Part shown: positions 1 through 64,000 of the stretch, in pieces
Layout of the letters: each line of letters opens with the position of its first letter
How positions within the stretch are numbered: position 1 is the stretch's first letter
Origin: Thermosipho sp. (in: thermotogales)
GTDB taxonomy: Bacteria; Thermotogota; Thermotogae; Thermotogales; Fervidobacteriaceae
DNA: 64,000 nt
Reading direction: 5' to 3'
NCBI GenBank assembly: GCA_017656335.1
Contig: JACDOA010000001.1
Coordinates: 310,001 to 374,000 of the forward strand
The notes under the pieces: model-generated
Seen by the model: only the letters and a program-made list of their open reading frames with translations
What the model was told of the DNA's origin: nothing
Database searches by the model: none
Made by a program: the position numbers and the translations under genes

Positions 1-797
1 GCATTTTCATCATTTTTTGCCATTTCTAAGGCTTCTTTCATGTTATTTGTGCCTAAATATGCAACAACACCACCTTTTCCTACAAACATCTTTTTTATTT
101 CTTTATGACTATACTTTCCAGAAAAACATAATTTTACAACATCACCTACAGGAAGCTCTCCCGTTCTTTCTGGACTAAATGGACCCTCATCATTAGCATT
201 ATTTACATCTATCATTTTCCCCTTCAAATGAGCAGTAACAGAAATACCTCCACCAAGATGGGCAACCACCATGTTGAGGTCTTCATATTTTTTACCTAAC
301 TCAGAAGCTACCTTTCTAGCAACAGCTTTTATATTCAATGCATGTGCAAGACTTAATCTTTCTATCTCTGGAATACCAGAAATTCTTGCTTCATCTATCA
401 TTTCATGTACTGAAACTGGATCGGTTATAAATACAGGGACTTTTCCATTTGACATTTCAAATCCAATTACTGCTGCAAGATTTGAAGCATGACTTACCTT
501 TGATTTATGTTTTAAATAATCAACCATCTCTTCATTAACCCTATAGGTTCCACTTTTTAATGGCGGTAAAATTCCTCCACGACAAGCTATAGCATCAAAA
601 TCCTCTAATTTGTATCCATATTCTTTCAAAAATTCAAAAATGGCTTTTTCTCTGTATTCTTTTTGCTTCATTAAAGAGTCAAATTTTTCCAAATCTTCTG
701 GAGGATGATGCAAGGTTTTTTGAATTTTTTTATTCTCATCCACAAAAATTGCCACCTTTGTACTTGTAGAACCTGGATTTATTACCAAAATTAACAC
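1..797 (-). CDS. buk: butyrate kinase (3' end outside window)
   Basis: Acetokinase/ASKHA-family kinase that makes butyryl phosphate (or a branched-chain acyl phosphate) from the acid and ATP, or the reverse in fermentation. Only the first 265 codons are present; the C-terminus lies before position 1. The protein opens with the phosphate-1 motif NPGSTSTK. Further on it has ACRGGILPPLKSGTY and the phosphate-2 motif VAHLGGGISV, all typical of Buk rather than AckA. Start is a GTG at 797, sharing one base with the TAG stop of the upstream aminotransferase, with AAGGGG upstream, so the two genes are probably translationally coupled. Butyrate versus branched-chain acid preference cannot be told from sequence. 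Confidence 0.92.
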   Translation of the reverse strand, partial: MLILVINPGSTSTKVAIFVDENKKIQKTLHHPPEDLEKFDSLMKQKEYREKAIFEFLKEYGYKLEDFDAIACRGGILPPLKSGTYRVNEEMVDYLKHKSKVSHASNLAAVIGFEMSNGKVPVFITDPVSVHEMIDEARISGIPEIERLSLAHALNIKAVARKVASELGKKYEDLNMVVAHLGGGISVTAHLKGKMIDVNNANDEGPFSPERTGELPVGDVVKLCFSGKYSHKEIKKMFVGKGGVVAYLGTNNMKEALEMAKNDEN

Positions 798-2032
798 TAT
801 ATCAACCCCTTGGATTTTCCATATGTAATTATTACCTCTTTTAATCTTTTAACACCTTCAATGATTTTTTCATGGGGTGGTAAACAGTAAGACATTCTCA
901 TTGAAGGAGATGGGCTATCATCTGGAGTAAATGCTTGTCCTGGAATGTAGAAAACTAATTTTTCCTTTGCAAATTCAAACATTTCCATAGTATCAAAACC
1001 TTCAGGCAATGTTACCCATGTAAATAATCCACCTTTAGGATTAATCCATTTAATTCCTTTTATATCTGAGAAATATTCATCAAAAGCTTTCATCATAGTA
1101 TCTTTTTTAGATTTATATAACTTTATTGTAGGTGTAATTTGTTGAATAAGGTCATATCTTTCCAAATATCTTGCTGCAATTCTCTGGGTTAAGGCAGAGC
1201 TACAAAGATCAGTTCCTTGTTTTGCCAAAACAAATTTTCTAACAATTTCTTTATCTCCTGCTACTGCTCCTATTCTCAATCCAGGAGCAAGAATTTTACT
1301 GAAAGTATTTAAAAGGACTACTCTTTCCATACCAGCAAGTTTAAAGAGGGAAGGAATATGTTCGCCTTCAAATCTTAATAATCCATATGGATCATCTTCT
1401 AAAATCAAAAGATCATATTTTTCGGCAAGTTCTATTATTCTCTTTCTTTTTTCTAATGAAAGTGTTACACCTGCAGGGTTATGAAAATTAGGTATAACAT
1501 AGATAAATTTTACTTTCTTAACTAAACCTTTGTTATCCAAATCTTTCAACTTTCTTTCCAAAATATCTACATTCATTCCATCATCTTCAATAGGAATAGT
1601 TATAAACTTTGACATTTGCATTTTAAAAGCACTGGCTGCTCCAAGATAAAATGGATTTTCCACAATAGCAATACTATCTTTATCTAGAAAGATTTTTCCA
1701 GCTAGTTCAAGAGCTTGTTGAGAACCCGTTGTAAACATAAAATTATCAACATCAAGATTTTTAATTCCGAAAATCTTATCAAATAAATTAACCATTTGTC
1801 TAGCTAATTCAGGATCACCTTCTGTGGTACTGTATTGAAGGACATAAGAATATTCTTTTTCAATAACTTCTGAAGCAATCCGAGCAAGCTCATTTCTAGG
1901 GAAAGTTTCAGGATCTGGAACACCACCACCAAAAGAGATAGAATTAGGTACGGAGGCGTACTTTAAAAGTTCTCTTATCAAAGACGAGCGCAAAGATTTA
2001 CCTAAAACCGAATATTTCTCCTCAAAATTCAT
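797..2032 (-). CDS. PLP-dependent class I/II aminotransferase (LysN/2-aminoadipate type)
   Basis: 411-aa fold-type I PLP enzyme transferring amino groups between an amino acid and a 2-oxo acid. The N-terminal SISFGGGVPDPETFP motif, TTGSQQAL, NPAGVTLS, LEDDPYG and the PLP-lysine motif NTFSKILAPGLRIG place it in the LysN / MocR-like catalytic domain group, without a DNA-binding domain. Full length for the family. ATG start at 2032 follows a GGAGGTGG ribosome-binding site. It is directly upstream of and coupled to butyrate kinase, suggesting a role in amino-acid fermentation (amino acid to 2-oxo acid to acyl phosphate). That role and the exact substrate are inference; aromatic or branched-chain amino acids are also possible. 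Confidence 0.9.
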   Translation of the reverse strand: MNFEEKYSVLGKSLRSSLIRELLKYASVPNSISFGGGVPDPETFPRNELARIASEVIEKEYSYVLQYSTTEGDPELARQMVNLFDKIFGIKNLDVDNFMFTTGSQQALELAGKIFLDKDSIAIVENPFYLGAASAFKMQMSKFITIPIEDDGMNVDILERKLKDLDNKGLVKKVKFIYVIPNFHNPAGVTLSLEKRKRIIELAEKYDLLILEDDPYGLLRFEGEHIPSLFKLAGMERVVLLNTFSKILAPGLRIGAVAGDKEIVRKFVLAKQGTDLCSSALTQRIAARYLERYDLIQQITPTIKLYKSKKDTMMKAFDEYFSDIKGIKWINPKGGLFTWVTLPEGFDTMEMFEFAKEKLVFYIPGQAFTPDDSPSPSMRMSYCLPPHEKIIEGVKRLKEVIITYGKSKGLI

Positions 2033-2336
2033 ATTTCCACCTCCAAATTTAACAAATATGTTATTTGTTATTATCTTCTAATCAAATTTGAAATTTTTTG
2101 CACATTGCAAAAAATTGCACGCAAAAAATTGCAAATTAATACAATTGAAAATATTCTATAATAAGTGTACAATAAATATGAGAAATAGTAAAACTTCAAA
2201 TTATAATGTTTTTTAGAAAAAATTCGCTTTATTAATCATTTATAATAAAAATTATTAAATTTCGGCATTTTATATTCCAGCGTTTTATTTTAAAATAATA
2301 AATGTAAAACATACCAAAAACTAGGAGGTGTATTAA
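2033..2336. other. 304-bp divergent intergenic region with repeats and promoter-like elements
   Basis: Separates the minus-strand aminotransferase/buk operon from the plus-strand aminotransferase/serA operon. No coding potential seen. It contains the 21-bp inverted repeat at 2050-2070, a tandem AAAAAATTGCA-like repeat at 2105-2134, and two TATAAT hexamers on the plus strand at 2157-2162 and 2241-2246. Neither hexamer has a convincing -35 at 17 bp. Promoters for both operons must lie here; I cannot assign them precisely. Confidence 0.5.
2050..2070. promoter_or_regulatory. operator-like inverted repeat in the leader of the aminotransferase-buk operon
   Basis: TAACAAAT and ATTTGTTA form perfect 8-bp arms around a 5-bp spacer, just upstream of the ribosome-binding site of the aminotransferase. 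Geometry fits a dimeric repressor site. No regulator gene is adjacent, so the protein that would bind is unknown. Confidence 0.4.
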
Positions 2337-3479
2337 ATGATTAAAAAGAACTATTTACTTGCCCCAGGTCCAACACCCGTACCTTCTGATATTCTACTAG
2401 AAGGAGCAAAAGAAACAATCCATCACAGAACACCACAATTTATTAGCATTCTTGAAGAAACCCTTGAAAATCTTAAATACTTATTCCAAACAAAAAATAG
2501 AGTATTTACTCTACTTTCATCTGGAACAGGGGCTCTTGAAGCTGCCGTTTCTAACCTTTTAAATCCTGGAGATAAAGCAATTATCGTAGAAGCTGGTAAA
2601 TTCGGTGAAAGATGGAGAGAAATCGCAGAAGCTTTTAATATTAATGTAGTTTCTTTAAAACTAGAATGGGGTGAAGCTGTAACTCCCGAACAAATAAAAG
2701 AAACAATTGAAAAACACCCCGATGCTAAAGCTGTTTTTACAACATATAGTGAAACCTCAACCGGAACAGTAATTGACCTTGAAGGAATTGCAAAAATTAC
2801 TCGTGACACTGACATTGTTTTGGTTACTGACGCTGTTAGCGCTTTGCTTGCAGAACCTTTAAAAATGGATGAATGGGGAATAGACGTCGTAGTAAGTGGT
2901 TCTCAAAAAGGAGTGATGCTCCCTCCTGGACTCGCATTCATCGCACTTAATGAAAAGGCTTGGAAATTAGTTGAAAATTCTAATAATTCCAAATATTATT
3001 TTGATTTAAAACAATACAACAAAAAATATCCTGATAATCCTTGGACACCTGGAGTAAACCTTATCTACATGCTTAGAAAAGCAATAAACATGATAAAAGA
3101 AGAAGGAATTGAAAACGTTTGGGAAAGGCACAAAGTTCTTGCTGATGCAACAAGAGCTGCAGTTAAAGCAATGGGGTTAGAATTGTTCTCTAAACGTCCA
3201 GGAAACGTTGCAACTGCAGTAAAAGTGCCAGAAGGCGTTGATGGAAATAAACTGACTAAAATTATGAGAGATAAATATGGAGTTACCATTGCCGGAGGAC
3301 AAGCACATCTTAAAGGAAAAATTTTCAGAATTTCTACATTAGGTTATCTCAGTATTTTTGACACAATTGTTGGGATTTCAGCTTTAGAATTTACATTGAA
3401 TGAGCTTGGTTACAAAGTCGAATTTGGAACTGGTGTTAAAGCAGCGCAGGAAGTGTTTTTCAAGGAGGTAAATAAATAA
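2337..3479 (+). CDS. class V aminotransferase (serine-pyruvate / alanine-glyoxylate / phosphoserine type)
   Basis: 380-aa PLP enzyme with the N-terminal [13 protein letters not shown] motif and HHRTPQF of the SPT/AGAT branch, and the PLP-lysine motif [17 protein letters not shown] start at 2337 after AGGAGGTG. It overlaps the next gene, a SerA-type dehydrogenase, by one base (TAATG). The pair therefore probably makes serine: SerA oxidises 3-phosphoglycerate and this enzyme aminates the product in place of a classical SerC. The family also includes alanine-glyoxylate and aspartate aminotransferases, so the in vivo amino donor is not certain. Confidence 0.9.
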
Positions 3480-4390
3480 TGAGAATTCATGTAAATGATC
3501 CTCTTGATAAACTTGCAATGGAAAAATTGAGATCTTCAGAATATGAGGTAACTGAAAACCACCTTGATAAAGACGAATTGATTAAAGAAATATCCAACAT
3601 TGATGTATTAGTTGTAAGAAGTGCTACAAAAGTTACTGCAGATATTATTGAAGCTGGGAAAAATTTAAAAATTATTGCTAGAGCCGGAACTGGATTAGAT
3701 AATGTCGATGTTGAAAAAGCTAAAGAAAAAGGAATAAAAGTATTAAATACACCCGGTGCTAACGGAATTTCTGTTGCTGAACTTACTATAGGATTAATGA
3801 TTTCATGTGCAAGACACATCGCCCAAGGGACTATTGATTTAAAGGAAGGAAAATGGACAAAAAAACAACTAAAAGGACATGAACTTTATAAAAGAACTGT
3901 TGGAATAATTGGTTTTGGAAATATTGGAAAAGAAGTTGCTAAAAGACTCTTGGCTTTTGAAATGAAAGTGCTTGCATACGATCCATTTGTAAAAGAAACA
4001 GAACTTGATGTTGAAATAGTTGATCTTGAAACAATCTTTAAGAAGTCCGACATTATAACTGTCCACGTTCCGTTAAATGAAAAAACAAAACATTTAATTG
4101 ATAAACATGCAATTGAAATGATGAAAGATGGAGTAATTATAATTAATGCTGCAAGAGGTGGAGTTGTTGATGAACAAGCATTATATGATGCTCTTGTTTC
4201 TGGGAAAGTATATGCAGCTGGTCTAGATGTTTTTGAAGTTGAACCACCTACTGATGAGCTAAGGGAAAAATTATTGGAATTACCCAATGTTGTTGCAACA
4301 CCTCATATAGGAGCCTCAACAGTAGAAGCACAACTGAGAGTTGGACAAATCATTGTAGAAAAAATCCTTGAAGAAATTAAAAAGTTATAA
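3479..4390 (+). CDS. serA: D-3-phosphoglycerate dehydrogenase, short form
   Basis: 303-aa NAD-dependent D-2-hydroxyacid dehydrogenase. The Rossmann motif GFGNIGKEVAKRL lies near residue 145, followed by RGGVVDEQALYDAL and GLDVFEVEPP, and the catalytic HIGAST near the C-terminus. It lacks the C-terminal ACT/regulatory domains of long SerA proteins, so feedback inhibition by serine through ACT is not expected. The ATG overlaps the stop of the class V aminotransferase, giving a two-gene serine biosynthesis operon ended by the terminator at 4417-4440. Other 2-hydroxyacid substrates are possible, but the neighbour supports 3-phosphoglycerate. Confidence 0.9.
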   Translation: MRIHVNDPLDKLAMEKLRSSEYEVTENHLDKDELIKEISNIDVLVVRSATKVTADIIEAGKNLKIIARAGTGLDNVDVEKAKEKGIKVLNTPGANGISVAELTIGLMISCARHIAQGTIDLKEGKWTKKQLKGHELYKRTVGIIGFGNIGKEVAKRLLAFEMKVLAYDPFVKETELDVEIVDLETIFKKSDIITVHVPLNEKTKHLIDKHAIEMMKDGVIIINAARGGVVDEQALYDALVSGKVYAAGLDVFEVEPPTDELREKLLELPNVVATPHIGASTVEAQLRVGQIIVEKILEEIKKL

Positions 4391-4416
4391 TAAACATTAG
4401 TAAAAATTATATAAAT

Positions 4417-4440
4417 AAAGCCCTCCGATTGGAGGGCTTT
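4417..4440. terminator. rho-independent terminator after serA (may also serve tRNA-Ala)
   Basis: Perfect 10-bp stem AAAGCCCTCC / GGAGGGCTTT around a GATT loop, followed by ATTTATT on the plus strand and TATTTAT on the minus strand. It lies between serA and the convergent tRNA-Ala gene. Confidence 0.85.
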
Positions 4441-4446
4441 ATTTAT

Positions 4447-4522
4447 TGGTGGAGCCGATGGGATTTGAACCCACGGCCTCTACCGTGCGAAGGTAGCGCT
4501 CTCCCATCTGAGCTACGGCCCC
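4447..4522 (-). tRNA. tRNA-Ala (anticodon CGC)
   Basis: Minus-strand 76-nt cloverleaf. Acceptor GGGGCCG pairs with CGGCTCC. The D arm contains TAGCTCAG, the anticodon loop TTCGCAC has CGC in the middle, the T loop is TTCAAAT, and CCA is encoded. It stands alone between serA and the YgeY-like gene. Confidence 0.95.
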
Positions 4523-4534
4523 ATTACAACTAAT

Positions 4535-4562
4535 AATTTAGCATAATATCTTCATTTGTCAA
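4535..4562 (-). promoter_or_regulatory. sigma-A promoter of tRNA-Ala
   Basis: On the minus strand TTGACA (4557-4562) is followed after 16 bp by TAAATT (4535-4540), which carries an extended TGC just upstream. The distance to the tRNA start at 4522 fits a short leader. Confidence 0.65.
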
Positions 4563-4651
4563 CAAAACTTTTAAACTTCCCAATATTTTAGTTTTTGTCA
4601 AATATTCTTTAAAATCGTTATTTTTTTTCTTTTTGTTTCATTTTTCATGTG

Positions 4652-4680
4652 TTTTTATTAGTTTTAAATAAAACTATAAT
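4652..4680 (+). promoter_or_regulatory. likely promoter of the ygeY-preA operon
   Basis: A perfect TATAAT at 4675-4680 lies about 28 bp upstream of the first start codon. The -35 region at 4652-4657 (TTTTTA) is weak. The 4523-4708 gap is otherwise T-rich with no gene. Confidence 0.4.
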
Positions 4681-4708
4681 ACAAACAAAAGATAAAGGAG
4701 GTGTTTCA

Positions 4709-5920
4709 ATGAATAAAGCTTTAGAATTTGCTTATAAATATCAAGACGATATTGTAAAGTTCATGAGTAAGCTTATAAAAGCAAAAAGTTATTCAGGAGA
4801 AGAAAAGGACGTTATTGAAGTTTTAAAGTTTGAAATGGAAAAAGTGGGATTTGATGAAGTTAAAATTGATGGTTTGGGAAACATAATAGGTAGAATAGGG
4901 AACGGCAAATACAAAATTGCAATGGATGCCCATATTGACACTGTAGATATTGGAAATGAAAAACTTTGGGAAAAAGATCCCTTCAGCGGGTATTATGATG
5001 ATAAATGGGTTTATGGTCGGGGAGCATCAGATCAAAAAGCCGGTATGTGCTCAATGGTTTATGGGACAAAAATTTTGAAAGATCTTGGCCTTTTAGATGA
5101 TTTTACACTTTATATAACCGGCACAGTTATGGAAGAAGATTGCGACGGACTTTGTTGGAGATATCTCATTGAAAAAGAAAATTTAAAACCTGATTTTGTT
5201 GTGATTACTGAGCCAACTTCGTTAAATATATACAGAGGCCATAGGGGAAGAATTGAATTTAGAATTAGAACCACAGGATTATCAGCTCATGCTAGTGCTC
5301 CCGAAAGAGGAATAAATGCAATTTACAAAATGGCAAAAATAATAAATGAAATTGAAAAATTAAACGATCGACTTAAAAGTGATTCTTTCCTTGGAAAAGG
5401 CACAATTGTTGTTTCACAGATTTTCTTTAAATCACCATCTCACAATGCTGTTCCAGATGAATGTGAAATTCAGATTGATAGAAGAATCACAGAAGGTGAA
5501 ACAAAAGAAACTGTTTTTGCTGAAATTAAAGATGTCTTTGAAAGAGCTGGCGTTGAAGATGCTGAAATTATTGAACTTGAATATAAAAAGCCTTCTTATA
5601 CTGGAGAAATTTTCCCTACTGAGAAATATTTCCCTGTTTGGAGTTTTCCAGAAGATAGCTTTATTGTTCAAGCAGCAAAAAAGAATTATATTGATGTTTT
5701 TGGAAAAGAGCCACTCATTGATAAATGGACTTTTTCCACCAATGGGACTGTCACAGCAGGTGTCTATGGAATTCCGACTGTAGGATTTGGACCAGGTGAA
5801 GAAAAATATGCTCATGCACCAAATGAAAAGGTTGAAATTGAACATCTTATTAAGGCTGCAGCTTTTTACGCAACATTTCCTAAAACAATTGTTAATCTTT
5901 TAAAAACAAGGAGGGGTTAA
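4709..5920 (+). CDS. YgeY-like M20 family metallopeptidase/amidohydrolase
   Basis: 403-aa M20 dizinc hydrolase. The metal and catalytic motif MDAHIDTVDIG is near residue 75, GRGASDQKAGMC follows, then MEEDCDG with the catalytic Glu, then a dimerisation domain with GLSAHAS. The C-terminal metal His is in GPGEEKYAHAPNE. Sequence and neighbourhood match YgeY, a predicted hydrolase in purine/ureide catabolic clusters. The open frame extends 20 codons further upstream, but the ATG at 4709 has AAAGGAGGTG at the right distance and is the likely start. First gene of a six-gene operon. The substrate is an N-acyl or N-carbamoyl amino compound by inference. Confidence 0.88.
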   Translation: MNKALEFAYKYQDDIVKFMSKLIKAKSYSGEEKDVIEVLKFEMEKVGFDEVKIDGLGNIIGRIGNGKYKIAMDAHIDTVDIGNEKLWEKDPFSGYYDDKWVYGRGASDQKAGMCSMVYGTKILKDLGLLDDFTLYITGTVMEEDCDGLCWRYLIEKENLKPDFVVITEPTSLNIYRGHRGRIEFRIRTTGLSAHASAPERGINAIYKMAKIINEIEKLNDRLKSDSFLGKGTIVVSQIFFKSPSHNAVPDECEIQIDRRITEGETKETVFAEIKDVFERAGVEDAEIIELEYKKPSYTGEIFPTEKYFPVWSFPEDSFIVQAAKKNYIDVFGKEPLIDKWTFSTNGTVTAGVYGIPTVGFGPGEEKYAHAPNEKVEIEHLIKAAAFYATFPKTIVNLLKTRRG

Positions 5921-5921
5921 G

Positions 5922-6911
5922 ATGTCTACATTTTTTAGAGGAAGACATTTTATAACAACACAAGATTTCACAAATGAAGAAATTGAACTTATGTTAGATC
6001 TTGCAAGAGATCTGAAAATTAAGTTCAGTCATGGGGAACCTACTCCATATCTCTTATATAAAACCCTGTTCTTAATTTTCTTTGATGAAAGCACTAGAAC
6101 AAGAAATAGTATGCAAGCAGGAATTGCACAATTAGGTGGAACTGGAATTTTCTTAACACCAGATAAGATGCAAATAGCTCACGGTGAGGTTGCTAAGGAT
6201 ACAGGAATAATTCTTTCGAGATTTGGTGATGGTATCGGAATTAGATTCTGTAAGTTTGGCGAAGGTAATAAATATTTAAATGAAATGGCAAGACATTCAA
6301 AAGCTCCAGTTATGAATTTGCAAGATGATGTTTACCATCCTTTCCAAGTAATGGCTGACCTTATGACAATTCAGGAAAGGTTTGGGAAAAATCTAAGAGG
6401 TCTTAAAGTCGGAATTAGCTGGGCATATGCAGAAAGTCATTTAAAACCATTATCCGTTCCACAATCTCAAATACTGTTGTTTACCAGATTTGGTATGGAT
6501 GTAACTTTAGCATATCCTGAAGGATTTGACCTTATGCCAGATATTGTTGAACAGGCAAAGAAAAATGCTGAAATGTATGGTGGTAAACTAGAGATTTCTC
6601 ACAAAATGGAAGATGCTTTTGTCGATGCCGATATTGTTATTCCCAAAAACTGGGGTGGTTTCTTTGTTTCAGATAATCCTGATGAAATCAGAGCAGAACA
6701 GGCAAAGCATAAAAACTGGATATGTACTGAAGAATTAATGAAATTAACTAAAAAACATTCAATTTACATGCACGCACTTCCTGCAGACAGAGGGAAAGAA
6801 GTCGTTAATAGTGTAATTGATGGCCCTCATTCTGTTGTATACGACGAGGCAGAAAATAGATTACATACAGCTAAATCAATAATGACATTACTTATGGGAG
6901 GAAGATTTTAA
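5922..6911 (+). CDS. YgeW-like carbamoyltransferase
   Basis: 329-aa member of the aspartate/ornithine carbamoyltransferase superfamily. The carbamoyl-phosphate site DESTRTRNSMQAGIAQLGG lies near residue 60 and the HPFQVMADLMTI motif near 140. The HALPAD region near 286 is followed by RGKEVVNSVIDG. These match the YgeW branch, whose natural substrate is unsettled, rather than ArgF or PyrB. The family could work in the degradative direction, releasing carbamoyl phosphate from a ureido compound. Start at 5922, 1 bp after the M20 gene, with GGAGGGG upstream. Confidence 0.85.
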   Translation: MSTFFRGRHFITTQDFTNEEIELMLDLARDLKIKFSHGEPTPYLLYKTLFLIFFDESTRTRNSMQAGIAQLGGTGIFLTPDKMQIAHGEVAKDTGIILSRFGDGIGIRFCKFGEGNKYLNEMARHSKAPVMNLQDDVYHPFQVMADLMTIQERFGKNLRGLKVGISWAYAESHLKPLSVPQSQILLFTRFGMDVTLAYPEGFDLMPDIVEQAKKNAEMYGGKLEISHKMEDAFVDADIVIPKNWGGFFVSDNPDEIRAEQAKHKNWICTEELMKLTKKHSIYMHALPADRGKEVVNSVIDGPHSVVYDEAENRLHTAKSIMTLLMGGRF

Positions 6912-6913
6912 AA

Positions 6914-8209
6914 ATGTATGATCTAGGTATTTTAAATGGAAAGTTGTATTTGGATGGAATTTTTATAAATGCAAATGTATATGTAAAATCCGGAAAAATC
7001 GTAGATATCTCCACAAATTATTTGCAGTGTAAAAAAGAAGTAGATGCAACCGGGAAGTTTGTTCTTCCCGGTTTTATTGATCCACATGTTCATTTTGAAC
7101 TAAACTCGGGAAAATATACCTCAGTAGATGATTTTGAAAGTGGAAGTATTTCCGCATTATTTGGTGGGGTTACAACAATTATTGATTTTTTAGATCCCAT
7201 TTCGAAACTAGAAGAATTAGAATATGCTTTTAAAAATCGTTTGTTTTCTGCTAAAAAATCATACGTTGATTATTCTTTTCACACTACTTTGGGAAATTTT
7301 AGTGGTGATTTAAGTGCTTTATTTAAAGAAATAAAGGAATTTGGCACAAAATCAGTAAAGGTTTTTACTGCTTATTCTTCAAGTAACCGAAGAACAAATG
7401 ATAAATTAATGTTTGAATTGTTTAAATTGTCAAAGATACATAAAATTCCAATTTTAATTCACGCTGAAAATGAAGATATGATCGTTGAAAATGTTCCAAT
7501 AAAAATGCACTCAAAGGCAAGACCTGAAATTTCTGAGATTTCCGAAATAATAAAGATTGCTGAATTTTTAAACCAAACAAAAGGAACTGCATATATTGTG
7601 CACACAACATGTGGAACCTCGATAGAAGAAGTAAAAAATAGATTTGATAATATTTTAAACAACAACTTATTCTTCGAAAGTTGCCCCCATTATTTTTATT
7701 TTGATGACAGTGTGTATGAAACTCAAAGTGGATATCTGTATGCAATGACTCCACCGCTTAGAAGCAGACGTGAAAAAGAAAAACTAAAAAATAACATTGA
7801 TAAGGTTTTTTCAATTGGAACTGACCATTGCTCATTTAATAAAAAGGATAAACGTAAAAGAAAAACGGGAAATCTTCCAATGGGAATTGGTGGAATTGAA
7901 CACTCTTTTGTTTTAACCTATTCTTTATTTGGCAAGAAAATAATTGAAAAATTCACAATAAATCCCGCAAAATTTTTTGGACTTTATCCACAAAAAGGAA
8001 CTTTATTACCCGGGGCAGATGCTGATATTGTAATATTTGATCCAAATTATAAAGGTATAATAAAAGAATCACATACTAAATCTGACTATGATCTATATCT
8101 GGGTATTCAAATAAAGGGAAAGATCGAAAAAGTATTTAAAAATGGAGCTTTAATAATTGAAGATGACAAATTAGTTAGAAAAAATAAAGGTAATTTTATC
8201 AGGAGGTAG
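6914..8209 (+). CDS. dihydropyrimidinase/hydantoinase-like amidohydrolase
   Basis: 431-aa cyclic amidohydrolase that would hydrate a ring such as a hydantoin or dihydropyrimidine to a carbamoyl amino acid. All expected metal ligands are visible: H58 and H60 (GFIDPHVHFE), carboxylated K149 (SVKVFTAY), H183 (LIHAEN), H230 (YIVHTTCG) and D304 (IGTDHCSF). Somewhat shorter than typical D-hydantoinases. It starts 2 bp after YgeW and its product would be a plausible substrate for the YgeY or YgeW neighbours. A perfect terminator-like hairpin lies inside codons 45-54 (see 7048-7077). Confidence 0.88.
   Translation: MYDLGILNGKLYLDGIFINANVYVKSGKIVDISTNYLQCKKEVDATGKFVLPGFIDPHVHFELNSGKYTSVDDFESGSISALFGGVTTIIDFLDPISKLEELEYAFKNRLFSAKKSYVDYSFHTTLGNFSGDLSALFKEIKEFGTKSVKVFTAYSSSNRRTNDKLMFELFKLSKIHKIPILIHAENEDMIVENVPIKMHSKARPEISEISEIIKIAEFLNQTKGTAYIVHTTCGTSIEEVKNRFDNILNNNLFFESCPHYFYFDDSVYETQSGYLYAMTPPLRSRREKEKLKNNIDKVFSIGTDHCSFNKKDKRKRKTGNLPMGIGGIEHSFVLTYSLFGKKIIEKFTINPAKFFGLYPQKGTLLPGADADIVIFDPNYKGIIKESHTKSDYDLYLGIQIKGKIEKVFKNGALIIEDDKLVRKNKGNFIRR
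7048..7077 (+). other. intragenic terminator-like hairpin in hydantoinase gene
   Basis: Perfect 10-bp inverted repeat AACCGGGAAG (7048-7057) and CTTCCCGGTT (7064-7073) around TTTGTT, followed by TTAT. It lies within the codons for TGKFVLPGF next to the metal-binding HxH. The codons used (ACC, GGG, CCC) are uncommon in the surrounding genes. Confidence 0.6.
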
Positions 8210-8213
8210 TAAT

Positions 8214-9497
8214 ATGAAAGCAATAATAAATGCAAATATTTTTGACTATGAGAATTATTTTGAAAATTACTATATACTTTTTGACAATAAAATAGAAGAA
8301 ATTGGGCCAATGGAAAGTTTTAAAGGAGCATCTCAGATAATTGATGCTAAAAAAAATCTTGTTTTACCTGGTTTTGCAGTTGGACACACTCATATTTACT
8401 CAACCTTTGCCAGAGGTTTAAATCTCCCTTTTAACCCATTGAATTTTAAAGATATACTAAATCAACTTTGGTGGAAACTCGATTCTAAATTAGGTGAAAG
8501 GGAAAATTATTACAGTGCTTTAATCTCCGGAATTGAGTTTATTAAAAATGGTGTCACAACGGTGATAGACCATCATGCAAGTGAACTCCAAATTAAAGGA
8601 AGTTTAAAAACACTTAAAAATGCTTTATGTGATGAAATTGGTTTAAGAGGTATTTTTTGCTTTGAAACAAGCGATAGATTTAACATTGATGAATGCATAG
8701 AAGAAAATTTAGATTTTTTAAGTACTCGTTCTGAAATGCACGCAGGAATTTTTGGCCTTCATGCTTCATTGAGTTTATCCGATGATACTTTGGAAAAAAT
8801 ATCCAAATTGTACAAAGGCCCAATTCACATTCATACTGCTGAAAGTATAGATGATGTTGAAGATTCTTTATCAAAATACGGTATGAGAGTTATAACACGA
8901 TTGGATAAATTTGGACTTCTAAGGGAAAATTCTATTCTTGCACATTGTGTTCATGCTTCAGAAGATGAATTGAATTTAATTTCCAAAAACAACTGCTATG
9001 TTGCATTAAACGTTTCTTCTAATATGAATAATGCAGTTGGTTTACCAAATTATAGAATGATGAAAAAACATAATGTAAAAGTAATAGCTGGAAATGATGG
9101 ACTTGGATTTAATTTTGCAAGAGAGCTTTTGAATTTATACTTTTCATTAAAATTAAAAGGAAAATCTCCAGTTTCATTTTCTCCAGATAATTTAAAACAT
9201 ATAATCAAAAATACATATGAAATTGCAAGTTATCATTTAAATACTAATTTAGGAAAAATTGAATCTGGATTTGCGGCTGACCTTCTAATAGTTCCATATA
9301 CTCCTCCAACTCCGTTAAATAATGAAAATATCCTTGGACATGTAATATATGGTCTATACGATAATTTCAGACCATCTCACGTTATTGTCAACGGAAAATT
9401 ATTAATGGAAAATTATGAAATTAATCTACCAGTATCTGAAATCTACGATGAAGCAAGAAAGGTAGCCCAAAATTTCTGGGAAAAACTTAAGGAGTGA
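8214..9497 (+). CDS. ssnA: SsnA-like aminohydrolase
   Basis: 427-aa amidohydrolase-superfamily enzyme related to SsnA, guanine deaminase and TrzN/AtzA-type deaminases. Metal ligands are H58 and H60 (GFAVGHTHIYSTFARG), the central IHIHTAES, LAHCVHAS, and Asp in AGNDGLGFNF. SsnA typically sits in purine/ureide and selenium-associated catabolic clusters with ygeW, ygeY and hyuA, exactly as here. RBS GGAGG precedes the ATG at 8214. The substrate is not established; deamination or ring opening of a purine-derived heterocycle is inferred. Confidence 0.85.
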   Translation: MKAIINANIFDYENYFENYYILFDNKIEEIGPMESFKGASQIIDAKKNLVLPGFAVGHTHIYSTFARGLNLPFNPLNFKDILNQLWWKLDSKLGERENYYSALISGIEFIKNGVTTVIDHHASELQIKGSLKTLKNALCDEIGLRGIFCFETSDRFNIDECIEENLDFLSTRSEMHAGIFGLHASLSLSDDTLEKISKLYKGPIHIHTAESIDDVEDSLSKYGMRVITRLDKFGLLRENSILAHCVHASEDELNLISKNNCYVALNVSSNMNNAVGLPNYRMMKKHNVKVIAGNDGLGFNFARELLNLYFSLKLKGKSPVSFSPDNLKHIIKNTYEIASYHLNTNLGKIESGFAADLLIVPYTPPTPLNNENILGHVIYGLYDNFRPSHVIVNGKLLMENYEINLPVSEIYDEARKVAQNFWEKLKE

Positions 9498-9501
9498 TAA
9501 T

Positions 9502-10779
9502 ATGAGTATAAAAAAGTTTTTACTTTTTAACCTTTTCTTCTTTTCACCGATGTTTTCAATGATAACATTTGCAGGTCAACAAGATAGAATTTTTATCTAC
9601 AGAAATACCAGTTTATTAAAATTGCGTGTTCCATTAACTGAAAAATATGTTCTTCCTCTTGATAATAACGAATATGTAGTATTTGTTGAAAAAGCTGATC
9701 ATTACAAAATTGAAAAATCAACTCTGGATGACTTGGAGTTTAATTTAATTGGGACAAATGAAATGTTTGCAAAAAGATTCGATATGGCAAATACAAAGAT
9801 TTTAAGTAAAAAACCTCCTATTTTAAAAATCTCAAATAAAATCTATTATTTTGATATCAATACTGGTTTTTGGTATGAAACAGATGAAAAAAATCTTGAT
9901 ATTCTTTTAAACTCAAAAAAATTGGTTGCAAAAAATATTGAAGGAGACATTTTAATTACAAAACCTTTGGAATGGGATTTATTCTACGATTTAAAGTCAA
10001 ACGGAGATTTATATTTAACATACTTAATCAGAGGAAAAACAAACAAAAGTGTTGATGCACTATTAATTGATGGTGAACTTGATTTTGATGTAGAAGAGCC
10101 TTTAGAAGATGTGTACCAAGATGTAATCGTTAATTATTCTAAAAGCATGGAACAACTTCCAGAAAGAAAATACACACCTGAAATTATTTCAGAAACAGCT
10201 GTCATTGATATTGGAGAAATCCAACCTTTTAATGGTAATTTTGAAAAAGTAATCAAAGTTGGAACAATAAAGGAAATGAAAGACATCCCAACTTTAGATT
10301 TACATTTTTATACAAGTTCATTTGAAAATAGATTTTTGGAAATCTATAGGGTATTTGAAAACTCAAAAGAAAATGGCGTTGGTGTTCCACTTATTTCTGG
10401 AGATGTTCGAATATACGAAAATAAAAATAACGAAGAATTTTTAAGGCAAACAACAAATTTACCTAAAACTAATGTTGGAGAAATTTGTAAAATCGATCTT
10501 GGCCAGGGTTGGTCAGTATCTGCAGATTTGAACATCACTCATAGTTATAAATCAGAAACATACATTAGTAGAAGTTTTGAAATTAACCTAACTAACGATG
10601 ATGATAAAGAAAAAGAAATTTTAATTTCATTTTATACATATGAAACCAGTATAGATTTATTAAAATATGAAACGGATTTGGAAGTAACTGAAAAAAAGAT
10701 ATTTAAAGACAGAATTGAATTTTACCTAAAGATTAAAGATTCTGGGGTTTTAAATATATCACTTAGATCTAATAAATAA
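9502..10779 (+). CDS. secreted protein of unknown function with DUF4139-like C-terminal part
   Basis: 425 aa, not recognised with confidence. Residues 1-24 look like a signal peptide (KKFLLFNLFFFSPMFSMITFAG), so it is probably periplasmic. No transmembrane segment or cysteine-rich motif follows. Residues of about 290-345 include GVPLISGDVRIYENK and LGQGWSVSADL, resembling the DUF4139 pattern (a short 'vRVYE' strand followed by a 'geaFdv' strand). It starts 4 bp after ssnA and 18 bp before the PreA-like gene, so it is co-transcribed with a catabolic operon. It could help bind or process the operon's substrate, but nothing in the sequence proves that. Confidence 0.75.
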   Translation: MSIKKFLLFNLFFFSPMFSMITFAGQQDRIFIYRNTSLLKLRVPLTEKYVLPLDNNEYVVFVEKADHYKIEKSTLDDLEFNLIGTNEMFAKRFDMANTKILSKKPPILKISNKIYYFDINTGFWYETDEKNLDILLNSKKLVAKNIEGDILITKPLEWDLFYDLKSNGDLYLTYLIRGKTNKSVDALLIDGELDFDVEEPLEDVYQDVIVNYSKSMEQLPERKYTPEIISETAVIDIGEIQPFNGNFEKVIKVGTIKEMKDIPTLDLHFYTSSFENRFLEIYRVFENSKENGVGVPLISGDVRIYENKNNEEFLRQTTNLPKTNVGEICKIDLGQGWSVSADLNITHSYKSETYISRSFEINLTNDDDKEKEILISFYTYETSIDLLKYETDLEVTEKKIFKDRIEFYLKIKDSGVLNISLRSNK

Positions 10780-10797
10780 CAAAAAGGGGGAATTTAA

Positions 10798-11880
10798 ATG
10801 GATTTATCAACTAAAATATCTGGAATACCTCTTGAAAATCCTGTTATGCCAGCTTCTGGACCTCTTGTTGGAGACTATGGAAAAATAAAATTTGTTGATT
10901 CATCAGGTGTTGGAGGAATAGTTACAAAGACTATTTCAACAAAAGCTGCAGAAGTACCAAGACCCTGTATTTACGGTGAAAATAATTTTGCAATGAATGC
11001 AGAGCTTTGGTCTGAACTTCCTCCAGAAAAATGGATTGATGAGATTCTTCCAAAATTAAAACAAGAACTTAAAAAACCTCTCATTGTAAGTGCTGGATAC
11101 TCTAAAGAAGATATGGAAATTCTCATACCAAAGCTTGATGAATTTGCAGATGCCTTTGAAATCTCAACACATTATGTTGGAAAAAGCTACGATACTATTG
11201 GAGAAATTGTAAAAACAATAAGAAAACATACAAAAAAACCTATTTTTATGAAATTGAGTCCCCATATTCCAGACCCTATTGAATTTACAAAAGTAGCACT
11301 AGAAAATGGTGCTAATGGTATCGTTGCAATAAACTCATTAGGTCCTACAATGAAGATAGATATTAAAAATAGAAAGGTTTTAATAGGTAATGAAAAAGGA
11401 CAGGTCTGGCTTTCAGGTCCAGCCATTAAACCTCTTGCACTTGCAATAGTAAAGATGCTCAGGGAGGCATTCCCAGATATTACCATCATCGGCGTTGGAG
11501 GAATAAAAACAGCTGATGATGTTATTGAATTTTTACTTGCTGGTGCAGATGCTGTACAACTTTTATCTTCAGCTTTGATATTTGGTAAAGATATATACGA
11601 AAGAATAATTAAAGATTTACCCAAAAAACTCGAAAAATATGGATTTAGTAGTATTGAAGAAGTTAAAAAGACTAAACTTGGAATTCCTGATGTTAAATAT
11701 ACTCCCAATCATCCCATTGTTGACCATGAAAAATGTACTTTGTGTAGGATATGTGAAAATGTATGTCCATATTTTGCAATCACAATAGATACAAAAGTTA
11801 ATGTTGATGTAAATAAATGTTTTGGTTGTGGTTTATGCGAAAGCCGGTGTCCAGTAAAAGCAATTTCAGGTGTTCTTTGA
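10798..11880 (+). CDS. PreA-like dihydropyrimidine/dihydroorotate dehydrogenase with two 4Fe-4S clusters
   Basis: 360-aa FMN TIM-barrel protein of the DHOD class 1 / DPD PreA family, fused to a C-terminal 2x[4Fe-4S] ferredoxin domain (CTLCRICENVCP and CFGCGLCESRCP). FMN phosphate-binding features such as GVGGIKTADDVIEFLLAGADAVQ are intact. The loop that in PreA and DHOD reads NxSCPx and carries the catalytic Cys here reads EISTHYVGKS, so the usual base is missing. Last gene of the operon; its RBS is AAAGGGGG. It may reduce or oxidise a cyclic ureide upstream of the hydantoinase, but altered chemistry is possible. Confidence 0.85.
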   Translation: MDLSTKISGIPLENPVMPASGPLVGDYGKIKFVDSSGVGGIVTKTISTKAAEVPRPCIYGENNFAMNAELWSELPPEKWIDEILPKLKQELKKPLIVSAGYSKEDMEILIPKLDEFADAFEISTHYVGKSYDTIGEIVKTIRKHTKKPIFMKLSPHIPDPIEFTKVALENGANGIVAINSLGPTMKIDIKNRKVLIGNEKGQVWLSGPAIKPLALAIVKMLREAFPDITIIGVGGIKTADDVIEFLLAGADAVQLLSSALIFGKDIYERIIKDLPKKLEKYGFSSIEEVKKTKLGIPDVKYTPNHPIVDHEKCTLCRICENVCPYFAITIDTKVNVDVNKCFGCGLCESRCPVKAISGVL

Positions 11881-11937
11881 TAAATAAATATTAATCAAAA
11901 AATATAGAAATTTTTACAGTAATAAATTCCAAATATA

Positions 11938-11966
11938 TTGACACAAAAATTTGCATATGCTATAAT
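11938..11966 (+). promoter_or_regulatory. consensus sigma-A promoter of the tRNA cluster
   Basis: TTGACA (11938-11943), 17-bp spacer, TATAAT (11961-11966), with an extended TGC immediately before the -10. Both hexamers are perfect. Transcription would begin about 10-13 bp upstream of tRNA-Pro. Confidence 0.92.
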
Positions 11967-11985
11967 TAATCACGGTTTGATTCTT

Positions 11986-12062
11986 CGGGGCGTAGCGCAG
12001 TCGGCTAGCGCGCCTGTCTTGGGAACAGGAGGTCGCTGGTTCAAGTCCAGTCGCCCCGACCA
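11986..12062 (+). tRNA. tRNA-Pro (anticodon TGG)
   Basis: 77-nt cloverleaf with acceptor CGGGGCG / CGCCCCG and anticodon stem CCTGT / ACAGG around loop CTTGGGA, which contains TGG. T loop TTCAAGT, encoded CCA. First gene of a five-tRNA cluster. Confidence 0.95.
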
Positions 12063-12064
12063 AT

Positions 12065-12141
<77 letters not shown>

Positions 12142-12142
12142 T

Positions 12143-12219
12143 GCGCCCGTAGCTCAATAGGATAGAGCACCGGACTTCTAATCCGGGGGTTGTGGGTTCG
12201 ACTCCCGCCGGGCGCGCCA
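12143..12219 (+). tRNA. tRNA-Arg (anticodon TCT)
   Basis: 77-nt cloverleaf with acceptor GCGCCCG / CGGGCGC, discriminator G and anticodon loop CTTCTAA (TCT), reading AGA, by far the commonest Arg codon in the window. Encoded CCA. It has the same acceptor stem as the second tRNA-Arg at 12339. Confidence 0.95.
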
Positions 12220-12244
12220 AATTAAATAAATAATGATTATTTGT

Positions 12245-12321
12245 GGTGGCTATAGCTCAGCTGGTAGAGCGCCTGACTGTGGATCAGGTGGTCGTGGGTT
12301 CAAATCCCACTAGCCACCCCA
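12245..12321 (+). tRNA. tRNA-His (anticodon GTG)
   Basis: Cloverleaf with acceptor GTGGCTA / TAGCCAC and anticodon loop CTGTGGA (GTG). The histidine-specific extra G(-1) is encoded at 12245 and faces C73. Encoded CCA. Confidence 0.94.
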
Positions 12322-12338
12322 TTTTTGTTATGGAATAC

Positions 12339-12415
12339 GCGCCCGTAGCTCAACAGGATAGAGCGTCGGACTTCGGATCCGATGGTTGCGGGTTCAAGTC
12401 CTGCCGGGCGCGCCA
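12339..12415 (+). tRNA. tRNA-Arg (anticodon TCG)
   Basis: 77-nt cloverleaf with acceptor GCGCCCG / CGGGCGC, anticodon loop CTTCGGA (TCG), encoded CCA. Very similar to tRNA-Arg(TCT), suggesting duplication and anticodon divergence. Reads CGN codons, which are rare in the neighbouring genes. Confidence 0.94.
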
Positions 12416-12483
12416 TAGTTTTATAGCCCTACTCTTAGCTCTAGTATATTTTTTACTAACATCATAGTAAAGGAGGTTTTATC

Positions 12484-12747
12484 ATGGAAGTACTTAAAGT
12501 TGCATCAGGTTCCAATCCTAACAAAGTTGCAGGTGCTTTAGCAGGGGTAATTAGAGAAAAAGGTAAAGCAGAAGTCCAAGCAATAGGTGCTGGCGCTGTA
12601 AATCAAGCTGTCAAGGCAATTGCAATTGCTAGGGGTTATCTCGCACCAAGTGGTATTGATCTTGTATGTGTTCCTGCTTTCACAGATGTAAACATTGAAA
12701 ATGAATCAAGAACTGCATTAAAATTTATTGTTTTTCCAAGAGAATAA
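12484..12747 (+). CDS. spoVS: stage V sporulation protein S homologue
   Basis: 87-aa Alba-like nucleic-acid-binding protein of the SpoVS family, recognisable from VLKVASGSNPNKVAGALAG and GAGAVNQAVKAIAIARGYL. In Bacillus SpoVS affects sporulation and septation; the homologue in non-spore-forming Thermotogota probably has a general nucleic-acid role. ATG at 12484 after AAAGGAGG. It follows the tRNA cluster by about 70 bp without an obvious terminator between, so some read-through transcription from the tRNA promoter is plausible. A strong hairpin terminator follows. Confidence 0.95.
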   Translation: MEVLKVASGSNPNKVAGALAGVIREKGKAEVQAIGAGAVNQAVKAIAIARGYLAPSGIDLVCVPAFTDVNIENESRTALKFIVFPRE

Positions 12748-12771
12748 CTAATCAAAAATTACCAAATTAGT

Positions 12772-12797
12772 AAGCCCGGTCTTTAAAGACCGGGCTT
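12772..12797. terminator. bidirectional terminator between spoVS and nucleotidase gene
   Basis: Perfect 26-bp palindrome with arms AAGCCCGGTCTTT and AAAGACCGGGCTT, followed by TT on the plus strand and preceded by an A-rich stretch. It lies between convergent genes. Confidence 0.85.
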
Positions 12798-12824
12798 TTG
12801 ATTTCTATATATTTTTCCTATTAA

Positions 12825-14864
12825 TTATTTTTTTACCATTTTTATATCATCAAAGTATATTGTTGTTGGTTTATCAAGAGCTAAATTAAAACTAAAGTTT
12901 ACAACTTCATCTGCATCTTCTGGATGTTCATATTCATATGTAAATGTTTGCCAATCCGTGGTAAGATCGAATGTTAAAATATATGGTTCTGGTAAATATG
13001 ACATCCAAGGATCATGATTTTGTGCAATATTTAACCAAATTTTTCTTGGTACATCTGCCTTTGCTTTAAATGATATTTCATATGTGGCTCCTTGTTCCAA
13101 TTTAAGCCATTGATTAAATTGAATATGCCAAGTTTCTCCACCAGGATATTTAACTTTAAAATATGCATAACCATCCTTTACTCCATATTCTGAAACTTTT
13201 GCATTGCTTATGTCATAATCACTTGCTTGCCAAATCCACCATTTATATGGGTTTTCTGGATCATTTGCAATGAGTTCATCAAATGAGCCGTTGTTTATAA
13301 CATTTTTTGCTTCTTCCTTCATCCTTACATATCTTAGTGTATCATCATAGCTTTCAATTTTTCCTTTCAATCCCTTTTGGATATATTCCACAACAACATC
13401 TGCCAAAACAAAACCGGTATCATAACCAGAATCTTTATGTTCGGCTAGAACTGAATATCCATCTCCTCCACCAGCCATGTAATTATTAGTAGCTACAACA
13501 TAAACTTTTTCTGGATCAAGCGGTTCTCCATTTACTAATACTTCAGTTACTTTTCCGCCCACACTTTTCCAGGTTAATCCACCAACATGTAACCATGCAC
13601 CTTTTCCTTCTTCAAGTGTTGCTGCATATTCTAAAACTTTTAATAAATCAGAACCTTTTAATTTTAGTACATAAACGGTGTTACCAAATGGTAAAACTGT
13701 TAATATATCTCTAATTGTTATCTTTCCAGGTTGTATTGATGCTCTAATTCCTCCACCATTTTGAAGTGCTATATCTGCTCCTGTTTTCCAAATCATAGCA
13801 TCTGTAATTAAATGTCCAAGATTTGTATCTCCAGATCTCACATGAGCCCTTTCTCCATCAAGTAAAATTTTTGTTTCACCAATTACTGTATCTAATTTTT
13901 CTGATCCCATTTTCTTAAATACATCAAGAGGTACTTTTACATATAAAGCTTCTTTGTAGGGGTTTCCAACATATTCGTATATATCTTTACCATTTTCATC
14001 TTTACCCTTATATACCTTTAAATTAACTGGAATAGGTATCCAACTCCATTTTTCGATTTTTCCATTTTCAACATCAAGTGTTAACTTTCCAGCTACTTTT
14101 CCCCATTCCCAGGCTTGGACAACTATTGTATTATTAATAACTTTTGCTTCTTCTAATTTCGTATGACTATGCCCATCTATAATTACGTCTATTCCATCCA
14201 CTGCCTGTGCTAACTGCTCAGAAGTTGTATAATCTCCTGCATGTTCCATACCCATACCAAGATGAGTAAGTGCAATTACAACATCAGCCTGTTCTCTTAA
14301 TTTAGGAACTAATTCTTTTGCCACATCAATAGCGTTTCTAAATTCTAAATCAGAACTAAAAAGAGGTTCTAGAATAGCAGTTTCCTCTGTTGTTAAACCA
14401 AAAATGGCAACTTTTATCCCACCTACATTTTTGATGATATATGGTGTAAAGAATGGCTTTCCATCTTTATAAATATTTGCTGACAAAAATGGAAATTTTG
14501 CAACACTCATTTGATATTCTAAAACTGATCTTTCTTTATCAAATTCGTGATTTCCAACTGCCATAGCATCGAGTTTCATTCTATTGAGTGCAAAAATGTC
14601 CGGTAACGCATTTAAAAGATCAGATTCTGGTACACCAGTGTTAATATCACCTGCATGTAAAAACAAAACATTTGGATTAACAGCTCTTTCTTCATCAATT
14701 ATAGAAGCAATTACTGCAAAACCACCAATATCAGGGTTATGATATTCACTAAACGACCAAGCATGACCATGAGTATCATTAATGTGGAAAATAGTAACCT
14801 CTGTTGCAAAAAGACTAATAGCTAATAAAAGCATGAAAAATAATACCAATTTAACCTTACGCAT
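12825..14864 (-). CDS. secreted 5'-nucleotidase/UshA-type phosphoesterase with C-terminal carbohydrate-binding module
   Basis: 679 aa. Residues 1-20 are a signal peptide. The metallophosphoesterase domain (about 22-300) has FHINDTHGH (D30, H32), HAGDINTG, GNHEFD, THLGMG and DGHSHT. A 5'-nucleotidase C-terminal domain (about 325-510) contains NGGGIRASI and NYMAGGGDGY. Residues of about 520-679 begin NNGSFDE and end in an IYFDDIKMVKK strand, resembling CBM4/9-type modules. It would dephosphorylate nucleotides or sugar nucleotides outside the membrane. Fusion to a carbohydrate-binding module is unusual and suggests anchoring to polysaccharide or to a glycosylated substrate. RBS GGGGAGGTG. Confidence 0.88.
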   Translation of the reverse strand: MRKVKLVLFFMLLLAISLFATEVTIFHINDTHGHAWSFSEYHNPDIGGFAVIASIIDEERAVNPNVLFLHAGDINTGVPESDLLNALPDIFALNRMKLDAMAVGNHEFDKERSVLEYQMSVAKFPFLSANIYKDGKPFFTPYIIKNVGGIKVAIFGLTTEETAILEPLFSSDLEFRNAIDVAKELVPKLREQADVVIALTHLGMGMEHAGDYTTSEQLAQAVDGIDVIIDGHSHTKLEEAKVINNTIVVQAWEWGKVAGKLTLDVENGKIEKWSWIPIPVNLKVYKGKDENGKDIYEYVGNPYKEALYVKVPLDVFKKMGSEKLDTVIGETKILLDGERAHVRSGDTNLGHLITDAMIWKTGADIALQNGGGIRASIQPGKITIRDILTVLPFGNTVYVLKLKGSDLLKVLEYAATLEEGKGAWLHVGGLTWKSVGGKVTEVLVNGEPLDPEKVYVVATNNYMAGGGDGYSVLAEHKDSGYDTGFVLADVVVEYIQKGLKGKIESYDDTLRYVRMKEEAKNVINNGSFDELIANDPENPYKWWIWQASDYDISNAKVSEYGVKDGYAYFKVKYPGGETWHIQFNQWLKLEQGATYEISFKAKADVPRKIWLNIAQNHDPWMSYLPEPYILTFDLTTDWQTFTYEYEHPEDADEVVNFSFNLALDKPTTIYFDDIKMVKK

Positions 14865-14890
14865 ACAAACACCTCCCCTTTGTTATAATA

Positions 14891-16621
14891 TTACAGTTCT
14901 TCCTCTATCAACTGTTTTCTAAACATTCTTGCATATAACCCTTCATTTTGAAGAAGTTCGTTATGTTTGCCCCTTTCAACTATCTCACCATCATCAAAAA
15001 CATAAATCATATCAGCATCTTGTAATACTTTCAACCTATGAGTAATTATAACCATTGTTTTATTTTGCATGCTCTTTCTTAAACTTTTAATAATTTGCTC
15101 TTCAGTTTCAGGATCAACAGCAGATAAACAATCATCAAAAATATAGACATCAGCATCTCTCATAAGAGCTCTTGCAATAGTAATCCTTTGTTTTTGACCT
15201 CCAGAAAGTGTAACCCCTCTTTCACCAACAATTGTATCATAACCTTTAGGAAAATTCTCTATATCCTTATGAACAGCAGACATCATCGCAAATTCTTTAA
15301 CCTTCCATTCATCGAAGTTATCAAGTGCAAAAGAAATATTATTTTTAACTGAAGTTGAAAATAAAAACGTTTCCTGAGGAACATAGGAAATTTTTGTTCT
15401 AACTGTTTCAGAGGATATATCATTAATATCAACACCATTAATAAATACATGTCCACGTTCTACAGGATATAATTTACTTATAATCTTAACAATTGTTGAC
15501 TTACCACTTCCAACTGTGCCAACAATTCCAACTAATTGCCCCTCTTCAATTATCATATCAATACTTTTTAGTACTAACCTATTGGCATTAGGATAAGAAT
15601 AATCTAATTTTTTAATAATAATACTTTTTATCTTATCAATTTTCACCGGTTTTGAAGGTTCTTTAACCGTAGATTGCGTATCCAAAATTTTCTTTATTCT
15701 GGAATAAGATGCTCTTCCGTTTTGTAAGATGTTAATAACCCATCCAAAAGCAGTCAATGGCCAGACTATCATACCAATGTAATTGTTAAAAGCAAAAAAT
15801 TCACCCAGAGTAATTTTAGAATTAACCACCATTGGGCCACCATATACAATTGTCAAAAAATATGATAAAGAACTAACAAAATGTATCAAAGGCCACATAA
15901 TTCCCCAAACTTTAATCAAAGAAATGGTTGCACTAAAATTATTAAAAGCTCTATTAGAAAAAATTTCCTGAAATTTTGGCAAAATTGAAAAGGTTTTAAC
16001 AACTCTTATTCCATCAACTGCTTCCTCTGTAAAACCACTAAGGTCCGAAAAAGTATCCTGAACCTTTCTTGAACGTCTGTAAATAAATTTACCAAATGTC
16101 AAAGATATGAATGCTATGATTGGAAGTGGAATAATTGCAATTAATGTTAGATGCCAACCAACACTTGTAGCCATAAAGAACAAAGTAATTGATGACATAA
16201 AAATAGCGTCCACCATCATAACTATTCCAGGTCCAAACATTCGCTCAATATTGTTCATATCATTTGTAAAATGAGCCATTAAATCTCCGCTTCTATGTTT
16301 ATCAAAAAATGACATATCAAGCGATAAAATCTTATCGTATAAAACCTTTCTTGCTTCATATGTAAATTTTCTTGCACTTCCAATTATAAAAATTCTCCAT
16401 AAAAACCTTGTGATAAACATTCCAACTGCAATTCCAATAATTCCAAGAGCCATTAATTTTGCTAGTGATACATCTGGAGTTTCTACATTTAATCCATCTA
16501 CAGCTCTTGAAATAAATTTAGGGACAAAAAGCTGGAGAGTATCTACAACAATAAGGGTTAAAATCCCCGCAAGATAGAAAGGCCATCGTTTTTTCAAAAA
16601 CTCTTTTATCAAAAATATCAC
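14891..16621 (-). CDS. ABC exporter half-transporter with degenerate catalytic site
   Basis: 576-aa type IV ABC exporter, transmembrane domain (about 1-310) fused to an ATPase. Walker A is GTVGSGKST, signature LSGGQKQR, and Walker B VYIFDDCLSAVD. The residue after the Walker B Asp is Asp instead of the catalytic Glu, as in the TM287-like subunit of heterodimeric exporters. No partner half-transporter lies next to it, unlike the pair at 22106-25677. Start overlaps the stop of the upstream FN3 protein by 4 bp (ATGA), so the two are co-translated. The substrate is unknown, and the protein may dimerise with a distant partner. Confidence 0.85.
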   Translation of the reverse strand: MIFLIKEFLKKRWPFYLAGILTLIVVDTLQLFVPKFISRAVDGLNVETPDVSLAKLMALGIIGIAVGMFITRFLWRIFIIGSARKFTYEARKVLYDKILSLDMSFFDKHRSGDLMAHFTNDMNNIERMFGPGIVMMVDAIFMSSITLFFMATSVGWHLTLIAIIPLPIIAFISLTFGKFIYRRSRKVQDTFSDLSGFTEEAVDGIRVVKTFSILPKFQEIFSNRAFNNFSATISLIKVWGIMWPLIHFVSSLSYFLTIVYGGPMVVNSKITLGEFFAFNNYIGMIVWPLTAFGWVINILQNGRASYSRIKKILDTQSTVKEPSKPVKIDKIKSIIIKKLDYSYPNANRLVLKSIDMIIEEGQLVGIVGTVGSGKSTIVKIISKLYPVERGHVFINGVDINDISSETVRTKISYVPQETFLFSTSVKNNISFALDNFDEWKVKEFAMMSAVHKDIENFPKGYDTIVGERGVTLSGGQKQRITIARALMRDADVYIFDDCLSAVDPETEEQIIKSLRKSMQNKTMVIITHRLKVLQDADMIYVFDDGEIVERGKHNELLQNEGLYARMFRKQLIEEEL

Positions 16622-18936
16622 CTCTCAATTTTCAGAACTCCCGTGAAAATATCAAACCCGCCATAGTTAAAATCAAATTCTCCATTTGAAGATGAACTAT
16701 TACCGACAAATATTACATTATCTCCATCAAGCAAAGCTTTCTTTATTTCGTCATAGCCATACCCACCCGAAACTCTTGACCACTCTAATTTTCCTTTAAT
16801 AATTTTTGAAATGAAAAAGTCATAATAACCTTCCTTAGAATAATAATTAGTATAAAAATCTCCGGAAGTTGAATTTGTATATCCAAACAATAGAAATTCA
16901 TTTTTATTAATTTTTAAAATATCATTCGCAATATCATTCCCATTTCCTGTAAATAAATATTCTTCAACCCTATTACCCTTTTCATCTAAAACCACTATCC
17001 AAATATTTGAATTTTCATCAATTTTTTTGTTTTTCTCCTTGTATGTTTTACCAATAACATACACCTTGTTATCGAATATTCTCATATTTGTAACAACATC
17101 TGAGTCTTCTGTACCAAAGACCCTTAGCCATCTAAACTTCCCATTTTGGTCAACTGAAAAAATCCACATATCTTTTGAACCATAATTTTTTGGAACATCA
17201 AATTTAGAAGAATTAGTATTAGCCGCAATCACATAACTATCATTTAATTTTAAAATTTTCACACCTTCATCATATTGCTTTCCACCGTATTTTCTAATCC
17301 ATTTGATATTTCCATTAAAATCCACCTTCATCAAGAAAATATCACACCAACCGTAGAGATTGCCAAGAAAATCATCAGACCAGCTGTACCCAAGAATTAA
17401 AATTCCATCATCTTCAACTAACATATCAGAAGCAATATCTTTAAAAAAACCTCCATAATTTTTTACCCAATTTACATCCCAGTTATTTATCGAAGCTAAA
17501 AAGAAATCACCATTATTTTTTTCTGAATTTCCAAGCACATATAAAACACCCTGATGTTCTTGAACTTTCACGCCTTTACCAATTAAATTTAAATCAAGTA
17601 CTTTACCATTCGTATCGTTAATATTCCTAACTTTTAACAAGAAAGGGTATCTATTACTTCTAGTTCCTAATAAAATGTATTCATCTTCATATTTTATTAA
17701 ATCATTTACAACATCATCCATTTTTGTTCCGTAAATAGTATTTATTTTAACCAATGGACCTGTAGTGAATTTATATATTGGAGATTCAAGTTTTGTAAAA
17801 GGATCATGAACAATAACTTTCCAATAGTAGTCATTGTTAGGTTCTAAATTTCGCATTTCAAAAATTTTACCTTTATAATTTGAAACTTTTAATTCAAGTT
17901 CATTTACACTTTCTCCAAAATAAAAATCAACAAAAGCATCATCTTCATCATCAGTGATTTCCCATCTAAAAACAATTTTATCAGTTGCACCTTTTAGGTT
18001 ATTTGGAGGAAAAAGAATTTTAAAACTAGGAGGAGTACTTTCCTTATAAAATTCTTTGAATTCACTGTAAGCAATTCTTCCATATTCATCTTCAACCTTT
18101 AATCTAAATTTATATTTTACTCCTGGCTTAATGTTAACAATATAAAATGATGCATCAACAGGTATTACTTTGATATTTTCATCTTCGTAAACTTCTAGGT
18201 AGCAATTTTGATTCTCAACTTTATCCCAATAAATTTTTACGTAGTTCTCGTGCTCTTCTAAATTTATAACTGGTACTTTGATCTCTTCACCCACATATTC
18301 AAAGGAAAAAACTTCGCTCTCAGATATGCCATCAAAAGGATCTTTAGCTACAACCTTCCAAAAATACTTTCCTGGTTTTAAATTTTCTACTATAATACTG
18401 TCTTTTGTAAGATCCTGCACAAAAACTTCAGGCATTGAATATTCACTTAAGTAAAAGTCATATGTTAACTCATCATTATCTGGATCATTTGCTACCCATG
18501 AAAACTCAATTGGCAATTTAATTATCTTTGCATCATTCTTAGGAAAGTTCAGAATAGGCTGCTGAGGAGGAAGATTAATAACTGTAAAACTGTAAATGGA
18601 ACTTTCAATTTCTTTTTTACCATATTTCAAAACTACTTTCCAATAATACGTTGCCGGGGTTAAGTTTTCAATTGTATATGAATTTTCCAAACCTTCATAT
18701 ATTAATTCGGAGGGTGTGGCACTTCCTATGTATAAAGATTTTATAAAATCAATTTTTTTATCATAATTAACATCCCAAGAAAGTTCAACTGTTCTTGTTT
18801 TCAAATAACTCCCATTTTCAGGCCCAATTAAAGCAAGCTCTGGAGGCATTGTATTAGAATAATTTATAACCAAAAAAATACCAATTACCGCTACAATTAA
18901 AAATAACAAATAAACAATGTATTTAATTTTTTTCAT
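16618..18936 (-). CDS. membrane-anchored FN3-like and repeat-containing extracytoplasmic protein
   Basis: 772 aa, not assigned to a named family. Residues 7-25 form one hydrophobic segment, either an uncleaved anchor or a signal peptide. Residues of about 30-390 hold about four fibronectin-III-like units, each with a 'tYYWKVv' type strand (ATYYWKVVLK, GKYFWKVVAKD, NDYYWKVIVHD). Residues of about 395-772 carry repeated motifs of the form 'GG/GT..D........Y.vlG.T.S' (e.g. YGGKQYDEGVKIL, FGTEDSDVVTNM, GGYGYDEIKKAL), typical of beta-propeller-like secreted proteins. It is coupled to the ABC exporter gene. A surface binding or structural role is likely; no enzymatic residues are recognised. Confidence 0.75.
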   Translation of the reverse strand: MKKIKYIVYLLFLIVAVIGIFLVINYSNTMPPELALIGPENGSYLKTRTVELSWDVNYDKKIDFIKSLYIGSATPSELIYEGLENSYTIENLTPATYYWKVVLKYGKKEIESSIYSFTVINLPPQQPILNFPKNDAKIIKLPIEFSWVANDPDNDELTYDFYLSEYSMPEVFVQDLTKDSIIVENLKPGKYFWKVVAKDPFDGISESEVFSFEYVGEEIKVPVINLEEHENYVKIYWDKVENQNCYLEVYEDENIKVIPVDASFYIVNIKPGVKYKFRLKVEDEYGRIAYSEFKEFYKESTPPSFKILFPPNNLKGATDKIVFRWEITDDEDDAFVDFYFGESVNELELKVSNYKGKIFEMRNLEPNNDYYWKVIVHDPFTKLESPIYKFTTGPLVKINTIYGTKMDDVVNDLIKYEDEYILLGTRSNRYPFLLKVRNINDTNGKVLDLNLIGKGVKVQEHQGVLYVLGNSEKNNGDFFLASINNWDVNWVKNYGGFFKDIASDMLVEDDGILILGYSWSDDFLGNLYGWCDIFLMKVDFNGNIKWIRKYGGKQYDEGVKILKLNDSYVIAANTNSSKFDVPKNYGSKDMWIFSVDQNGKFRWLRVFGTEDSDVVTNMRIFDNKVYVIGKTYKEKNKKIDENSNIWIVVLDEKGNRVEEYLFTGNGNDIANDILKINKNEFLLFGYTNSTSGDFYTNYYSKEGYYDFFISKIIKGKLEWSRVSGGYGYDEIKKALLDGDNVIFVGNSSSSNGEFDFNYGGFDIFTGVLKIER

Positions 18937-18960
18937 AGAGGTCCCCCCTCAAAGTAACCA

Positions 18961-19572
18961 CTAAAAAATAAGAGATTTCCATAAAATAGTAAAAATTATT
19001 GCAAATAATGGACTAATCCACCAAACATGATCAAATTTTTTTATTTTCCAGAGTCTGTAAAGAAATCCAAGTCCCAAAGAGATAAAAGCAAAAATTGGTT
19101 TATTAGCTAAGAAAAAGACAAAAAATGCAAGTCTTTCGGAAATTCCTTCTAAATCTTCAAAATTTTCAATGTTTGGATAAAAATTTCTAAAAACATAGGA
19201 TAAAACAGTTGTAACCAGTGCCATTCCAAGTAGATATAAAACAAACTCCTGAGAAAGATAAGAAGTCATAAAATAATCAGCAACGAAATAATTAAAAATC
19301 AAAGCAATAAAAATACCGGTTATTTCGATTAGATGATAATATAATTTTTTAGAAACTTTAATTCTTAAATAATCCAAAAACAAATGAATAGCAATGAATG
19401 AAAACAAAATTATTGGAGCTTTATTCAGTAATGTATCAAATGTAAAAGCTAAAATTGCAAAAACAGACCATATCATGTGTTCAATAATCTTCCACCCTTT
19501 TAAATGTCTTATCTTACTATTATTTGTAAACCCATGATCGGCAACATAATGTCCTAAAAACAAATGTAGCAT
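18961..19572 (-). CDS. DUF3307-family integral membrane protein
   Basis: 203 aa with about six hydrophobic segments. The N-terminal HLFLGHYVADHGFTNN matches the DUF3307 pattern (H...D...Q/N). Function unknown. ATG start at 19572 preceded by AGGAGG. Likely the distal gene of the thiI-plsC-BFN operon, 18 bp after the BFN-domain gene. Upstream of the FN3 protein by 24 bp, so the whole minus-strand run may be one long transcript. Confidence 0.75.
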   Translation of the reverse strand: MLHLFLGHYVADHGFTNNSKIRHLKGWKIIEHMIWSVFAILAFTFDTLLNKAPIILFSFIAIHLFLDYLRIKVSKKLYYHLIEITGIFIALIFNYFVADYFMTSYLSQEFVLYLLGMALVTTVLSYVFRNFYPNIENFEDLEGISERLAFFVFFLANKPIFAFISLGLGFLYRLWKIKKFDHVWWISPLFAIIFTILWKSLIF

Positions 19573-19590
19573 TGTATTCCTCCTTAATTT

Positions 19591-20130
19591 TTATTTTTCA
19601 TCACCTTCTGAATTTTCATCCTTTTTAATTCTCTTTCTAAATTCATTTATATCAAGATTTTCAACAAACTTTTTAAACTCCTCATCTTCGGATTCAAAAT
19701 TTTCACCTTCAAATTCAATTGTATGTGATTCAACTATTTCATTTGAAACAAATATTGGTGAATTCGTTTTAAGAGAAATGATAATACCATCTGAAGGTCT
19801 TGCATCAAATTCTATATATTGTTCTTCATCTTCTTCAGGAGGAATTGTTAAATCCTTTAAAACCACCTTTGCAAAAAATGTATTATTCTCTATTTTATTT
19901 ATCACAACATTTTCAACTTTTGCTTCTAACCCTTCAATTATGTTCAACATCAAATCATGAGTTAAAGGTCGCTCAAATTCATTTTCTTCCAATATCATTG
20001 CAATAACACTTGCTTCACAAGCTCCAATCCAGATTGGTAATATTTTTTTAGTGCCTACAATTTCAAGTAAAACTACAGGAGCATTATTTAATTTATCCAA
20101 AACAAGGGCTTTAACTTTTGCTTGTTTCAC
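19591..20130 (-). CDS. bifunctional nuclease (DUF151/BFN) family protein
   Basis: 179 aa. The VVLLEIVGTKKILPIWIGACEA and FDARPSDGIIISLKTNSPIFV motifs (about residues 18-140) are the BFN/DUF151 domain, reported in some members to have DNase/RNase activity. The C-terminal 40 residues are acidic and lysine-rich. GTG start at 20130 with AGGAGG, overlapping the end of plsC by 20 bp. Its cellular role in Thermotogota is unknown. Confidence 0.85.
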   Translation of the reverse strand: MKQAKVKALVLDKLNNAPVVLLEIVGTKKILPIWIGACEASVIAMILEENEFERPLTHDLMLNIIEGLEAKVENVVINKIENNTFFAKVVLKDLTIPPEEDEEQYIEFDARPSDGIIISLKTNSPIFVSNEIVESHTIEFEGENFESEDEEFKKFVENLDINEFRKRIKKDENSEGDEK

Positions 20131-20872
20131 TGTAAAACCTCCTTTCTAAAAATTCAACACCTTCTCTGATTATCTTTTCAACATGGTTTCTAAATTCTTC
20201 TTCGCTATTAAAATCTTTTGGATCAATAAAATTGTGAATTTTTAGATATACAGGATGTCTTTTTATTAAAAAGCTTTTCTTGTTCCAAACTTTGTGAAGC
20301 CCCCACAAAGAAACAGGTAAAACTTTTATCTTGTTTTTGAATGCTAACTCCAAACTTCTTGGCTTAAAAGGTAAAACATCTCCATTGATACTTCTTGTAC
20401 CTTCTGGAAAAATAATAAAATGCACTCCATTATTCATCTTATGTACAATTTCTTTCAAGGCAATTGCTGTTTGACGAATATTTCCTCTATCAATTAAAAC
20501 ACTGTTCAAATACTTCAAAAACCAATTAATTCCTGGAATCTTACCTAACTCTTTTTTAGCAATAAATGCTGCTGGAGTAACATAGCCAATAATCAAAGGA
20601 ATATCAAGTGCACTTTGATGGTTTGAAACTACCATGAAATTCTCATTGGTTTCTTTTAATTCCCCAATCTTATAAACTTTTATTCCCAATAATTTAAAAC
20701 TCATTCTACCAAACGCTTCAATTTGTCCTATTACAAATTTTTCGGACAATTTTTTACTGAATATTCGCAAAATTCCCCCAATGATTAATACAATTCCTCC
20801 ATAGACAAAAACATATATTGCAGCTCCAATTAATAAATACAAGGTGTAAAAAAAACTAAGTACTTTACCCAT
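20111..20872 (-). CDS. plsC: 1-acyl-sn-glycerol-3-phosphate acyltransferase
   Basis: 253-aa membrane acyltransferase for phospholipid synthesis (lysophosphatidate to phosphatidate). An N-terminal membrane segment (about 5-35) is followed by the catalytic NHQSALD (HX4D) near residue 85 and FPEGTRS near 155. ATG at 20872 after AGGAAG. It follows thiI by 9 bp on the minus strand. A 7-bp inverted repeat at 20291-20311 within the gene is probably chance. Confidence 0.9.
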   Translation of the reverse strand: MGKVLSFFYTLYLLIGAAIYVFVYGGIVLIIGGILRIFSKKLSEKFVIGQIEAFGRMSFKLLGIKVYKIGELKETNENFMVVSNHQSALDIPLIIGYVTPAAFIAKKELGKIPGINWFLKYLNSVLIDRGNIRQTAIALKEIVHKMNNGVHFIIFPEGTRSINGDVLPFKPRSLELAFKNKIKVLPVSLWGLHKVWNKKSFLIKRHPVYLKIHNFIDPKDFNSEEEFRNHVEKIIREGVEFLERRFYSETSKS

Positions 20873-20881
20873 GACTTCCTC

Positions 20882-22045
20882 CTAAAAGACAAATTTTTCA
20901 GCTTTTTCTAAAACATTTTCTTCTAATTCACTTAATTTTTCCAAATCCTTTTCAATATCCCTTATTTCCTTTACATTAGAACTTGTAGCTGGATTTTTTG
21001 GAGCAAAAGCCACACAACTATCGATATAAGGAAGAATTGAAATTTCATATGTTTGAATTTTTTTCGCTTTATCAACAATTTCCATTTTTTCAAAACCTAT
21101 TAATGGCCTTAAAACAGGTAGATATGATGCTTCTTCAATACTATGTAAATTTGTCAAGGTTTGACTTGCAACTTGACCTATATTTTCACCGGTTATTAGT
21201 GCTTTTGCTTTGATCTTCTTTGCTAATCGATTTGCAATCCTCATCATACTTCTTCTCTGAATAATCAAAGAATATCTATCTGGTACATTTTGCTTAATAT
21301 AATGCTGGACATCAGTAAAAGGAACAATCCATGCTCTCATTGTATCTGGCAAATATTTTGATAATTTTTCCGCTAAATCAAGTATTTTTCTAACAGATTT
21401 CTCTGTTGTAAAAGGTGGGCTCAAAAAACTTATAGTTTCAATACTTAAACCTCTTTTTAACATATACCAACCTGCAACTGGACTATCAATTCCACCACTT
21501 AGTAAAAGAAGTGCTTTTCCAGAAACTCCAACTGGTAAACCTCCATACAATTGCTCTTTCCCAGCAAAAACAAAGACTTCTTTTTCTTTAATCTCTATTC
21601 CTACAATTAAATCAGGATTATGAACATCTACCTTCAAATCAGGAAAATTTTCTAATATATAACCACCAATATATGCACTAAAATCCAATGATTTCATTGG
21701 GAATTGTTTAAAAGATCTTTTCGTTTCTACCTTAAATGTTTTTTGATGCTTTAAACTCAACTTTACTAATTCAAAGACTGCCTTTTTAATTTCATTTATG
21801 TCATGCGAAACAGCAAATGCATAACTATAATTTTGTATTCCAAAAACATATTTTAATCGTTCTTCTACGTTATGAAAATCCTGATTTCTTAATCTTATAA
21901 CAACTCTACCATACCTTTTATTTACTTCAGGTGGTTTTACAATTTTTCTTATGTTTTCCATTAATTTTCTTTCAAAATAACCTCTATTTCTACCCTTTAA
22001 ACCTATTTCAGCATATCTAATAAGTACAACTCTTTCCAAATTCAT
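20882..22045 (-). CDS. thiI: tRNA 4-thiouridine synthetase, short form
   Basis: About 387 aa. N-terminal ferredoxin-like and THUMP region (YAEIGLKGRNR at the start, KRYGRVVIRL, about 1-165), then a PP-loop ATPase (SGGIDSPVAGW near residue 180) that adenylates U8 of tRNA. The C-terminal rhodanese domain of E. coli ThiI is absent, so sulfur would come from another carrier. The open frame extends to 22072, but GGAGGGAGG favours the ATG at 22045, or a TTG at 22039. The gene lies after a terminator and heads the thiI-plsC-BFN-DUF3307 operon. Confidence 0.9.
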   Translation of the reverse strand: MNLERVVLIRYAEIGLKGRNRGYFERKLMENIRKIVKPPEVNKRYGRVVIRLRNQDFHNVEERLKYVFGIQNYSYAFAVSHDINEIKKAVFELVKLSLKHQKTFKVETKRSFKQFPMKSLDFSAYIGGYILENFPDLKVDVHNPDLIVGIEIKEKEVFVFAGKEQLYGGLPVGVSGKALLLLSGGIDSPVAGWYMLKRGLSIETISFLSPPFTTEKSVRKILDLAEKLSKYLPDTMRAWIVPFTDVQHYIKQNVPDRYSLIIQRRSMMRIANRLAKKIKAKALITGENIGQVASQTLTNLHSIEEASYLPVLRPLIGFEKMEIVDKAKKIQTYEISILPYIDSCVAFAPKNPATSSNVKEIRDIEKDLEKLSELEENVLEKAEKFVF

Positions 22046-22083
22046 TCCTCCCTCCATTTCATATTTTACCACATTTCAATAAA

Positions 22084-22107
22084 AAAGGCAGCTTTAAAGC
22101 TGCCTTT
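22084..22107 (-). terminator. terminator of the marR-ABC exporter operon
   Basis: Perfect 24-bp palindrome with arms AAAGGCAGCTTT and AAAGCTGCCTTT, followed on the minus strand by TTTATTG. It overlaps the stop codon of the exporter gene. Confidence 0.85.
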
Positions 22108-23956
22108 AAACATATGCTCCAAGAAATTGACTCTTATATAGCTCAGCATAAAAACCATTTTTAGCCATTAATTCCTTATGAGTACCTTTTTCGATTATTT
22201 CACCTTCATTCATAACAAGTATTAAATCGGCATCTACAATAGTAGACAACCTATGAGCAATTACAAAATTTGTTCTACTATGCATAAGTTTTCGCATTGC
22301 TTTTTGGATGAGTTTTTCAGTTAAAGTGTCAACATTACTTGTAGCTTCATCAAGGATTAAAATATCAGGATCAGCAATAAATGCTCTAGCTATTGTAATA
22401 AGCTGCTTTTCACCTTGGGAAATATTTGATGCTTCCTCATTAATAACCGCATCATATCCACCTGGTAAAGACATGATAAAGTGGTGTGCATGAGCTTTTT
22501 TTGCAGCCTCTATAACTTCTTCATCTGTGGCATTTTCTTTTCCATATGCTATGTTTTCCTTAATTGTTCCATTGAAAAGCCAAGTATCTTGGAGTACCAT
22601 TCCGAATGTTTTTCTAAGACTATCTCTCTTAATCTTTCTAATATCAATTCCATCAACTGTAATTCTTCCTCCTTGTATCTCATAAAATCTCATCAAAAGG
22701 TTCACAAGTGTAGTTTTCCCAGCACCAGTTGGGCCCACTATTGCAACAGTTTGACCACTTTTTACATCAATATTTAAGTCCTCAATCAATTTCTTTTCTG
22801 GCAAATAACTAAAGTACACATGTTCAAAACTAACATCACCTTTAACATTATTAACTTCAATTGCATCAACTGGATCGGGAATTTCTTCTTCTTCATCTAA
22901 TATTTCAAAAACTCTTTCTGCAGCCGCTATAGTAGACTGAATCATATTCATAATATTTGCAACTTGAGTAATAGGTTGAGAAAATTGATTGGAATATTGG
23001 ATAAAAGCTTGAACATCTCCCAATTCAATTGTACGCTTTGTAACCATTACACCACCAGCTACAGCAACTATCACATATCCAAGATTACTAACAAATCTCA
23101 TTAAAGGCATTGTAACCCCTGAAATAAATTGCGCTTTCCAAGCAGCATTATACAATTCTTCATTGTATTTCTCAAAAGCATTAATACTTTTTTCTTCTCT
23201 GTTGTACGCCTTAACAACAACAAATCCTCCAAACATTTCTTCAACATGTCCATTAACATCCCCAATTGATTTTTGCTGCATTTTAAAATACTTTTGAGAT
23301 CTCTTTACTATAAAACTTATAATGATTATACTGAGAGGCAAAATTACAAGAGTTGCTAATGTCAATAAAGGACTTATTGTTAGCATCATTATAGTAACCC
23401 CAACGATTGTAACTATTGAAGTAACAAACTGAGTTAAACTTTGATTTAGAGTATTACTAATCAAATCAATATCATTAGTAACCCTACTAAGAATCTCTCC
23501 ATGGGTTCTTGAATCATAAAATTTCAATGGAAGTTTGGTTAATTTATCCATGACCTGTGTTCTTAATGTTTTTACAATTTTTTGAGATATACCGGCCATC
23601 ATATATTGTTGAATATACATAAACAAAGCATACAGGGCGTACAAAATTCCGACTTTTATTAAAATATGCAATATACCATCAAGATCTAATTTTGCTTTTG
23701 GAAATATTTTTTTAGCAAGAAATCCTTGGAAAATTTTAGTTGTTGCTTTCCCTAATATCTTTGGCGCCATAATACTTAATACAGTTCCAGTTATTGCTAA
23801 GCCAAAAATAATAATTAACGGAATTATATAAGGTTTTAAATACTTCATCAATCTTATAAACGATTTTCTAAAATTCTTGGGTTTTTCAAAAGCTACTCTA
23901 ATGGGGCCACCATGCCCACCTCTTGATCTACTTACCGGTCTCTTGTTTTCACTCAT
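22106..23956 (-). CDS. heterodimeric ABC exporter, catalytic subunit (TM288-like)
   Basis: 616-aa ABC exporter half-transporter: a basic/glycine-rich N-terminal tail, six-helix transmembrane domain (about 40-340), then ATPase with Walker A GPTGAGKTT, signature NISQGEKQL and a canonical Walker B plus catalytic Glu (ILILDEATSNVD). Signature NISQGE deviates from LSGGQ, as is typical of the subunit whose partner has the degenerate Walker B. It overlaps the partner gene by 4 bp. Together they match the TM287/TM288 multidrug exporter of Thermotoga. Ends in the terminator at 22084. Confidence 0.92.
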   Translation of the reverse strand: MSENKRPVSRSRGGHGGPIRVAFEKPKNFRKSFIRLMKYLKPYIIPLIIIFGLAITGTVLSIMAPKILGKATTKIFQGFLAKKIFPKAKLDLDGILHILIKVGILYALYALFMYIQQYMMAGISQKIVKTLRTQVMDKLTKLPLKFYDSRTHGEILSRVTNDIDLISNTLNQSLTQFVTSIVTIVGVTIMMLTISPLLTLATLVILPLSIIIISFIVKRSQKYFKMQQKSIGDVNGHVEEMFGGFVVVKAYNREEKSINAFEKYNEELYNAAWKAQFISGVTMPLMRFVSNLGYVIVAVAGGVMVTKRTIELGDVQAFIQYSNQFSQPITQVANIMNMIQSTIAAAERVFEILDEEEEIPDPVDAIEVNNVKGDVSFEHVYFSYLPEKKLIEDLNIDVKSGQTVAIVGPTGAGKTTLVNLLMRFYEIQGGRITVDGIDIRKIKRDSLRKTFGMVLQDTWLFNGTIKENIAYGKENATDEEVIEAAKKAHAHHFIMSLPGGYDAVINEEASNISQGEKQLITIARAFIADPDILILDEATSNVDTLTEKLIQKAMRKLMHSRTNFVIAHRLSTIVDADLILVMNEGEIIEKGTHKELMAKNGFYAELYKSQFLGAYV

Positions 23957-25677
23957 GCTATCTCCTCCTCGGAAAGCTGAGAAGCAACAATTTCTCTATA
24001 TATAGTGGATGTTTTCATCAATTCATGGTGAGTTCCTATCCCCACAATTTTTCCATTATCAAGAACAATTATTTTGTCAGAATTCATTATTGTAGCAACT
24101 CTTAATGAAACAATAATAACAGTTGAATCTTTTAATTTTTCTCTCAATGCAAGTCGTAGTCTTGAATCTGTTTTGAAATCTAATGCCGAAAAACAATCAT
24201 CAAAAATATAAATATCTCTTTTACCTATTATTCCTCTTGCTATTGCAAGTCTTTGTTTTTGACCTCCAGAAAGGTTTGTCCCTCCCTGAGCAATTTCTGT
24301 TTTTATACCTTTTGGCAATTTAGAAACAAATTCCCATGCCTGTGCAATTTTTAATGCTTCAATTATTTCTTCCTCGGTAGCATCTTCTTTACCAATTCTA
24401 ACGTTTTCTTCAATAGTTCCAGAAAAAATGACAGGTCTTGAAGGAATTAAAGAAATTTTTTTTCTTAATTTTTTTTGAGGAATTTGCTTAATATTAATAC
24501 CATCAATTAAAATCTCCCCTTCGGTTATATCATAAAACCTTAATAATAAATTGACTAAAGTACTTTTTCCAGATCCAGAACTTCCAATAATACCTATAAA
24601 CTCACCTGGATGTGCTTTAAAAGTAATATCTTCCAATGCAGGTTCTTTTGCTTCGTCGAAATAAAACGTCACATCTTTAAATTCTATTTCTCCCTTGCCC
24701 TTTGGTAAAATTGGTTTTTCAGGATCTTTTATTTTTGATTCTGAACTAATTACTTTATACACTCTTTCTGCTGAGGCAGATGCTCTTGGAATAAAAATGA
24801 AAATCATTGAAATCATTATAAATGAAAACATTATTTGCATTACATACTGCATCACGGCCATTATATCTCCAACCTGAAGACTACCTTTATCAACCTGTAC
24901 TGCACCTATCCAAAATAAAAAGATTATAGTAAAATTCATTATTAACATAATCAACGGAAAAACTAAAGCAAATATACGATTAACTCTTAAAGCTGTTTGA
25001 GTTAGATCTTCATTAGCTTTCTCAAATCTTTGTTTTTCATAATTTGTTTTAGTAAACGCTCTGATTACCCTCACACCTGTCAAATTTTCCCTTAATATTC
25101 TATTTAATTTATCAATCTTTTTTTGCATTGATCTAAATAATGGCATTGTATATTTTGCAATAAAATAGACTGCAATTGACATTACTGGAATAGAAACAAG
25201 TAGAACCATTGTAAGTTTTGGACTTTTTGATATAGCCATCACTGTACCACCAATTGCCATAACTGGTGCTAAAGCTACCATTCTTAAAAGCATAAAAACT
25301 ACTGTTTGAATTTGAGTAATATCATTTGTATTTCTGGTTATTAAGGTTGAAGTTCCAAACTTATCAATTTCATATAGTGAAAAATTCATAACTTTTTTAA
25401 AAACCATACTTCTTAAATCTTTACCATACAACATCGCCACTTTTGCTGCAAAAAAGGTAGATACAATAGCAGATAATACATTCAATAATGTAACAAGGAG
25501 CATTTTTCCACCCACACTTAAGATATAATCAACATCTCCTCTTGTAACACCTTGGTTTACAATATCTGCCATCAAATCTGGAAGGTATAAGTTTAAAAGC
25601 CCTTGAAAAACCACAAATGTTAACGCCAAAACTATGAAAAATGTGTATTTTTTAAGGTACTTAAATAGTTTCATCAT
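23953..25677 (-). CDS. heterodimeric ABC exporter, degenerate-site subunit (TM287-like)
   Basis: 574-aa half-transporter. Transmembrane domain about 1-310. ATPase with Walker A GSSGSGKST, signature LSGGQKQRLAIARG and Walker B IYIFDDCFSALD, where Asp replaces the catalytic Glu. The consensus signature here pairs with the canonical Walker B of the downstream subunit, so one composite ATP site is active and one degenerate. Start at 25677 (ATG ATG) lies inside the end of the MarR gene (17-bp overlap), giving coupled translation. Likely exports hydrophobic drugs or lipids. Confidence 0.92.
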   Translation of the reverse strand: MMKLFKYLKKYTFFIVLALTFVVFQGLLNLYLPDLMADIVNQGVTRGDVDYILSVGGKMLLVTLLNVLSAIVSTFFAAKVAMLYGKDLRSMVFKKVMNFSLYEIDKFGTSTLITRNTNDITQIQTVVFMLLRMVALAPVMAIGGTVMAISKSPKLTMVLLVSIPVMSIAVYFIAKYTMPLFRSMQKKIDKLNRILRENLTGVRVIRAFTKTNYEKQRFEKANEDLTQTALRVNRIFALVFPLIMLIMNFTIIFLFWIGAVQVDKGSLQVGDIMAVMQYVMQIMFSFIMISMIFIFIPRASASAERVYKVISSESKIKDPEKPILPKGKGEIEFKDVTFYFDEAKEPALEDITFKAHPGEFIGIIGSSGSGKSTLVNLLLRFYDITEGEILIDGINIKQIPQKKLRKKISLIPSRPVIFSGTIEENVRIGKEDATEEEIIEALKIAQAWEFVSKLPKGIKTEIAQGGTNLSGGQKQRLAIARGIIGKRDIYIFDDCFSALDFKTDSRLRLALREKLKDSTVIIVSLRVATIMNSDKIIVLDNGKIVGIGTHHELMKTSTIYREIVASQLSEEEIA

Positions 25678-26107
25678 TTTTTATCGCCTCCAAATTCATA
25701 AGCATCTTTTTTAATAATTTTTTAAGCGTTTTAATTTCATCAACTGTAAAATTTTTAAAACTTTCTCTTTCAAAATTTTTTAATTTTTCAAATATTTTAT
25801 CAATTAATTTTTCTGATTTTTCCGTTAAATATACCTTTAATTCTCTTCTATCTTTTTCGTTTTTCACTCTTCTAACCAATCCTGCTTTTTCCATTCTTCT
25901 AATCATTATTGCAACAGTTGAAGAAGTTACATGAATTTTTTCAGCAATTTCAATCTGTGAAACCCCGGGATTTTTAGAAATTATAAAAAGCATAGGAATC
26001 TGTCCAGGGTGAATTTTAAAACTTTCTAATTCATTTTTTAGAGTTTGAAACTTAACTTTCTGAAATTCATTTAATAACAAAAATACTTCTGAAAATTCAT
26101 AACTCAA
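25661..26107 (-). CDS. MarR-family transcriptional regulator
   Basis: About 148-aa winged-helix regulator: SQIEIAEKIHVTSSTVAIMIRRMEKAGLVRR is the recognition-helix region (in two parts, about residues 50-80), followed by the KDRRELKVYLTEKS wing. Likely represses its own operon with the two ABC genes; an interrupted palindrome overlaps its -10. The start could be GTG at 26116, but GAGGTGA fits a TTG at 26107 better. The ligand is probably a substrate of the exporter. Confidence 0.9.
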   Translation of the reverse strand: MSYEFSEVFLLLNEFQKVKFQTLKNELESFKIHPGQIPMLFIISKNPGVSQIEIAEKIHVTSSTVAIMIRRMEKAGLVRRVKNEKDRRELKVYLTEKSEKLIDKIFEKLKNFERESFKNFTVDEIKTLKKLLKKMLMNLEAIKNDETI

Positions 26108-26135
26108 ATAATTCACCTCACTTCCAAAAAAAATA

Positions 26136-26164
26136 GTTTGACGTATGATTATTTTACATCAAAC
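26136..26164. promoter_or_regulatory. candidate MarR operator overlapping the marR promoter
   Basis: Inverted repeat GTTTGACGT (26136-26144) and ACATCAAAC (26156-26164), 9-bp arms with one mismatch around an 11-bp spacer that covers the -10 of the minus-strand promoter. Position fits autorepression by the MarR protein. Confidence 0.5.
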
Positions 26165-26178
26165 AATTATTTTGTCAA
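26151..26178 (-). promoter_or_regulatory. promoter of the marR-ABC exporter operon
   Basis: Minus strand TTGACA (26173-26178), 16-bp spacer, TAAAAT (26151-26156), about 40 bp upstream of the marR start. Confidence 0.7.
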
Positions 26179-26184
26179 TATATC

Positions 26185-26211
26185 AAAAGATGGCCAAGTG
26201 GCCACCTTTTT
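26185..26211 (-). terminator. probable terminator after oligoendopeptidase gene
   Basis: Stem based on TGGCCA / TGGCCA with flanking AAAAG / CTTTT pairs (one A-C mismatch) and an AG loop. It lies just downstream of pepF and upstream of the marR promoter. Confidence 0.6.
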
Positions 26212-26243
26212 AAAATCTGTGTTTTTTTTTAATTTTCTAAGAT

Positions 26244-27959
26244 TTATTTTTCAAGTTCACTTAATCTTTCTCTTACAAAATCTACTATTTCTCCAACATA
26301 TGATTCTGAAAAATCAAGCTTTATTCCAGCTTTCTCATATACTTTATCAATTGGAACTTTATAACCGGTCTTTAAAAAATTTACATAATCTTCAATTGTT
26401 TTTTCCGGATTTTCCAAATAATTTTTATATATTGATAATGCTCCAAGTTGTGCAATTCCATACTCAATGTAATAAAATGGCACTTGGAAAATATGAAGTT
26501 GGAATAGCCATCTATATCTTTTTTCCTCATCCAGTGAAGTCCAATCAATTCCTTGATTAAACCTATCCATTAAAGAACCAAAATAGTCTGCCCTTTCTTC
26601 TGGAGTGTGATCCGGTTTTGTATAAATCCAATGCTGAAATGCATCTACAGTCATGCACCATGGTAGGAATAAAATGGCATTTTCAAGTTCTTCTATCATT
26701 GCTTTTCTAAAATCTTCTTCATCAGGATAATATTCGTTCCAATAATGTAAAGTTAAAAGTTCCATACTCATTGAAGCAAGTTCGTTAATTTCAGAACGTG
26801 AAGGCCTATAATAAGTAATTGGGATATTAACAGTTTCAAATGTGTGCATGGCATGGCCCGATTCATGGAGTAAAGTTTTCACATCACCACTTTGACCTGT
26901 TGCATTCATAAAAATGAAAGGTGCGCCTGTTTCAGGTAATGTATAATTATATCCCCCAGGAGCCTTACCTTTTCGATTTTCTAAATCCAATAATCCTGAA
27001 TTTTTCATTAATTCTAATCTTTTTCCAAAAAGAGGTTTAACTTTTCCCAAAACTTTTATTGCCTTATTAACAAATTCATCAATTGAGTTAAAAGGTTTTA
27101 AGATCCTACCTTCAACATCTACAGATCTATCCCAAGGTTTTAAAACTTTAAGCCCCAATTTTTCTGCTCTTTTTTCCATGCATTCTTTGAAAAAAGGCAT
27201 GACCTTTTTTTCAACAGATTCATGAAATTTCAAAACATCTTCAACGGTATATTCAGTTCTTCCTTTAACTTTGTGCATATAATCTCTGTAATTATCAAAA
27301 CCTGCATTCTTGGCTTGTTTAATCCTTAATTCTTTTAATTCATCGAAAATTTTATTGAATTCATCTTTTTTAGATAATATTCCTTCAAATCTCTTTTTCC
27401 AAGCTTCTTCTCTGGTTTTTCTATCGGGAGATTTCAAATAAGGTGAAAGCTGCTGCAAAGTTTTTTCTTCACCTTTAAATTTAACAGTAATAGTTCCAAA
27501 AATTGCTCCATATTTATTTGATATTTTTCGCTCTTCAATTTGTAATGGGATGTTTTCTTCTCTAAAAAGCTCAATATTTCTGGAAATAATATTAATCATA
27601 TGTTTATATTCTTCAGAAATATTTTTCGAAACAGGAGAATCATATATTTTCTTCTCAAGTTTTATAGAATACGGCACTGCTTTAGAAATTACATTTGCAA
27701 AGTAATCATTAAATTTTTCAGCATATTCTTTTTTATCAGCAAACCTTGTCATGTTAATATATCTCCATCCCATTTCTTCACGAATTATATCGTTCAATTC
27801 AGTAAATCTTTCAACAATTTCAACTAAATCTTCTTCGTTTTCAATAGAATAATTAATTAGTTCATTTAATATTCTAATGATAGCATCTGCATCTTTAGGA
27901 ACTAAATCTTTGTAAAATCTTCTCTCCTTCTTTTTAATTTTTTCATTTGTATAAATCAT
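26244..27959 (-). CDS. pepF: M3 family oligoendopeptidase F
   Basis: 571-aa cytosolic zinc peptidase that cleaves short oligopeptides. The zinc site LLHESGHAMHTFE is near residue 375, followed by the downstream Glu in SMSMELLTL. The late YRWLFQLHIFQVPFYYIEY and SIYKNYLENP regions are typical of the PepF branch. Start at 27959 overlaps the stop of the MATE gene by 4 bp. With the M29 aminopeptidase at 30380, it suggests active peptide use. Confidence 0.93.
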   Translation of the reverse strand: MIYTNEKIKKKERRFYKDLVPKDADAIIRILNELINYSIENEEDLVEIVERFTELNDIIREEMGWRYINMTRFADKKEYAEKFNDYFANVISKAVPYSIKLEKKIYDSPVSKNISEEYKHMINIISRNIELFREENIPLQIEERKISNKYGAIFGTITVKFKGEEKTLQQLSPYLKSPDRKTREEAWKKRFEGILSKKDEFNKIFDELKELRIKQAKNAGFDNYRDYMHKVKGRTEYTVEDVLKFHESVEKKVMPFFKECMEKRAEKLGLKVLKPWDRSVDVEGRILKPFNSIDEFVNKAIKVLGKVKPLFGKRLELMKNSGLLDLENRKGKAPGGYNYTLPETGAPFIFMNATGQSGDVKTLLHESGHAMHTFETVNIPITYYRPSRSEINELASMSMELLTLHYWNEYYPDEEDFRKAMIEELENAILFLPWCMTVDAFQHWIYTKPDHTPEERADYFGSLMDRFNQGIDWTSLDEEKRYRWLFQLHIFQVPFYYIEYGIAQLGALSIYKNYLENPEKTIEDYVNFLKTGYKVPIDKVYEKAGIKLDFSESYVGEIVDFVRERLSELEK

Positions 27960-29332
27960 ATCCTCCCCCCTTTACTATGAATTATAGGTTTTTTCCAATT
28001 ACCAAACTTAACAAATAATCCAGCTAAAATTAAAGCTGAAATATTGCTTATTATCATAGCAATAAACAATCCTTTAAATCCGAAATGAGAAGAAAAAATC
28101 CCCATCAACGGCACTCTGATTCCCCAAAGTCTTGTCAAATCTACAATCATAGAAAGGTCTGTGCGTCCAGCACCTATTAGTGTGTTTGTAAAAACCGTCA
28201 TTGAAGTAAAAAAAGGCAAGGAGAAAGAAACATATCTGAAAAACAAATATCCAACCTGAATAACTTCTGGATCATTAATGAAAAACTTTGTTAAATGCCC
28301 TCCAAAGAAAAAAGTCAATAAACTCAAGGAAAAAATAATTGTAAAATTAGTTATAAAAGCTACTTTTACTGTTTTTTCAGCATTTTTGATATCATTTGCA
28401 CCTAAAAATTGACCTATCATTGTTGTCACAGAATTTCCAATACCAAATGAAATCATTGTAATGAAATTTATTATTCTGTTTCCTACTCCATATGCGCTAA
28501 CAACGGTTGGGCCAAAACTCGAAACAAACCTCATTATCACAACAAAGCCTAAAGAAGTAAAAGTCATACTGATAGATCCTGGAAGGCCTATTTTAAAAAC
28601 CTTTTTTATCAAAAATAGATCTGGTTTTAAACAATTAAGTGAGACTTTAAAACCTCTTTTTCCGGTAAACAAATGATTTATTGAAATGCCTGCTGCCAAA
28701 ATTCTAGCAATTGTTGTTGCAATGGCAGCACCATTTACACCCATTCTTGGAAAACCTAACAAGCCAAAAATGAAAATTGGATCTAAAATTACATTCAAAA
28801 TAGTTGAAATAAACATTATATTCATAGTAAATTTTGAATCTCCCCATCCTCTTAAAATTGAGGAAGAAGAATTGAATATAAAGGCAAAAGGTAATCCAAG
28901 CATTATTAAATTAAAATAAGAAACAGCATAATCAACAACTTCTCTGCTTTCTTGGCCAGCAATCAATAAAATAATAGGTCTAGAAATAATTATTCCAACA
29001 ATTGCAAGTATAATACCCAAAATTGTTGAAATTAATAATACTTGCCCTGCTGATTTCTTAGCATTAATTTCATTTTTTGCACCAGTATATTGCGCAACTA
29101 AAGTTACACCTGCCTGTGTGAATCCTATTGATAAAGAAATAAAAACAAAAATTAAAGGCCAAACAATAGTTGGAGCTGAAAATTCAATTTTTCCTAATTT
29201 TCCCAAAAAATATGCATCTACTGCGTTGTACAATGTTTGCATTAGATTAGATATTATTATTGGCCAACTTAAAAGAAATAAGGAAGAAAAAATTCCACGA
29301 TTAAAAACATCTACTCTATTTTTCTGCCCCAC
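27956..29332 (-). CDS. MATE family multidrug/Na+ antiporter
   Basis: 458-aa integral membrane protein with about 12 hydrophobic segments in two six-helix halves. The first helix has SWPIIISNLMQTLYNAVDAYFLG (in two parts), and the second half repeats the pattern at LPGSISMTFTSLGFVVIM. The reading frame is open to 29416, but a GTG at 29332 with GGAGGG seven bases upstream gives the normal family length and removes a non-conserved 28-residue extension. Exports cationic drugs or metabolites by Na+ or H+ exchange; substrate unknown. Confidence 0.88.
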   Translation of the reverse strand: MGQKNRVDVFNRGIFSSLFLLSWPIIISNLMQTLYNAVDAYFLGKLGKIEFSAPTIVWPLIFVFISLSIGFTQAGVTLVAQYTGAKNEINAKKSAGQVLLISTILGIILAIVGIIISRPIILLIAGQESREVVDYAVSYFNLIMLGLPFAFIFNSSSSILRGWGDSKFTMNIMFISTILNVILDPIFIFGLLGFPRMGVNGAAIATTIARILAAGISINHLFTGKRGFKVSLNCLKPDLFLIKKVFKIGLPGSISMTFTSLGFVVIMRFVSSFGPTVVSAYGVGNRIINFITMISFGIGNSVTTMIGQFLGANDIKNAEKTVKVAFITNFTIIFSLSLLTFFFGGHLTKFFINDPEVIQVGYLFFRYVSFSLPFFTSMTVFTNTLIGAGRTDLSMIVDLTRLWGIRVPLMGIFSSHFGFKGLFIAMIISNISALILAGLFVKFGNWKKPIIHSKGGRI

Positions 29333-29370
29333 AAATTTCCCTCCAAATTCATTCGCTTGCCTAACAATTT

Positions 29371-29387
29371 TATCATAATTTATGATA
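29371..29387. promoter_or_regulatory. operator-like inverted repeat overlapping the aldo/keto reductase promoter
   Basis: TATCATAA and TTATGATA are perfect 8-bp arms around one T. The right arm runs into the -10 at 29386-29391, so binding would block initiation. Confidence 0.4.
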
Positions 29388-29391
29388 TAAT
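29383..29391 (+). promoter_or_regulatory. extended -10 promoter of aldo/keto reductase operon
   Basis: TGATATAAT at 29383-29391 about 24 bp upstream of the start codon, with no clear -35 (AACAAT at 29363). An extended -10 can compensate for a weak -35. Confidence 0.5.
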
Positions 29392-29414
29392 CAAGATAAT
29401 AGGAGGTGATATGC

Positions 29415-30383
29415 ATGAATTATAGAAAGGTTGGAAAATGGGGATTAAAAATCAGCGAATTATCTCTTGGTTCATGGCTTACCTTTGGAAATCAATTGGA
29501 TATTGCTGGTGCTAAAGAAATTGTAAGAGAAGCATTTAAAAACGGCATCAATTTTTTCGATACTGCAGAAGCGTATGCAAATGGAATGGCCGAGTCAATG
29601 CTTGGAGAAGTTTTAAAAGAATTTAGAAGAAGCGACATAGTTGTTTCCACAAAAATTTTCTGGGGAGGAAATGGTCCAAACGATAGAGGACTTTCAAGAA
29701 AACACCTTTTAGAAGGAACTTGGGCTTCTTTAAAAAGATTACAGTTAGATTATGTAGATATTGTATATTGTCACAGGCCCGATCCTGAAACACCTATTGA
29801 AGAAACTGTTCTAGCAATGGATTATTTAGTAAGAAATGGTTTAGCACTATACTGGGGAACTTCTGAATGGAGTGCAGAACAGCTTGAAAATGCCCACAAA
29901 GCATGTAAAGAACTAAATTGTATTCCACCTATTGTTGAACAACCACAATACAATATGCTTGTAAGAGATAGAGTTGAAAAAGAATATCTTCCAATCTACG
30001 AAAAATATGGAATGGGACTTACTACATTTAGTCCTTTGGCTTCAGGAATTTTAACTGGAAAATATAACAATGGTATTCCTGAAGATTCAAGACTTGCAAA
30101 ATTCCCTGGTCTTAGAAAACATTTGGAAGAAAGTGGAATATTAAGCGAAAAAACATTTGAAAAATTACAAAAACTTCAAAAAATTGCTGATGAATTAGGC
30201 GCTAAACTTTCTCAACTTGCACTTGCATGGTGCTTGTTAAATCCTCACGTAAGTAGTGTAATTCTTGGTGTTTCAAAGATGGAACAACTTCATGAAAACT
30301 TAAATGCACTAGAAATAAAAGAAAAAATTACTGAGGATATCAAAAAAGAAATAAGAAGAATCCTTGAGGAGGGACGAAAATGA
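29415..30383 (+). CDS. aldo/keto reductase
   Basis: 322-aa NADPH-dependent TIM-barrel reductase of the Kv-beta-like (AKR6/7/12) group. Catalytic Asp and Tyr are in FFDTAEAYANG, Lys in VVSTKIFWGG, His in DIVYCHRPDP. The C-terminal cofactor site is SSVILGVSKMEQLHENL. The frame can start at a GTG at 29406, but that GTG lies inside the AGGAGGTGAT ribosome-binding site, so ATG 29415 is the start. It overlaps the aminopeptidase gene by 4 bp. Substrate unknown. Confidence 0.9.
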   Translation: MNYRKVGKWGLKISELSLGSWLTFGNQLDIAGAKEIVREAFKNGINFFDTAEAYANGMAESMLGEVLKEFRRSDIVVSTKIFWGGNGPNDRGLSRKHLLEGTWASLKRLQLDYVDIVYCHRPDPETPIEETVLAMDYLVRNGLALYWGTSEWSAEQLENAHKACKELNCIPPIVEQPQYNMLVRDRVEKEYLPIYEKYGMGLTTFSPLASGILTGKYNNGIPEDSRLAKFPGLRKHLEESGILSEKTFEKLQKLQKIADELGAKLSQLALAWCLLNPHVSSVILGVSKMEQLHENLNALEIKEKITEDIKKEIRRILEEGRK

Positions 30384-31582
30384 ATCTAAAAAAATATGCA
30401 GAGGTAGTTCTTAAAATTGGTACTAATCTTCAAAAAGATCAGATTCTTTTTGTACGAGCCCCTATTGATGCTCGTGAATTTGTTGAAGTAATAACTGATA
30501 TTGCTTTTGATTTAGGAGCGCACAATGTATATATCAAATGGAATGCTGAAACAATTAATAAAATTATTTTAAAGAAGGCCTCTGAAAAAGCTTTACAAGA
30601 GGTTCCTTCATGGGAAATTAATGCTTCTGAAGAATTATTAAATAAAAAAGCGGCATTTTTAACAATTATAGGAGGAGATCCTGATATATATAAAGATGTT
30701 CCTCCACACAAAATTGGTACTACTATTAAAGCCCGAAACATGGCAATGAAGGAAATATCGAAAAGGATAATGTCAAATGAAATAAGTTGGTGTGTTGTTG
30801 CATATCCTACAGAAAAATGGGCAAAAAAAGTCCTCGGCGAAGACGGAACAAAAGAACAATTATTAGAATTGATTTTGAAAGCTTCAAGAATATATGGTGA
30901 TCCAATTGAAAATTGGAAAAATCATATTTCTAATTTACAAAAAATAACTGATTTTCTCAACAAAATGCAATTTGACTATCTACATTATGAAGGTCCTACA
31001 ATAGATTTAAAAGTGGGCCTTCCAGAAAATCATATCTGGTTATCCGGTTCTCAGGATAATTTAGATGGAGTAACTTTTGTTCCAAATATTCCAACTGAAG
31101 AAATATTTACAGCTCCTCACAGAAAAAAAATAAACGGAGTTTTGAGAAACAGCTTACCATTAGTTTATTCTGGAAATATAATTGATAAGTTCGAGCTTGA
31201 ATTTAAAGATGGAAAAGTAATAAATTATCATGCAGAAATAGGAGAAGAAATTTTGAAAACAATTCTTGAAACAGATGATGGAGCTAGATTCTTAGGCGAA
31301 GTCGCATTAGTTCCTGTTGATTCTCCAATTTATCAAATGAAAAAGATTTTTTACAACACTTTATTCGATGAAAATGCAGCCTCTCATTTCGCTTTCGGAA
31401 GAGCATATACAAGTTGTATTAAAGATGGAGAAAAAATGGGAGAAGATGAACTCAAAAATGCTGGATTAAATGTAAGTATTACACATGTAGATTTTATGAT
31501 AGGAAACGAAGAAATGAAAGTAACAGGTTATAAAAATGGAGAAAAAGTTATTATTATGGAAAATGGAAAATGGGCAATTTAA
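30380..31582 (+). CDS. M29 family aminopeptidase (thermophilic metalloprotease)
   Basis: 400-aa AmpS/aminopeptidase T-type enzyme releasing N-terminal residues from peptides with a dinuclear metal site. Recognisable features are the GLPENHIWLSGSQD region, the FVPNIPTEEIFTAPHR motif near residue 240 with metal-binding Glu, and HFAFGRAY and THVDFMIG near the C-terminus. Full length for the family. Start overlaps the aldo/keto reductase stop by 4 bp (ATGA), and a terminator follows directly at 31581. Confidence 0.92.
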   Translation: MNLKKYAEVVLKIGTNLQKDQILFVRAPIDAREFVEVITDIAFDLGAHNVYIKWNAETINKIILKKASEKALQEVPSWEINASEELLNKKAAFLTIIGGDPDIYKDVPPHKIGTTIKARNMAMKEISKRIMSNEISWCVVAYPTEKWAKKVLGEDGTKEQLLELILKASRIYGDPIENWKNHISNLQKITDFLNKMQFDYLHYEGPTIDLKVGLPENHIWLSGSQDNLDGVTFVPNIPTEEIFTAPHRKKINGVLRNSLPLVYSGNIIDKFELEFKDGKVINYHAEIGEEILKTILETDDGARFLGEVALVPVDSPIYQMKKIFYNTLFDENAASHFAFGRAYTSCIKDGEKMGEDELKNAGLNVSITHVDFMIGNEEMKVTGYKNGEKVIIMENGKWAI

Positions 31583-31607
31583 AGGGCAGAAAATTCTGCC
31601 CTTTTTT
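31581..31607 (+). terminator. terminator/attenuator between aminopeptidase and RNase H genes
   Basis: Stem AAAGGGCAGAA / TTCTGCCCTTT around AA, followed by TTT and directly by the AGGAGG of the next gene. It may end the upstream operon while leaving some read-through into the RNase H gene. Confidence 0.75.
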
Positions 31608-31620
31608 AGGAGGAATTTTC

Positions 31621-32376
31621 TTGTTTGAAAACTTAAAAATAGAATTTAAAAACTTTAAAATAGGTAATTTTAAAATTGAAAAGGATAAAAACTTTACTAA
31701 TCCAGAGCTTAAAAAGCTATATGAAGAATTTAAAAAAATTCTAAAAAATTTTAGAATTATTGGTATCATACACCATCAATTTCAAGAAATATATTTTCTG
31801 GAAAAAGATGGAAACTTTTTAAAAGTTCAAATCTTTTATAATAAAAACTTTAAACTAACAACAATAAACATATTAAAAGCAACTTCTCAAAGAATCCTTG
31901 ATGATTTTATTTCAGATTTAACCAGAAAAAATAATGAAAATATCATTAAAGCGTTTATTGATGGTAGTTTCAAACAACCCAATAAAATTGGTGCTGGTAT
32001 TGTAATTATCGACAACGAAAATATTTACCAGTTTTACAAATTCACAACGAAATATCCAAAGCACAGAAATGTAACTGGTGAAATTTTAGCTGCTTTACTT
32101 GTTTTTGAATATGCAAAAACTGAAAAAATTAAAAAAATTGAGATTTTTTACGATTATAACGGAATAAAAATGTGGGCCACAGGAGAATGGAAAGCAAAAA
32201 CCGAACTTACAAAAAAGTATAAGAAATTATATGATTATTATTCAAAGTTTATTGAAATTAATTTTTCAAAAGTCAAAGCTCATACTGGAAATACTTACAA
32301 CGAACTAGCAGATAAATTAGCAAAAAAGGCGATTTTAGAAGAAAAAACCAATGTTAAATATGATATTCACCTTTAA
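31621..32376 (+). CDS. RNase H-fold protein with extra N-terminal domain
   Basis: About 251 aa. The C-terminal RNase HI-type domain (about 110-250) has the acidic active site D114 (AFIDGSF), E154 (TGEILAAL), D178 (IFYDYNGI) and D231 (YNELADKLAKKA), with VKAHTGN. About 105 N-terminal residues, rich in Lys, Phe and Asn, precede it; they do not match the usual hybrid-binding domain by eye. Expected to cut RNA in RNA-DNA hybrids. An ATG at 31570 is in frame but lies before the terminator; the TTG at 31621 has AGGAGG at ideal spacing and is the likely start. Confidence 0.82.
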   Translation: MFENLKIEFKNFKIGNFKIEKDKNFTNPELKKLYEEFKKILKNFRIIGIIHHQFQEIYFLEKDGNFLKVQIFYNKNFKLTTINILKATSQRILDDFISDLTRKNNENIIKAFIDGSFKQPNKIGAGIVIIDNENIYQFYKFTTKYPKHRNVTGEILAALLVFEYAKTEKIKKIEIFYDYNGIKMWATGEWKAKTELTKKYKKLYDYYSKFIEINFSKVKAHTGNTYNELADKLAKKAILEEKTNVKYDIHL

Positions 32377-32477
32377 ATTTTTTTCAAAAATCTTTTTTAA
32401 TAATATTATTTTTTAAATAACCACCAATTAATCTTTTTGTAAAAGCCTTATTTTCTCAAATTCAATTATATATTTAA

Positions 32478-33416
32478 TTACTTACAAACCAATTTATATG
32501 CAAAATCAATTTTATCATTTGTTATTAGATGTTTTTGAACATATTGTCCACAATTACTTCCAATATTGTTTTCTTCTAACTCTCCAATACTTATTATGAC
32601 ATCATAACCACTTTCTCTTAAACTATCTACAAACTTTATATGTTTTACAGGCATAAAATTCTTCAAATTAATATCAGAATGAAGTCCATTTTTAATTGCT
32701 GAGTAAGTTGGATTAACAGGAGTTATTTTTATCAAAAATTTCTCTGGAGAAAAATATTTCTTAATAACATCGGCATTTACTATATTTTCTCTTGCAAGAG
32801 CAAAATTTAAAGTAACTTTTCTATCTCCATCTTTTACAAACTTTATTCCATAACTCGAAATTTTTTCAAAACTCCATTTCTTAATTGGTATGATTTTATT
32901 TCTTTGATCTTCGTCAGTAGTATGTATAGAAAATTGCAATTGAAAACTACCCTTATACAATTCTTGCTTTATTTCATATAACTCATCAAAGAATTCGTCG
33001 CTTCCAACTGGAGCAATAGTAGATAATGATGGTAAAAGACCTGGTGCTTCCAAAGTTTTAGGAAGTTCTCTTAAAACTTCTAAAACTTCTTTGTTTAAAG
33101 CAGGTTCTCCCATACGGGCAAATTGAATTTTAAATTTCTTTACGGGGACTTTTCTACCATATCTTGTGTTTACAAGATAAATAATCTGTTCCATTATTTC
33201 ATCTTTTGTTAGTTTCCCTTTATAAAATCCTCCAGCATCACACATTAAACATCCAACAGGACATCCATTTAAGGTTGAAACAATTAAAACCCATTTTTCC
33301 TCTCGAGGAATTGGTGGTTGCACAGATTCAACAAATTCAACTAAATTTCCTTTAGATGTTCTTCCAAGATAAACATATGCAATTTCTTCTTTGCCATATT
33401 TTTCAATAATTTCCAC
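32478..33416 (-). CDS. RlmN/Cfr-like radical SAM protein, divergent
   Basis: 312 aa. Radical SAM cluster C52, C56, C59 (NGCPVGCLMC), an RMGEPALN motif as in RlmN's GMGEPLLN, QLQFSIHTTDEDQRNKIIP matching the RlmN 'SLHA..D..R..i.P' region, and GSNCGQY (C289) matching the methyl-carrying Cys motif of RlmN. The residue seven before C52, where RlmN has its second catalytic Cys, is Ile45. The N-terminal domain is shorter than in RlmN. It could methylate RNA, thiomethylate another substrate or do new chemistry. GTG start with GGGAGG; 14-bp overlap with the upstream flavoprotein gene. Confidence 0.85.
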   Translation of the reverse strand: MEIIEKYGKEEIAYVYLGRTSKGNLVEFVESVQPPIPREEKWVLIVSTLNGCPVGCLMCDAGGFYKGKLTKDEIMEQIIYLVNTRYGRKVPVKKFKIQFARMGEPALNKEVLEVLRELPKTLEAPGLLPSLSTIAPVGSDEFFDELYEIKQELYKGSFQLQFSIHTTDEDQRNKIIPIKKWSFEKISSYGIKFVKDGDRKVTLNFALARENIVNADVIKKYFSPEKFLIKITPVNPTYSAIKNGLHSDINLKNFMPVKHIKFVDSLRESGYDVIISIGELEENNIGSNCGQYVQKHLITNDKIDFAYKLVCK

Positions 33417-34200
33417 TCAATTCCCTCCCTAATATTTTCATTGCAATATTTATTCCATCAGCAATTGCAATTGAAGCTTGGCGAAAATTCGGATGAGCAA
33501 CATCTCCAATTATTGGGACCTTATCAGATTTTACAATTGACAAATCAACTTTTCTTCCAACTGCAAGTAAAAGTGCATCAAATTTATAATTTCCTTTTTC
33601 AGTATAAATTCTAATATATTCATCAAAATGTTCAACATATTTAATCGCTTCATTTTCATGATAATTAACTTTCAATGATTTAGCTATCTTAACTAATCTA
33701 GAAAGAGCACGTATATTATTACTTCGATTAAAAATATGTACTTTTTTCCCTAAAATACTTGCTTGAATTGCTCCATCAAAAGCAACATCACCTGCACCGT
33801 AAATCGCAAGTAAATTAATATCAGATGGCAAGTCTAAAAATTCATATGCAACTCTATTTCCCTCGAATTTTTTAATTCTGTTTGGAATTGTTCCAATTGA
33901 AGCTATAACAAAATCAAAGTCATATATGCCTTTTTCGCTGACTATTCTTTTTTCATATATTTCCTCTACTTTTTCATATAAAACATCAACTTTATACAAT
34001 TTTAAATGAGAAATCATCTTTTTAGTAAGTTCTTTCCCGGATTGTGGAACTATTATTGGTATATTTTCAACTCGCCAAGCGTTATTTAAAAGACCTCCAA
34101 GTCTTTTTTTCTCAAATATTATTACATTAACCCCTGCTCTTTTTAAAAATGTAGCAGCTGAGATACCTGCTGGTCCACCGCCAACTATTCCAACTTGCAC
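33403..34200 (-). CDS. thioredoxin-reductase-like FAD/NAD(P) oxidoreductase lacking the CxxC
   Basis: 265 aa, about 45 shorter than thioredoxin reductase. FAD-binding GIVGGGPAGISAATFLKRAG at the N-terminus, a second nucleotide-binding GAGDVAFDGA near residue 140, and a C-terminal FAD motif (PIIGDVAHPNFRQASIAIADG in two parts). The redox-active CxxC expected just after the NAD(P) glycine motif region is absent, so it is not a thioredoxin reductase; it may pass electrons directly to another protein. GTG start with GGAGG. It sits between the cysteine hydrolase and the radical SAM gene, with overlaps on both sides, and may supply reducing equivalents to the latter. Confidence 0.85.
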   Translation of the reverse strand: MQVGIVGGGPAGISAATFLKRAGVNVIIFEKKRLGGLLNNAWRVENIPIIVPQSGKELTKKMISHLKLYKVDVLYEKVEEIYEKRIVSEKGIYDFDFVIASIGTIPNRIKKFEGNRVAYEFLDLPSDINLLAIYGAGDVAFDGAIQASILGKKVHIFNRSNNIRALSRLVKIAKSLKVNYHENEAIKYVEHFDEYIRIYTEKGNYKFDALLLAVGRKVDLSIVKSDKVPIIGDVAHPNFRQASIAIADGINIAMKILGRELSGNY

Positions 34201-34751
34201 AATATTTCCTCCGTAAATGAAATGGTTGCAAATCCGTGTCCAAGATTTTTCAAGGATGAAAAATGATAAAATTCATCCTTGTCCCATAATGCATCTTCTA
34301 CCATTACTACATTAAAGCCTCTTACAAAAGCACTTCTTGCTGTAGTTTCACAACATAAATGGGTCATAACACCAGTAATAATAACTTCCTTTACATATCT
34401 TAACTTTAGTATTTTTTCAAGTTCAGTATTATAAAATGCATCATAAGTATCCTTTTCTATGTATGTAAAGTAATCTGAAATAAAATGTGGTTTAGCCCAT
34501 TCAGCTTCTATTTTGTTTCCCCACCAACTTTGCATTGAAGAATTTCCACCTTTATGAATCGTAGCAATTACAGGATATCCTTCTTTCATAAAGGTTTCAG
34601 AAAGTTTTTTTATATTTTCATATATATTTTCAATCCCTTTTATATATGCAGGACTATTTTTATCTGTAAAATACTTTTGCATATCAATTATCAAAAGTGC
34701 TGGAGAATTTAAATTTAACGGATGTTTTAGCCTCTCTTTATAAAAATTCAT
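34185..34751 (-). CDS. isochorismatase-family cysteine hydrolase
   Basis: 188-aa alpha/beta hydrolase of the nicotinamidase/isochorismatase family. The catalytic triad is visible: D23 (ALLIIDMQ), K100 (YIEKDTYDAF) and C133 (GVMTHLCCETTARSAF). It would hydrolyse an amide or vinyl ether; nicotinamide, isochorismate and ureido acids are family substrates. Metal-binding residues typical of nicotinamidases are not obvious. First gene of a three-gene operon (16-bp overlap with the flavoprotein). An inverted repeat lies immediately before its AGAGGTG ribosome-binding site. Confidence 0.88.
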   Translation of the reverse strand: MNFYKERLKHPLNLNSPALLIIDMQKYFTDKNSPAYIKGIENIYENIKKLSETFMKEGYPVIATIHKGGNSSMQSWWGNKIEAEWAKPHFISDYFTYIEKDTYDAFYNTELEKILKLRYVKEVIITGVMTHLCCETTARSAFVRGFNVVMVEDALWDKDEFYHFSSLKNLGHGFATISFTEEILCKLE

Positions 34752-34761
34752 ACTTACACCT

Positions 34762-34778
34762 CTTGAAAATTTTTCAAG
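34762..34778. promoter_or_regulatory. inverted repeat in leader of the cysteine hydrolase/radical SAM operon
   Basis: CTTGAAAA and TTTTCAAG form perfect 8-bp arms around one T, overlapping the start of the AGAGGTG ribosome-binding site of the minus-strand operon. It could be a repressor site or a stem that hides the ribosome-binding site. Confidence 0.4.
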
Positions 34779-34888
34779 TTTTTATATTCTAATAACCTAC
34801 CGATTAACTTTTAGAATTATATGAACTCATCCAATTGGAGTATAAAATATTAAAATCACAGTTTTTAATTAAATTTAAATATGTGTTT

Positions 34889-35467
34889 TCAGTTTTCAAA
34901 AGTTAAATTCTTAAATTTTTCCTCAAGAACTTCCTTGAAAATTTTCGAAGTATATTCATCAATATTTGTCAGTCTTATTAACTCAAGAGTACTTTGGTTG
35001 TTTTTTAAAAAATCCTCAATTTCATTTGCAAAAACCTCAGCACATAGTTTTTTAGGAAAGCCGAAAATCCCGCTACTTATCGCAGGAATTGAAATAGATT
35101 TCAATTTTAATTCAGTTGCCTTTTTCAAAACATTCTTAACAGCTAAACCTAAAAGTTCTTTTTCTCTGTTTTGACCGCCTCTCCAAATTGGCCCTACAGC
35201 ATGTATCACGTATTTTGCAAATAAATTACCTGCACCTGTAACTGCAACTTCACCAGTTTTTACGGGGCCATATTTTCTAACATATTCGTCACTTTCTTCT
35301 TGGATTATCTTTCCACCTGCTCTGATAATAGCTCCCGCTACTCCTCCTCCATGACTCAAATGAGAATTAGCAGCATTTACGATAGCGTCAGTTTTTTCCC
35401 TTGTTATATCTCCATTAACTATTTCAATTATCGTGTTTTTTATTTTTATCTTCAATAAAACCTTCAT
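34889..35467 (-). CDS. macro domain protein (ADP-ribose/O-acetyl-ADP-ribose hydrolase type)
   Basis: 192 aa. Single macro domain: VNGDITREKTDAIVNAANSHL, then HGGGVAGAIIRAGG, VTGAGNLFAKYVIHAVGP and the phosphate loop PAISSGIFGFPKK. The family binds ADP-ribose and removes it or its O-acetyl form. Start at 35467 with AAGGAG lies 44 bp inside the end of rarA. Last gene of the UDG-DtxR-GalE-RarA-macro operon. This context suggests a link with DNA repair or ADP-ribosylated DNA or protein, but that is inference. Confidence 0.92.
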   Translation of the reverse strand: MKVLLKIKIKNTIIEIVNGDITREKTDAIVNAANSHLSHGGGVAGAIIRAGGKIIQEESDEYVRKYGPVKTGEVAVTGAGNLFAKYVIHAVGPIWRGGQNREKELLGLAVKNVLKKATELKLKSISIPAISSGIFGFPKKLCAEVFANEIEDFLKNNQSTLELIRLTNIDEYTSKIFKEVLEEKFKNLTFEN

Positions 35468-36683
35468 AATTTTTGACTCCTTTCCACAGAGTCTCCAAAA
35501 TCTCCTTCATTTTCTTTTCTTTCCCAATTGTTTTTGGAATATAAAAAATGCTATTTAATAACTCTTTAGGAAGATAGCTTTTTTTAACAAACCCTCCATA
35601 TTCATGAGGATACTTATAGCCACTGTTTGGAACATTCAAAAGATTTCTAGGTACTTTAATATCCTTTGTTTTTTTAGCAATTTCCATAGCTTTTCCTAAA
35701 GCAGTTGTCGATGAATTACTTTTTGGAGCAGTTGAAAGGTAAATAACACATTCAGATAAATTTAATAAACATTCTGGAAGTCCTACATATTCAACAGCAT
35801 AGGCTGTTGAAGTTGCAACTAATAACGCCATTGGATCGGCTAACCCTATATCCTCACTTGCAAGAATTATTAATCTCCTTGCTATAAATCTTGGATCTTC
35901 ACCACCTTCTATCATCCGCGCCATATAATACAGGGCAGCATCTGGATCGCTACCTCTTATACTTTTAATAAAAGCAGAAGCAAGGTTATAATGTTCTTTA
36001 TCATTGTATACATATTTTTCTTCACCGGAATATAAAGATAAAATATTTTCATCAATTATGTCCTTTCCCTCTGCTTTCGCAATTAAACTTAAAACTTCAT
36101 ACAAATTTATTGCAAACCTCGCATCACCATTTGAAACATTTGAAATAAAATCTATTACTGCTTCAGTCAATGATATTTTTTGTACTTCTTTGGCTTTTTC
36201 CAATAAAATTTTTATATCATCCTTTGTAAGCTTTTTAAAAGCAATTACCCTTACTCTTGAAAGGAGAGCCTCATTAATCATCTTATATGGATTTTCCGTA
36301 GTAGCCCCAATCAAGATGTAGTCTCCCGCTTCGACTCCAGGTAAAAAAACATCTTGTTGTTTTTTATTGAATCTATGAATCTCATCAACAAAAAGTAGTA
36401 TTTTCTTTATTTCTTTCACTTTTTTAGCATATTCTAATATTTTTTTTATTTCTGATACTGAGGCAAACGCACCATTAAAATGGTAGACCTCATAATCTGT
36501 ATAAGTTTTAATTAACTCCATTGTAGAAGTCTTCCCACATCCTGGTGGACCATAGAAAATCATGGAAAATAGTTCGCCCTTTTCTATAGCTATTCTTAAT
36601 ATAGCCCCTTTACCTAAGATATGATTTTGTCCTACAATATCTTCAAACGTCTTTGGCCTTAAAATTTCGCTTAAACCACTCAA
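35424..36683 (-). CDS. rarA: replication-associated recombination protein A (RarA/MgsA AAA+ ATPase)
   Basis: 419-aa clamp-loader-like ATPase acting at stalled replication forks. N-terminal LRPKTFEDIVGQNHILGKG, Walker A GPPGCGKTS near residue 47, Walker B LLFVDEIHRFNKKQQD, sensor-1 GATTENPY, and the C-terminal tetramerisation region with SEDIGLADP and PNSGYKYPHEYGG. Start at 36683 lies 41 bp inside the galE gene. No terminator is seen until after the macro-domain gene. Confidence 0.94.
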   Translation of the reverse strand: MSGLSEILRPKTFEDIVGQNHILGKGAILRIAIEKGELFSMIFYGPPGCGKTSTMELIKTYTDYEVYHFNGAFASVSEIKKILEYAKKVKEIKKILLFVDEIHRFNKKQQDVFLPGVEAGDYILIGATTENPYKMINEALLSRVRVIAFKKLTKDDIKILLEKAKEVQKISLTEAVIDFISNVSNGDARFAINLYEVLSLIAKAEGKDIIDENILSLYSGEEKYVYNDKEHYNLASAFIKSIRGSDPDAALYYMARMIEGGEDPRFIARRLIILASEDIGLADPMALLVATSTAYAVEYVGLPECLLNLSECVIYLSTAPKSNSSTTALGKAMEIAKKTKDIKVPRNLLNVPNSGYKYPHEYGGFVKKSYLPKELLNSIFYIPKTIGKEKKMKEILETLWKGVKNYEGFIEDKNKKHDN

Positions 36684-37584
36684 CAGTAAGTTTCAACCCC
36701 TTCTCTAAATCTATTTTTGGTTCCCATCTTAATTCTTCTTTAGCTCTGGTATAGCAAAGAAGACTTTTCCTAATATCACCTTTCCTTGGTGGACCATATA
36801 CAGGTTCTTTTTGATAGTCTATAATTTTCTTTAAATAATTAAAAAGATGATTAACACTTGTCCCTCTGGATGTTCCAATATTTATTTCTAGACCATCACC
36901 TTTTTTCATAGCTCTTATATTTGCGTCAACAACATCAGATACGTATACATAATCCCTTATGTATTCACCATCGCCATTAATTACAACATCTTCATCATTA
37001 AGCATTTTTGAAATAAATATTGCTATAACTCCAGCTTCTCCAAATGGATCCTGACGAGGCCCATATACATTGGCATACCTCAAAACAGTGTAATTTAAAT
37101 CAAATTCATTTTTTGCAAATTTTAAGTAGTTTTCTACTGAAAATTTAGCAATTCCATATGGTGAAATAGGATTTGGAAAAACACTTTCAGGTGTTGGGAA
37201 TATCTTTACATTATCTCCGTAAATAGCTCCTCCTGTTGAAGAAAATATAAATTTCTTAACTTTATATTCAATTGAATTTTTTATCAGATTAAGACTACCA
37301 ATTATATTAATATTTGCATCTTCCACAGGATTTTTTACAGAAATTGACACACTGGCTTGAGCAGCAAGATGAAATACATAATCAAATTTGTTTTCATCAA
37401 AAATTTTTTGAATACTTTCTTCATCTCTAATATCAGCAACAAATAAATGTGCTTTTTCATTAACATTTTCTTTTTTACCCTTTGAAAGGTTGTCCACTAC
37501 AACAACATCAAAACCTAAATCAATAAGCCTATCAACAAGGTGAGAGCCTATAAATCCTGCTCCTCCCGTAACTAATGCTTTCAT
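36643..37584 (-). CDS. galE: NAD-dependent UDP-glucose 4-epimerase-like protein
   Basis: 313-aa extended short-chain dehydrogenase: GGAGFIGSHLVDRL binds NAD, SSTGGAIYG and YGIAKF (YxxxK) form the catalytic site, and NVYGPRQDPFGEAGV and RDYVYVSDVV bind the sugar nucleotide. Interconverts UDP-glucose and UDP-galactose; UDP-glucuronate or GlcNAc substrates cannot be excluded. Start overlaps the DtxR stop by one base (TAATG), and the 3' end overlaps rarA. Confidence 0.88.
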   Translation of the reverse strand: MKALVTGGAGFIGSHLVDRLIDLGFDVVVVDNLSKGKKENVNEKAHLFVADIRDEESIQKIFDENKFDYVFHLAAQASVSISVKNPVEDANINIIGSLNLIKNSIEYKVKKFIFSSTGGAIYGDNVKIFPTPESVFPNPISPYGIAKFSVENYLKFAKNEFDLNYTVLRYANVYGPRQDPFGEAGVIAIFISKMLNDEDVVINGDGEYIRDYVYVSDVVDANIRAMKKGDGLEINIGTSRGTSVNHLFNYLKKIIDYQKEPVYGPPRKGDIRKSLLCYTRAKEELRWEPKIDLEKGLKLTVEWFKRNFKAKDV

Positions 37585-38087
37585 TAATCATCCTCCTTCA
37601 ATCTTATTTTTAATTTTAAAGCCTCTTTGGGGACTTTTTTAACTCCTAATTTTTCTCTTTGCTCTTTTAAGAATTCAATTAATTTTTGGGTTTTACTTTC
37701 ATCAAAATCAATCATTAGTGCATAAAATCTTCTTAATTGTTTTCGAGTTTCGTTATCCAAACCATATATAAGCATTTCAGCAATTTGTTGTGCTCTGTTT
37801 TCTGGAAAACCTATTACATACATAAAGAAGTATTTTACTCTAAGTTCTCCATTATGTATTGTTATTGCTAGTCTTTTACCTTTTCTTGTAAGCTTTATAA
37901 AACCATACCTTTCGTGTTCGACATATCCAAGTTCAACAAGCTTTTTCACAGCTGTTGTTACGCTTGGATAACTAACATTCTTAATTTTAGCAACATCAGA
38001 CACTCTTGTAACACCATCATTTTTTGACAATTTGTGAATAGTTACAAGGTAACTCTCAAGTGCAGGTGTAAGTTTTTTTTCACCCAT
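37584..38087 (-). CDS. DtxR/MntR family metal-dependent transcriptional regulator
   Basis: 167 aa. Winged helix (about 1-70) with TRVSDVAKIKNVSYPSVTTA and VKKLVELGYVEHERYG, followed by a helical dimerisation and metal-binding region. No SH3-like third domain. It would repress metal uptake or other genes when Fe(II) or Mn(II) is bound. Start is 8 bp inside the UDG gene. Its presence in a repair/sugar operon is unusual; a palindrome at 38751-38762 in the operon promoter might be its site. Confidence 0.88.
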   Translation of the reverse strand: MGEKKLTPALESYLVTIHKLSKNDGVTRVSDVAKIKNVSYPSVTTAVKKLVELGYVEHERYGFIKLTRKGKRLAITIHNGELRVKYFFMYVIGFPENRAQQIAEMLIYGLDNETRKQLRRFYALMIDFDESKTQKLIEFLKEQREKLGVKKVPKEALKLKIRLKEDD

Positions 38088-38682
38088 TTTCTTTCCTCTC
38101 CTTCAAGAATTGATCATAATATTTTCTAACTCTTTTAATGTCTTGCCATGTTAAATCTTTAGGTGATCCTTTTGCTTTTGAAGGATTCCGTAAAAGGTAA
38201 CTAGGATGAAACATTGGAAAAATTATTATTCCTGCTTTCCATTCAAATTCCTGCCCTCTAACTTTTGTAATTGGTAGGCTTTTTTCTGCAAAAAAATCCA
38301 GTGCTGCTTTACCCAATGTTACAATCATTTTTGGATTAATTATCTCAATCTGAGCAAGTAAAAAATGCGAACATGTTTTTGCTTCTTCTTTGGTGGGAGT
38401 TCTATTATTGGGAGGTCTACACTTAACAATGTTAGTTATATAAACATCTTCTCTTTTAATGTTTACGGATTCTAGAATTTTAGTTAAAAGTTGGCCAGCA
38501 CGCCCTACAAAAGGTCTTCCTGATAAATCTTCTTCTTCACCTGGACCTTCCCCCACAAACATTATTGGCGTATCTAAACTTCCTTCACCTGGTACAACAT
38601 TTGTTCTGTTTTCATGCAATGGACAAGCATTGCAATTTTCAATTCTTTCCACAACGATTTTCATTAATTCTTCTTTTTTCAT
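38080..38682 (-). CDS. family 4 uracil-DNA glycosylase (4Fe-4S)
   Basis: 200-aa thermophile-type uracil-DNA glycosylase. Fe-S cysteines are in CNACPLHENR near residue 17 and CRPP and CSHF near residues 85-105. Motif A is GEGPGEEEDLSGRPFVGRAG (uracil binding and catalysis), motif B HPSYLLRNPS. Removes uracil arising from cytosine deamination, important at high temperature. First gene of the minus-strand operon. Confidence 0.94.
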   Translation of the reverse strand: MKKEELMKIVVERIENCNACPLHENRTNVVPGEGSLDTPIMFVGEGPGEEEDLSGRPFVGRAGQLLTKILESVNIKREDVYITNIVKCRPPNNRTPTKEEAKTCSHFLLAQIEIINPKMIVTLGKAALDFFAEKSLPITKVRGQEFEWKAGIIIFPMFHPSYLLRNPSKAKGSPKDLTWQDIKRVRKYYDQFLKERKENG

Positions 38683-38732
38683 AGTTCAACCCCCAAAAAA
38701 TATTAACATAATTTAACTTTGTTAGTAATAAA

Positions 38733-38762
38733 ATTATACCATATTAAATTTTAACTAGTTAA
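38733..38762 (-). promoter_or_regulatory. promoter of the UDG-rarA-macro operon with overlapping palindrome
   Basis: Minus strand TATAAT (38733-38738) with extended TGG, 18-bp spacer, and -35 TTAACT (38757-38762). The -35 is one half of the 12-bp palindrome TTAACTAGTTAA (38751-38762), a possible repressor site. Confidence 0.6.
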
Positions 38763-38898
38763 TTTAGAAAAATATATTTTATTGTTTTTTTTTCTTTACA
38801 AAATAGAAAAATACAATTATCAATAATTAACCGTTTCCGACATCATAATATGTTAAAATAATAACAGACATTTATATATAACATAAGGAGGTGTAAGA

Positions 38899-41544
38899 AT
38901 GTCAAAGAAATGGGTGTACTTTTTTGCTAATGGAAAGGCCGAGGGAAGAGCTGACATGAAAGATCTTCTCGGCGGAAAAGGGGCAAATCTTGCCGAAATG
39001 ACAAATTTAGGAATACCAGTTCCGCCTGGCTTTACTATTTCTACAGAAGTTTGTAAATACTTTTACGACCACGGAAGAACATATCCAGATGACCTCAAAG
39101 TACAAGTAGATGAGGCATTGAAAAAGTTAGAAGAAGTAACTGGTAAAAAATTAGGAGATCCTGAAAATCCTTTGTTAGTTTCCGTTAGGTCTGGTGCTGC
39201 AATTTCAATGCCAGGTATGATGGATACAATTTTAAATCTTGGTTTAAACGATGAAACCGTTAAAGGATTAGCTAATCTTACAAATAACGAAAGATTTGCT
39301 TATGATGCTTACAGAAGATTTTTACAAATGTTCGGTGATACAGCACTTGGAATTCCTCATTCAGAATTCGAAAAAGCTCTAGAAGCAAGAAAAAAAGCAA
39401 AAGGTGTAAAATTAGACGTTGAACTTGATGCAGATGACCTCAAAGCATTGGTTGAAGATTATAAGGAAATTTACAAAAAATATGGAAAAGAATTCCCTCA
39501 AGATACATATAAACAGCTATGGGCAGCAATCGACGCTGTTTTTGGTTCTTGGATGAATGAAAGGGCAATCAAATACAGACAAATAAACAACATTAAAGAA
39601 GACGAACTTTTAGGAACTGCTGTTAATATTGTTACCATGGTCTTTGGTAATATGGGTGATGATTGTGGTACTGGAGTTTGTTTCACAAGAAATCCAAATA
39701 CAGGCGAAAAGAAACCTTACGGTGAATTTTTACAAAATGCTCAAGGTGAAGATGTTGTTGCTGGAATTAGAACACCTGTTCCACTTGAAGAACTTAAGAA
39801 AATCAATGAAGCAGTATACAATGAGCTTATTTCAATAATGGAGAAACTCGAAAAACATTATAAAGATATGCAGGATATTGAATTTACAATAGAAAAAGGA
39901 AAACTTTACATACTCCAAACAAGAAATGGTAAAAGAACAAGTCAAGCTGCAATCAAAATAGCAGTTGATCTTGTTCATGAAGGATTAATAGATAAAGAAA
40001 CCGCAGTAATGAGAGTAAAACCTGAAGATGTTGAAAGAGTTCTCCACGCAAAATTTGATGAAAACGAACTTAAAAATTCTAAGGTTATTGCCAAAGGTCT
40101 TCCAGCATCTCCTGGAGCTGCAACTGGTAAAATTTATTTTGACGCCGCAAAAGCTGAAGAAATGGCGAAAAAAGGCGAAACTGTTATTCTTGTTAGGCCA
40201 GAAACAAGTCCTGAAGACGTTGGGGGAATGAATGCTGCAGAAGGTATATTAACTGCAAGAGGTGGAATGACCTCTCATGCTGCAGTTGTTGCAAGAGGCA
40301 TGGGTAAACCAGCAGTTGTTGGTGCTGAAGAAATCGTTGTTGATGAAGAAGCTTTAGAGTTTAGGGTTAATGATGTAGTTGTTAAAGAAGGAGACTGGAT
40401 TTCTATTGATGGAACTACTGGAAATGTTTATCTTGGAAAAATAACAACAGTTAAACCACAAGGTCTTGAAGGCGAAGTTGCTGAACTTCTCTCATGGGCA
40501 GATGAAATTAGAAGACTTGGTGTAAGAACAAATGCTGATATTCCAAGAGATGCTAAAGTTGCTAGAGATTTTGGCGCAGAAGGTATAGGACTTTGTAGAA
40601 CAGAACACATGTTCTTTGAAAAAGACAGAATACCTAAAGTAAGAAGAATGATCGTTGCCAAGACAAAAGAACAAAGAGAAGCAGCACTTGAAGAATTATT
40701 ACCTCTTCAAAAAGAAGACTTCAAAGGACTCTTTAGAACAATGAAAGGCTTGCCTGTAACTATAAGGCTAATAGATCCTCCTTTACATGAATTCTTGCCA
40801 AATGATGAAGAACAAATGAAAGAAGTAGCAGAACAAATAGGAATTTCCGTTGAAGAATTAAAAGCTGCTGTTGAACAACTACATGAACTTAATCCAATGC
40901 TTGGACACAGAGGTTGTAGACTTGCTATAACATATCCAGAAATTGCTGTAATGCAAACAAAAGCAATAATCGGTGCAGCAATTGAACTTAAAAAGGAAGA
41001 AGACATTGATGTAATACCTGAAATTATGATTCCTTTAGTGGGACACATTAACGAATTAAAATATGTCAAAAAAGTTGTTACAGAAACTGCTGATGCTCTT
41101 ATTAAAGAATCGGGTGTTGAACTTACATACAAAGTTGGTACAATGATCGAAATCCCAAGAGCAGCTATCACTGCTGATCAAATTGCACAAGAAGCAGAAT
41201 TCTTCAGCTTTGGAACTAACGATTTAACTCAAATGACATTTGGATTTAGTCGTGATGATGTTGGAAAATTCTTACCAGAATACTTAGAAAAAGGTATTCT
41301 TGAACATGATCCATTCAAGAGCTTAGACTGGAAAGGCGTAGGCCAGTTAGTTAAAATGGGTACTGAAAAAGGTAAAAATGCTAGAAAAGATTTAAAAGTT
41401 GGTGTCTGTGGAGAGCACGGTGGAGACCCAAGATCTATACTCTTCTTTGACGCAGCAGGCTTGGATTACGTAAGTTGTTCCCCTTACAGGGTTCCAATTG
41501 CTAGAATAGCCGCAGCACAGGCAACAATTAAAAATAGAAAATAA
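38899..41544 (+). CDS. ppdK: pyruvate, phosphate dikinase
   Basis: 881-aa central carbon enzyme interconverting pyruvate + ATP + Pi and PEP + AMP + PPi. N-terminal ATP-grasp part with LLGGKGANLAEM, the phosphorylatable His H460 in GGMTSHAAVVARGMGKPAV, and a C-terminal PEP-binding TIM barrel with GIGLCRTEHMF, FGTNDLTQMTFGFSRDD and the catalytic Cys in VGVCGEHGGDP. Full length. ATG at 38899 after AAGGAGGTG. Transcribed alone; a hairpin terminator follows. The 216-bp gap upstream holds its promoter, not clearly assignable. Confidence 0.97.
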   Translation: MSKKWVYFFANGKAEGRADMKDLLGGKGANLAEMTNLGIPVPPGFTISTEVCKYFYDHGRTYPDDLKVQVDEALKKLEEVTGKKLGDPENPLLVSVRSGAAISMPGMMDTILNLGLNDETVKGLANLTNNERFAYDAYRRFLQMFGDTALGIPHSEFEKALEARKKAKGVKLDVELDADDLKALVEDYKEIYKKYGKEFPQDTYKQLWAAIDAVFGSWMNERAIKYRQINNIKEDELLGTAVNIVTMVFGNMGDDCGTGVCFTRNPNTGEKKPYGEFLQNAQGEDVVAGIRTPVPLEELKKINEAVYNELISIMEKLEKHYKDMQDIEFTIEKGKLYILQTRNGKRTSQAAIKIAVDLVHEGLIDKETAVMRVKPEDVERVLHAKFDENELKNSKVIAKGLPASPGAATGKIYFDAAKAEEMAKKGETVILVRPETSPEDVGGMNAAEGILTARGGMTSHAAVVARGMGKPAVVGAEEIVVDEEALEFRVNDVVVKEGDWISIDGTTGNVYLGKITTVKPQGLEGEVAELLSWADEIRRLGVRTNADIPRDAKVARDFGAEGIGLCRTEHMFFEKDRIPKVRRMIVAKTKEQREAALEELLPLQKEDFKGLFRTMKGLPVTIRLIDPPLHEFLPNDEEQMKEVAEQIGISVEELKAAVEQLHELNPMLGHRGCRLAITYPEIAVMQTKAIIGAAIELKKEEDIDVIPEIMIPLVGHINELKYVKKVVTETADALIKESGVELTYKVGTMIEIPRAAITADQIAQEAEFFSFGTNDLTQMTFGFSRDDVGKFLPEYLEKGILEHDPFKSLDWKGVGQLVKMGTEKGKNARKDLKVGVCGEHGGDPRSILFFDAAGLDYVSCSPYRVPIARIAAAQATIKNRK

Positions 41545-41558
41545 GTTTTCCTCATTTT

Positions 41559-41579
41559 AAGGGCCCATATGGGCCCTTT
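41559..41579 (+). terminator. terminator after ppdK
   Basis: Perfect palindrome with arms AAGGGCCCAT and ATGGGCCCTT, followed by a short TCATT. The weak T-tract suggests partial read-through into the next operon. Confidence 0.7.
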
Positions 41580-41599
41580 CATTATACGGAGGTGTCTTA

Positions 41600-42055
41600 A
41601 TGAGTTTTCTACTTTTAACAATTGCTACATCAATAACACTTTATGTAATTACTAAATCTTTTTTATATTTATTTTTAATTTCAATTGGTGTATACTATTT
41701 AATAAGAAGAAATAGTAAATTAGAAAGTTTTTTAAGTTTGACATTTGTTTTAATGATAGCTTTAGCATTATTTTCTAAATTAAAAGGATATGACCCAAAA
41801 GGTTTAAACATGTTTTTTTATGCTTCTTTTACATCAATTCTATATGATTTATTCAAAAAATTTTACTGGAGTATTCCATTCTTTGGACTTCTCGGAATTG
41901 GAATTTCATTAGTTGGTTCAATAAAATACAGTACTTGGGGATATTTGTTTGGGTTTTTAATAATTCCTATTTTTCTAAGGGAATTTAAAAAAAGGGGGAA
42001 TAATGTTGAAAACCTTGATTCTAGCAGCAGGTCTAGGAAAGAGGATGAAATCTAA
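41600..42055 (+). CDS. small integral membrane protein of unknown function
   Basis: 151 aa, not recognised. About four to five hydrophobic segments between residues 1 and 130, then a charged tail. ATG at 41600 with GGAGGTG. The last 53 bp overlap the start of glmU in another frame, so the charged C-terminal tail (NNVENLDSSSRSRKEDEI) is encoded by the glmU 5' end. It may be an accessory membrane protein; no family is evident. Confidence 0.65.
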   Translation: MSFLLLTIATSITLYVITKSFLYLFLISIGVYYLIRRNSKLESFLSLTFVLMIALALFSKLKGYDPKGLNMFFYASFTSILYDLFKKFYWSIPFFGLLGIGISLVGSIKYSTWGYLFGFLIIPIFLREFKKRGNNVENLDSSSRSRKEDEI

Positions 42056-43367
42056 ATACCCGAAAGTTGTCCATCCTATCCTTGGAAAACCAATGATTAA
42101 ATGGGTTGTTGAAATTGCTCAAAACTTTGGAAAAGTAGGAATTGTCTTAGGATATAAAGCCGAAATGGTCAAACAAGTTTTGCCTGAAGATATTGAAATT
42201 TTTATTCAAAAAGAACAATTAGGCACTGGACACGCTGTAATGTGTGCAAAAGATTTTATAAGCGAAAACGATGATTTGCTTATTTTATATGGTGATGTTC
42301 CATTTATAAGCAAAGATACCTTAAATAAACTTATTGAAGAACACAAGAATAAAAAAAATGAAGTAACAATTTTATCAGCTATATTAGATAATCCTTCAGG
42401 GTATGGAAGAATTCTAAGAATTGAAAATGGAAAAATAAGAATTGTTGAGGATAAAGACGCAAATAAAGAAATTAAAAAAATTAATGAAATTAACACAGGA
42501 ATTTATATTTTTAATGGAAATTTTATAAAGAAAAATTTAGATAATCTTAACAACAAAAACGCTCAAGGGGAGTATTATTTAACTGATATAATCTCATTTG
42601 CCGATAATATCTCTACTATAGTTGTTGATGATATTTTTGAAGTTACAGGGATAAATAATAGAATTCAACTTTCAGAAATTGAGAAAGAAATGAGGAAGAG
42701 AATAAATAGAAAATTAATGCTTGAAGGTGTTAGAATCATAGATCCTGAAAATGTTTACATAGATCCCGATGTACAAATTGGACGAGACACAATAGTTTAT
42801 CCTTTTACATTCATTGAAGGAAAAACTGTAATTGGTGAAGACTGTGAAATTGGACCTATGACCCGTATAAAAGATTCTACAATTGGAAATAATGTAAAAG
42901 TAATTCGTTCTGAAGTTGAAAAAGCTATTATTGAAGACAATGTATCAGTAGGTCCTTTTTCAAGACTTAGAGAAGGAACTCATTTAAAAACAAAAGTAAA
43001 AATCGGTAATTTCGTAGAAACCAAAAAAACAATTGTTGGAGAAAACAGCAAAGCTCAGCATCTAACATATTTAGGTGATACAACGATTGGAAAGAATGTA
43101 AATATTGGTGCAGGAACAATTACTTGCAATTATGATGGAAAGAATAAGCATCCTACATTTATTGATGATAATTCATTTATTGGGAGTAATAGCTCATTAG
43201 TAGCGCCAGTGAAGATTGGAAAAAATTCTATTGTAGGCGCAGGTTCAGTTATTACTGATGATGTCCCGGATAATTCTCTAGCACTTGGTAGGGCAAGACA
43301 AATTATTAAAGAAAATTGGGTTAAGTTGAAAAGGGAGGCCAATAAAAATGCAACTAACAAAGAATGA
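42003..43367 (+). CDS. glmU: bifunctional GlcNAc-1-phosphate uridyltransferase / glucosamine-1-phosphate acetyltransferase
   Basis: 454-aa enzyme for the last two steps of UDP-GlcNAc synthesis. Pyrophosphorylase domain (about 1-225): LILAAGLGKRMKSKYPKV, QLGTGHA, YGDVP. Left-handed beta-helix acetyltransferase domain (about 250-440) with hexapeptide repeats, including GNFVETKKT, HLTYLGDTTIG and NIGAGTITCNYDG with the catalytic region. Start ATG at 42003 with GGGGG. Co-transcribed with prs (20-bp overlap). Confidence 0.96.
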   Translation: MLKTLILAAGLGKRMKSKYPKVVHPILGKPMIKWVVEIAQNFGKVGIVLGYKAEMVKQVLPEDIEIFIQKEQLGTGHAVMCAKDFISENDDLLILYGDVPFISKDTLNKLIEEHKNKKNEVTILSAILDNPSGYGRILRIENGKIRIVEDKDANKEIKKINEINTGIYIFNGNFIKKNLDNLNNKNAQGEYYLTDIISFADNISTIVVDDIFEVTGINNRIQLSEIEKEMRKRINRKLMLEGVRIIDPENVYIDPDVQIGRDTIVYPFTFIEGKTVIGEDCEIGPMTRIKDSTIGNNVKVIRSEVEKAIIEDNVSVGPFSRLREGTHLKTKVKIGNFVETKKTIVGENSKAQHLTYLGDTTIGKNVNIGAGTITCNYDGKNKHPTFIDDNSFIGSNSSLVAPVKIGKNSIVGAGSVITDDVPDNSLALGRARQIIKENWVKLKREANKNATNKE

Positions 43368-44295
43368 AATGAAAATATTTTCTGGAAATGCCAATAAACA
43401 ATTAGCTTTAAAGGTTGCCGATTATATAGGCACAAGGCTTTCTGATTGTGAAATTGGTAGATTTGCGGATGGAGAAATAAATGTTAAAATTGGAGAAACT
43501 GTAAGAGGGCATGATACATTTATTATTCAACCAACTTGTCCACCGGTTAATGAAAATTTGATGGAGCTACTTATAATGATAGATGCATTAAAAAGAGCCT
43601 CAGCTAATACTATCGCTGTTGTAATTCCATACTATGGTTATGCAAGACAAGATAGAAAGGCAAAAGGAAGAGATCCAATTACAGCGAAACTTGTTGCTAA
43701 TTTATTAACTATAGCAGGCGCCACTAGAGTTATGACTGTTGATTTGCATTCTGAACAGATTCAAGGATTTTTTGACATTCCCCTTGATAACTTACTTTCT
43801 TTTCCGATTTTCACAAAAATTTTAAAAGAAGACAAAGTAATTGATGAAGATTTTGTTGTTGTTTCTCCTGATGTTGGAGGAGTTAAAAGGGCTCGACAAT
43901 TTGCTGAAAGGCTTGGCGGACCACTTGCAATACTAGACAAAAGAAGACCAAAAGACAATGTTGCCGAAATTTTAAATATCATTGGTGATGTAGAAGGCAA
44001 AACTGCTATAATAGTAGATGATATCGTTGATACTGCAAGATCACTTGTCAATTCTGCTAGTGCATTAATTGAAAAAGGAGCCAAACGCGTAATTGCTTGT
44101 ATTACTCATCCAGTTCTTTCTGACAATGCAGTTAATAGAATTGAAGAATCTGTAATAGAAAAAATCTACATATCAGACTCGATTTACAAAAATAATTTAC
44201 CCGAAAAATTTAAAGTTGTTTCACTAGCTCCACTTCTTGGTGAGGCAATTATGAGAGTACGTAAAAATCTTTCAGTAAGTATTTTATTTAGATAA
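43348..44295 (+). CDS. prs: ribose-phosphate pyrophosphokinase
   Basis: 315-aa PRPP synthetase: ribose-5-phosphate + ATP to PRPP. Motifs FADGEINVKI, YGYARQDRKAKGRDPI (catalytic flexible loop), VDLHSEQIQGFFDIP, and the PRPP signature AIIVDDIVDTARSL. ATG at 43348 with GGGAGG, 20 bp inside glmU. glmU-prs-rplY-pth is a common order in many bacteria, which supports the calls. Confidence 0.96.
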   Translation: MQLTKNEMKIFSGNANKQLALKVADYIGTRLSDCEIGRFADGEINVKIGETVRGHDTFIIQPTCPPVNENLMELLIMIDALKRASANTIAVVIPYYGYARQDRKAKGRDPITAKLVANLLTIAGATRVMTVDLHSEQIQGFFDIPLDNLLSFPIFTKILKEDKVIDEDFVVVSPDVGGVKRARQFAERLGGPLAILDKRRPKDNVAEILNIIGDVEGKTAIIVDDIVDTARSLVNSASALIEKGAKRVIACITHPVLSDNAVNRIEESVIEKIYISDSIYKNNLPEKFKVVSLAPLLGEAIMRVRKNLSVSILFR

Positions 44296-44296
44296 C

Positions 44297-44314
44297 AATA
44301 ATAATAATAATAAT
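44297..44314. repeat. (AAT)6 trinucleotide repeat between prs and rplY
   Basis: Six AAT units immediately after the prs stop, within a fully AT leader of rplY. It keeps the leader unstructured; length variation could alter spacing but not frame. Confidence 0.9.
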
Positions 44315-44349
44315 AAAACCCATAAAATAAAAAAAAGGAGGTAAAAACT

Positions 44350-45009
44350 ATGGAACATAGGCTAGAGGGCCTTACTAGATCTGTTGTTGGTAAGAAGAGA
44401 GCTGTTAGAAGGCTCAGAAAACAAGGTTTTGTGCCTGGTGTAGTATATGGCCCAGATATTGAACCACTTTCTATTTCCATTAAAAAAACAGATTTATTAA
44501 AACTTCTTCATGAAGTAACAGAATCCAGTGTTATAAAGCTCACAGTAAAAGACGAAAATGGAAAAGAAGTTTTGTCTCATGACGTTTTTATTAAAAACGT
44601 TCAATATGACAAGTTAACTGATGAAGTAAGACATATTGACTTTTATGTTCCTGAAAAAGGGCACAAAATGTCAATCAATATTCCAATTGAATTTACTGGT
44701 AAACCAATTGGACTTGAAAAAGGTGGAGTTCTTGAAATAATTCATCATGAATTACCAGTTGAAACTCTTCCTTCAGTTGTAGTTGAAAAATTTGAAATTG
44801 ATATTTCAAATCTTGAATTAGGAGAATCAATACATGTTGGTGATTTAAAACTTCCTGAAGGAATGACAACAGAACTTCCAGAAGATGAACCTCTTGTATC
44901 TGTTGCAGCCCCTCGAGGTCTTGAGGTTGAAGAAGAAACTGCTGAAACTGAAGAAGAAGAAAGTGTAGAACCTGAAGTTATTGAAAAAGGAAAAAAGGAG
45001 GAAGAATAA
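44350..45009 (+). CDS. rplY: 50S ribosomal protein L25 (TL5/CTC type)
   Basis: 219 aa. The N-terminal L25 domain binding 5S rRNA (about 1-90) includes [20 protein letters not shown] and PGVVYGP. The TL5 C-terminal beta domain (about 95-185) has [15 protein letters not shown] very acidic tail follows. ATG at 44350 after AAAGGAGG. Its 3' end overlaps the possible TTG start of pth. Confidence 0.95.
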
Positions 45010-45559
45010 TATAATCCTTGTAATTGGCCTTGGTAATCCTGGCCCACGTTATGCCTTTACACGGCATAACGTGGGTTTTATGTTTCTTGACAGGCTAGCA
45101 AATAATTGGGAAAAAAGGTACAACTTTAAGGAGTCGAAAATAAAAATAGAGAATTCAAAAATTTTACTTGTAAAACCTATGACTTACATGAACTTAAGTG
45201 GAGAAATTTTCAATTATATCAATCCTGAAGATTTTGATGATATAATTGTTGTGTATGATGATGTTAGCATTCCCTTAGGAAAAATAAGAATACGAAAAAA
45301 AGGCTCTGACGGTGGACATAACGGTTTAAAATCTATTATATCTTACATTGGAGAACAGTTCCCTAGAATTAGAATAGGTGTTGGTCCAAAACCGAAAGAA
45401 ATAGATCTAGTAAACTTTGTGCTATCTGAATTTTCCAACAAAGAATTAGTAATTTTAGATAAAATTCTTAATTTAGCAATTGAAGCATTAAACTGTATTA
45501 TAACTGAAGGAATAAACAAAGCTATGAGCAAATACAATTCTATAGAGGTGACTGAATGA
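44981..45559 (+). CDS. pth: peptidyl-tRNA hydrolase
   Basis: Up to 192-aa esterase that recycles peptidyl-tRNA. [20 protein letters not shown] carries the catalytic His of the HNVG motif; [25 protein letters not shown] and [12 protein letters not shown] follow. The start is uncertain. A TTG at 44981 is the only standard codon in frame but has no ribosome-binding site, while GGAGG at 44997-45001 points to the ATA at 45011, which would give the usual short N-terminus. A 13-bp perfect hairpin lies at 45043-45075, inside the first codons. Its stop overlaps the next gene by 4 bp. Confidence 0.93.
45043..45079 (+). other. intragenic terminator-like hairpin in pth
   Basis: Perfect 13-bp arms CCCACGTTATGCC (45043-45055) and GGCATAACGTGGG (45063-45075) around TTTACAC, followed by TTTT. 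It is coded by [12 protein letters not shown] using CGT, CGG, GCC and GTG codons, while Arg in nearby genes is almost always AGA. Confidence 0.75.
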
Positions 45560-45990
45560 ATTGCTCGAGATGTGGAAAACCAGTAGAGTATGTTATCAAA
45601 GCAGATATTGATGGGGTTGAAAAAAGTATATCATTTTGTAAAAAGTGTTTATTAGAAACACTTAAATATGATGTTTCCAATTATATTAGTGCTGGTGTAG
45701 AGTTATTATCAGCACATATTGTATTTGCGGAAGAAATCAAAACTAATTATTCTTCAAAAAATCTTGTTATCAATAACTTGGAAATATTAACTCTAATGCC
45801 ATTAGCAATTCAAACTGTGCTTTTTAAAGGGGATGAACTTACAAAAGCAAGAATGTTAAAAGAAATCAATAGTAGACAGATTTTTTTCTTAAAACAAAGG
45901 CTGAAAAATGCTTTAAAATCTGAAAATTATGAATTAGCTAACATCTTAAAAAAGCAAATAAATCAACTTGAAAATATGTCTGAAATTTGA
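45556..45990 (+). CDS. McsA-like zinc-finger/UVR-motif protein
   Basis: 144 aa. An N-terminal CxxC (MNCSRCGKP) and second CxxC (SFCKKCLLE) form a zinc-binding ribbon. The C-terminal 35 residues ([20 protein letters not shown]) form a UVR-type helical hairpin. McsA-like proteins are adaptors of McsB/ClpC in Gram-positives; here no mcsB is nearby, so the role is open. It is translationally coupled to pth (ATGA). Confidence 0.7.
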
Positions 45991-46077
45991 TTACATTTTA
46001 TTTTTGCTTTCTTCCTCCTTTTTGCTTTGCTTTTCTAATTCTTTCCTAAAATGTTAAAATTTAATATGGTGAATAAG

Positions 46078-47697
46078 ATGATTACAATTTTTATAATTGC
46101 GTTTATTTTTGTTTTTACTATATTGCCCGCTTTATATGCCGTTTTATCGGCATTTATTTCTAATAATGGATTTACAACAGCTTTCATATTTCAGACACTC
46201 AAGGCTTCTTATTTTTATCAAAGTCTTTTAATTTCTTTTTCATTTGGAGCATTTGTAACACTTATTGGAACATTTATGGCTTTTCTTATTGCTAAATGGA
46301 TTAAAAAGTACAATTTTATTGTTTTTCTTTTATCTGTTGTTTGGATAATTCCAACATATATTGGTATTCCCATTTGGAGATCTGTTTTAGAAAAAATCCC
46401 TTTTATTAACCTTTATTCTAACCCATTTCACACTTTTCTATCTGCATCAATAATTTCTAGCTGGTTCATATTACCATTTTCAGCTTTTTTTATCTATTCT
46501 GCCATTGAAAAAATTAACAAAAAATTTCATGAAGCATTTTCGCTAGATTCTAATAACTCTACAATTTACTACTTCAAAATTGTATTTCCTAATATTAAAA
46601 ATGAATTTTATTCTATCATGCTATTAAATTTCATTAATGCTTTCAAAGATTTCCAAACACCTTGGCTTCTAACCGAAGGAGGAGCCCCCACTAAATTTGG
46701 CATTACTTCTAAAGGAATAATAGGTTCAACTACCAATCTTGAAGTTCTGATATACAAATTTTTTAATTCTGAAACAAACATTAGTGAAATAGGTGCAATA
46801 TCAACTTTAACAATTGCATTTATTTCATTTTTGATTTTTCTTTGGTACAAATTAAAAAACAGACAATTAAAATATTCTGAAACAAAAGTTCCATTTTTTA
46901 GATTTAATTTCTTGAGTATCTTTGAAAAATTTTTAATAATTCTCTGGATTTTTTCAATTATACTTTTATTATTTTCAATTTTCCATCTATCTCTTTCAGA
47001 TTCAACAAATATTTTTATAAAAGGTAATTTTACAACAAATAATTTTAAATTTGTTATCAATGATAATTTTTTAATAGCAATAAAAAATTCAATGTTAATA
47101 GCCTTTACAACTGGTCTTTTTACTTCTATTCTTTCTTCTTTCTTTGCTTTTAGGCTTTCATTTTATAAAAGTGGAGAAAAACTCATTTCTTTTTTGAATG
47201 CATTAAAAATTATTACAGGAATTCATTTACTTGTGTTTATCTTTTATATAATGGCCAAAATAAACTTATTAAATACTTTAACTTCTATAATTATTCTTTC
47301 TGTTTCACGTGAACTTCCATTAGGTGCTTTATTGTTTTATTCTTTCTTTAAAGAATTCCCAAAAGAATTGCTATATTTGTCAAAATTAGATGGTATTTCA
47401 AAAAACAAATTTTTCTGGAGAATTTTAATTCCCAATAGTATTCCTGTTTTAATTTCCATTTTTCTTTTAGGATTTTTGGCAAGTTTCAATGCTTTTTTAT
47501 CACCTTTGATTTTATTATTTGATGAGTCAAAATATCCCGTTAGTATAAAATTATTCAATTACGTTGGAACAATCAGTAATCATTATCCTGAATGGAATTA
47601 TTTTGCGGCAGGTTCAGTCATTAATTTATTTCTATTATCCTTAATAATCTTTTCGCTGAGAAAATTTATTAACTTTTCATATTTAAAAGATTTATAG
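46078..47697 (+). CDS. ABC transporter permease, two fused permease domains
   Basis: About 539 aa, about 12 membrane segments, two binding-protein-dependent permease domains in one chain. Both halves contain an EAA-like coupling loop: HEAFSLDSNNSTIYYFKIVF near residue 155 and SKLDGISKNKFFWRILIPNS near 445. The frame opens at 46051, but GGTGA before the ATG at 46078 makes this the likely start. The solute-binding protein follows by 12 bp; no ATPase gene is adjacent, so it must borrow one. Substrate unknown; carbohydrate, thiamine or iron are all possible for this architecture. Confidence 0.8.
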   Translation: MITIFIIAFIFVFTILPALYAVLSAFISNNGFTTAFIFQTLKASYFYQSLLISFSFGAFVTLIGTFMAFLIAKWIKKYNFIVFLLSVVWIIPTYIGIPIWRSVLEKIPFINLYSNPFHTFLSASIISSWFILPFSAFFIYSAIEKINKKFHEAFSLDSNNSTIYYFKIVFPNIKNEFYSIMLLNFINAFKDFQTPWLLTEGGAPTKFGITSKGIIGSTTNLEVLIYKFFNSETNISEIGAISTLTIAFISFLIFLWYKLKNRQLKYSETKVPFFRFNFLSIFEKFLIILWIFSIILLLFSIFHLSLSDSTNIFIKGNFTTNNFKFVINDNFLIAIKNSMLIAFTTGLFTSILSSFFAFRLSFYKSGEKLISFLNALKIITGIHLLVFIFYIMAKINLLNTLTSIIILSVSRELPLGALLFYSFFKEFPKELLYLSKLDGISKNKFFWRILIPNSIPVLISIFLLGFLASFNAFLSPLILLFDESKYPVSIKLFNYVGTISNHYPEWNYFAAGSVINLFLLSLIIFSLRKFINFSYLKDL

Positions 47698-47709
47698 GAG
47701 GTGCAAAAC

Positions 47710-48981
47710 ATGAAGAAAGGAATAGTTTTTCTAGTGCTTTTTATTTCACTAATGGCTTTTGCAATTCAGGTAAATATCAACGGTTCTTATCAGGAAATTA
47801 ATATTGACAAAGCAGAATTTGTAGCAATCGAATTACTTCCCCCTTTCCAAGATATTCCTTCAATTAAAGTCATTTCAGACTCAGGAACTTTTGATGTTGA
47901 CGAATATACCATTTTTAAGAATATTAATGGAGAAATTTTTTACAAAAATTATAAAGTTAAATGCATCGAAATTTCTGCAAAATTACTAGAAAAAAAAGAT
48001 AGGGAAATCTGGATATCCTGGGAAGGTACCGATTATATAAAAAATTACCTTGAAACCTATGCAAAATTATTTGATTTACCTATAAAAGTATTGGAACTTC
48101 CTAAAATTTCAACAAAATTAGTTACTTTGAGTAAAGCTGGAGCCAGACTCCCAGATGTTGTTATGGTTAGCGCTTTTGATTTCCCAACATATAAAGAACT
48201 GGGAATTTTAAAAGATAATACTTATCTTCCATTTTATTACGACACACAAGTTGTCTATGTTAATTCTAATTTAGTAAAATTAAATAAACTTGCATGGACA
48301 ATTGATGAATTAGAAAAAATATCCAAAAATTTAATTGAAAAAGGTCTTAAACCAGTTGCAATTAATCCTATTAGTGCATACTGGTTTTCAACTTTTTTAA
48401 TGGGAAACGGCAAAATTCCACTAGTAAATGAAAAATTAATTTTAACTGATAATTCAACTTGGAAGTCAATTGAACTTATCAAAAAATGGTATGAAAATAA
48501 ATTTTTCGATTTTAGTTTTCTTAACAGAGATGCACAAGTAGCAGCCTTTTTAAAAGGGGAGGTTGGTTTTCTTTTTCAAGGATCATTTTTAATGCCTAAA
48601 ATTCTAGGAAAACTTGACAATGTTTCAGTTCTACCACTTCCAAGCTTAATGATCCCTTTCAAAGATTACAAAGGATTTGCTACAACAAAAGACGGGAATA
48701 TTAAATTTACTAAATGGCTAGTTTCTTTCCTAAAAAATCCTCTTTTTGAAGAATATTTCTCAAAAAATTATATAAAATTTTTTGATAATCATATTTCTGA
48801 TGAAATACCATTTAAAGACACTTTTGTCTATACTTCTAAAATTGCTCAGCCAATCCCTTTTGATGGAAAATATGTAAAATTACACAAAAATATAAAAGAT
48901 ACCTTAATTTTGATATTAAATGGTTCAATATCAGTAGAAGAAGGCACAAAAAAATTGGAGGAAATTGTAAACAATGAATAA
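47710..48981 (+). CDS. ABC transporter extracellular solute-binding protein (family 1 type)
   Basis: About 423 aa. Signal peptide of residues 1-18 (MKKGIVFLVLFISLMAFA). An extra 80-95 residue beta-rich segment precedes the binding-protein fold, which starts around REIWISWEGTDYIKNYLETY. Later features are LPDVVMVSAFDFPTYKELG and GEVGFLFQGSFLMPKIL, as in sugar-binding proteins. The start is ATG 47710, preceded by AGGAGG, rather than an in-frame GTG at 47701. It overlaps the kinase-like gene by 8 bp. Confidence 0.85.
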   Translation: MKKGIVFLVLFISLMAFAIQVNINGSYQEINIDKAEFVAIELLPPFQDIPSIKVISDSGTFDVDEYTIFKNINGEIFYKNYKVKCIEISAKLLEKKDREIWISWEGTDYIKNYLETYAKLFDLPIKVLELPKISTKLVTLSKAGARLPDVVMVSAFDFPTYKELGILKDNTYLPFYYDTQVVYVNSNLVKLNKLAWTIDELEKISKNLIEKGLKPVAINPISAYWFSTFLMGNGKIPLVNEKLILTDNSTWKSIELIKKWYENKFFDFSFLNRDAQVAAFLKGEVGFLFQGSFLMPKILGKLDNVSVLPLPSLMIPFKDYKGFATTKDGNIKFTKWLVSFLKNPLFEEYFSKNYIKFFDNHISDEIPFKDTFVYTSKIAQPIPFDGKYVKLHKNIKDTLILILNGSISVEEGTKKLEEIVNNE

Positions 48982-49468
48982 CTTTATTATTTGGATTACC
49001 GGAAAAAGTAAGACAGGAAAATCAACAATTGCTAAAAAGCTGAAAGAGTACTTTGATTCTTTAAATAGAAATTCATATGTGCTAGAAGGAAATTTAGTAT
49101 TAAAAATTTTTGATGATATAGGTTTTGATACTTTTTATATTAACGAGAGGATACGGAGGCTTGGTATCCTCTCTTATATTTTAGCTGATGCAGGTATTAT
49201 TCCAATTGTTCCATCTGTTTCTCCAATTAGAAGAGAAAGAGTAAAAATCAAAAAAAATTCTAAATTTCCATTTATCGAAATCTATTTAAAATGCCCTGAA
49301 AATATTAGAAATAAGAGACATACAAAATTAGATGATTTTACTGAATTTGTTAATGCCATTTATTCTCCACCAGAGAAACCTGATATAGAAATTGATACTT
49401 CTATTCACAATATCGAAGAAAGTGTTAAAATTATTATTGAATATCTAAAAGTACACAAACATATATAA
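48974..49468 (+). CDS. adenylylsulfate kinase-like P-loop protein
   Basis: 164 aa. Walker A GKSKTGKST (residues 10-18), then the APS-kinase-like INERIRRLGILSYILADAGI (related to the 'R.EN.RR.GEVA.LFADAG' region) and VPSVSPIRRERVKI. So it resembles CysC, but with a non-standard P-loop (APS kinase usually has GLSGAGKTT) and no sulfate-assimilation genes nearby. It might phosphorylate another adenylylated or sugar substrate brought in by the co-transcribed transporter. A perfect hairpin lies in the codons for ERIRRLGILS. Confidence 0.7.
   Translation: MNNFIIWITGKSKTGKSTIAKKLKEYFDSLNRNSYVLEGNLVLKIFDDIGFDTFYINERIRRLGILSYILADAGIIPIVPSVSPIRRERVKIKKNSKFPFIEIYLKCPENIRNKRHTKLDDFTEFVNAIYSPPEKPDIEIDTSIHNIEESVKIIIEYLKVHKHI
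49145..49180 (+). other. intragenic terminator-like hairpin in APS-kinase-like gene
   Basis: Perfect 10-bp arms GAGAGGATAC (49145-49154) and GTATCCTCTC (49164-49173) around GGAGGCTTG, followed by TTATATT. Codons used include AGG, CGG, AGG, ATC and CTC, unusual for the region. Confidence 0.6.
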
Positions 49469-49480
49469 AGGGAGAATAAT

Positions 49481-52252
49481 ATGAATTATATAATAGTCAG
49501 AGGAGCAAAAGTACATAATTTAAAGAATATAACTGTTAAAATACCCAAAAATACATTAACTGTTATTACTGGAATGTCTGGCTCTGGAAAGAGTTCTCTT
49601 GCTCTTGACACAATATATGTTGAAGGGCAAAGACGCTATCTTGAAAGTCTTTCATCATATGCAAGGCAATTTATTGGTGAATTAAAAAAACCTGATGTTG
49701 AAAGTATTGAAGGATTATCACCTTCAATTGCAATTGATCAAAAAAGCGTTTCACATAATCCTAGGTCAACAATAGGAACTGTAACTGAGATATATGATTA
49801 CCTTAGAGTTTTATACTCTCAAATTGGCACAGCTTATTGTTACAAATGTGGAAGACCATTAGAATCTAAAAGCGTTGATGAAATTGTAAATGATATTTTG
49901 GAAACATTTGAGAACAAAAAAATTTACATTGAAGCACCTATTGCAACAGAAAAAAAGGGTACATTTAAAGATACTTTTGAAAAATTCTTAAAAAAAGGAT
50001 ATTTAAGAGTAGAAATTGATGGAGAAACATATAGATTAGAGGAAGTTCCTGAATTGAATAAAAATGTAAGACATAACATAAACCTTGTAATTGATAGATT
50101 AATTTTAACCAAAGATGATGAAATCAAACACAGAATATTTGATTCAGTTGAACTTGCACTAAAAGAAGGAAATGGATTTGTAATTATTAAAGATATTGAA
50201 AACAATGAAACAAAGTTTTATTCTGAAAAAATGATGTGTCCAATTTGTGGTATTTCTATGCCAGAAATAAACCCAAAATTATTCTCATTTAATAGCCCAT
50301 ATGGTGCTTGCCCAAGATGTCATGGATTGGGATTCACTTTGGAGGTCGATGAGAAAAAAGTAATAGACTTTGACAAACCTGTTTTAGAAGCCATTAAAAT
50401 CGGGCATAAAGAAAATGGTTGGATTCCAAGAAGAATTGCTAGAATAATCAATCAATATGGTGGAAATTTTAATACACCATTTAAAAATCTTCCTGAAGAG
50501 ACTCAAGAAGCCATTTTGTACGGCACTTCCTATTTTGATGGTTTAGTCGAAATATTACGCCAAAGATATGACGAGTATACTTCAGAAGATTCTAGGCAAT
50601 GGCTTGTAAATAAATTTTTCGTTGAAAAACAATGTCATGAATGTAATGGTCAACGTCTTCGTAAAGAGGCCTTAGCTGTAAAAATCAAAGGTTTGAATAT
50701 CATGGAATTTACAAACCTTCCTATCTCTAAAGAACTAGATTTTGTAAAAAATTTAAAGAATGTACTTTCTTCAAAAAAACTAGAAATTGTTCAGGAATTA
50801 CTAGATGAACTTGAAAAAAGGCTTCAATTTTTAAATGAAGTTGGTTTAGGGTATTTAACACTTTCTAGAAATGTTAAAACCTTATCTGGAGGAGAAGCAC
50901 AAAGAATTCGGCTTGCAACACAAATTGGTTCCGGTCTTACTGGTGTAACTTATGTTTTAGACGAGCCAACAATTGGACTTCATCAAAGTGATAATGAAAG
51001 GTTAATTAAAACGCTTAAAAAATTAAGAGACTTAGGTAACACCGTAATAGTAGTTGAACATGATGAAGATATAATAAGAAATGCTGACTATATTATTGAT
51101 ATTGGACCTGCTGCTGGAATAAACGGAGGAAAGGTTATTTATCAAGGCCCCGTTTCTGAAATTGAAAAAGTACTTTCAAAATCAATTACCGCTCAATATT
51201 TAAAGGGAATTAGAAAAATTCCTGTTCCAAAATCCCGAAGAAAAGGAACTGGAAAATTTCTTACCATCAAGGGGGCAAGGCATAATAATCTAAAAAATCT
51301 AAACGTTTCCTTCCCCCTTGGTACATTTATTTGTATAACAGGTGTTTCTGGATCCGGTAAAAGTTCCCTTGTAATTGACACAATATATCCAGCTCTTATG
51401 AATAACTTACATAAATCCAATTTAAATGAAGGAGAATATGATAGCATTGAAGGTTTACAATTTATTGATAAAGTCATTGCTATTGATCAATCTCCTATTG
51501 GAAGAACTCCAAGAAGTAATCCTGCAACATATACAAAGGTATTTGATGAAATAAGAAAACTTTTTTCTATGACACCTGAAGCAAAAGCAAGAGGATACTC
51601 TGCTGGAAGATTTAGTTTTAATGTAAAAGGTGGAAGATGTGAACATTGTAAAGGGCAAGGAATTATTAAAGTAGAAATGTTATTTTTACCCGATGTTTAT
51701 GTTGAATGCGAAGTTTGTAAAGGTAAAAGGTATAATAGTGAAACATTAGAAGTTACTTTTAAAAATAAAAATATTTCTGATATACTTGAAATGACAGTAG
51801 ATGAAGCTCTTGAATTTTTCAAAAACATACCTTCAATTAGTACAACTCTTCAAGTTTTGGCTGATGTTGGACTTGGATATATTAAACTTGGTCAACCAGC
51901 AACTACTCTATCAGGTGGAGAAGCCCAACGTGTAAAATTAGCATCCGAACTTAAAAAACGTTCTACTGGAAATACTTTATACATTTTAGATGAACCAACT
52001 GTTGGTTTGCATTTTGAAGATGTTAAAAAACTTATTGACGTTTTAAATAGATTAGTAGACAAAGGAAATACTGTAATTGTTATTGAACATAATCTGGATG
52101 TTATTAAAAATGCTGATTACGTTATTGATCTCGGTCCAGTTGGTGGTGATGATGGTGGATACATTGTTGCTAAGGGTACTCCTGAAGAAATCGCTAAATC
52201 AAAAAACTCTCTAACGGGAAAATACTTGAAAAAAATTTTATCGGGAGGTTAA
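49481..52252 (+). CDS. uvrA: excinuclease ABC subunit A
   Basis: 923-aa damage-recognition ATPase of nucleotide excision repair. First ATPase: Walker [25 protein letters not shown]; zinc-finger cysteines in CPICG and CPRCHGLG; signature [16 protein letters not shown]. Second ATPase: Walker [10 protein letters not shown], zinc finger CEHCKGQG...CEVCKGKR, signature [15 protein letters not shown] and [15 protein letters not shown]. Full length. Start at 49481, 12 bp after the kinase-like gene, so in the same transcript. Confidence 0.97.
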
Positions 52253-52253
52253 A

Positions 52254-53105
52254 ATGGAAGAAATTCTTGAAAATTTCAAAGAATATCTCGAACACGTTAG
52301 AAGGCACTCAGACAATACAGTTAAGGCATATTTAAAAGATGTAAGAAAACTACTTCAATATTTAAACAAAGATGTTAAAAATATATCCAGAAAAGACATT
52401 GAAGAATTTTTAAAAGCATTATCCAAAGGAGAATTAATTGGTGTTAGTCCAAAGGAAACTACTATTTCAAGATATATTTCAAGTCTTTCTACTTTTTTCA
52501 ATTACCTTGATTTGTCTGGTGTTGTTTCTTCTAATCCCATGGAAAGAATTAGGCATCCTAGAATTAGAAGAAAAATACCTGATTTTTTAACTGAAGATGA
52601 GGTCAAAAATCTAATTGAATCTTTTGATGAAGAAAACGAATTAAAACAGAAAACTGCTATTTCTCTACTTTACTATGGTGGACTTAGAATCAGTGAGTTA
52701 TGCTCAATGAGAGTTTCAGATATATCATTTTTGCCACCATTTTTAAGAGTTGAAATGGGAAAAGGAAGAAAAGATAGACTTGTTCCTTTACCTGAAAGAG
52801 TTGTACCACTTCTTAAAAAATATATTGACTCATTTGAGCCAAAAATCTATGTTTTTGAAAATGGCAAGAAACATGTTCATCCTTCAACAGTATTTAGATG
52901 GGTTAAAGAAGGAGTTAAAAGAGCAAATATTAAAAAAGATGTACATCCTCACACTTTAAGGCATTCATATGCAACTCATTTAATTAGAAGGGGAGTTAAT
53001 ATTAAAGTAGTTCAAGAGCTTTTAGGCCATACCAATTTAAGTACAACAAGTATTTACCTTCACGTAGCTGATCAGGAAAAATTTGACGCCGTAAAAAATT
53101 TATAA
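52254..53105 (+). CDS. tyrosine recombinase XerC/XerD/XerA family
   Basis: 283-aa chromosome-dimer resolution recombinase. The N-terminal SAM-like domain is about 1-95. The catalytic domain carries R145 (GLRISEL), K170 (MGKGRKDR), H233 and R236 (HPHTLRHSYATHLIRRG), H259 (LLGHTNLSTT) and Y268 (SIYLHV). Start 1 bp after uvrA; not associated with any mobile element, so a housekeeping Xer is likely. A strong terminator follows. Confidence 0.93.
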   Translation: MEEILENFKEYLEHVRRHSDNTVKAYLKDVRKLLQYLNKDVKNISRKDIEEFLKALSKGELIGVSPKETTISRYISSLSTFFNYLDLSGVVSSNPMERIRHPRIRRKIPDFLTEDEVKNLIESFDEENELKQKTAISLLYYGGLRISELCSMRVSDISFLPPFLRVEMGKGRKDRLVPLPERVVPLLKKYIDSFEPKIYVFENGKKHVHPSTVFRWVKEGVKRANIKKDVHPHTLRHSYATHLIRRGVNIKVVQELLGHTNLSTTSIYLHVADQEKFDAVKNL

Positions 53106-53140
53106 AATCTTTACCATATAAAATGTATAATAATTAATTG

Positions 53141-53181
53141 AAAAAGCGCCCCAAAATTTTTTAGTTTTAGGGGCGCTTTTT
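53141..53181. terminator. bidirectional terminator between xer and eno
   Basis: 12-bp perfect stem AAAAAGCGCCCC / GGGGCGCTTTTT, with an AT-rich inner loop that can extend the stem, followed by T-rich DNA on both strands. Lies between convergent genes. Confidence 0.9.
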
Positions 53182-53212
53182 ATTTTTTTGGTCTTTACTT
53201 AATCATCTACGT

Positions 53213-54520
<1,308 letters not shown>

Positions 54521-54588
54521 TTATTATATTCACAATTAATTATACTCTTCTAATGTTTCAAAAAATATATAATAAGTTTACAAAATAA

Positions 54589-54610
54589 ATCCCCGCCATA
54601 AGGCGGGGAT
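54589..54610 (-). terminator. terminator of the Omp operon
   Basis: Stem ATCCCCGCC / GGCGGGGAT with an ATAA loop; on the minus strand followed by TTATTTTG. It ends the Omp-alpha/Omp-beta transcript. Confidence 0.8.
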
Positions 54611-54641
54611 TATATTCTATATCGTTTTCAATTATTCAATA

Positions 54642-56060
54642 TTAGAAGCTTGCACTCCATTCAAGTTTTAGATACCATTGTGCATCAGTTGTATTAATAT
54701 CAACTACACCATCTGCATCTGCATCGTACAATGTTCCGTAGAATGCACTGAATGTTGTATTTGCATCAATTGCGTATGAAAGTTCTGCGTTGTAGCCAAA
54801 TTCGCCACCTGCGTATTTTACTGCACCTGCTAATGTTAATTCTTCAAGTGGTGTTACTGAAACGCTTAAATCAGCTGCTACGTCTGTAGCTGCTCCAACA
54901 ACATCATACCAGTAAACTTCTGCACTTCCTTCAACCATATCAACAGCAAAGCCTGCTGTTAAGTCAAGTTCAATTGAATCTGGTGCACCAACAAGATCTG
55001 CCCAGTCAGCTGTTAAGCCAAGATTAAACATTTCAGCTTCATAGCCTGCGTATACTTCTGCTACAATTGCTGTAGCTGCTCCTACTACATCATCCCAACT
55101 AAGGCTTACACCAGCACTAAATGCATTTGTGTAATCTACACCAAGGCTTACTGGAACTGTGAAATCTGTTGCTGCTGTAAGATCAGCAATTACGAATCCT
55201 AAGCTTCCATTTACTGAAAGTTCGTCTGTTACTGCGTAATCAGCAGAAACTGTTACGTCAAATGATTTTCCTGTTAAAGCATCGTCACCTTTGTAGGTAA
55301 GAAGGTTAACATTTTCAAACCATTTGAAATTTTGTTCTATTGTTACAAAATCAAATGTTCCGGTATATCCTTCATAAACTCCATATACTGGGGAAGCTGC
55401 ACTTGCAACTACACCTTCGAGTGCAATGGTTCCAAAATCAAATTCTAAGCTTGTATCAACTGCTAAACCAAATTCAAATGTGTTTGTAGAAGGATCTGTA
55501 TCTGCATCATAGACTGCTGCTGCTAAATTTACACCTGCTACAGAATATTTAACACCTAGGAAATCATCAAACCATGCGTGTCCAGTTGCATCACCCGTAT
55601 CATAATCAACTTCTGTTGTTGTTGCAAGACCATCCATAAACACTACTTCTAAACCTTCAACTGCTTTTACTGTAACATCAATATAATCTTCTGCCGGAAC
55701 TACTGGTGTATCAGGTACACCATCTGCATCTGTATCTTTTAATCCACCAAAGAATTTGTTAAATTCTACTGCACCTGGAGCATAGGTAAGACCAAAATAA
55801 TCATTTTCAAATGCCAAAGAACTGAATGACCATGTTCCAGCAATAAAATCAAAACTGAAACTTACTCCTACTTGTGTGTCACCATTTGGTGATACTGTTA
55901 ACGAAAAATCACTTAAACCTCCGTCTACGTCAACACCTTTTTCATCTACACCCAAAGTAAAGTAAGCAGAACCAGACCAACTTACTTCAGGTGTTGCACT
56001 TGCTGCAAACAATGCCGAAAATACAAACAATGCTAAAACTCCTACTAATAATTTCTTCAT
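54642..56060 (-). CDS. outer membrane beta-barrel porin, Omp-beta type
   Basis: 472-aa secreted protein. Signal peptide of residues 1-20 (MKKLLVGVLALFVFSALFAA), then a long series of alternating polar/hydrophobic beta strands ending in an aromatic (WYLKLEWSASF), typical of outer-membrane barrels. Two loops contain calcium-binding-like DxDxDGxxD motifs (DTDADGVPD, DADADGVVD). Very low Cys, many Asp, Val, Ala and Thr. It follows the SLH-domain protein in the same operon, the arrangement of the toga proteins Omp-alpha/Omp-beta. RBS GGGAGG. Confidence 0.85.
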   Translation of the reverse strand: MKKLLVGVLALFVFSALFAASATPEVSWSGSAYFTLGVDEKGVDVDGGLSDFSLTVSPNGDTQVGVSFSFDFIAGTWSFSSLAFENDYFGLTYAPGAVEFNKFFGGLKDTDADGVPDTPVVPAEDYIDVTVKAVEGLEVVFMDGLATTTEVDYDTGDATGHAWFDDFLGVKYSVAGVNLAAAVYDADTDPSTNTFEFGLAVDTSLEFDFGTIALEGVVASAASPVYGVYEGYTGTFDFVTIEQNFKWFENVNLLTYKGDDALTGKSFDVTVSADYAVTDELSVNGSLGFVIADLTAATDFTVPVSLGVDYTNAFSAGVSLSWDDVVGAATAIVAEVYAGYEAEMFNLGLTADWADLVGAPDSIELDLTAGFAVDMVEGSAEVYWYDVVGAATDVAADLSVSVTPLEELTLAGAVKYAGGEFGYNAELSYAIDANTTFSAFYGTLYDADADGVVDINTTDAQWYLKLEWSASF

Positions 56061-56103
56061 ACTAATACCTCCCTCTCATTAATAAAGTTATACGTTTTTA
56101 TTA

Positions 56104-57234
56104 TTATGGTTGCATTATACCATAAATTGCTACTCCAAGTCCAGCTGCTCCTAACAATAATGCAAATATGGAAAGAATATTTGTTGTTTTAACTTTTTTC
56201 GCTACTTCTTCCACTTCTGTTTGATCAGCTTTTGTATCAACTTTCTCTGCCAAATTATTTGTGGTTTCTTCAAGTGTAATGATCTGATCAGCCATACCAT
56301 TAAGATAAGCGTCAATTCCTTCAAATTTCATTGCATAAGCTTTTTCCAATCCAGCAATTTTATCTTCCAAACCATCAATATTTTTATTTACTGCATTAAC
56401 TTTAACGTTGATATATTTCATTAATTTTTTCTCTAAATTCTTAATATTTGTAGAATTTTGGTAAACAAGATCTCTTAATACTGGTAAGCCATCATTTACT
56501 GTAGCTTCAACATTAAGAATTTTTCCGGAAAGTTCACTTACTTTTGAATCTGTATATGCTTTTACATTTTCTTCTGCAAAGTTAATTTTTTTGTACAAAA
56601 ATTCAATTTGACCATTTACTTCTTCAAGAGATTTGTCTACAATCATTTGAACATCATCTTTTGATGCTTTATTTGCTAATTCACCATAAATATTTATTAC
56701 ATCTTTTTCATGTAAATCAACAGTTTTTTTCAATGTTTCAATTGAAAGATTCAATTTTTCAAGATCTTTCTTCAAACTTCCAGAAATATCATAAAGTGCT
56801 GTTATATCACCTTCATGAACATCCAATGTAACCTTTAAACTTTCCAAGGTTGCTAATGCTTTAGAAACCTCATCAAGTTTTCCACCTAATTCGTCAAGTT
56901 TATCAGAATTTCCCTTAACAACTTTGTAAAGTGAACTAATTTGATCTTTATTTGTGTTTATAAGTTTCAAGGAGTTTAAATATCTGTTTTTAATTACTTC
57001 ACCTAAATCAAGCTCAATTTTATCCATAACTCTGGAAAGTAAAACAGCAACTTCATAACGAGTAACGCTTGATGCACCCCTAAATGTCCCGTCAGGATAA
57101 CCTTGAATTATACCAGCATTAACTAATGCTTCAACTGATTCATAAGCCCAGTGATCTGTTGGAACGTCTTTTAATTGCGCAAAGGCAAATGCTGAAACCA
57201 AAATAGCAATAATAACAACAAAAAACTTCTTCAT
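56104..57234 (-). CDS. Omp-alpha-like SLH-domain, coiled-coil outer envelope protein
   Basis: About 376 aa. Signal peptide of residues 1-19, SLH domain (about 20-85; DVPTDHWAYESVEALVNAG, GYPDGTFRGASSVTRYEVAVL), long coiled coil (about 90-345), then a C-terminal membrane segment (ILSIFALLLGAAGLGVAIYG). It would span from the outer membrane to the cell wall, like Omp-alpha. The frame can be read from 57279, but GGGAGG places the start at ATG 57234. Strong promoter upstream; Omp-beta follows by 43 bp. Confidence 0.9.
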   Translation of the reverse strand: MKKFFVVIIAILVSAFAFAQLKDVPTDHWAYESVEALVNAGIIQGYPDGTFRGASSVTRYEVAVLLSRVMDKIELDLGEVIKNRYLNSLKLINTNKDQISSLYKVVKGNSDKLDELGGKLDEVSKALATLESLKVTLDVHEGDITALYDISGSLKKDLEKLNLSIETLKKTVDLHEKDVINIYGELANKASKDDVQMIVDKSLEEVNGQIEFLYKKINFAEENVKAYTDSKVSELSGKILNVEATVNDGLPVLRDLVYQNSTNIKNLEKKLMKYINVKVNAVNKNIDGLEDKIAGLEKAYAMKFEGIDAYLNGMADQIITLEETTNNLAEKVDTKADQTEVEEVAKKVKTTNILSIFALLLGAAGLGVAIYGIMQP

Positions 57235-57287
57235 AAAAAATACCTCCCTTCCTGATTTGTGTTCCCTAAAAATTACCATACAGTTGT

Positions 57288-57317
57288 ATTATATCATTTT
57301 TTGTTAACTCATTTCAA
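57288..57317 (-). promoter_or_regulatory. strong promoter of the Omp operon
   Basis: Minus strand TTGAAA (57312-57317), 18-bp spacer, TATAAT (57288-57293) with extended TGA. It suits the high expression expected for major envelope proteins. Confidence 0.8.
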
Positions 57318-57335
57318 GTGTTTTTTCAAAAAACC

Positions 57336-58541
57336 TTAACTTTTTGCTTTGATTTTATAAAATTTTCTTTTACCAATCCTCAATAGATGCTCATTTTCGA
57401 TTATTACAGTATCTTTAAAATTGCTGATTCTATGGTTATTAAAATACACTCCGCCCTGCATAATAGTACGTTTAATTTCACTTCTACTTGGTAATATTTT
57501 TAATTCGTCAATTAAATCAACTATATTATATTCACCAGGCTCAAAATAAAGTTCAGGCATTTCATCTGGTATCTCTTTTCTTCTAAAGACCTTTATAAAA
57601 TTTTCTTCAGCTTTTTTCGCTGTTTCTTCATCGTAAAAAAAGGAAACAATTTCACGAGCTAATTTCATTTTAACGTCTCTAGGATTTATTTTACCACTTT
57701 GCATCATTTTTTCATAATTTTCTATATCTTTTTCAGGTATATCAGTTAAAAGCCTCATATATTTTGTTATTAATTCATCTGGAATTGACATTATTTTACC
57801 ATACATTTCGCTTGGTTCATCATTAAATGCAACATAATTTCCATAGCTTTTGCTCATCTTGAGTTTGCCGTCTGTTCCTTCTATAATAGGCATAGTTAAA
57901 ACAATTTGAGGCTTCTGGTCATATTCTTCCTGTATTTTTCTTCCAACAAGCAAATTAAATAATTGGTCTGTTCCTCCAAGCTCAACATCTGCTTGAATGG
58001 CAACAGAATCATATGCTTGAGCAAGTGGATATAAAAATTCTGAAATGCTTATAGGAATACCCTCTTTTAATCTTTTTGCAAAATCATCTCTTTCTAACAT
58101 TCTTGCAACAGTATACTTACCTGCAAGAGAAATAACATCAGCAAAATTCATTTTTTCAAGCCATTCTGCATTGAATCTTATTTCTGTTTTTTCTCTATCA
58201 AGAATTTTAAAGGCTTGTTCAGCATATGTATTTGCATTTTTCTTAACTTCTTCTTCGGAAAGCATTGGACGAGTAGAATTTCTGCCGGAAGGATCTCCAA
58301 TACGAGCTGTAAAATCACCAATTATTAAAATCACATGGTGACCCAAATCCTGAAATTCCTTTAATTTTCTTAAAACCACTGCATGACCTAAATGAAGATC
58401 TGGCCTAGATGGATCAACCCCCAATTTTACTTTTAAAGGCCTTTTTTCTTTCAATTTCTCTAACAATTCACTTTCAGAAACAAGATCTACCGCGTTTTTC
58501 TTTAATACTTCTAATTGTTTTTCTGGTTCTAAAAAACTCAA
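57336..58541 (-). CDS. tyrS: tyrosyl-tRNA synthetase
   Basis: About 401-aa class I synthetase charging tRNA-Tyr. HLGH (HIGH motif) near residue 45, KLKMSKSYGN (KMSKS) near 230, and a C-terminal S4 RNA-binding domain (about 335-400). This is the TyrRS type with DYxxGGTDQ-like ELGGTDQLFNL. The frame begins at a GTG at 58550, but GGTGGTG looks like the ribosome-binding site for TTG 58541. No T-box leader is seen. Downstream of secG by 22 bp. Confidence 0.93.
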   Translation of the reverse strand: MSFLEPEKQLEVLKKNAVDLVSESELLEKLKEKRPLKVKLGVDPSRPDLHLGHAVVLRKLKEFQDLGHHVILIIGDFTARIGDPSGRNSTRPMLSEEEVKKNANTYAEQAFKILDREKTEIRFNAEWLEKMNFADVISLAGKYTVARMLERDDFAKRLKEGIPISISEFLYPLAQAYDSVAIQADVELGGTDQLFNLLVGRKIQEEYDQKPQIVLTMPIIEGTDGKLKMSKSYGNYVAFNDEPSEMYGKIMSIPDELITKYMRLLTDIPEKDIENYEKMMQSGKINPRDVKMKLAREIVSFFYDEETAKKAEENFIKVFRRKEIPDEMPELYFEPGEYNIVDLIDELKILPSRSEIKRTIMQGGVYFNNHRISNFKDTVIIENEHLLRIGKRKFYKIKAKS

Positions 58542-58563
58542 ATACACCACCCCAAAAATTCTT

Positions 58564-58794
58564 TTATCTAGAGATAAAGAAGGCAGTTAATATGCTTGAA
58601 ACAAAGAACAATACACCAAAAAGAACGGTAATTTTTCCTTCTTTGTCAAGCCCTTTTTCTCTTCCAAATACTGTATTCATAGCACCTGAACCAAATGCTC
58701 CTCCCAGTTCAGCAAATTTTCCCATTTGTTTAAGAGAAAGGTAAATTAATACTATAGAAATAATCGAATGGATTACTAACATAACTTTCGCCAT
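58564..58794 (-). CDS. secG: preprotein translocase subunit SecG
   Basis: 76-aa membrane protein with two hydrophobic helices (about 4-22 and 52-74) and the SecG signature GGAFGSGAMNTVFGREKG between them. A partner of SecYE in protein export. The frame opens at 58815, but GGAGGTG upstream of ATG 58794 marks the start. Confidence 0.93.
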   Translation of the reverse strand: MAKVMLVIHSIISIVLIYLSLKQMGKFAELGGAFGSGAMNTVFGREKGLDKEGKITVLFGVLFFVSSILTAFFISR

Positions 58795-58864
58795 TCCTAC
58801 ACCTCCATACTTCATTTTTCAAAAGGTATTATAACACATTTAATCACTTGAAGCAAACATTATT

Positions 58865-60649
58865 CTATTTTTTCACAATGTTTTTTACCCTGTATATCTG
58901 ACATACACCACAATATGTACAGCTATTCCAACGACAATCTAAAGAGCTTTCATTCTTAAAATACCTTTGATATTCTTTCCAGAGAAACGCTTTTGTTATA
59001 CCGGAATCTATATGATCCCAAGGAAAATCAGAATTAAAATTATATGGCCCAAGATATTCTTCTATGTCAACACCACATTCTGAAAACGTTTTAATCCAAT
59101 CTTCAAAATTAAAAAACTCATTCCAGTCATCAAAATAAGACTTCTTGAACTTTTTCAATAGCACTTCAAATATTTTTCTATCACCCCTTGACAAAATTCC
59201 TTCTATAAAACTTTTCTTACCATCATTTACATCTATTCTTGCATATTTCCTATAAGACTTTAAAATCCCACTAACATAATTTGTATACTCGTAAGATTGC
59301 AATTTAGCAAATTGAAAGGCACTATGAGGCTTGGGGACAAGGAGATTTATTGAAGCCGTTATATTTTTAAATTTTATTTTTTTTACTTCTCTTAGTAACT
59401 CTCCTATTTCCCTAATATCATTTTCTTTTTCATCAGGAAACCCTACCATAAAATAAAGCTTTATTCTATTCCAACCGGCATTTTTAGCACTCAAAGCACT
59501 GTTATAAATATCGTCATAACTTATATTTTTATTTATTTTATACCTCATTAGTTGAGAACCGGCTTCTGGTGCTAAAGTTATACCTGTTTTTCTAACCGAA
59601 GCAATACTTGAAGCAATTTCAACGTTAAAAGCATCAACCCTTGTTGATGGTATGGAAATTGAAACTCTGTATTTTTTAGAAAATGGTAAAAGACCATCTA
59701 CAATCTCAACTATCGAACTATGATCCATTGCCGATAATGATAAAAGTGAGACTTCTTCATATCCTGTTTTTTCAATCATCTTAATAGTAGAATTTATAAT
59801 CTTTTCGGTACTTCTCTCTCTTACTGGTCTATAAATATAACCTGCTTGGCAAAATCTACAACCTCTGGTACAACCTCTGCTTATCTCTATAACTGCTCTA
59901 TCATGTACACTTTCGACGTTGGGTAAAATTTTATTTATAGGTATTGGAGCATTTTCTAAATCCTCAATAATATTTCTTCTAATTAATCTTGGAGCATTGT
60001 AAACAGGAACAACTTTTCGCCCCACTTGCTTATAAAATAGCGGAACATAAATTCCATCTAATTTGCTTACCTCTTCTAATCTTTTAATTTTTTTCTCATT
60101 TTTTGTTTCTATAAGAATATTGATTAACTTATCTAAATTTTTTTCTCCATCTCCAACAAAAATAATATCAAATGCTTGAGAAATCGGCTCAGGATTATAA
60201 ACAACCGGACCTCCACCTATTATTAAAGGATCATTTTCATTTCTTTCATCTGCACGAAGTGGAATTTGAGAAAGTTGAAGCAATTTTAAAACATTGGTAT
60301 ATGATAATTCATATTCCATAGAAATTCCAACAGCATCCATGAATTTTAATGGTGTTTTAGTTTCCAAAGTAAAAAGAGGGATATTTTTATTTTCCATTAA
60401 CTCAATCATGTCTACCCATGGTAGATAAACTCTTTCAGCATAAACTTTGTCCATTGAATTTAAAAGATGATATAAAATTTCTAACCCATAATGAGACATA
60501 CCAATTTCATATACATCCGGAAATGCTAGTGCTATTCTAAATTTACCCACAGGATCTTTATAAATTGAATTATATTCATTTCCAATATATCTTGCTGGTT
60601 TTCGAACTTTAAGGCCTTCTTCACTCAAAAATCTTAATATATTTTCCAT
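58865..60649 (-). CDS. B12-binding-type radical SAM protein (TIGR03960-like)
   Basis: 594 aa. N-terminal cobalamin-binding-like region (about 1-240; YEIGMSHYGLEILYHLLN). Radical SAM cluster C260, C264, C267 (RGCTRGCRFC). A C-terminal cysteine group (CRWNSCTYCGVC) may hold another metal or cluster. The family is widespread but functionally uncharacterised; in many bacteria it neighbours rne/rng or DUF2344 genes, which are not seen here. It lies 9 bp after the RNA methyltransferase gene in the same operon. Confidence 0.87.
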   Translation of the reverse strand: MENILRFLSEEGLKVRKPARYIGNEYNSIYKDPVGKFRIALAFPDVYEIGMSHYGLEILYHLLNSMDKVYAERVYLPWVDMIELMENKNIPLFTLETKTPLKFMDAVGISMEYELSYTNVLKLLQLSQIPLRADERNENDPLIIGGGPVVYNPEPISQAFDIIFVGDGEKNLDKLINILIETKNEKKIKRLEEVSKLDGIYVPLFYKQVGRKVVPVYNAPRLIRRNIIEDLENAPIPINKILPNVESVHDRAVIEISRGCTRGCRFCQAGYIYRPVRERSTEKIINSTIKMIEKTGYEEVSLLSLSAMDHSSIVEIVDGLLPFSKKYRVSISIPSTRVDAFNVEIASSIASVRKTGITLAPEAGSQLMRYKINKNISYDDIYNSALSAKNAGWNRIKLYFMVGFPDEKENDIREIGELLREVKKIKFKNITASINLLVPKPHSAFQFAKLQSYEYTNYVSGILKSYRKYARIDVNDGKKSFIEGILSRGDRKIFEVLLKKFKKSYFDDWNEFFNFEDWIKTFSECGVDIEEYLGPYNFNSDFPWDHIDSGITKAFLWKEYQRYFKNESSLDCRWNSCTYCGVCQIYRVKNIVKK

Positions 60650-60658
60650 AAATACCTC

Positions 60659-61723
60659 CTAATAAAACATATAATACCAGACCCATATTCCACTGTTTTG
60701 AAATCTAATTTTTTTTGTCGCCTTTTTACCAACTATTTTCTCAAAATTATTATCAGGAGACAGGATATAAACATTTGCTTTAGGAAACTTCTGAAAAATG
60801 GTTGAAAAATCGACATTTGATTTTATTCTTTCTCCATAAGGTGGATTAGTTATGATGTACAATTCTTCTTTATTTGGTAAAAGCTCTTCGAAATTTTTTA
60901 CTTTAAACTCTATAAAATCCAAATTAAGCTTCTTAGAAATCTCCTCCGCCACACTCAATATCTTAAAATCTCTGTCAAAACCAATGATTTTATGTTCAAA
61001 AATCCTGTTATTTTTACAATTAATTACTTTTTTCCTTTCTAAAAGCCAGTAATTGCGAAGAATATCCCAATTTTCAGAAACGAAATTTCTTTTTATTCCA
61101 GGTGATATACCTAAAATCATCAAAGCAGCCTCAAAAAGTATTGTTCCACTTCCACAAAAAGGATCGATCAACGGGACACTTCCATTCCATCTTGATAGTA
61201 AAACCATTGCGGCAGCAATTGTTTCCCTAATGGGAGCTTTTGAAGTTTTAAGTCTATATCCTCTTTTGCTTAATGCTTTAGGACCTGTTGTATCTAACAA
61301 TACTAGTAATTTATTATTTTTTAAGATTAGTCTTATTGGATAAAGCTGTTCTTTGGCTTCTTTTTTTATTTTTTTATTAATAGCTGCTGTAGCTACTGAA
61401 ATAATTGCACCTTTTGCAGAAAGTTTAGAGTTTCTCGTGCTTACATCACTAATAAGTATTTTTCCTGAACTTATGTATCTTTCCCATTCAATTTCATTTA
61501 TTGCCTGAAAAAGTGCATCAAAATTTTCAACTTTTTTTTCGTTTAGCACAATATAAACTCTTTCTGCGGTCCTGAGCCAAAGATTCAAACGAGGAATATC
61601 TTCTAGCCTTGTTTTAATAAATATTCTCCCTGCTGTTGAATCAATAATCTTAAAACCCATTCTTTTAACTTCTAAAGAAGTAGCTGCTTCCAAACCAGTA
61701 GTACAAGTTAAAAGTAATTTCAT
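60659..61723 (-). CDS. THUMP-domain class I SAM-dependent RNA methyltransferase
   Basis: 354 aa, YpsC/RlmL-like. N-terminal ferredoxin-like and THUMP region (about 1-155), then a Rossmann methyltransferase with [18 protein letters not shown] (SAM site, about 183-200), GFDRDFKIL and the catalytic TNPPYGERI (N6-adenine/N2-guanine MTase motif). Likely target is 23S rRNA guanine or a tRNA guanine. Start overlaps the DUF190 gene by 4 bp. Confidence 0.9.
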
Positions 61724-62037
61724 TTCTCATTCTCCATATAATAAGCATCTACTGGAATTTTAACTATTAACCCATCAAAATTTAATTTTTTAATTTCCTT
61801 TTCAAACTCATCTATTTTTTCTTCCTCGTCAACCAAATCAATAATAATTGGTAAATCTTCTGAAAGAGTAAAAAAATCACTCCTATGCATATGTCTTTTT
61901 TTCCCAAAACCCATAATCCCCTTACAAACTGTTATTCCTACCATATGATTTCTATAGGCCAATTCAACGATATATTCTGCAAGTGGTTTTCCACCTTTTG
62001 AATCTTTTTCCCCCAGATATATTCTAAGTAATTTCAA
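61720..62037 (-). CDS. DUF190 family protein
   Basis: 105 aa, small PII-like fold protein. [27 protein letters not shown] at the start (in two parts) and [18 protein letters not shown] are the family's hallmarks. DUF190 genes often accompany crcB, as here, where start and stop overlap by 4 bp. It may regulate or assist the fluoride channel; the ligand is unknown. Confidence 0.88.
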
Positions 62038-62411
62038 AAAACCTTCCCCCTTCCAAGTAGCATTCCAAAATAAGCAGCAAAAAATCCTAGAACTGTATTG
62101 GCTAAAAAATAAATAATTCCCCTCAAAGGGGTTTCGATATATAAAGCCAAAGCTTCATAGGTAAAAGTTGAAAAAGTGGTAAAAGCTCCTAAAAACCCTG
62201 TTCCAAAAAACAATAAAAAATTTGAAGAAATCTCAAATCTTTCCAAAGAAATAAAAAGAAGAAAACTAAGGAAAAATGCACCTGTAATATTTACAATAAC
62301 TGTTCCCCAGGGAATATAACTAAAAGAAAAAGTGGAATTTACAAACTTAGAAATATAGTACCTTAACAAAGCACCTAAAGCCCCTCCAAAAGCAATTAAA
62401 AACACCTTCAT
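62034..62411 (-). CDS. crcB: fluoride channel CrcB/Fluc
   Basis: 125 aa, four membrane helices. [27 protein letters not shown] and [12 protein letters not shown] are the Fluc signatures (Arg in helix 1, Asn in helix 2, the TFST break with phenylalanine box in helix 3). Exports fluoride as a dual-topology dimer. No fluoride riboswitch was seen upstream. Only one crcB copy is present, which fits the homodimeric type. Confidence 0.93.
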
Positions 62412-62423
62412 TAAGTTTCCTCC

Positions 62424-63008
62424 TTAAATTTCTCTAACCTTAAAAAGAATTGAAAATAGTTTTCTAAAAGCCCTACTTCTGTGACTAATTTTCCTTTTTA
62501 CTTCTTCTCCAAGCTCTCCAAAAGTTTTATCATATCCTTCAGGTATAAATATAGGATCATATCCAAAACCACCATTTCCTTTAATTTCATCAGCAATTTT
62601 TCCTTCTATTACTCCTTCTGCTGAGATTAAAACACCTTCTATTGGATCATAGAAACTGGCAACACAAACAAATCGCGCGCTTCTATCATTTGCACCATTT
62701 AATTTTTTTAAAATTTCTTTCATTTTTTCTTCATAACTTTTCCCTTCCAAAAAGCGTGCACTCATTACACCAGGAAATCCACCTAGATAATCAATTACCA
62801 AACCAGAATCATCCGCAATTACTGGAGCTCCAAGTGTATTTCCGTAATAATATGATTTTTTAACAGAATTTTCCATAAAGGTTTTTCCATCTTCTTCAAC
62901 ATCAATTTTCTTTGGTGATTGTTCTATTTCGATTTTTAAATCTCCTAATATTCTTCTAATTTCTTCAATCTTGTGATTATTGGTGGTTGCAACAAATATT
63001 TTTTTCAT
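62424..63008 (-). CDS. rdgB: XTP/dITP pyrophosphatase (RdgB/HAM1)
   Basis: 194 aa. [23 protein letters not shown], the [21 protein letters not shown] site, GYDPIF and SHRSRAF are the family motifs. Hydrolyses XTP, dITP and ITP to monophosphates, keeping deaminated purines out of DNA. Open frame begins at 63038, but ATG at 63008 with AGGAGG is the start. Follows rlmH by 10 bp. Confidence 0.94.
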
Positions 63009-63018
63009 GTAATACCTC

Positions 63019-63477
63019 CTAATAATGGTATTTTTCATTATTAATTATTTTAAAGCCTCTAAAGATCTGCTCTAAAACCAAAATTAAAGCCAACTCATGA
63101 GTAAATGTTAATTTTGAAAGTGAAATTCTATCTTTTGATTTATCAATTAATGTTTTATCTATTCCAAGAGGTCCACCAATTACTATATTTAATTCTCCTT
63201 TCAATTTTTGATTTTCTAGAAACATTGAAAATTCATAGCTATCTAATTTTTTACCATGTAAATCAATCAAATAAAACTCTTTCCCATTCAATTTTCTTAA
63301 TATTTCTTCGGCTTCTTTTTTAAGTATAACTTCCTTTGATATTCTGTTTAGATCTCCACCTAATTTAGTAAAATTTACTCTTATTTTTGCAAATCTTTTT
63401 ATTTTATCTAAATAAAAATCATATGCACCCAAAAGGTGCCTTGAAAGTTTACCGGGTATGTAAATTTCAATTTTCAT
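63019..63477 (-). CDS. rlmH: 23S rRNA pseudouridine-1915 N3-methyltransferase RlmH
   Basis: 152-aa SPOUT methyltransferase. [23 protein letters not shown] (knot region, in two parts) and the C-terminal [20 protein letters not shown] with NNEKYHY match the family. Start is ATG 63477 with GAGGAG; the frame opens at 63504. It overlaps DUF501 by 11 bp. Confidence 0.94.
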
Positions 63478-64000
63478 GTCGAATCTCCTCAATAAATTTT
63501 GCACAATATTTATCTTTACAATTTAAATTTCCAATCAAATTCACAACTTCTTCCCCTATTGGATTATCAATTCCTGATAAATAATCTGCAACATGCAAAT
63601 GTAAACATTTTACTTTTGTCCAATCTTTAACTCCACCTGTACCAACATTAAGTAATTGTTTTCTCCATTGTTCAAAATTTTTAATTTCTTGAACTTCATC
63701 AAATAATTTATCTCTTTTAATAACTATTTCCTGATGTGCTTTGAAAACTTTTAATCTAAATTTTTCGTCATTTTTAATCTTTCCTTCAAAATATTTGATA
63801 TATCCCTTTTCTTCAAGTCTTGAAATTTCTTTAATCAAAAATGGGCAAGTTAAATAATGAATAGTTGGAAACGGCTTTCCTTCTTTTATGGGCAAGCTCT
63901 CTATAACTACTGGGAAATTATAAATACAAAAATAGGCAACTTTATAGAAATTTGTTGCCTTAGTTCCAAGTTGCTTATTTATTATCTTTTTTAAAACTTT
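63467..64000 (-). CDS. DUF501 family protein (5' end outside window)
   Basis: The last 177 codons of a protein whose start lies beyond 64000: no ATG, GTG or TTG occurs in the frame between 64000 and a TTG at 63895. The conserved region begins before that TTG, reading [15 protein letters not shown] and [10 protein letters not shown], then [22 protein letters not shown], followed later by [12 protein letters not shown] and [11 protein letters not shown]501 proteins commonly neighbour cell-division or enolase genes; function unknown. Starting at 63895 would truncate the conserved N-terminus. Confidence 0.85.

Follow-up and report, generated by a model that had tools for sequence, protein, structure and literature searches.

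A conserved terminator-like hairpin written in the synonymous codons of a Thermosipho hydantoinase gene: a candidate intra-operon polarity element

Can a bacterial enzyme gene carry, in its choice of synonymous codons, an RNA element acting on the operon around it? The question is raised by a hydantoinase/dihydropyrimidinase-like amidohydrolase gene (hyd) of a Thermosipho species. The gene lies in a 64,000-nt stretch of genomic DNA (hereafter the window) and is third in an operon of the order ygeY-OTC/ygeW-hyd-ssnA-(x)-preA (Table 1). A sequence-only reading of the window had reported a perfect 10-bp hairpin with a 6-nt loop and a T-rich tail inside hyd, had argued that conservation of the protein is not enough to account for it, and had proposed partial termination with attenuation of the distal operon; absence of the stem from orthologues was to count against it. 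The hairpin is present as described at 7048–7073 (+), reading AACCGGGAAG-TTTGTT-CTTCCCGGTT, then TTATTGATCC, and begins at nt 134 of the gene. Its codons, GCA ACC GGG AAG TTT GTT CTT CCC GGT TTT ATT GAT, correspond to ATGKFVLPGFID (motif ATGKFVLPGFIDPHVH), with the stem codons immediately 5′ of the PHVH metal motif.

Table 1 Positions, in the window, of the hyd hairpin and of the operon genes around it
Feature	Position	Strand	Remarks
YgeY-like hydrolase, first gene of conserved operon	4649..5920	+	
Ornithine-carbamoyltransferase (OTC)/YgeW-like gene, directly upstream of hyd	5922..6911	+	stop 2 nt before hyd start and 136 nt before the hairpin
Hydantoinase/dihydropyrimidinase-like amidohydrolase gene (hyd)	6914..8209	+	TIGR02033 1.8e-85 (below cut-off); PF01979
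Hairpin, 5′ arm AACCGGGAAG	7048..7057	+	codons A ACC GGG AAG
Hairpin, loop TTTGTT, 6 nt	7058..7063	+	varies freely among orthologues except two hydrophobic residues coded
Hairpin, 3′ arm CTTCCCGGTT	7064..7073	+	codons CTT CCC GGT T
U-rich tail TTTTATT	7072..7078	+	from Gly-Phe-Ile codons; kept in 13/15 hairpin-bearing orthologues
SsnA-like aminohydrolase, downstream of hairpin	8214..9497	+	
425-aa protein	9502..10779	+	Pfam/NCBIfam: no match; present in some relatives only
PyrD/PreA-like dihydroorotate/dihydropyrimidine dehydrogenase, last operon gene	10798..11880	+	

The predicted fold has a free energy of −18.5 kcal/mol (z = −3.5; 0 of 200 dinucleotide shuffles equally stable), and the 8-bp G+C-rich core of the stem one of −13.9 kcal/mol. 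The terminator score of 14.5 falls in the range of the intergenic terminators in the window, and the U-tract after the stem is interrupted (TTTTATTG). A generic terminator scan of 16 kb gave 9 sites against 8.0 expected, which is unremarkable taken alone, so that the case for the hairpin rests on conservation instead. Several familiar identities could be set aside. An Rfam search of positions 1–16000 at gathering score returned tRNAs only, leaving the hairpin without a match to a known RNA family. A bacterial SECIS element, suggested by the selenium-linked gene names, was rejected on the grounds that no in-frame UGA occurs upstream of the stem within hyd. The pattern CCGGGAAG(N3-9)CTTCCCGG occurs once in the 1.79-Mb genome, at the hyd hairpin, and this single copy disposes of a repeated DNA element, an uptake sequence or a multi-site operator.

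The protein motif allows the stem without forcing one. A Thr-Gly-Lys and a Leu-Pro-Gly stretch can be written in codons that exactly reverse-complement each other (ACC/GGT, GGG/CCC, AAG/CTT), hence the motif permits a stem. When the protein was kept fixed and codons were drawn from the gene's own usage (n = 500), a stem of 10 bp arose in none of the re-sampled hyd genes and an equally good fold in 0.2%; p was ≤ 0.004 for every hairpin-bearing gene tested. The stem is written in codons that are minority choices in these genes (CCC 18%, CTT 22%, GGG 13%, AAG 17%), yet they are invariant across two families, and stem windows rank first of 433 for synonymous constraint within hyd. Between the families the stem codons reach 89% identity, with 39% expected. 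Elsewhere in the gene synonymous sites are saturated: for f1 versus g20, codons at shared residues agree in 52.7% of cases, with 50.7% expected. The view of the sequence-only reading that the protein alone is not the source of the stem thus agrees with both re-sampling and synonymous constraint. Its observation that the equivalent ssnA motif lacks a hairpin was likewise borne out (codons AAT CTT GTT TTA CCT GGT). On re-sampling together with the comparison of orthologues, a chance or protein-forced stem was rejected.

For that comparison 103 Thermotogota genomes were searched for the hyd protein. Far from being absent in orthologues, the stem is preserved under extreme synonymous constraint in 15 Thermotogota genes (own included) from two families, the orthologous proteins being about 53–80% identical. 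Seven f1 genes (own included) have the CCGGGAAG/CTTCCCGG stem and one pairable outer position. All seven genes of family f9 (genus g20, proteins about 53–56% identical to the Thermosipho hydantoinase) share this 8-bp core and add one inner pair, in a 9-bp hairpin with a 4-nt loop. The outermost f1 pair reads ACC/GGT, GCC/GGC, TCC/GGA or, with a wobble, TCC/GGG; it is pairable every time, the first stem codon alternating between Thr, Ala and Ser while the Gly codon changes in step. Loops vary freely, as does the Ile codon of the tail. In L009 (genome G006) Arg-Glu-Lys replaces Thr-Gly-Lys, and still a perfect 10-bp stem is found (CCAGGGAGAA-GTGGG-TTCTCCCTGG), shifted in register by 1–2 nt (stem p = 0.002 by codon re-sampling). 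A shifted stem made from different residues favours selection on structure over an inherited word; a dif-like recombination site was rejected on the same difference in stem sequence, and because the hairpin follows the gene. In a formal covariation test the score was reached by 24 of 500 shuffles with a single variable pairable column, a comparison that is weak column by column since 8 of the 10 stem pairs never vary. A d'Aubenton-Carafa-type terminator score is positive in 13 of the 15 hairpin-bearing orthologues; in L003 and L007 the stem persists but the U-tract is poor (scores −4 and −6). A conserved extension of the lower stem past a 1×1 mismatch was also considered and rejected. It occurs in several f1 genes, is weak or absent in f9, and is probably a by-product of Asp/Asn and Ile-Asp codons.

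The hairpin-bearing genes examined with their flanks all lie in the ygeY-OTC/ygeW-hyd-ssnA-(x)-pyrD/preA operon (at L087, no preA homologue is among those listed after ssnA). Members of f3 are without such a stem, and at the two f3 loci whose flanks were examined the neighbouring genes are different. Families f3, f5 and f11, and also G010, have orthologues of the same fold but no hairpin, and G010 and G100 have the operon without it. On the protein tree, the distribution needs at least three changes, e.g. one old origin and later losses. Within the operon, the 425-aa protein is 41–56% identical to its matches in relatives' operons. The OTC/YgeW-like protein is 98% identical to those of G012, G007 and G001, compared with about 79% for the adjoining hydantoinase, as if the two halves of the operon were under different demands.

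To place the hairpin in its genomic context, a terminator score was computed at every T-run inside ORFs over 829 kb of the Thermosipho genome (C1 and C2:1-360000). Sense sites scoring >0 numbered 13, each ending within 180 nt of an ORF start, with about 3 of these (341570, 148557, 321757) probably upstream of the true start codon; the remaining coding sequence (779 kb surveyed) held none. Six sites without start-proximal placement were found in the antisense control, and codon shuffling produced about 0.5 sites per shuffle (four shuffles, 0 to 1 each). Leaving those three aside, the sites include hyd, pth, recG, a flgA-like gene, a ZIP transporter, an ABC ATPase, a family-4 glycosyltransferase, a Mrp/NADH-dehydrogenase-type membrane subunit and a PAS/sigma-54 regulator. 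The tail starts with TT in 9 of 11 5′-proximal hairpins. In hyd, pth, the flgA-like gene and recG, the four genes examined for conservation of the stem, a Phe codon directly 3′ of the stem supplies the sense-side U-tract (4 of 4), a pattern partly ascertained as two of the four were chosen for their tails. A first count, of perfect stems of at least 9 bp in conserved coding sequence, gave a 5′ enrichment of 6 versus 0.9 in G000 and little enrichment, 2 versus 0.4, in G006. The G006 survey covered 1.22 Mb, outside which its hyd and pth genes fall, and placed 2 of 17 raw sites within conserved coding sequence, so that the size of the class beyond the Thermosipho genome is uncertain. We suggest tentatively that terminators embedded in coding sequence are a class in use among Thermosipho-type Thermotogota: strong sense-strand hairpins, codon-written in the first 60–180 nt of downstream genes, often with a Phe-codon U-tract, where operons are tightly packed (hyd, pth, flgA-like, recG and others).

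Individual members of the survey deserve description. In pth (peptidyl-tRNA hydrolase, ORF 44981-45559) the hairpin at 45043-45075 (+), CCCACGTTATGCC-TTTACAC-GGCATAACGTGGG followed by TTTTATGTTTC, is stronger than that of hyd. Its stem, mostly 13–16 bp, is kept in f1, f2 and f3 with variable loops and is absent in genera g2 and g3, whose protein motif differs. The pth start at about 45012 (+) seems to be AUA. Relatives L096-L099, L101, L103 and L104 are alike, with AUU in L103 and L104. From the upstream stop codon, apparently that of L25, to the conserved GLGNPG motif there is no in-frame ATG, GTG or TTG, and a good Shine-Dalgarno sequence precedes the apparent AUA/AUU start. Such a conserved non-canonical start would suggest weak or autoregulated translation. 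The flgA-like gene (G000 C2:34918-35835 (-), L246) has an 11-12-bp stem at about nt 83, then TTTTTGAT, with several compensatory changes among four congeneric species (L246; L247-L249). In recG (G000 C1:229759-232083 (-), L226), ATCCTGAAG...CTTCAGGAT and then TTTTTAT are found at about nt 124. The stem, or 8 bp of it, is kept around a 9-11-nt loop, and its codons are mostly identical in six genomes of two genera (L226; L227-L231). An APS-kinase-like gene (ORF 48974-49468) holds a 10-bp hairpin, GAGAGGATAC/GTATCCTCTC, at 49145-49173 (+), nt 171, and its G006 match (33.9% identical) has no stem.

Taken together, the hyd hairpin is most likely an intra-operon 3′-end (polarity) element in coding sequence and probably a partial intrinsic terminator. 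On balance we lean towards a cis-acting, terminator-type RNA hairpin that lowers expression of the distal genes and is kept through synonymous codons. The G+C-rich stem would fold as RNA polymerase passes the start of hyd and, together with the U-rich stretch from the Gly-Phe-Ile codons, would end part of the transcripts 140–170 nt past the upstream stop, leaving more ygeY and OTC/ygeW message than hyd, ssnA and preA message. Intrinsic terminators have stems of at least about 7–8 bp and a short loop, and the hyd stem has 10 bp and a 6-nt loop. The perfect, G+C-rich stem is shared with these terminators and so, less clearly, is the U-rich stretch behind it; the hyd hairpin differs in lying wholly inside an ORF, in its interrupted U-tract and in the weakness of that tract in two orthologues. 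Against termination count the weak U-tracts of L003 and L007, the freely varying Ile codon of the tail and the hairpin-free operons of G010 and G100; a ribosome following closely would also melt the stem. Still, a terminator may be workable inside a coding region when, as here, the site lies within the first 160 nt of the gene, near the start codon, and the leading ribosome is often not yet there. An intrinsic terminator placed early in an ORF works efficiently, even in E. coli (Li et al. 2015, as cited in PMC7858274); Thermotogota are classed among the runaway-transcription phyla (PMC13323073). Operon position, the sense-side U-tract, the start-proximal class and these published facts fit partial termination inside the operon. 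In the literature searched no paper joins Thermosipho with hydantoinase, and the text of a T. maritima transcriptome paper (PMC3636130) contains neither 'intragenic' nor 'peptidyl-tRNA'.

The attenuation proposed in the sequence-only reading is plausible insofar as the operon, the position, the positive scores in 13 of 15 genes and the genome-wide class all suit a lowered distal expression; its ligand-switched form fared less well. The codons around the stem displayed no conserved antiterminator pairing, and synonymous constraint peaks at the stem codons themselves. With no conserved alternative pairing, classical ligand-switched attenuation is unsupported and a fixed polarity element fits better. 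A trp-type leader attenuator is similar in having a terminator-like hairpin, which could be modulated by translation. The hyd hairpin, by comparison, lies inside a structural gene, with no leader peptide and no constrained alternative pairing seen.

The main rival is an exonuclease-blocking hairpin of the galE/galT type. In E. coli, the 3′ end of galE mRNA is formed within galT, ~120 nt beyond the galE stop: Rho terminates or RNase E cleaves the transcript, and a hairpin with an 8-bp stem and a 4-nt loop then blocks the exonucleases (PMC11925234). Both systems have a small-loop hairpin of 8-10 bp early in the coding sequence of the following operon gene, ~120–160 nt past the upstream stop. The hyd hairpin lies 137–162 nt beyond the OTC/ygeW stop at 6911, where the galE-type position is ~100–160 nt, and the f9 form comes close in shape with its 9 bp and 4-nt loop. 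Applied to Thermosipho, the hairpin would not itself terminate. It would halt exonucleases after the message had ended or been cut further downstream, by the action of Rho or of an endonuclease, for instance RNase Y (genes for both are present in the genome), and so stabilise the upstream mRNA. Such protection would also explain L003 and L007, where the stem stands without a good U-tract. What speaks against it is the tail. In E. coli the end is made by Rho and RNase E and the hairpin only protects, whereas the Thermosipho hairpin has a U-rich tail suggesting intrinsic termination and is conserved across families by codon choice. Behind the stem, 13 of the 15 orthologues have a U-tract, as most of the surveyed hairpins have a tail starting with TT, and all seven f9 genes code Gly as GGT even though GGA is commoner and would add one pair, as if a U were wanted. 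We regard protection as rather unlikely. Protection and termination share their outcome, polarity, and differ in how the end is made.

A translational role is much less probable. A stem just 5′ of the metal-binding HxH codons, with constraint on the stem only, could act as a speed bump that slows the ribosome where the N-terminal strand domain passes into the metal-binding barrel, aiding folding or metal loading; however, the same-fold orthologues of f3, f5, f11 and G010 manage without it, the hairpin tracks the operon rather than the protein, and genes for unrelated proteins have hairpins like it, always close to their starts. Even less credit can be given to a DNA palindrome bound by a regulator, as roadblock or operator. 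A 10-bp inverted repeat around a 6-bp centre does resemble a dimer site, but there is a single copy in the genome, and the shifted L009 stem, with another sequence and the same pairing, suits structure over a fixed binding site. Least probable of all is that the TGK..LPG motif happens by coincidence to use self-complementary codons, which reverse complementarity would permit and the re-sampling of every tested gene, along with minor codons invariant across two families, opposes.

In terms of known biology, the hyd hairpin thus appears to be a variant of intra-operon 3′-end/polarity hairpins, written in synonymous codons. A further parallel is provided by the ioTTS of the archaeon Methanococcus maripaludis, where transcripts end inside ribosomal-protein operons and distal expression is lowered (PMC10450193); the L25-pth case of Thermosipho may be compared. 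Those sites were mapped by transcriptomics and are not described as conserved coding-embedded stems (PMC10450193). The hyd gene would add an RNA element, probably regulatory, that a bacterial enzyme gene carries in its synonymous codons and that is kept across families. This bears on the unequal expression of neighbours in compact operons, and on whether transcription in Thermotogota outruns translation enough for intragenic terminators. If the broader class holds true, coding-embedded terminators would set unequal expression within operons that have no intergenic space.

Follow-up and report, generated by a model that had tools for sequence, protein, structure and literature searches.

The DNA analysed here, a stretch of 64,000 nucleotides referred to as the window, carries a run of four genes in the order two-domain ABC permease, solute-binding protein, APS-kinase-like protein (apsK) and uvrA, all on the plus strand (Table 1). 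The start of apsK overlaps the end of the solute-binding-protein gene by 8 nt. Inside apsK, beginning at +171 of the gene and 163 nt past the solute-binding-protein stop codon, lies a hairpin with a T-rich tail. It is thus placed within the coding sequence of the APS kinase domain and not in non-coding DNA, which is the usual, if not obligatory, place of terminators. The ApsK protein remains under the cut-offs of the NCBIfam adenylyl-sulfate kinase models. The permease gene unites both permease domains in one protein of 548 residues, and the gene that follows it encodes a weakly matching binding protein.

Table 1. Features of the window discussed in the text.
Feature	Position	Strand	Basis or remark
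Hairpin in dihydroorotase-like gene	7048..7073	+	Tail TTATTG; 136 nt past upstream stop
Amidohydrolase (dihydroorotase-like) gene, encloses the hairpin at 7048..7073	6914..8209	+	PF01979, 3.8e-25
rplY-like gene, 5' of pth	44350..45009	+	ORF; upstream of pth in 31/31 loci
pth (peptidyl-tRNA hydrolase), encloses hairpin	44981..45559	+	PF01195, 3.3e-60
pth hairpin	45043..45075 (widest 45041-45077)	+	13-bp perfect stem, 15 pairs with G-U
Two-domain ABC permease gene	46051..47697	+	PF00528, 2 stretches
Solute-binding-protein gene, 5' of apsK	47701..48981	+	PF01547, ORF, spacing
APS-kinase-like gene (apsK), hairpin host	48974..49468	+	PF01583, 1.4e-22, residues 3-118; hairpin = residues 58-67
apsK hairpin, 10-bp stem and 9-nt loop	49145..49173	+	Sequence, fold, scans
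T-rich tail of apsK hairpin, 7/9 T	49174..49182	+	Sequence, scan
uvrA, 3' of apsK	49481..52252	+	NF001503, 1425.9 bits

The perfect stem, short loop and T-rich tail described in the original prediction are all present. The left arm, GAGAGGATAC (49145-49154), pairs without mismatch with the right arm, GTATCCTCTC (49164-49173), across the loop GGAGGCTTG, and five of the ten pairs are G-C. In the tail, TTATATTTT, six of the first eight positions are T and two A interrupt the run. The structure is written in the codons GAG AGG ATA CGG AGG CTT GGT ATC CTC TCT, which encode the peptide ...ERIRRLGILS... The RNA folds with a predicted energy of -18.9 kcal/mol (z -3.47), and none of 200 dinucleotide shuffles was as low. 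At 70 °C the prediction is -7.0 kcal/mol, to be compared with -6.9 to -11.2 kcal/mol for the other terminator-like hairpins of the window (pth excluded).

The window contains eight perfect stems that reach 10 bp or more and include 5 or more G-C pairs, ordinary intergenic terminators among them, against a mean of 0.1 in 20 dinucleotide shuffles. Near the start of a minus-strand gene, which we take to be enolase-like, an 11-bp hairpin without T tail occurs at 54384-54415. With the peptide and the codon usage of the genome held fixed, the probability of a 10-bp stem in the exact register of apsK is 0.0038, and that of at least 9 bp is 0.026, so that the apsK hairpin on its own is not decisive. 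An interspersed repeat or uptake signal was rejected, since the palindrome is found at a single site in the genome when up to 3 mismatches are allowed. A riboswitch or other known RNA family was likewise discarded, as Rfam over positions 44000-53000 gave no family at threshold and one sub-threshold match, located elsewhere and on the other strand.

To follow the hairpin in relatives, a search of 61 genomes with the ApsK protein gave matches in 20. The comparison comprises eight orthologues with the same neighbours, four from the genus itself and four from a sister genus; 12 more distant matches were left out. The end of a binding-protein gene and the start of uvrA also flank apsK in the other orthologues examined. 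Conservation of the pairing in relatives, named as a check in the original prediction, held for two of the four genus members, namely the genome of the window (G000, with the window at C1:310001-374000) and G002, in which the stem is a perfect 9 bp and the tail has four T in eight positions; it failed for G001 and G003, where the stem is missing. In two of the four sister-genus orthologues, G007 and G012, a different hairpin of 13 bp with a T-rich tail lies at +90, 80 nt closer to the start of the gene. Neither a hairpin nor a replacement was found in G001, G003, G014 and G010 from 200 nt 5' of apsK through into uvrA. Folding energies agree with this picture: none of 60 synonymous shuffles was as low in G000, G007 and G012, G002 lies inside the shuffled range (4/60 as low), and the remaining four are ordinary. 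The exact apsK hairpin is therefore not conserved, yet four of the eight orthologues hold a T-tailed hairpin in apsK at either of two sites, against 10/400 in synonymous shuffles.

The apsK hairpin is a modest representative of a wider class, made up of T-tailed coding-strand hairpins that lie less than about 200 nt into genes abutting or overlapping their upstream gene. A first scan of 444 kb of the same genome (380 kb plus the window) returned nine T-tailed coding-strand hairpins, all beginning 61-207 nt into the ORF, while shuffles yielded 2.8 along entire genes; under laxer rules, 14 of 19 fell within the first 200 nt, where shuffles gave 1.6. Within these 200 nt, T-tailed hairpins numbered seven against 0.3 in shuffles, with one more in which an A-rich head accompanied the T tail. 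Untailed hairpins were not enriched (3 vs 2.9 shuffled), and general early-gene structure was for this reason rejected as an explanation in G000. No T-tailed hairpin was seen mid-gene in G000, against 1.3 in shuffles.

The final detector trims outer A-T pairs, and a tight junction is defined as a same-strand gene that abuts or overlaps its upstream gene. At the 242 tight junctions of G000 it found nine hairpins, that of apsK among them, against 0.50 in synonymous-codon shuffles. It found none beyond the first ~200 nt of the tight-junction genes, none in 56 genes behind a divergent neighbour and one at 89 loose junctions. Earlier detectors gave 11 vs 0.7 and 6 vs 0.35 at tight junctions; the tilS hairpin, a match of an earlier detector, does sit behind a divergent neighbour. 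An excess was also obtained in G003, which belongs to the genus of G000 (10 vs 0.12 at 256 tight junctions), and in G005 (6 vs 0.12 at 123). G031 was less clean: an earlier detector gave 2 vs 1.15, and the final one 8 vs 0.50 at 194 tight junctions with 8 further hairpins elsewhere in those genes vs 2.00. The effect was weak in G022 and G056 (3 vs 0.38 each, at 214 and 185 tight junctions). In the Escherichia coli control (300 kb, 85 tight junctions), the final detector gave 2 vs 1.50 and an earlier one 2 vs 0.40; one of these matches is, we presume, a miscalled folP start. Untailed hairpins in the first 200 nt are about 2-fold up in G003, G005, G022 and G056 and 1.7-fold in G031, which is unexplained, and these five genomes show some excess of antisense hairpins too.

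In nine of ten G000 genes checked, a Pfam domain encloses the hairpin (prepilin peptidase, CbiQ, AcpS, RecG, amidohydrolase, M29 peptidase, Pth, TilS and APS kinase), and in RadA the hairpin lies between two domains. Gene starts were taken from the longest frame, so some class members may be spacer terminators within miscalled starts, as is likely for the 31570 ORF in G000 and may be so for a thiI-like gene in G003. At the former, positions 31570-31604 hold a strong hairpin followed by a T tract and then AGGAGG, probably a spacer terminator. In the CbiQ-like gene (L032:16123-16854), the hairpin GGGGATATATTGTCCCC with the tail CTTTTTTTCT lies 144 nt past the stop codon of a 730-codon upstream gene.

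The simplest objection is that the codons of ERIRRLGILS just happen to pair and that the apsK hairpin is unrelated to a real class. A probability of 0.0038 for 10 bp in register is tolerable over many genes, and half of the orthologues lack a hairpin. However, the apsK hairpin has the features of the class (tight junction, position +171, sense orientation, T tail) in a genome where nine were seen and 0.50 expected, and a separate hairpin occurs in the same gene of two sister-genus orthologues. Chance is made unlikely by the enrichment of the class rather than by the apsK hairpin alone, and we regard a coincidence at this gene as unlikely.

The strongest member of the class lies in pth, behind a gene that we take to be rplY-like (ribosomal protein L25). 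This hairpin is located 32-33 nt past the rplY stop codon and has the tail TTTTATGTTT. Of the 60 genomes in which pth was matched, 31 were compared at this junction (30 loci plus G022). In 21 of them pth encloses the stem CCACGTTATGCC...GGCATAACGTGG or a near variant; in all 21 there is no spacer, and the GLGN motif follows the rplY stop codon after 11-18 nt and the start of the hairpin after 27-35 nt. The ten genomes without a pth hairpin, which represent two genera of one family, so that the swap may amount to one or two events and not ten, all have 75-171 nt between the rplY stop and GLGN and a T-tailed hairpin in this spacer (six found by the detector and four by eye, in G015, G013, G009 and G018). 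Such mutual exclusion is to be expected if the rplY terminator has shifted into pth and is the hairpin seen there. This swap is the best evidence for the class.

The pth stem is nearly invariant. Ten of its 15 pairs never vary, and one pair is changed on both sides (in G006, with R to H in the protein), a compensatory change matched by 45 of 500 shuffles. As the covariation counts are weak, a covarying RNA motif was dropped as an argument, which rests instead on the spacer swap. The paired codons remain nearly letter-identical across three families and between genomes with a G+C content of 30% and 47%, and the spacer lineages have another peptide at the pth site (GPRYA vs GExYx in most). The joint need for peptide and pairing apparently leaves little freedom, which may account for the invariance of the stem.

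A nearly invariant palindrome at pth could also be expected of DNA read by a protein, as an operator or uptake signal. Against this, the apsK sequence is single copy, the stems of the other members have no common sequence, and the T tail is one-sided in seven of the eight enriched G000 members; we consider a protein-read palindrome extremely improbable. The site shortly past the upstream stop would moreover suit a hairpin that stabilises the end of the upstream message, as a barrier to 3' exonucleases or as a cleavage site, while transcription goes on unstopped. Such an element of mRNA processing or stability is very unlikely in our view, because the enrichment needs a T tail, which is no requirement of stability hairpins, and because the hairpin is swapped with T-tailed intergenic terminators at rplY-pth.

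Three further genes with embedded hairpins were followed across relatives. The hairpins that the genome of the window has in the prepilin peptidase gene (L030:14298-14999) and in radA (L037:18362-19684) recur in most relatives, with unlike stems. For radA, a search of 46 genomes gave a T-tailed hairpin at +102 to +158 in 21 of 30 loci, with 17 distinct arms. By eye, six more were recognised (G012, G007, G018, G027, G029 and G031), in which outer A-T pairs had hidden the tail or pairing was imperfect; among the 30 loci, detector and eye found no hairpin in G003, G020 and G022. For prepilin peptidase, the same number of genomes yielded a hairpin in 20 of 30 loci, with 12 distinct arms; in G014 the detector had picked up another hairpin, at +135. 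Inspection by eye added seven more, in which the loop was longer or the tail weaker (G003, G002, G006, G010, G012, G007 and G018), and none was found by detector or eye in G025, G030 and G022 among the 30 loci. These additions by eye in both genes lie outside the shuffle controls. The dihydroorotase-like gene holds its hairpin in seven of the ten closest loci, with a stem but too few T in G001 and no hairpin in G010 and G023; in G006 a different stem occupies the same place.

Synonymous shuffles reproduced such hairpins in 73/1500 cases for radA, 36/1500 for prepilin peptidase and 10/500 for the dihydroorotase-like gene. Coding-strand matches at nt 300-500 were absent from all three (0/30, 0/30 and 0/10, respectively), and antisense T-tailed matches amounted to 15/30, 3/30 and 0/10. 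Retention of the hairpin, or its replacement by an equivalent, is much better among relatives for pth, radA and prepilin peptidase than for apsK.

The terminator of the upstream gene is the best reading of a T-tailed hairpin that stands behind an abutting gene and gives way to a spacer terminator where there is a spacer. Judged from sequence comparison, the apsK hairpin is probably a partial intrinsic terminator of the solute-binding-protein gene, lying inside the overlapping apsK and lowering the expression of apsK and uvrA. Its place within coding sequence would follow from the overlap of the genes, which leaves no spacer. A polymerase leaving the solute-binding-protein gene would make the hairpin and its T-rich tail some 163-200 nt later. 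Some polymerases would stop there, ending the mRNA inside apsK, and the remainder would continue into apsK and uvrA, with plentiful transporter mRNA and less apsK and uvrA mRNA as the outcome. We infer that polymerase really stops at the hairpin, that it does so in part, and that the hairpins of apsK and pth act alike. Partial termination should be the rule, or else further promoters exist, since pth and other downstream genes need to be expressed. Against the terminator reading stand the patchy occurrence of the apsK hairpin among orthologues, its interrupted T tail, the weak copy in G002, the thin compensatory change at pth, the starts in the class that may be miscalled and the antisense T-tailed reading at radA. 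The terminator-like character originally proposed for the hairpin is nevertheless well supported by the class, in which T-tailed sense hairpins are enriched only near starts at tight junctions, and by the rplY-pth swap. The further proposal that it could tune uvrA is too narrow if uvrA alone is meant, as the hairpin would lower apsK together with uvrA.

The apsK hairpin resembles the intrinsic (Rho-independent) terminators that TransTermHP scores (PMC1852404) in its G-C-containing stem, short loop, T-rich tail, coding-strand orientation and short distance past a stop codon; it differs from the usual ones in sitting among the codons of the following gene. The same paper describes sequences of terminator type within genes as relatively rare, and they served as the background of the predecessor method. 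Partial read-through that lowers downstream genes of one operon would be shared with the leaky intra-operon terminators of Rend-seq work. Such terminators set gene stoichiometry and usually lie between genes, whereas the signal here overlaps conserved codons. Attenuators and riboswitches also govern downstream genes through a terminator hairpin; unlike them, the apsK hairpin matches no Rfam family at threshold, and the final detector found no class hairpins behind divergent neighbours in G000.

Action within a translated stretch would be possible if polymerase runs ahead of the ribosome. Thermotogota are classed among runaway-transcription phyla in the accessible text of PMC13323073, which cites its reference 10 for this. 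Runaway transcription, as in Bacillus subtilis and presumably in Thermotogota, would let a hairpin fold in a translated stretch ahead of the ribosome, and that text makes no mention of terminators inside downstream genes. PMC4824070, as far as its available part goes, describes nearly full repression in E. coli of a terminator that lies shortly past a translated gene. Alternatively, termination might occur only while translation of the downstream gene is lacking over its first 50-60 codons, making the hairpin a translation-gated attenuator and a polarity checkpoint. The checked members do sit within the translated frame, and almost only behind an abutting gene, where translation is likely passed on. 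Lagging ribosomes in a runaway phylum make sensing of the ribosome less likely (PMC13323073, same text), and at rplY-pth an untranslated spacer terminator fills the same role. Such gating appears doubtful to us, and we prefer a terminator of the upstream gene.

In the literature consulted, mostly listings and few subscription papers, no account was found of terminators placed as a system inside the gene that follows. A study of the Thermotoga maritima transcriptome predicted terminators without using annotation, according to its available part (PMC3636130). Intrinsic terminators themselves are long known; what would be new is their systematic embedding in the downstream gene, and the interest lies in the class more than in the apsK hairpin alone. 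We lean towards the view that it is routine across the order for terminators to be incorporated in the first coding stretch of the gene that follows, with about ten codons doing double duty for a very long time and pth as the extreme case. Embedded signals of this kind would escape gene finders and terminator finders that leave coding sequence out. Terminators in translated genes would work only if polymerase outruns the ribosome, and they may thus allow runaway transcription outside Bacillus to be tested at the level of sequence. If true, the class would account for the unusual codons chosen, and the synonymous sites kept invariant, where genes such as pth begin, and compact operons would systematically set unequal expression without any spacer.
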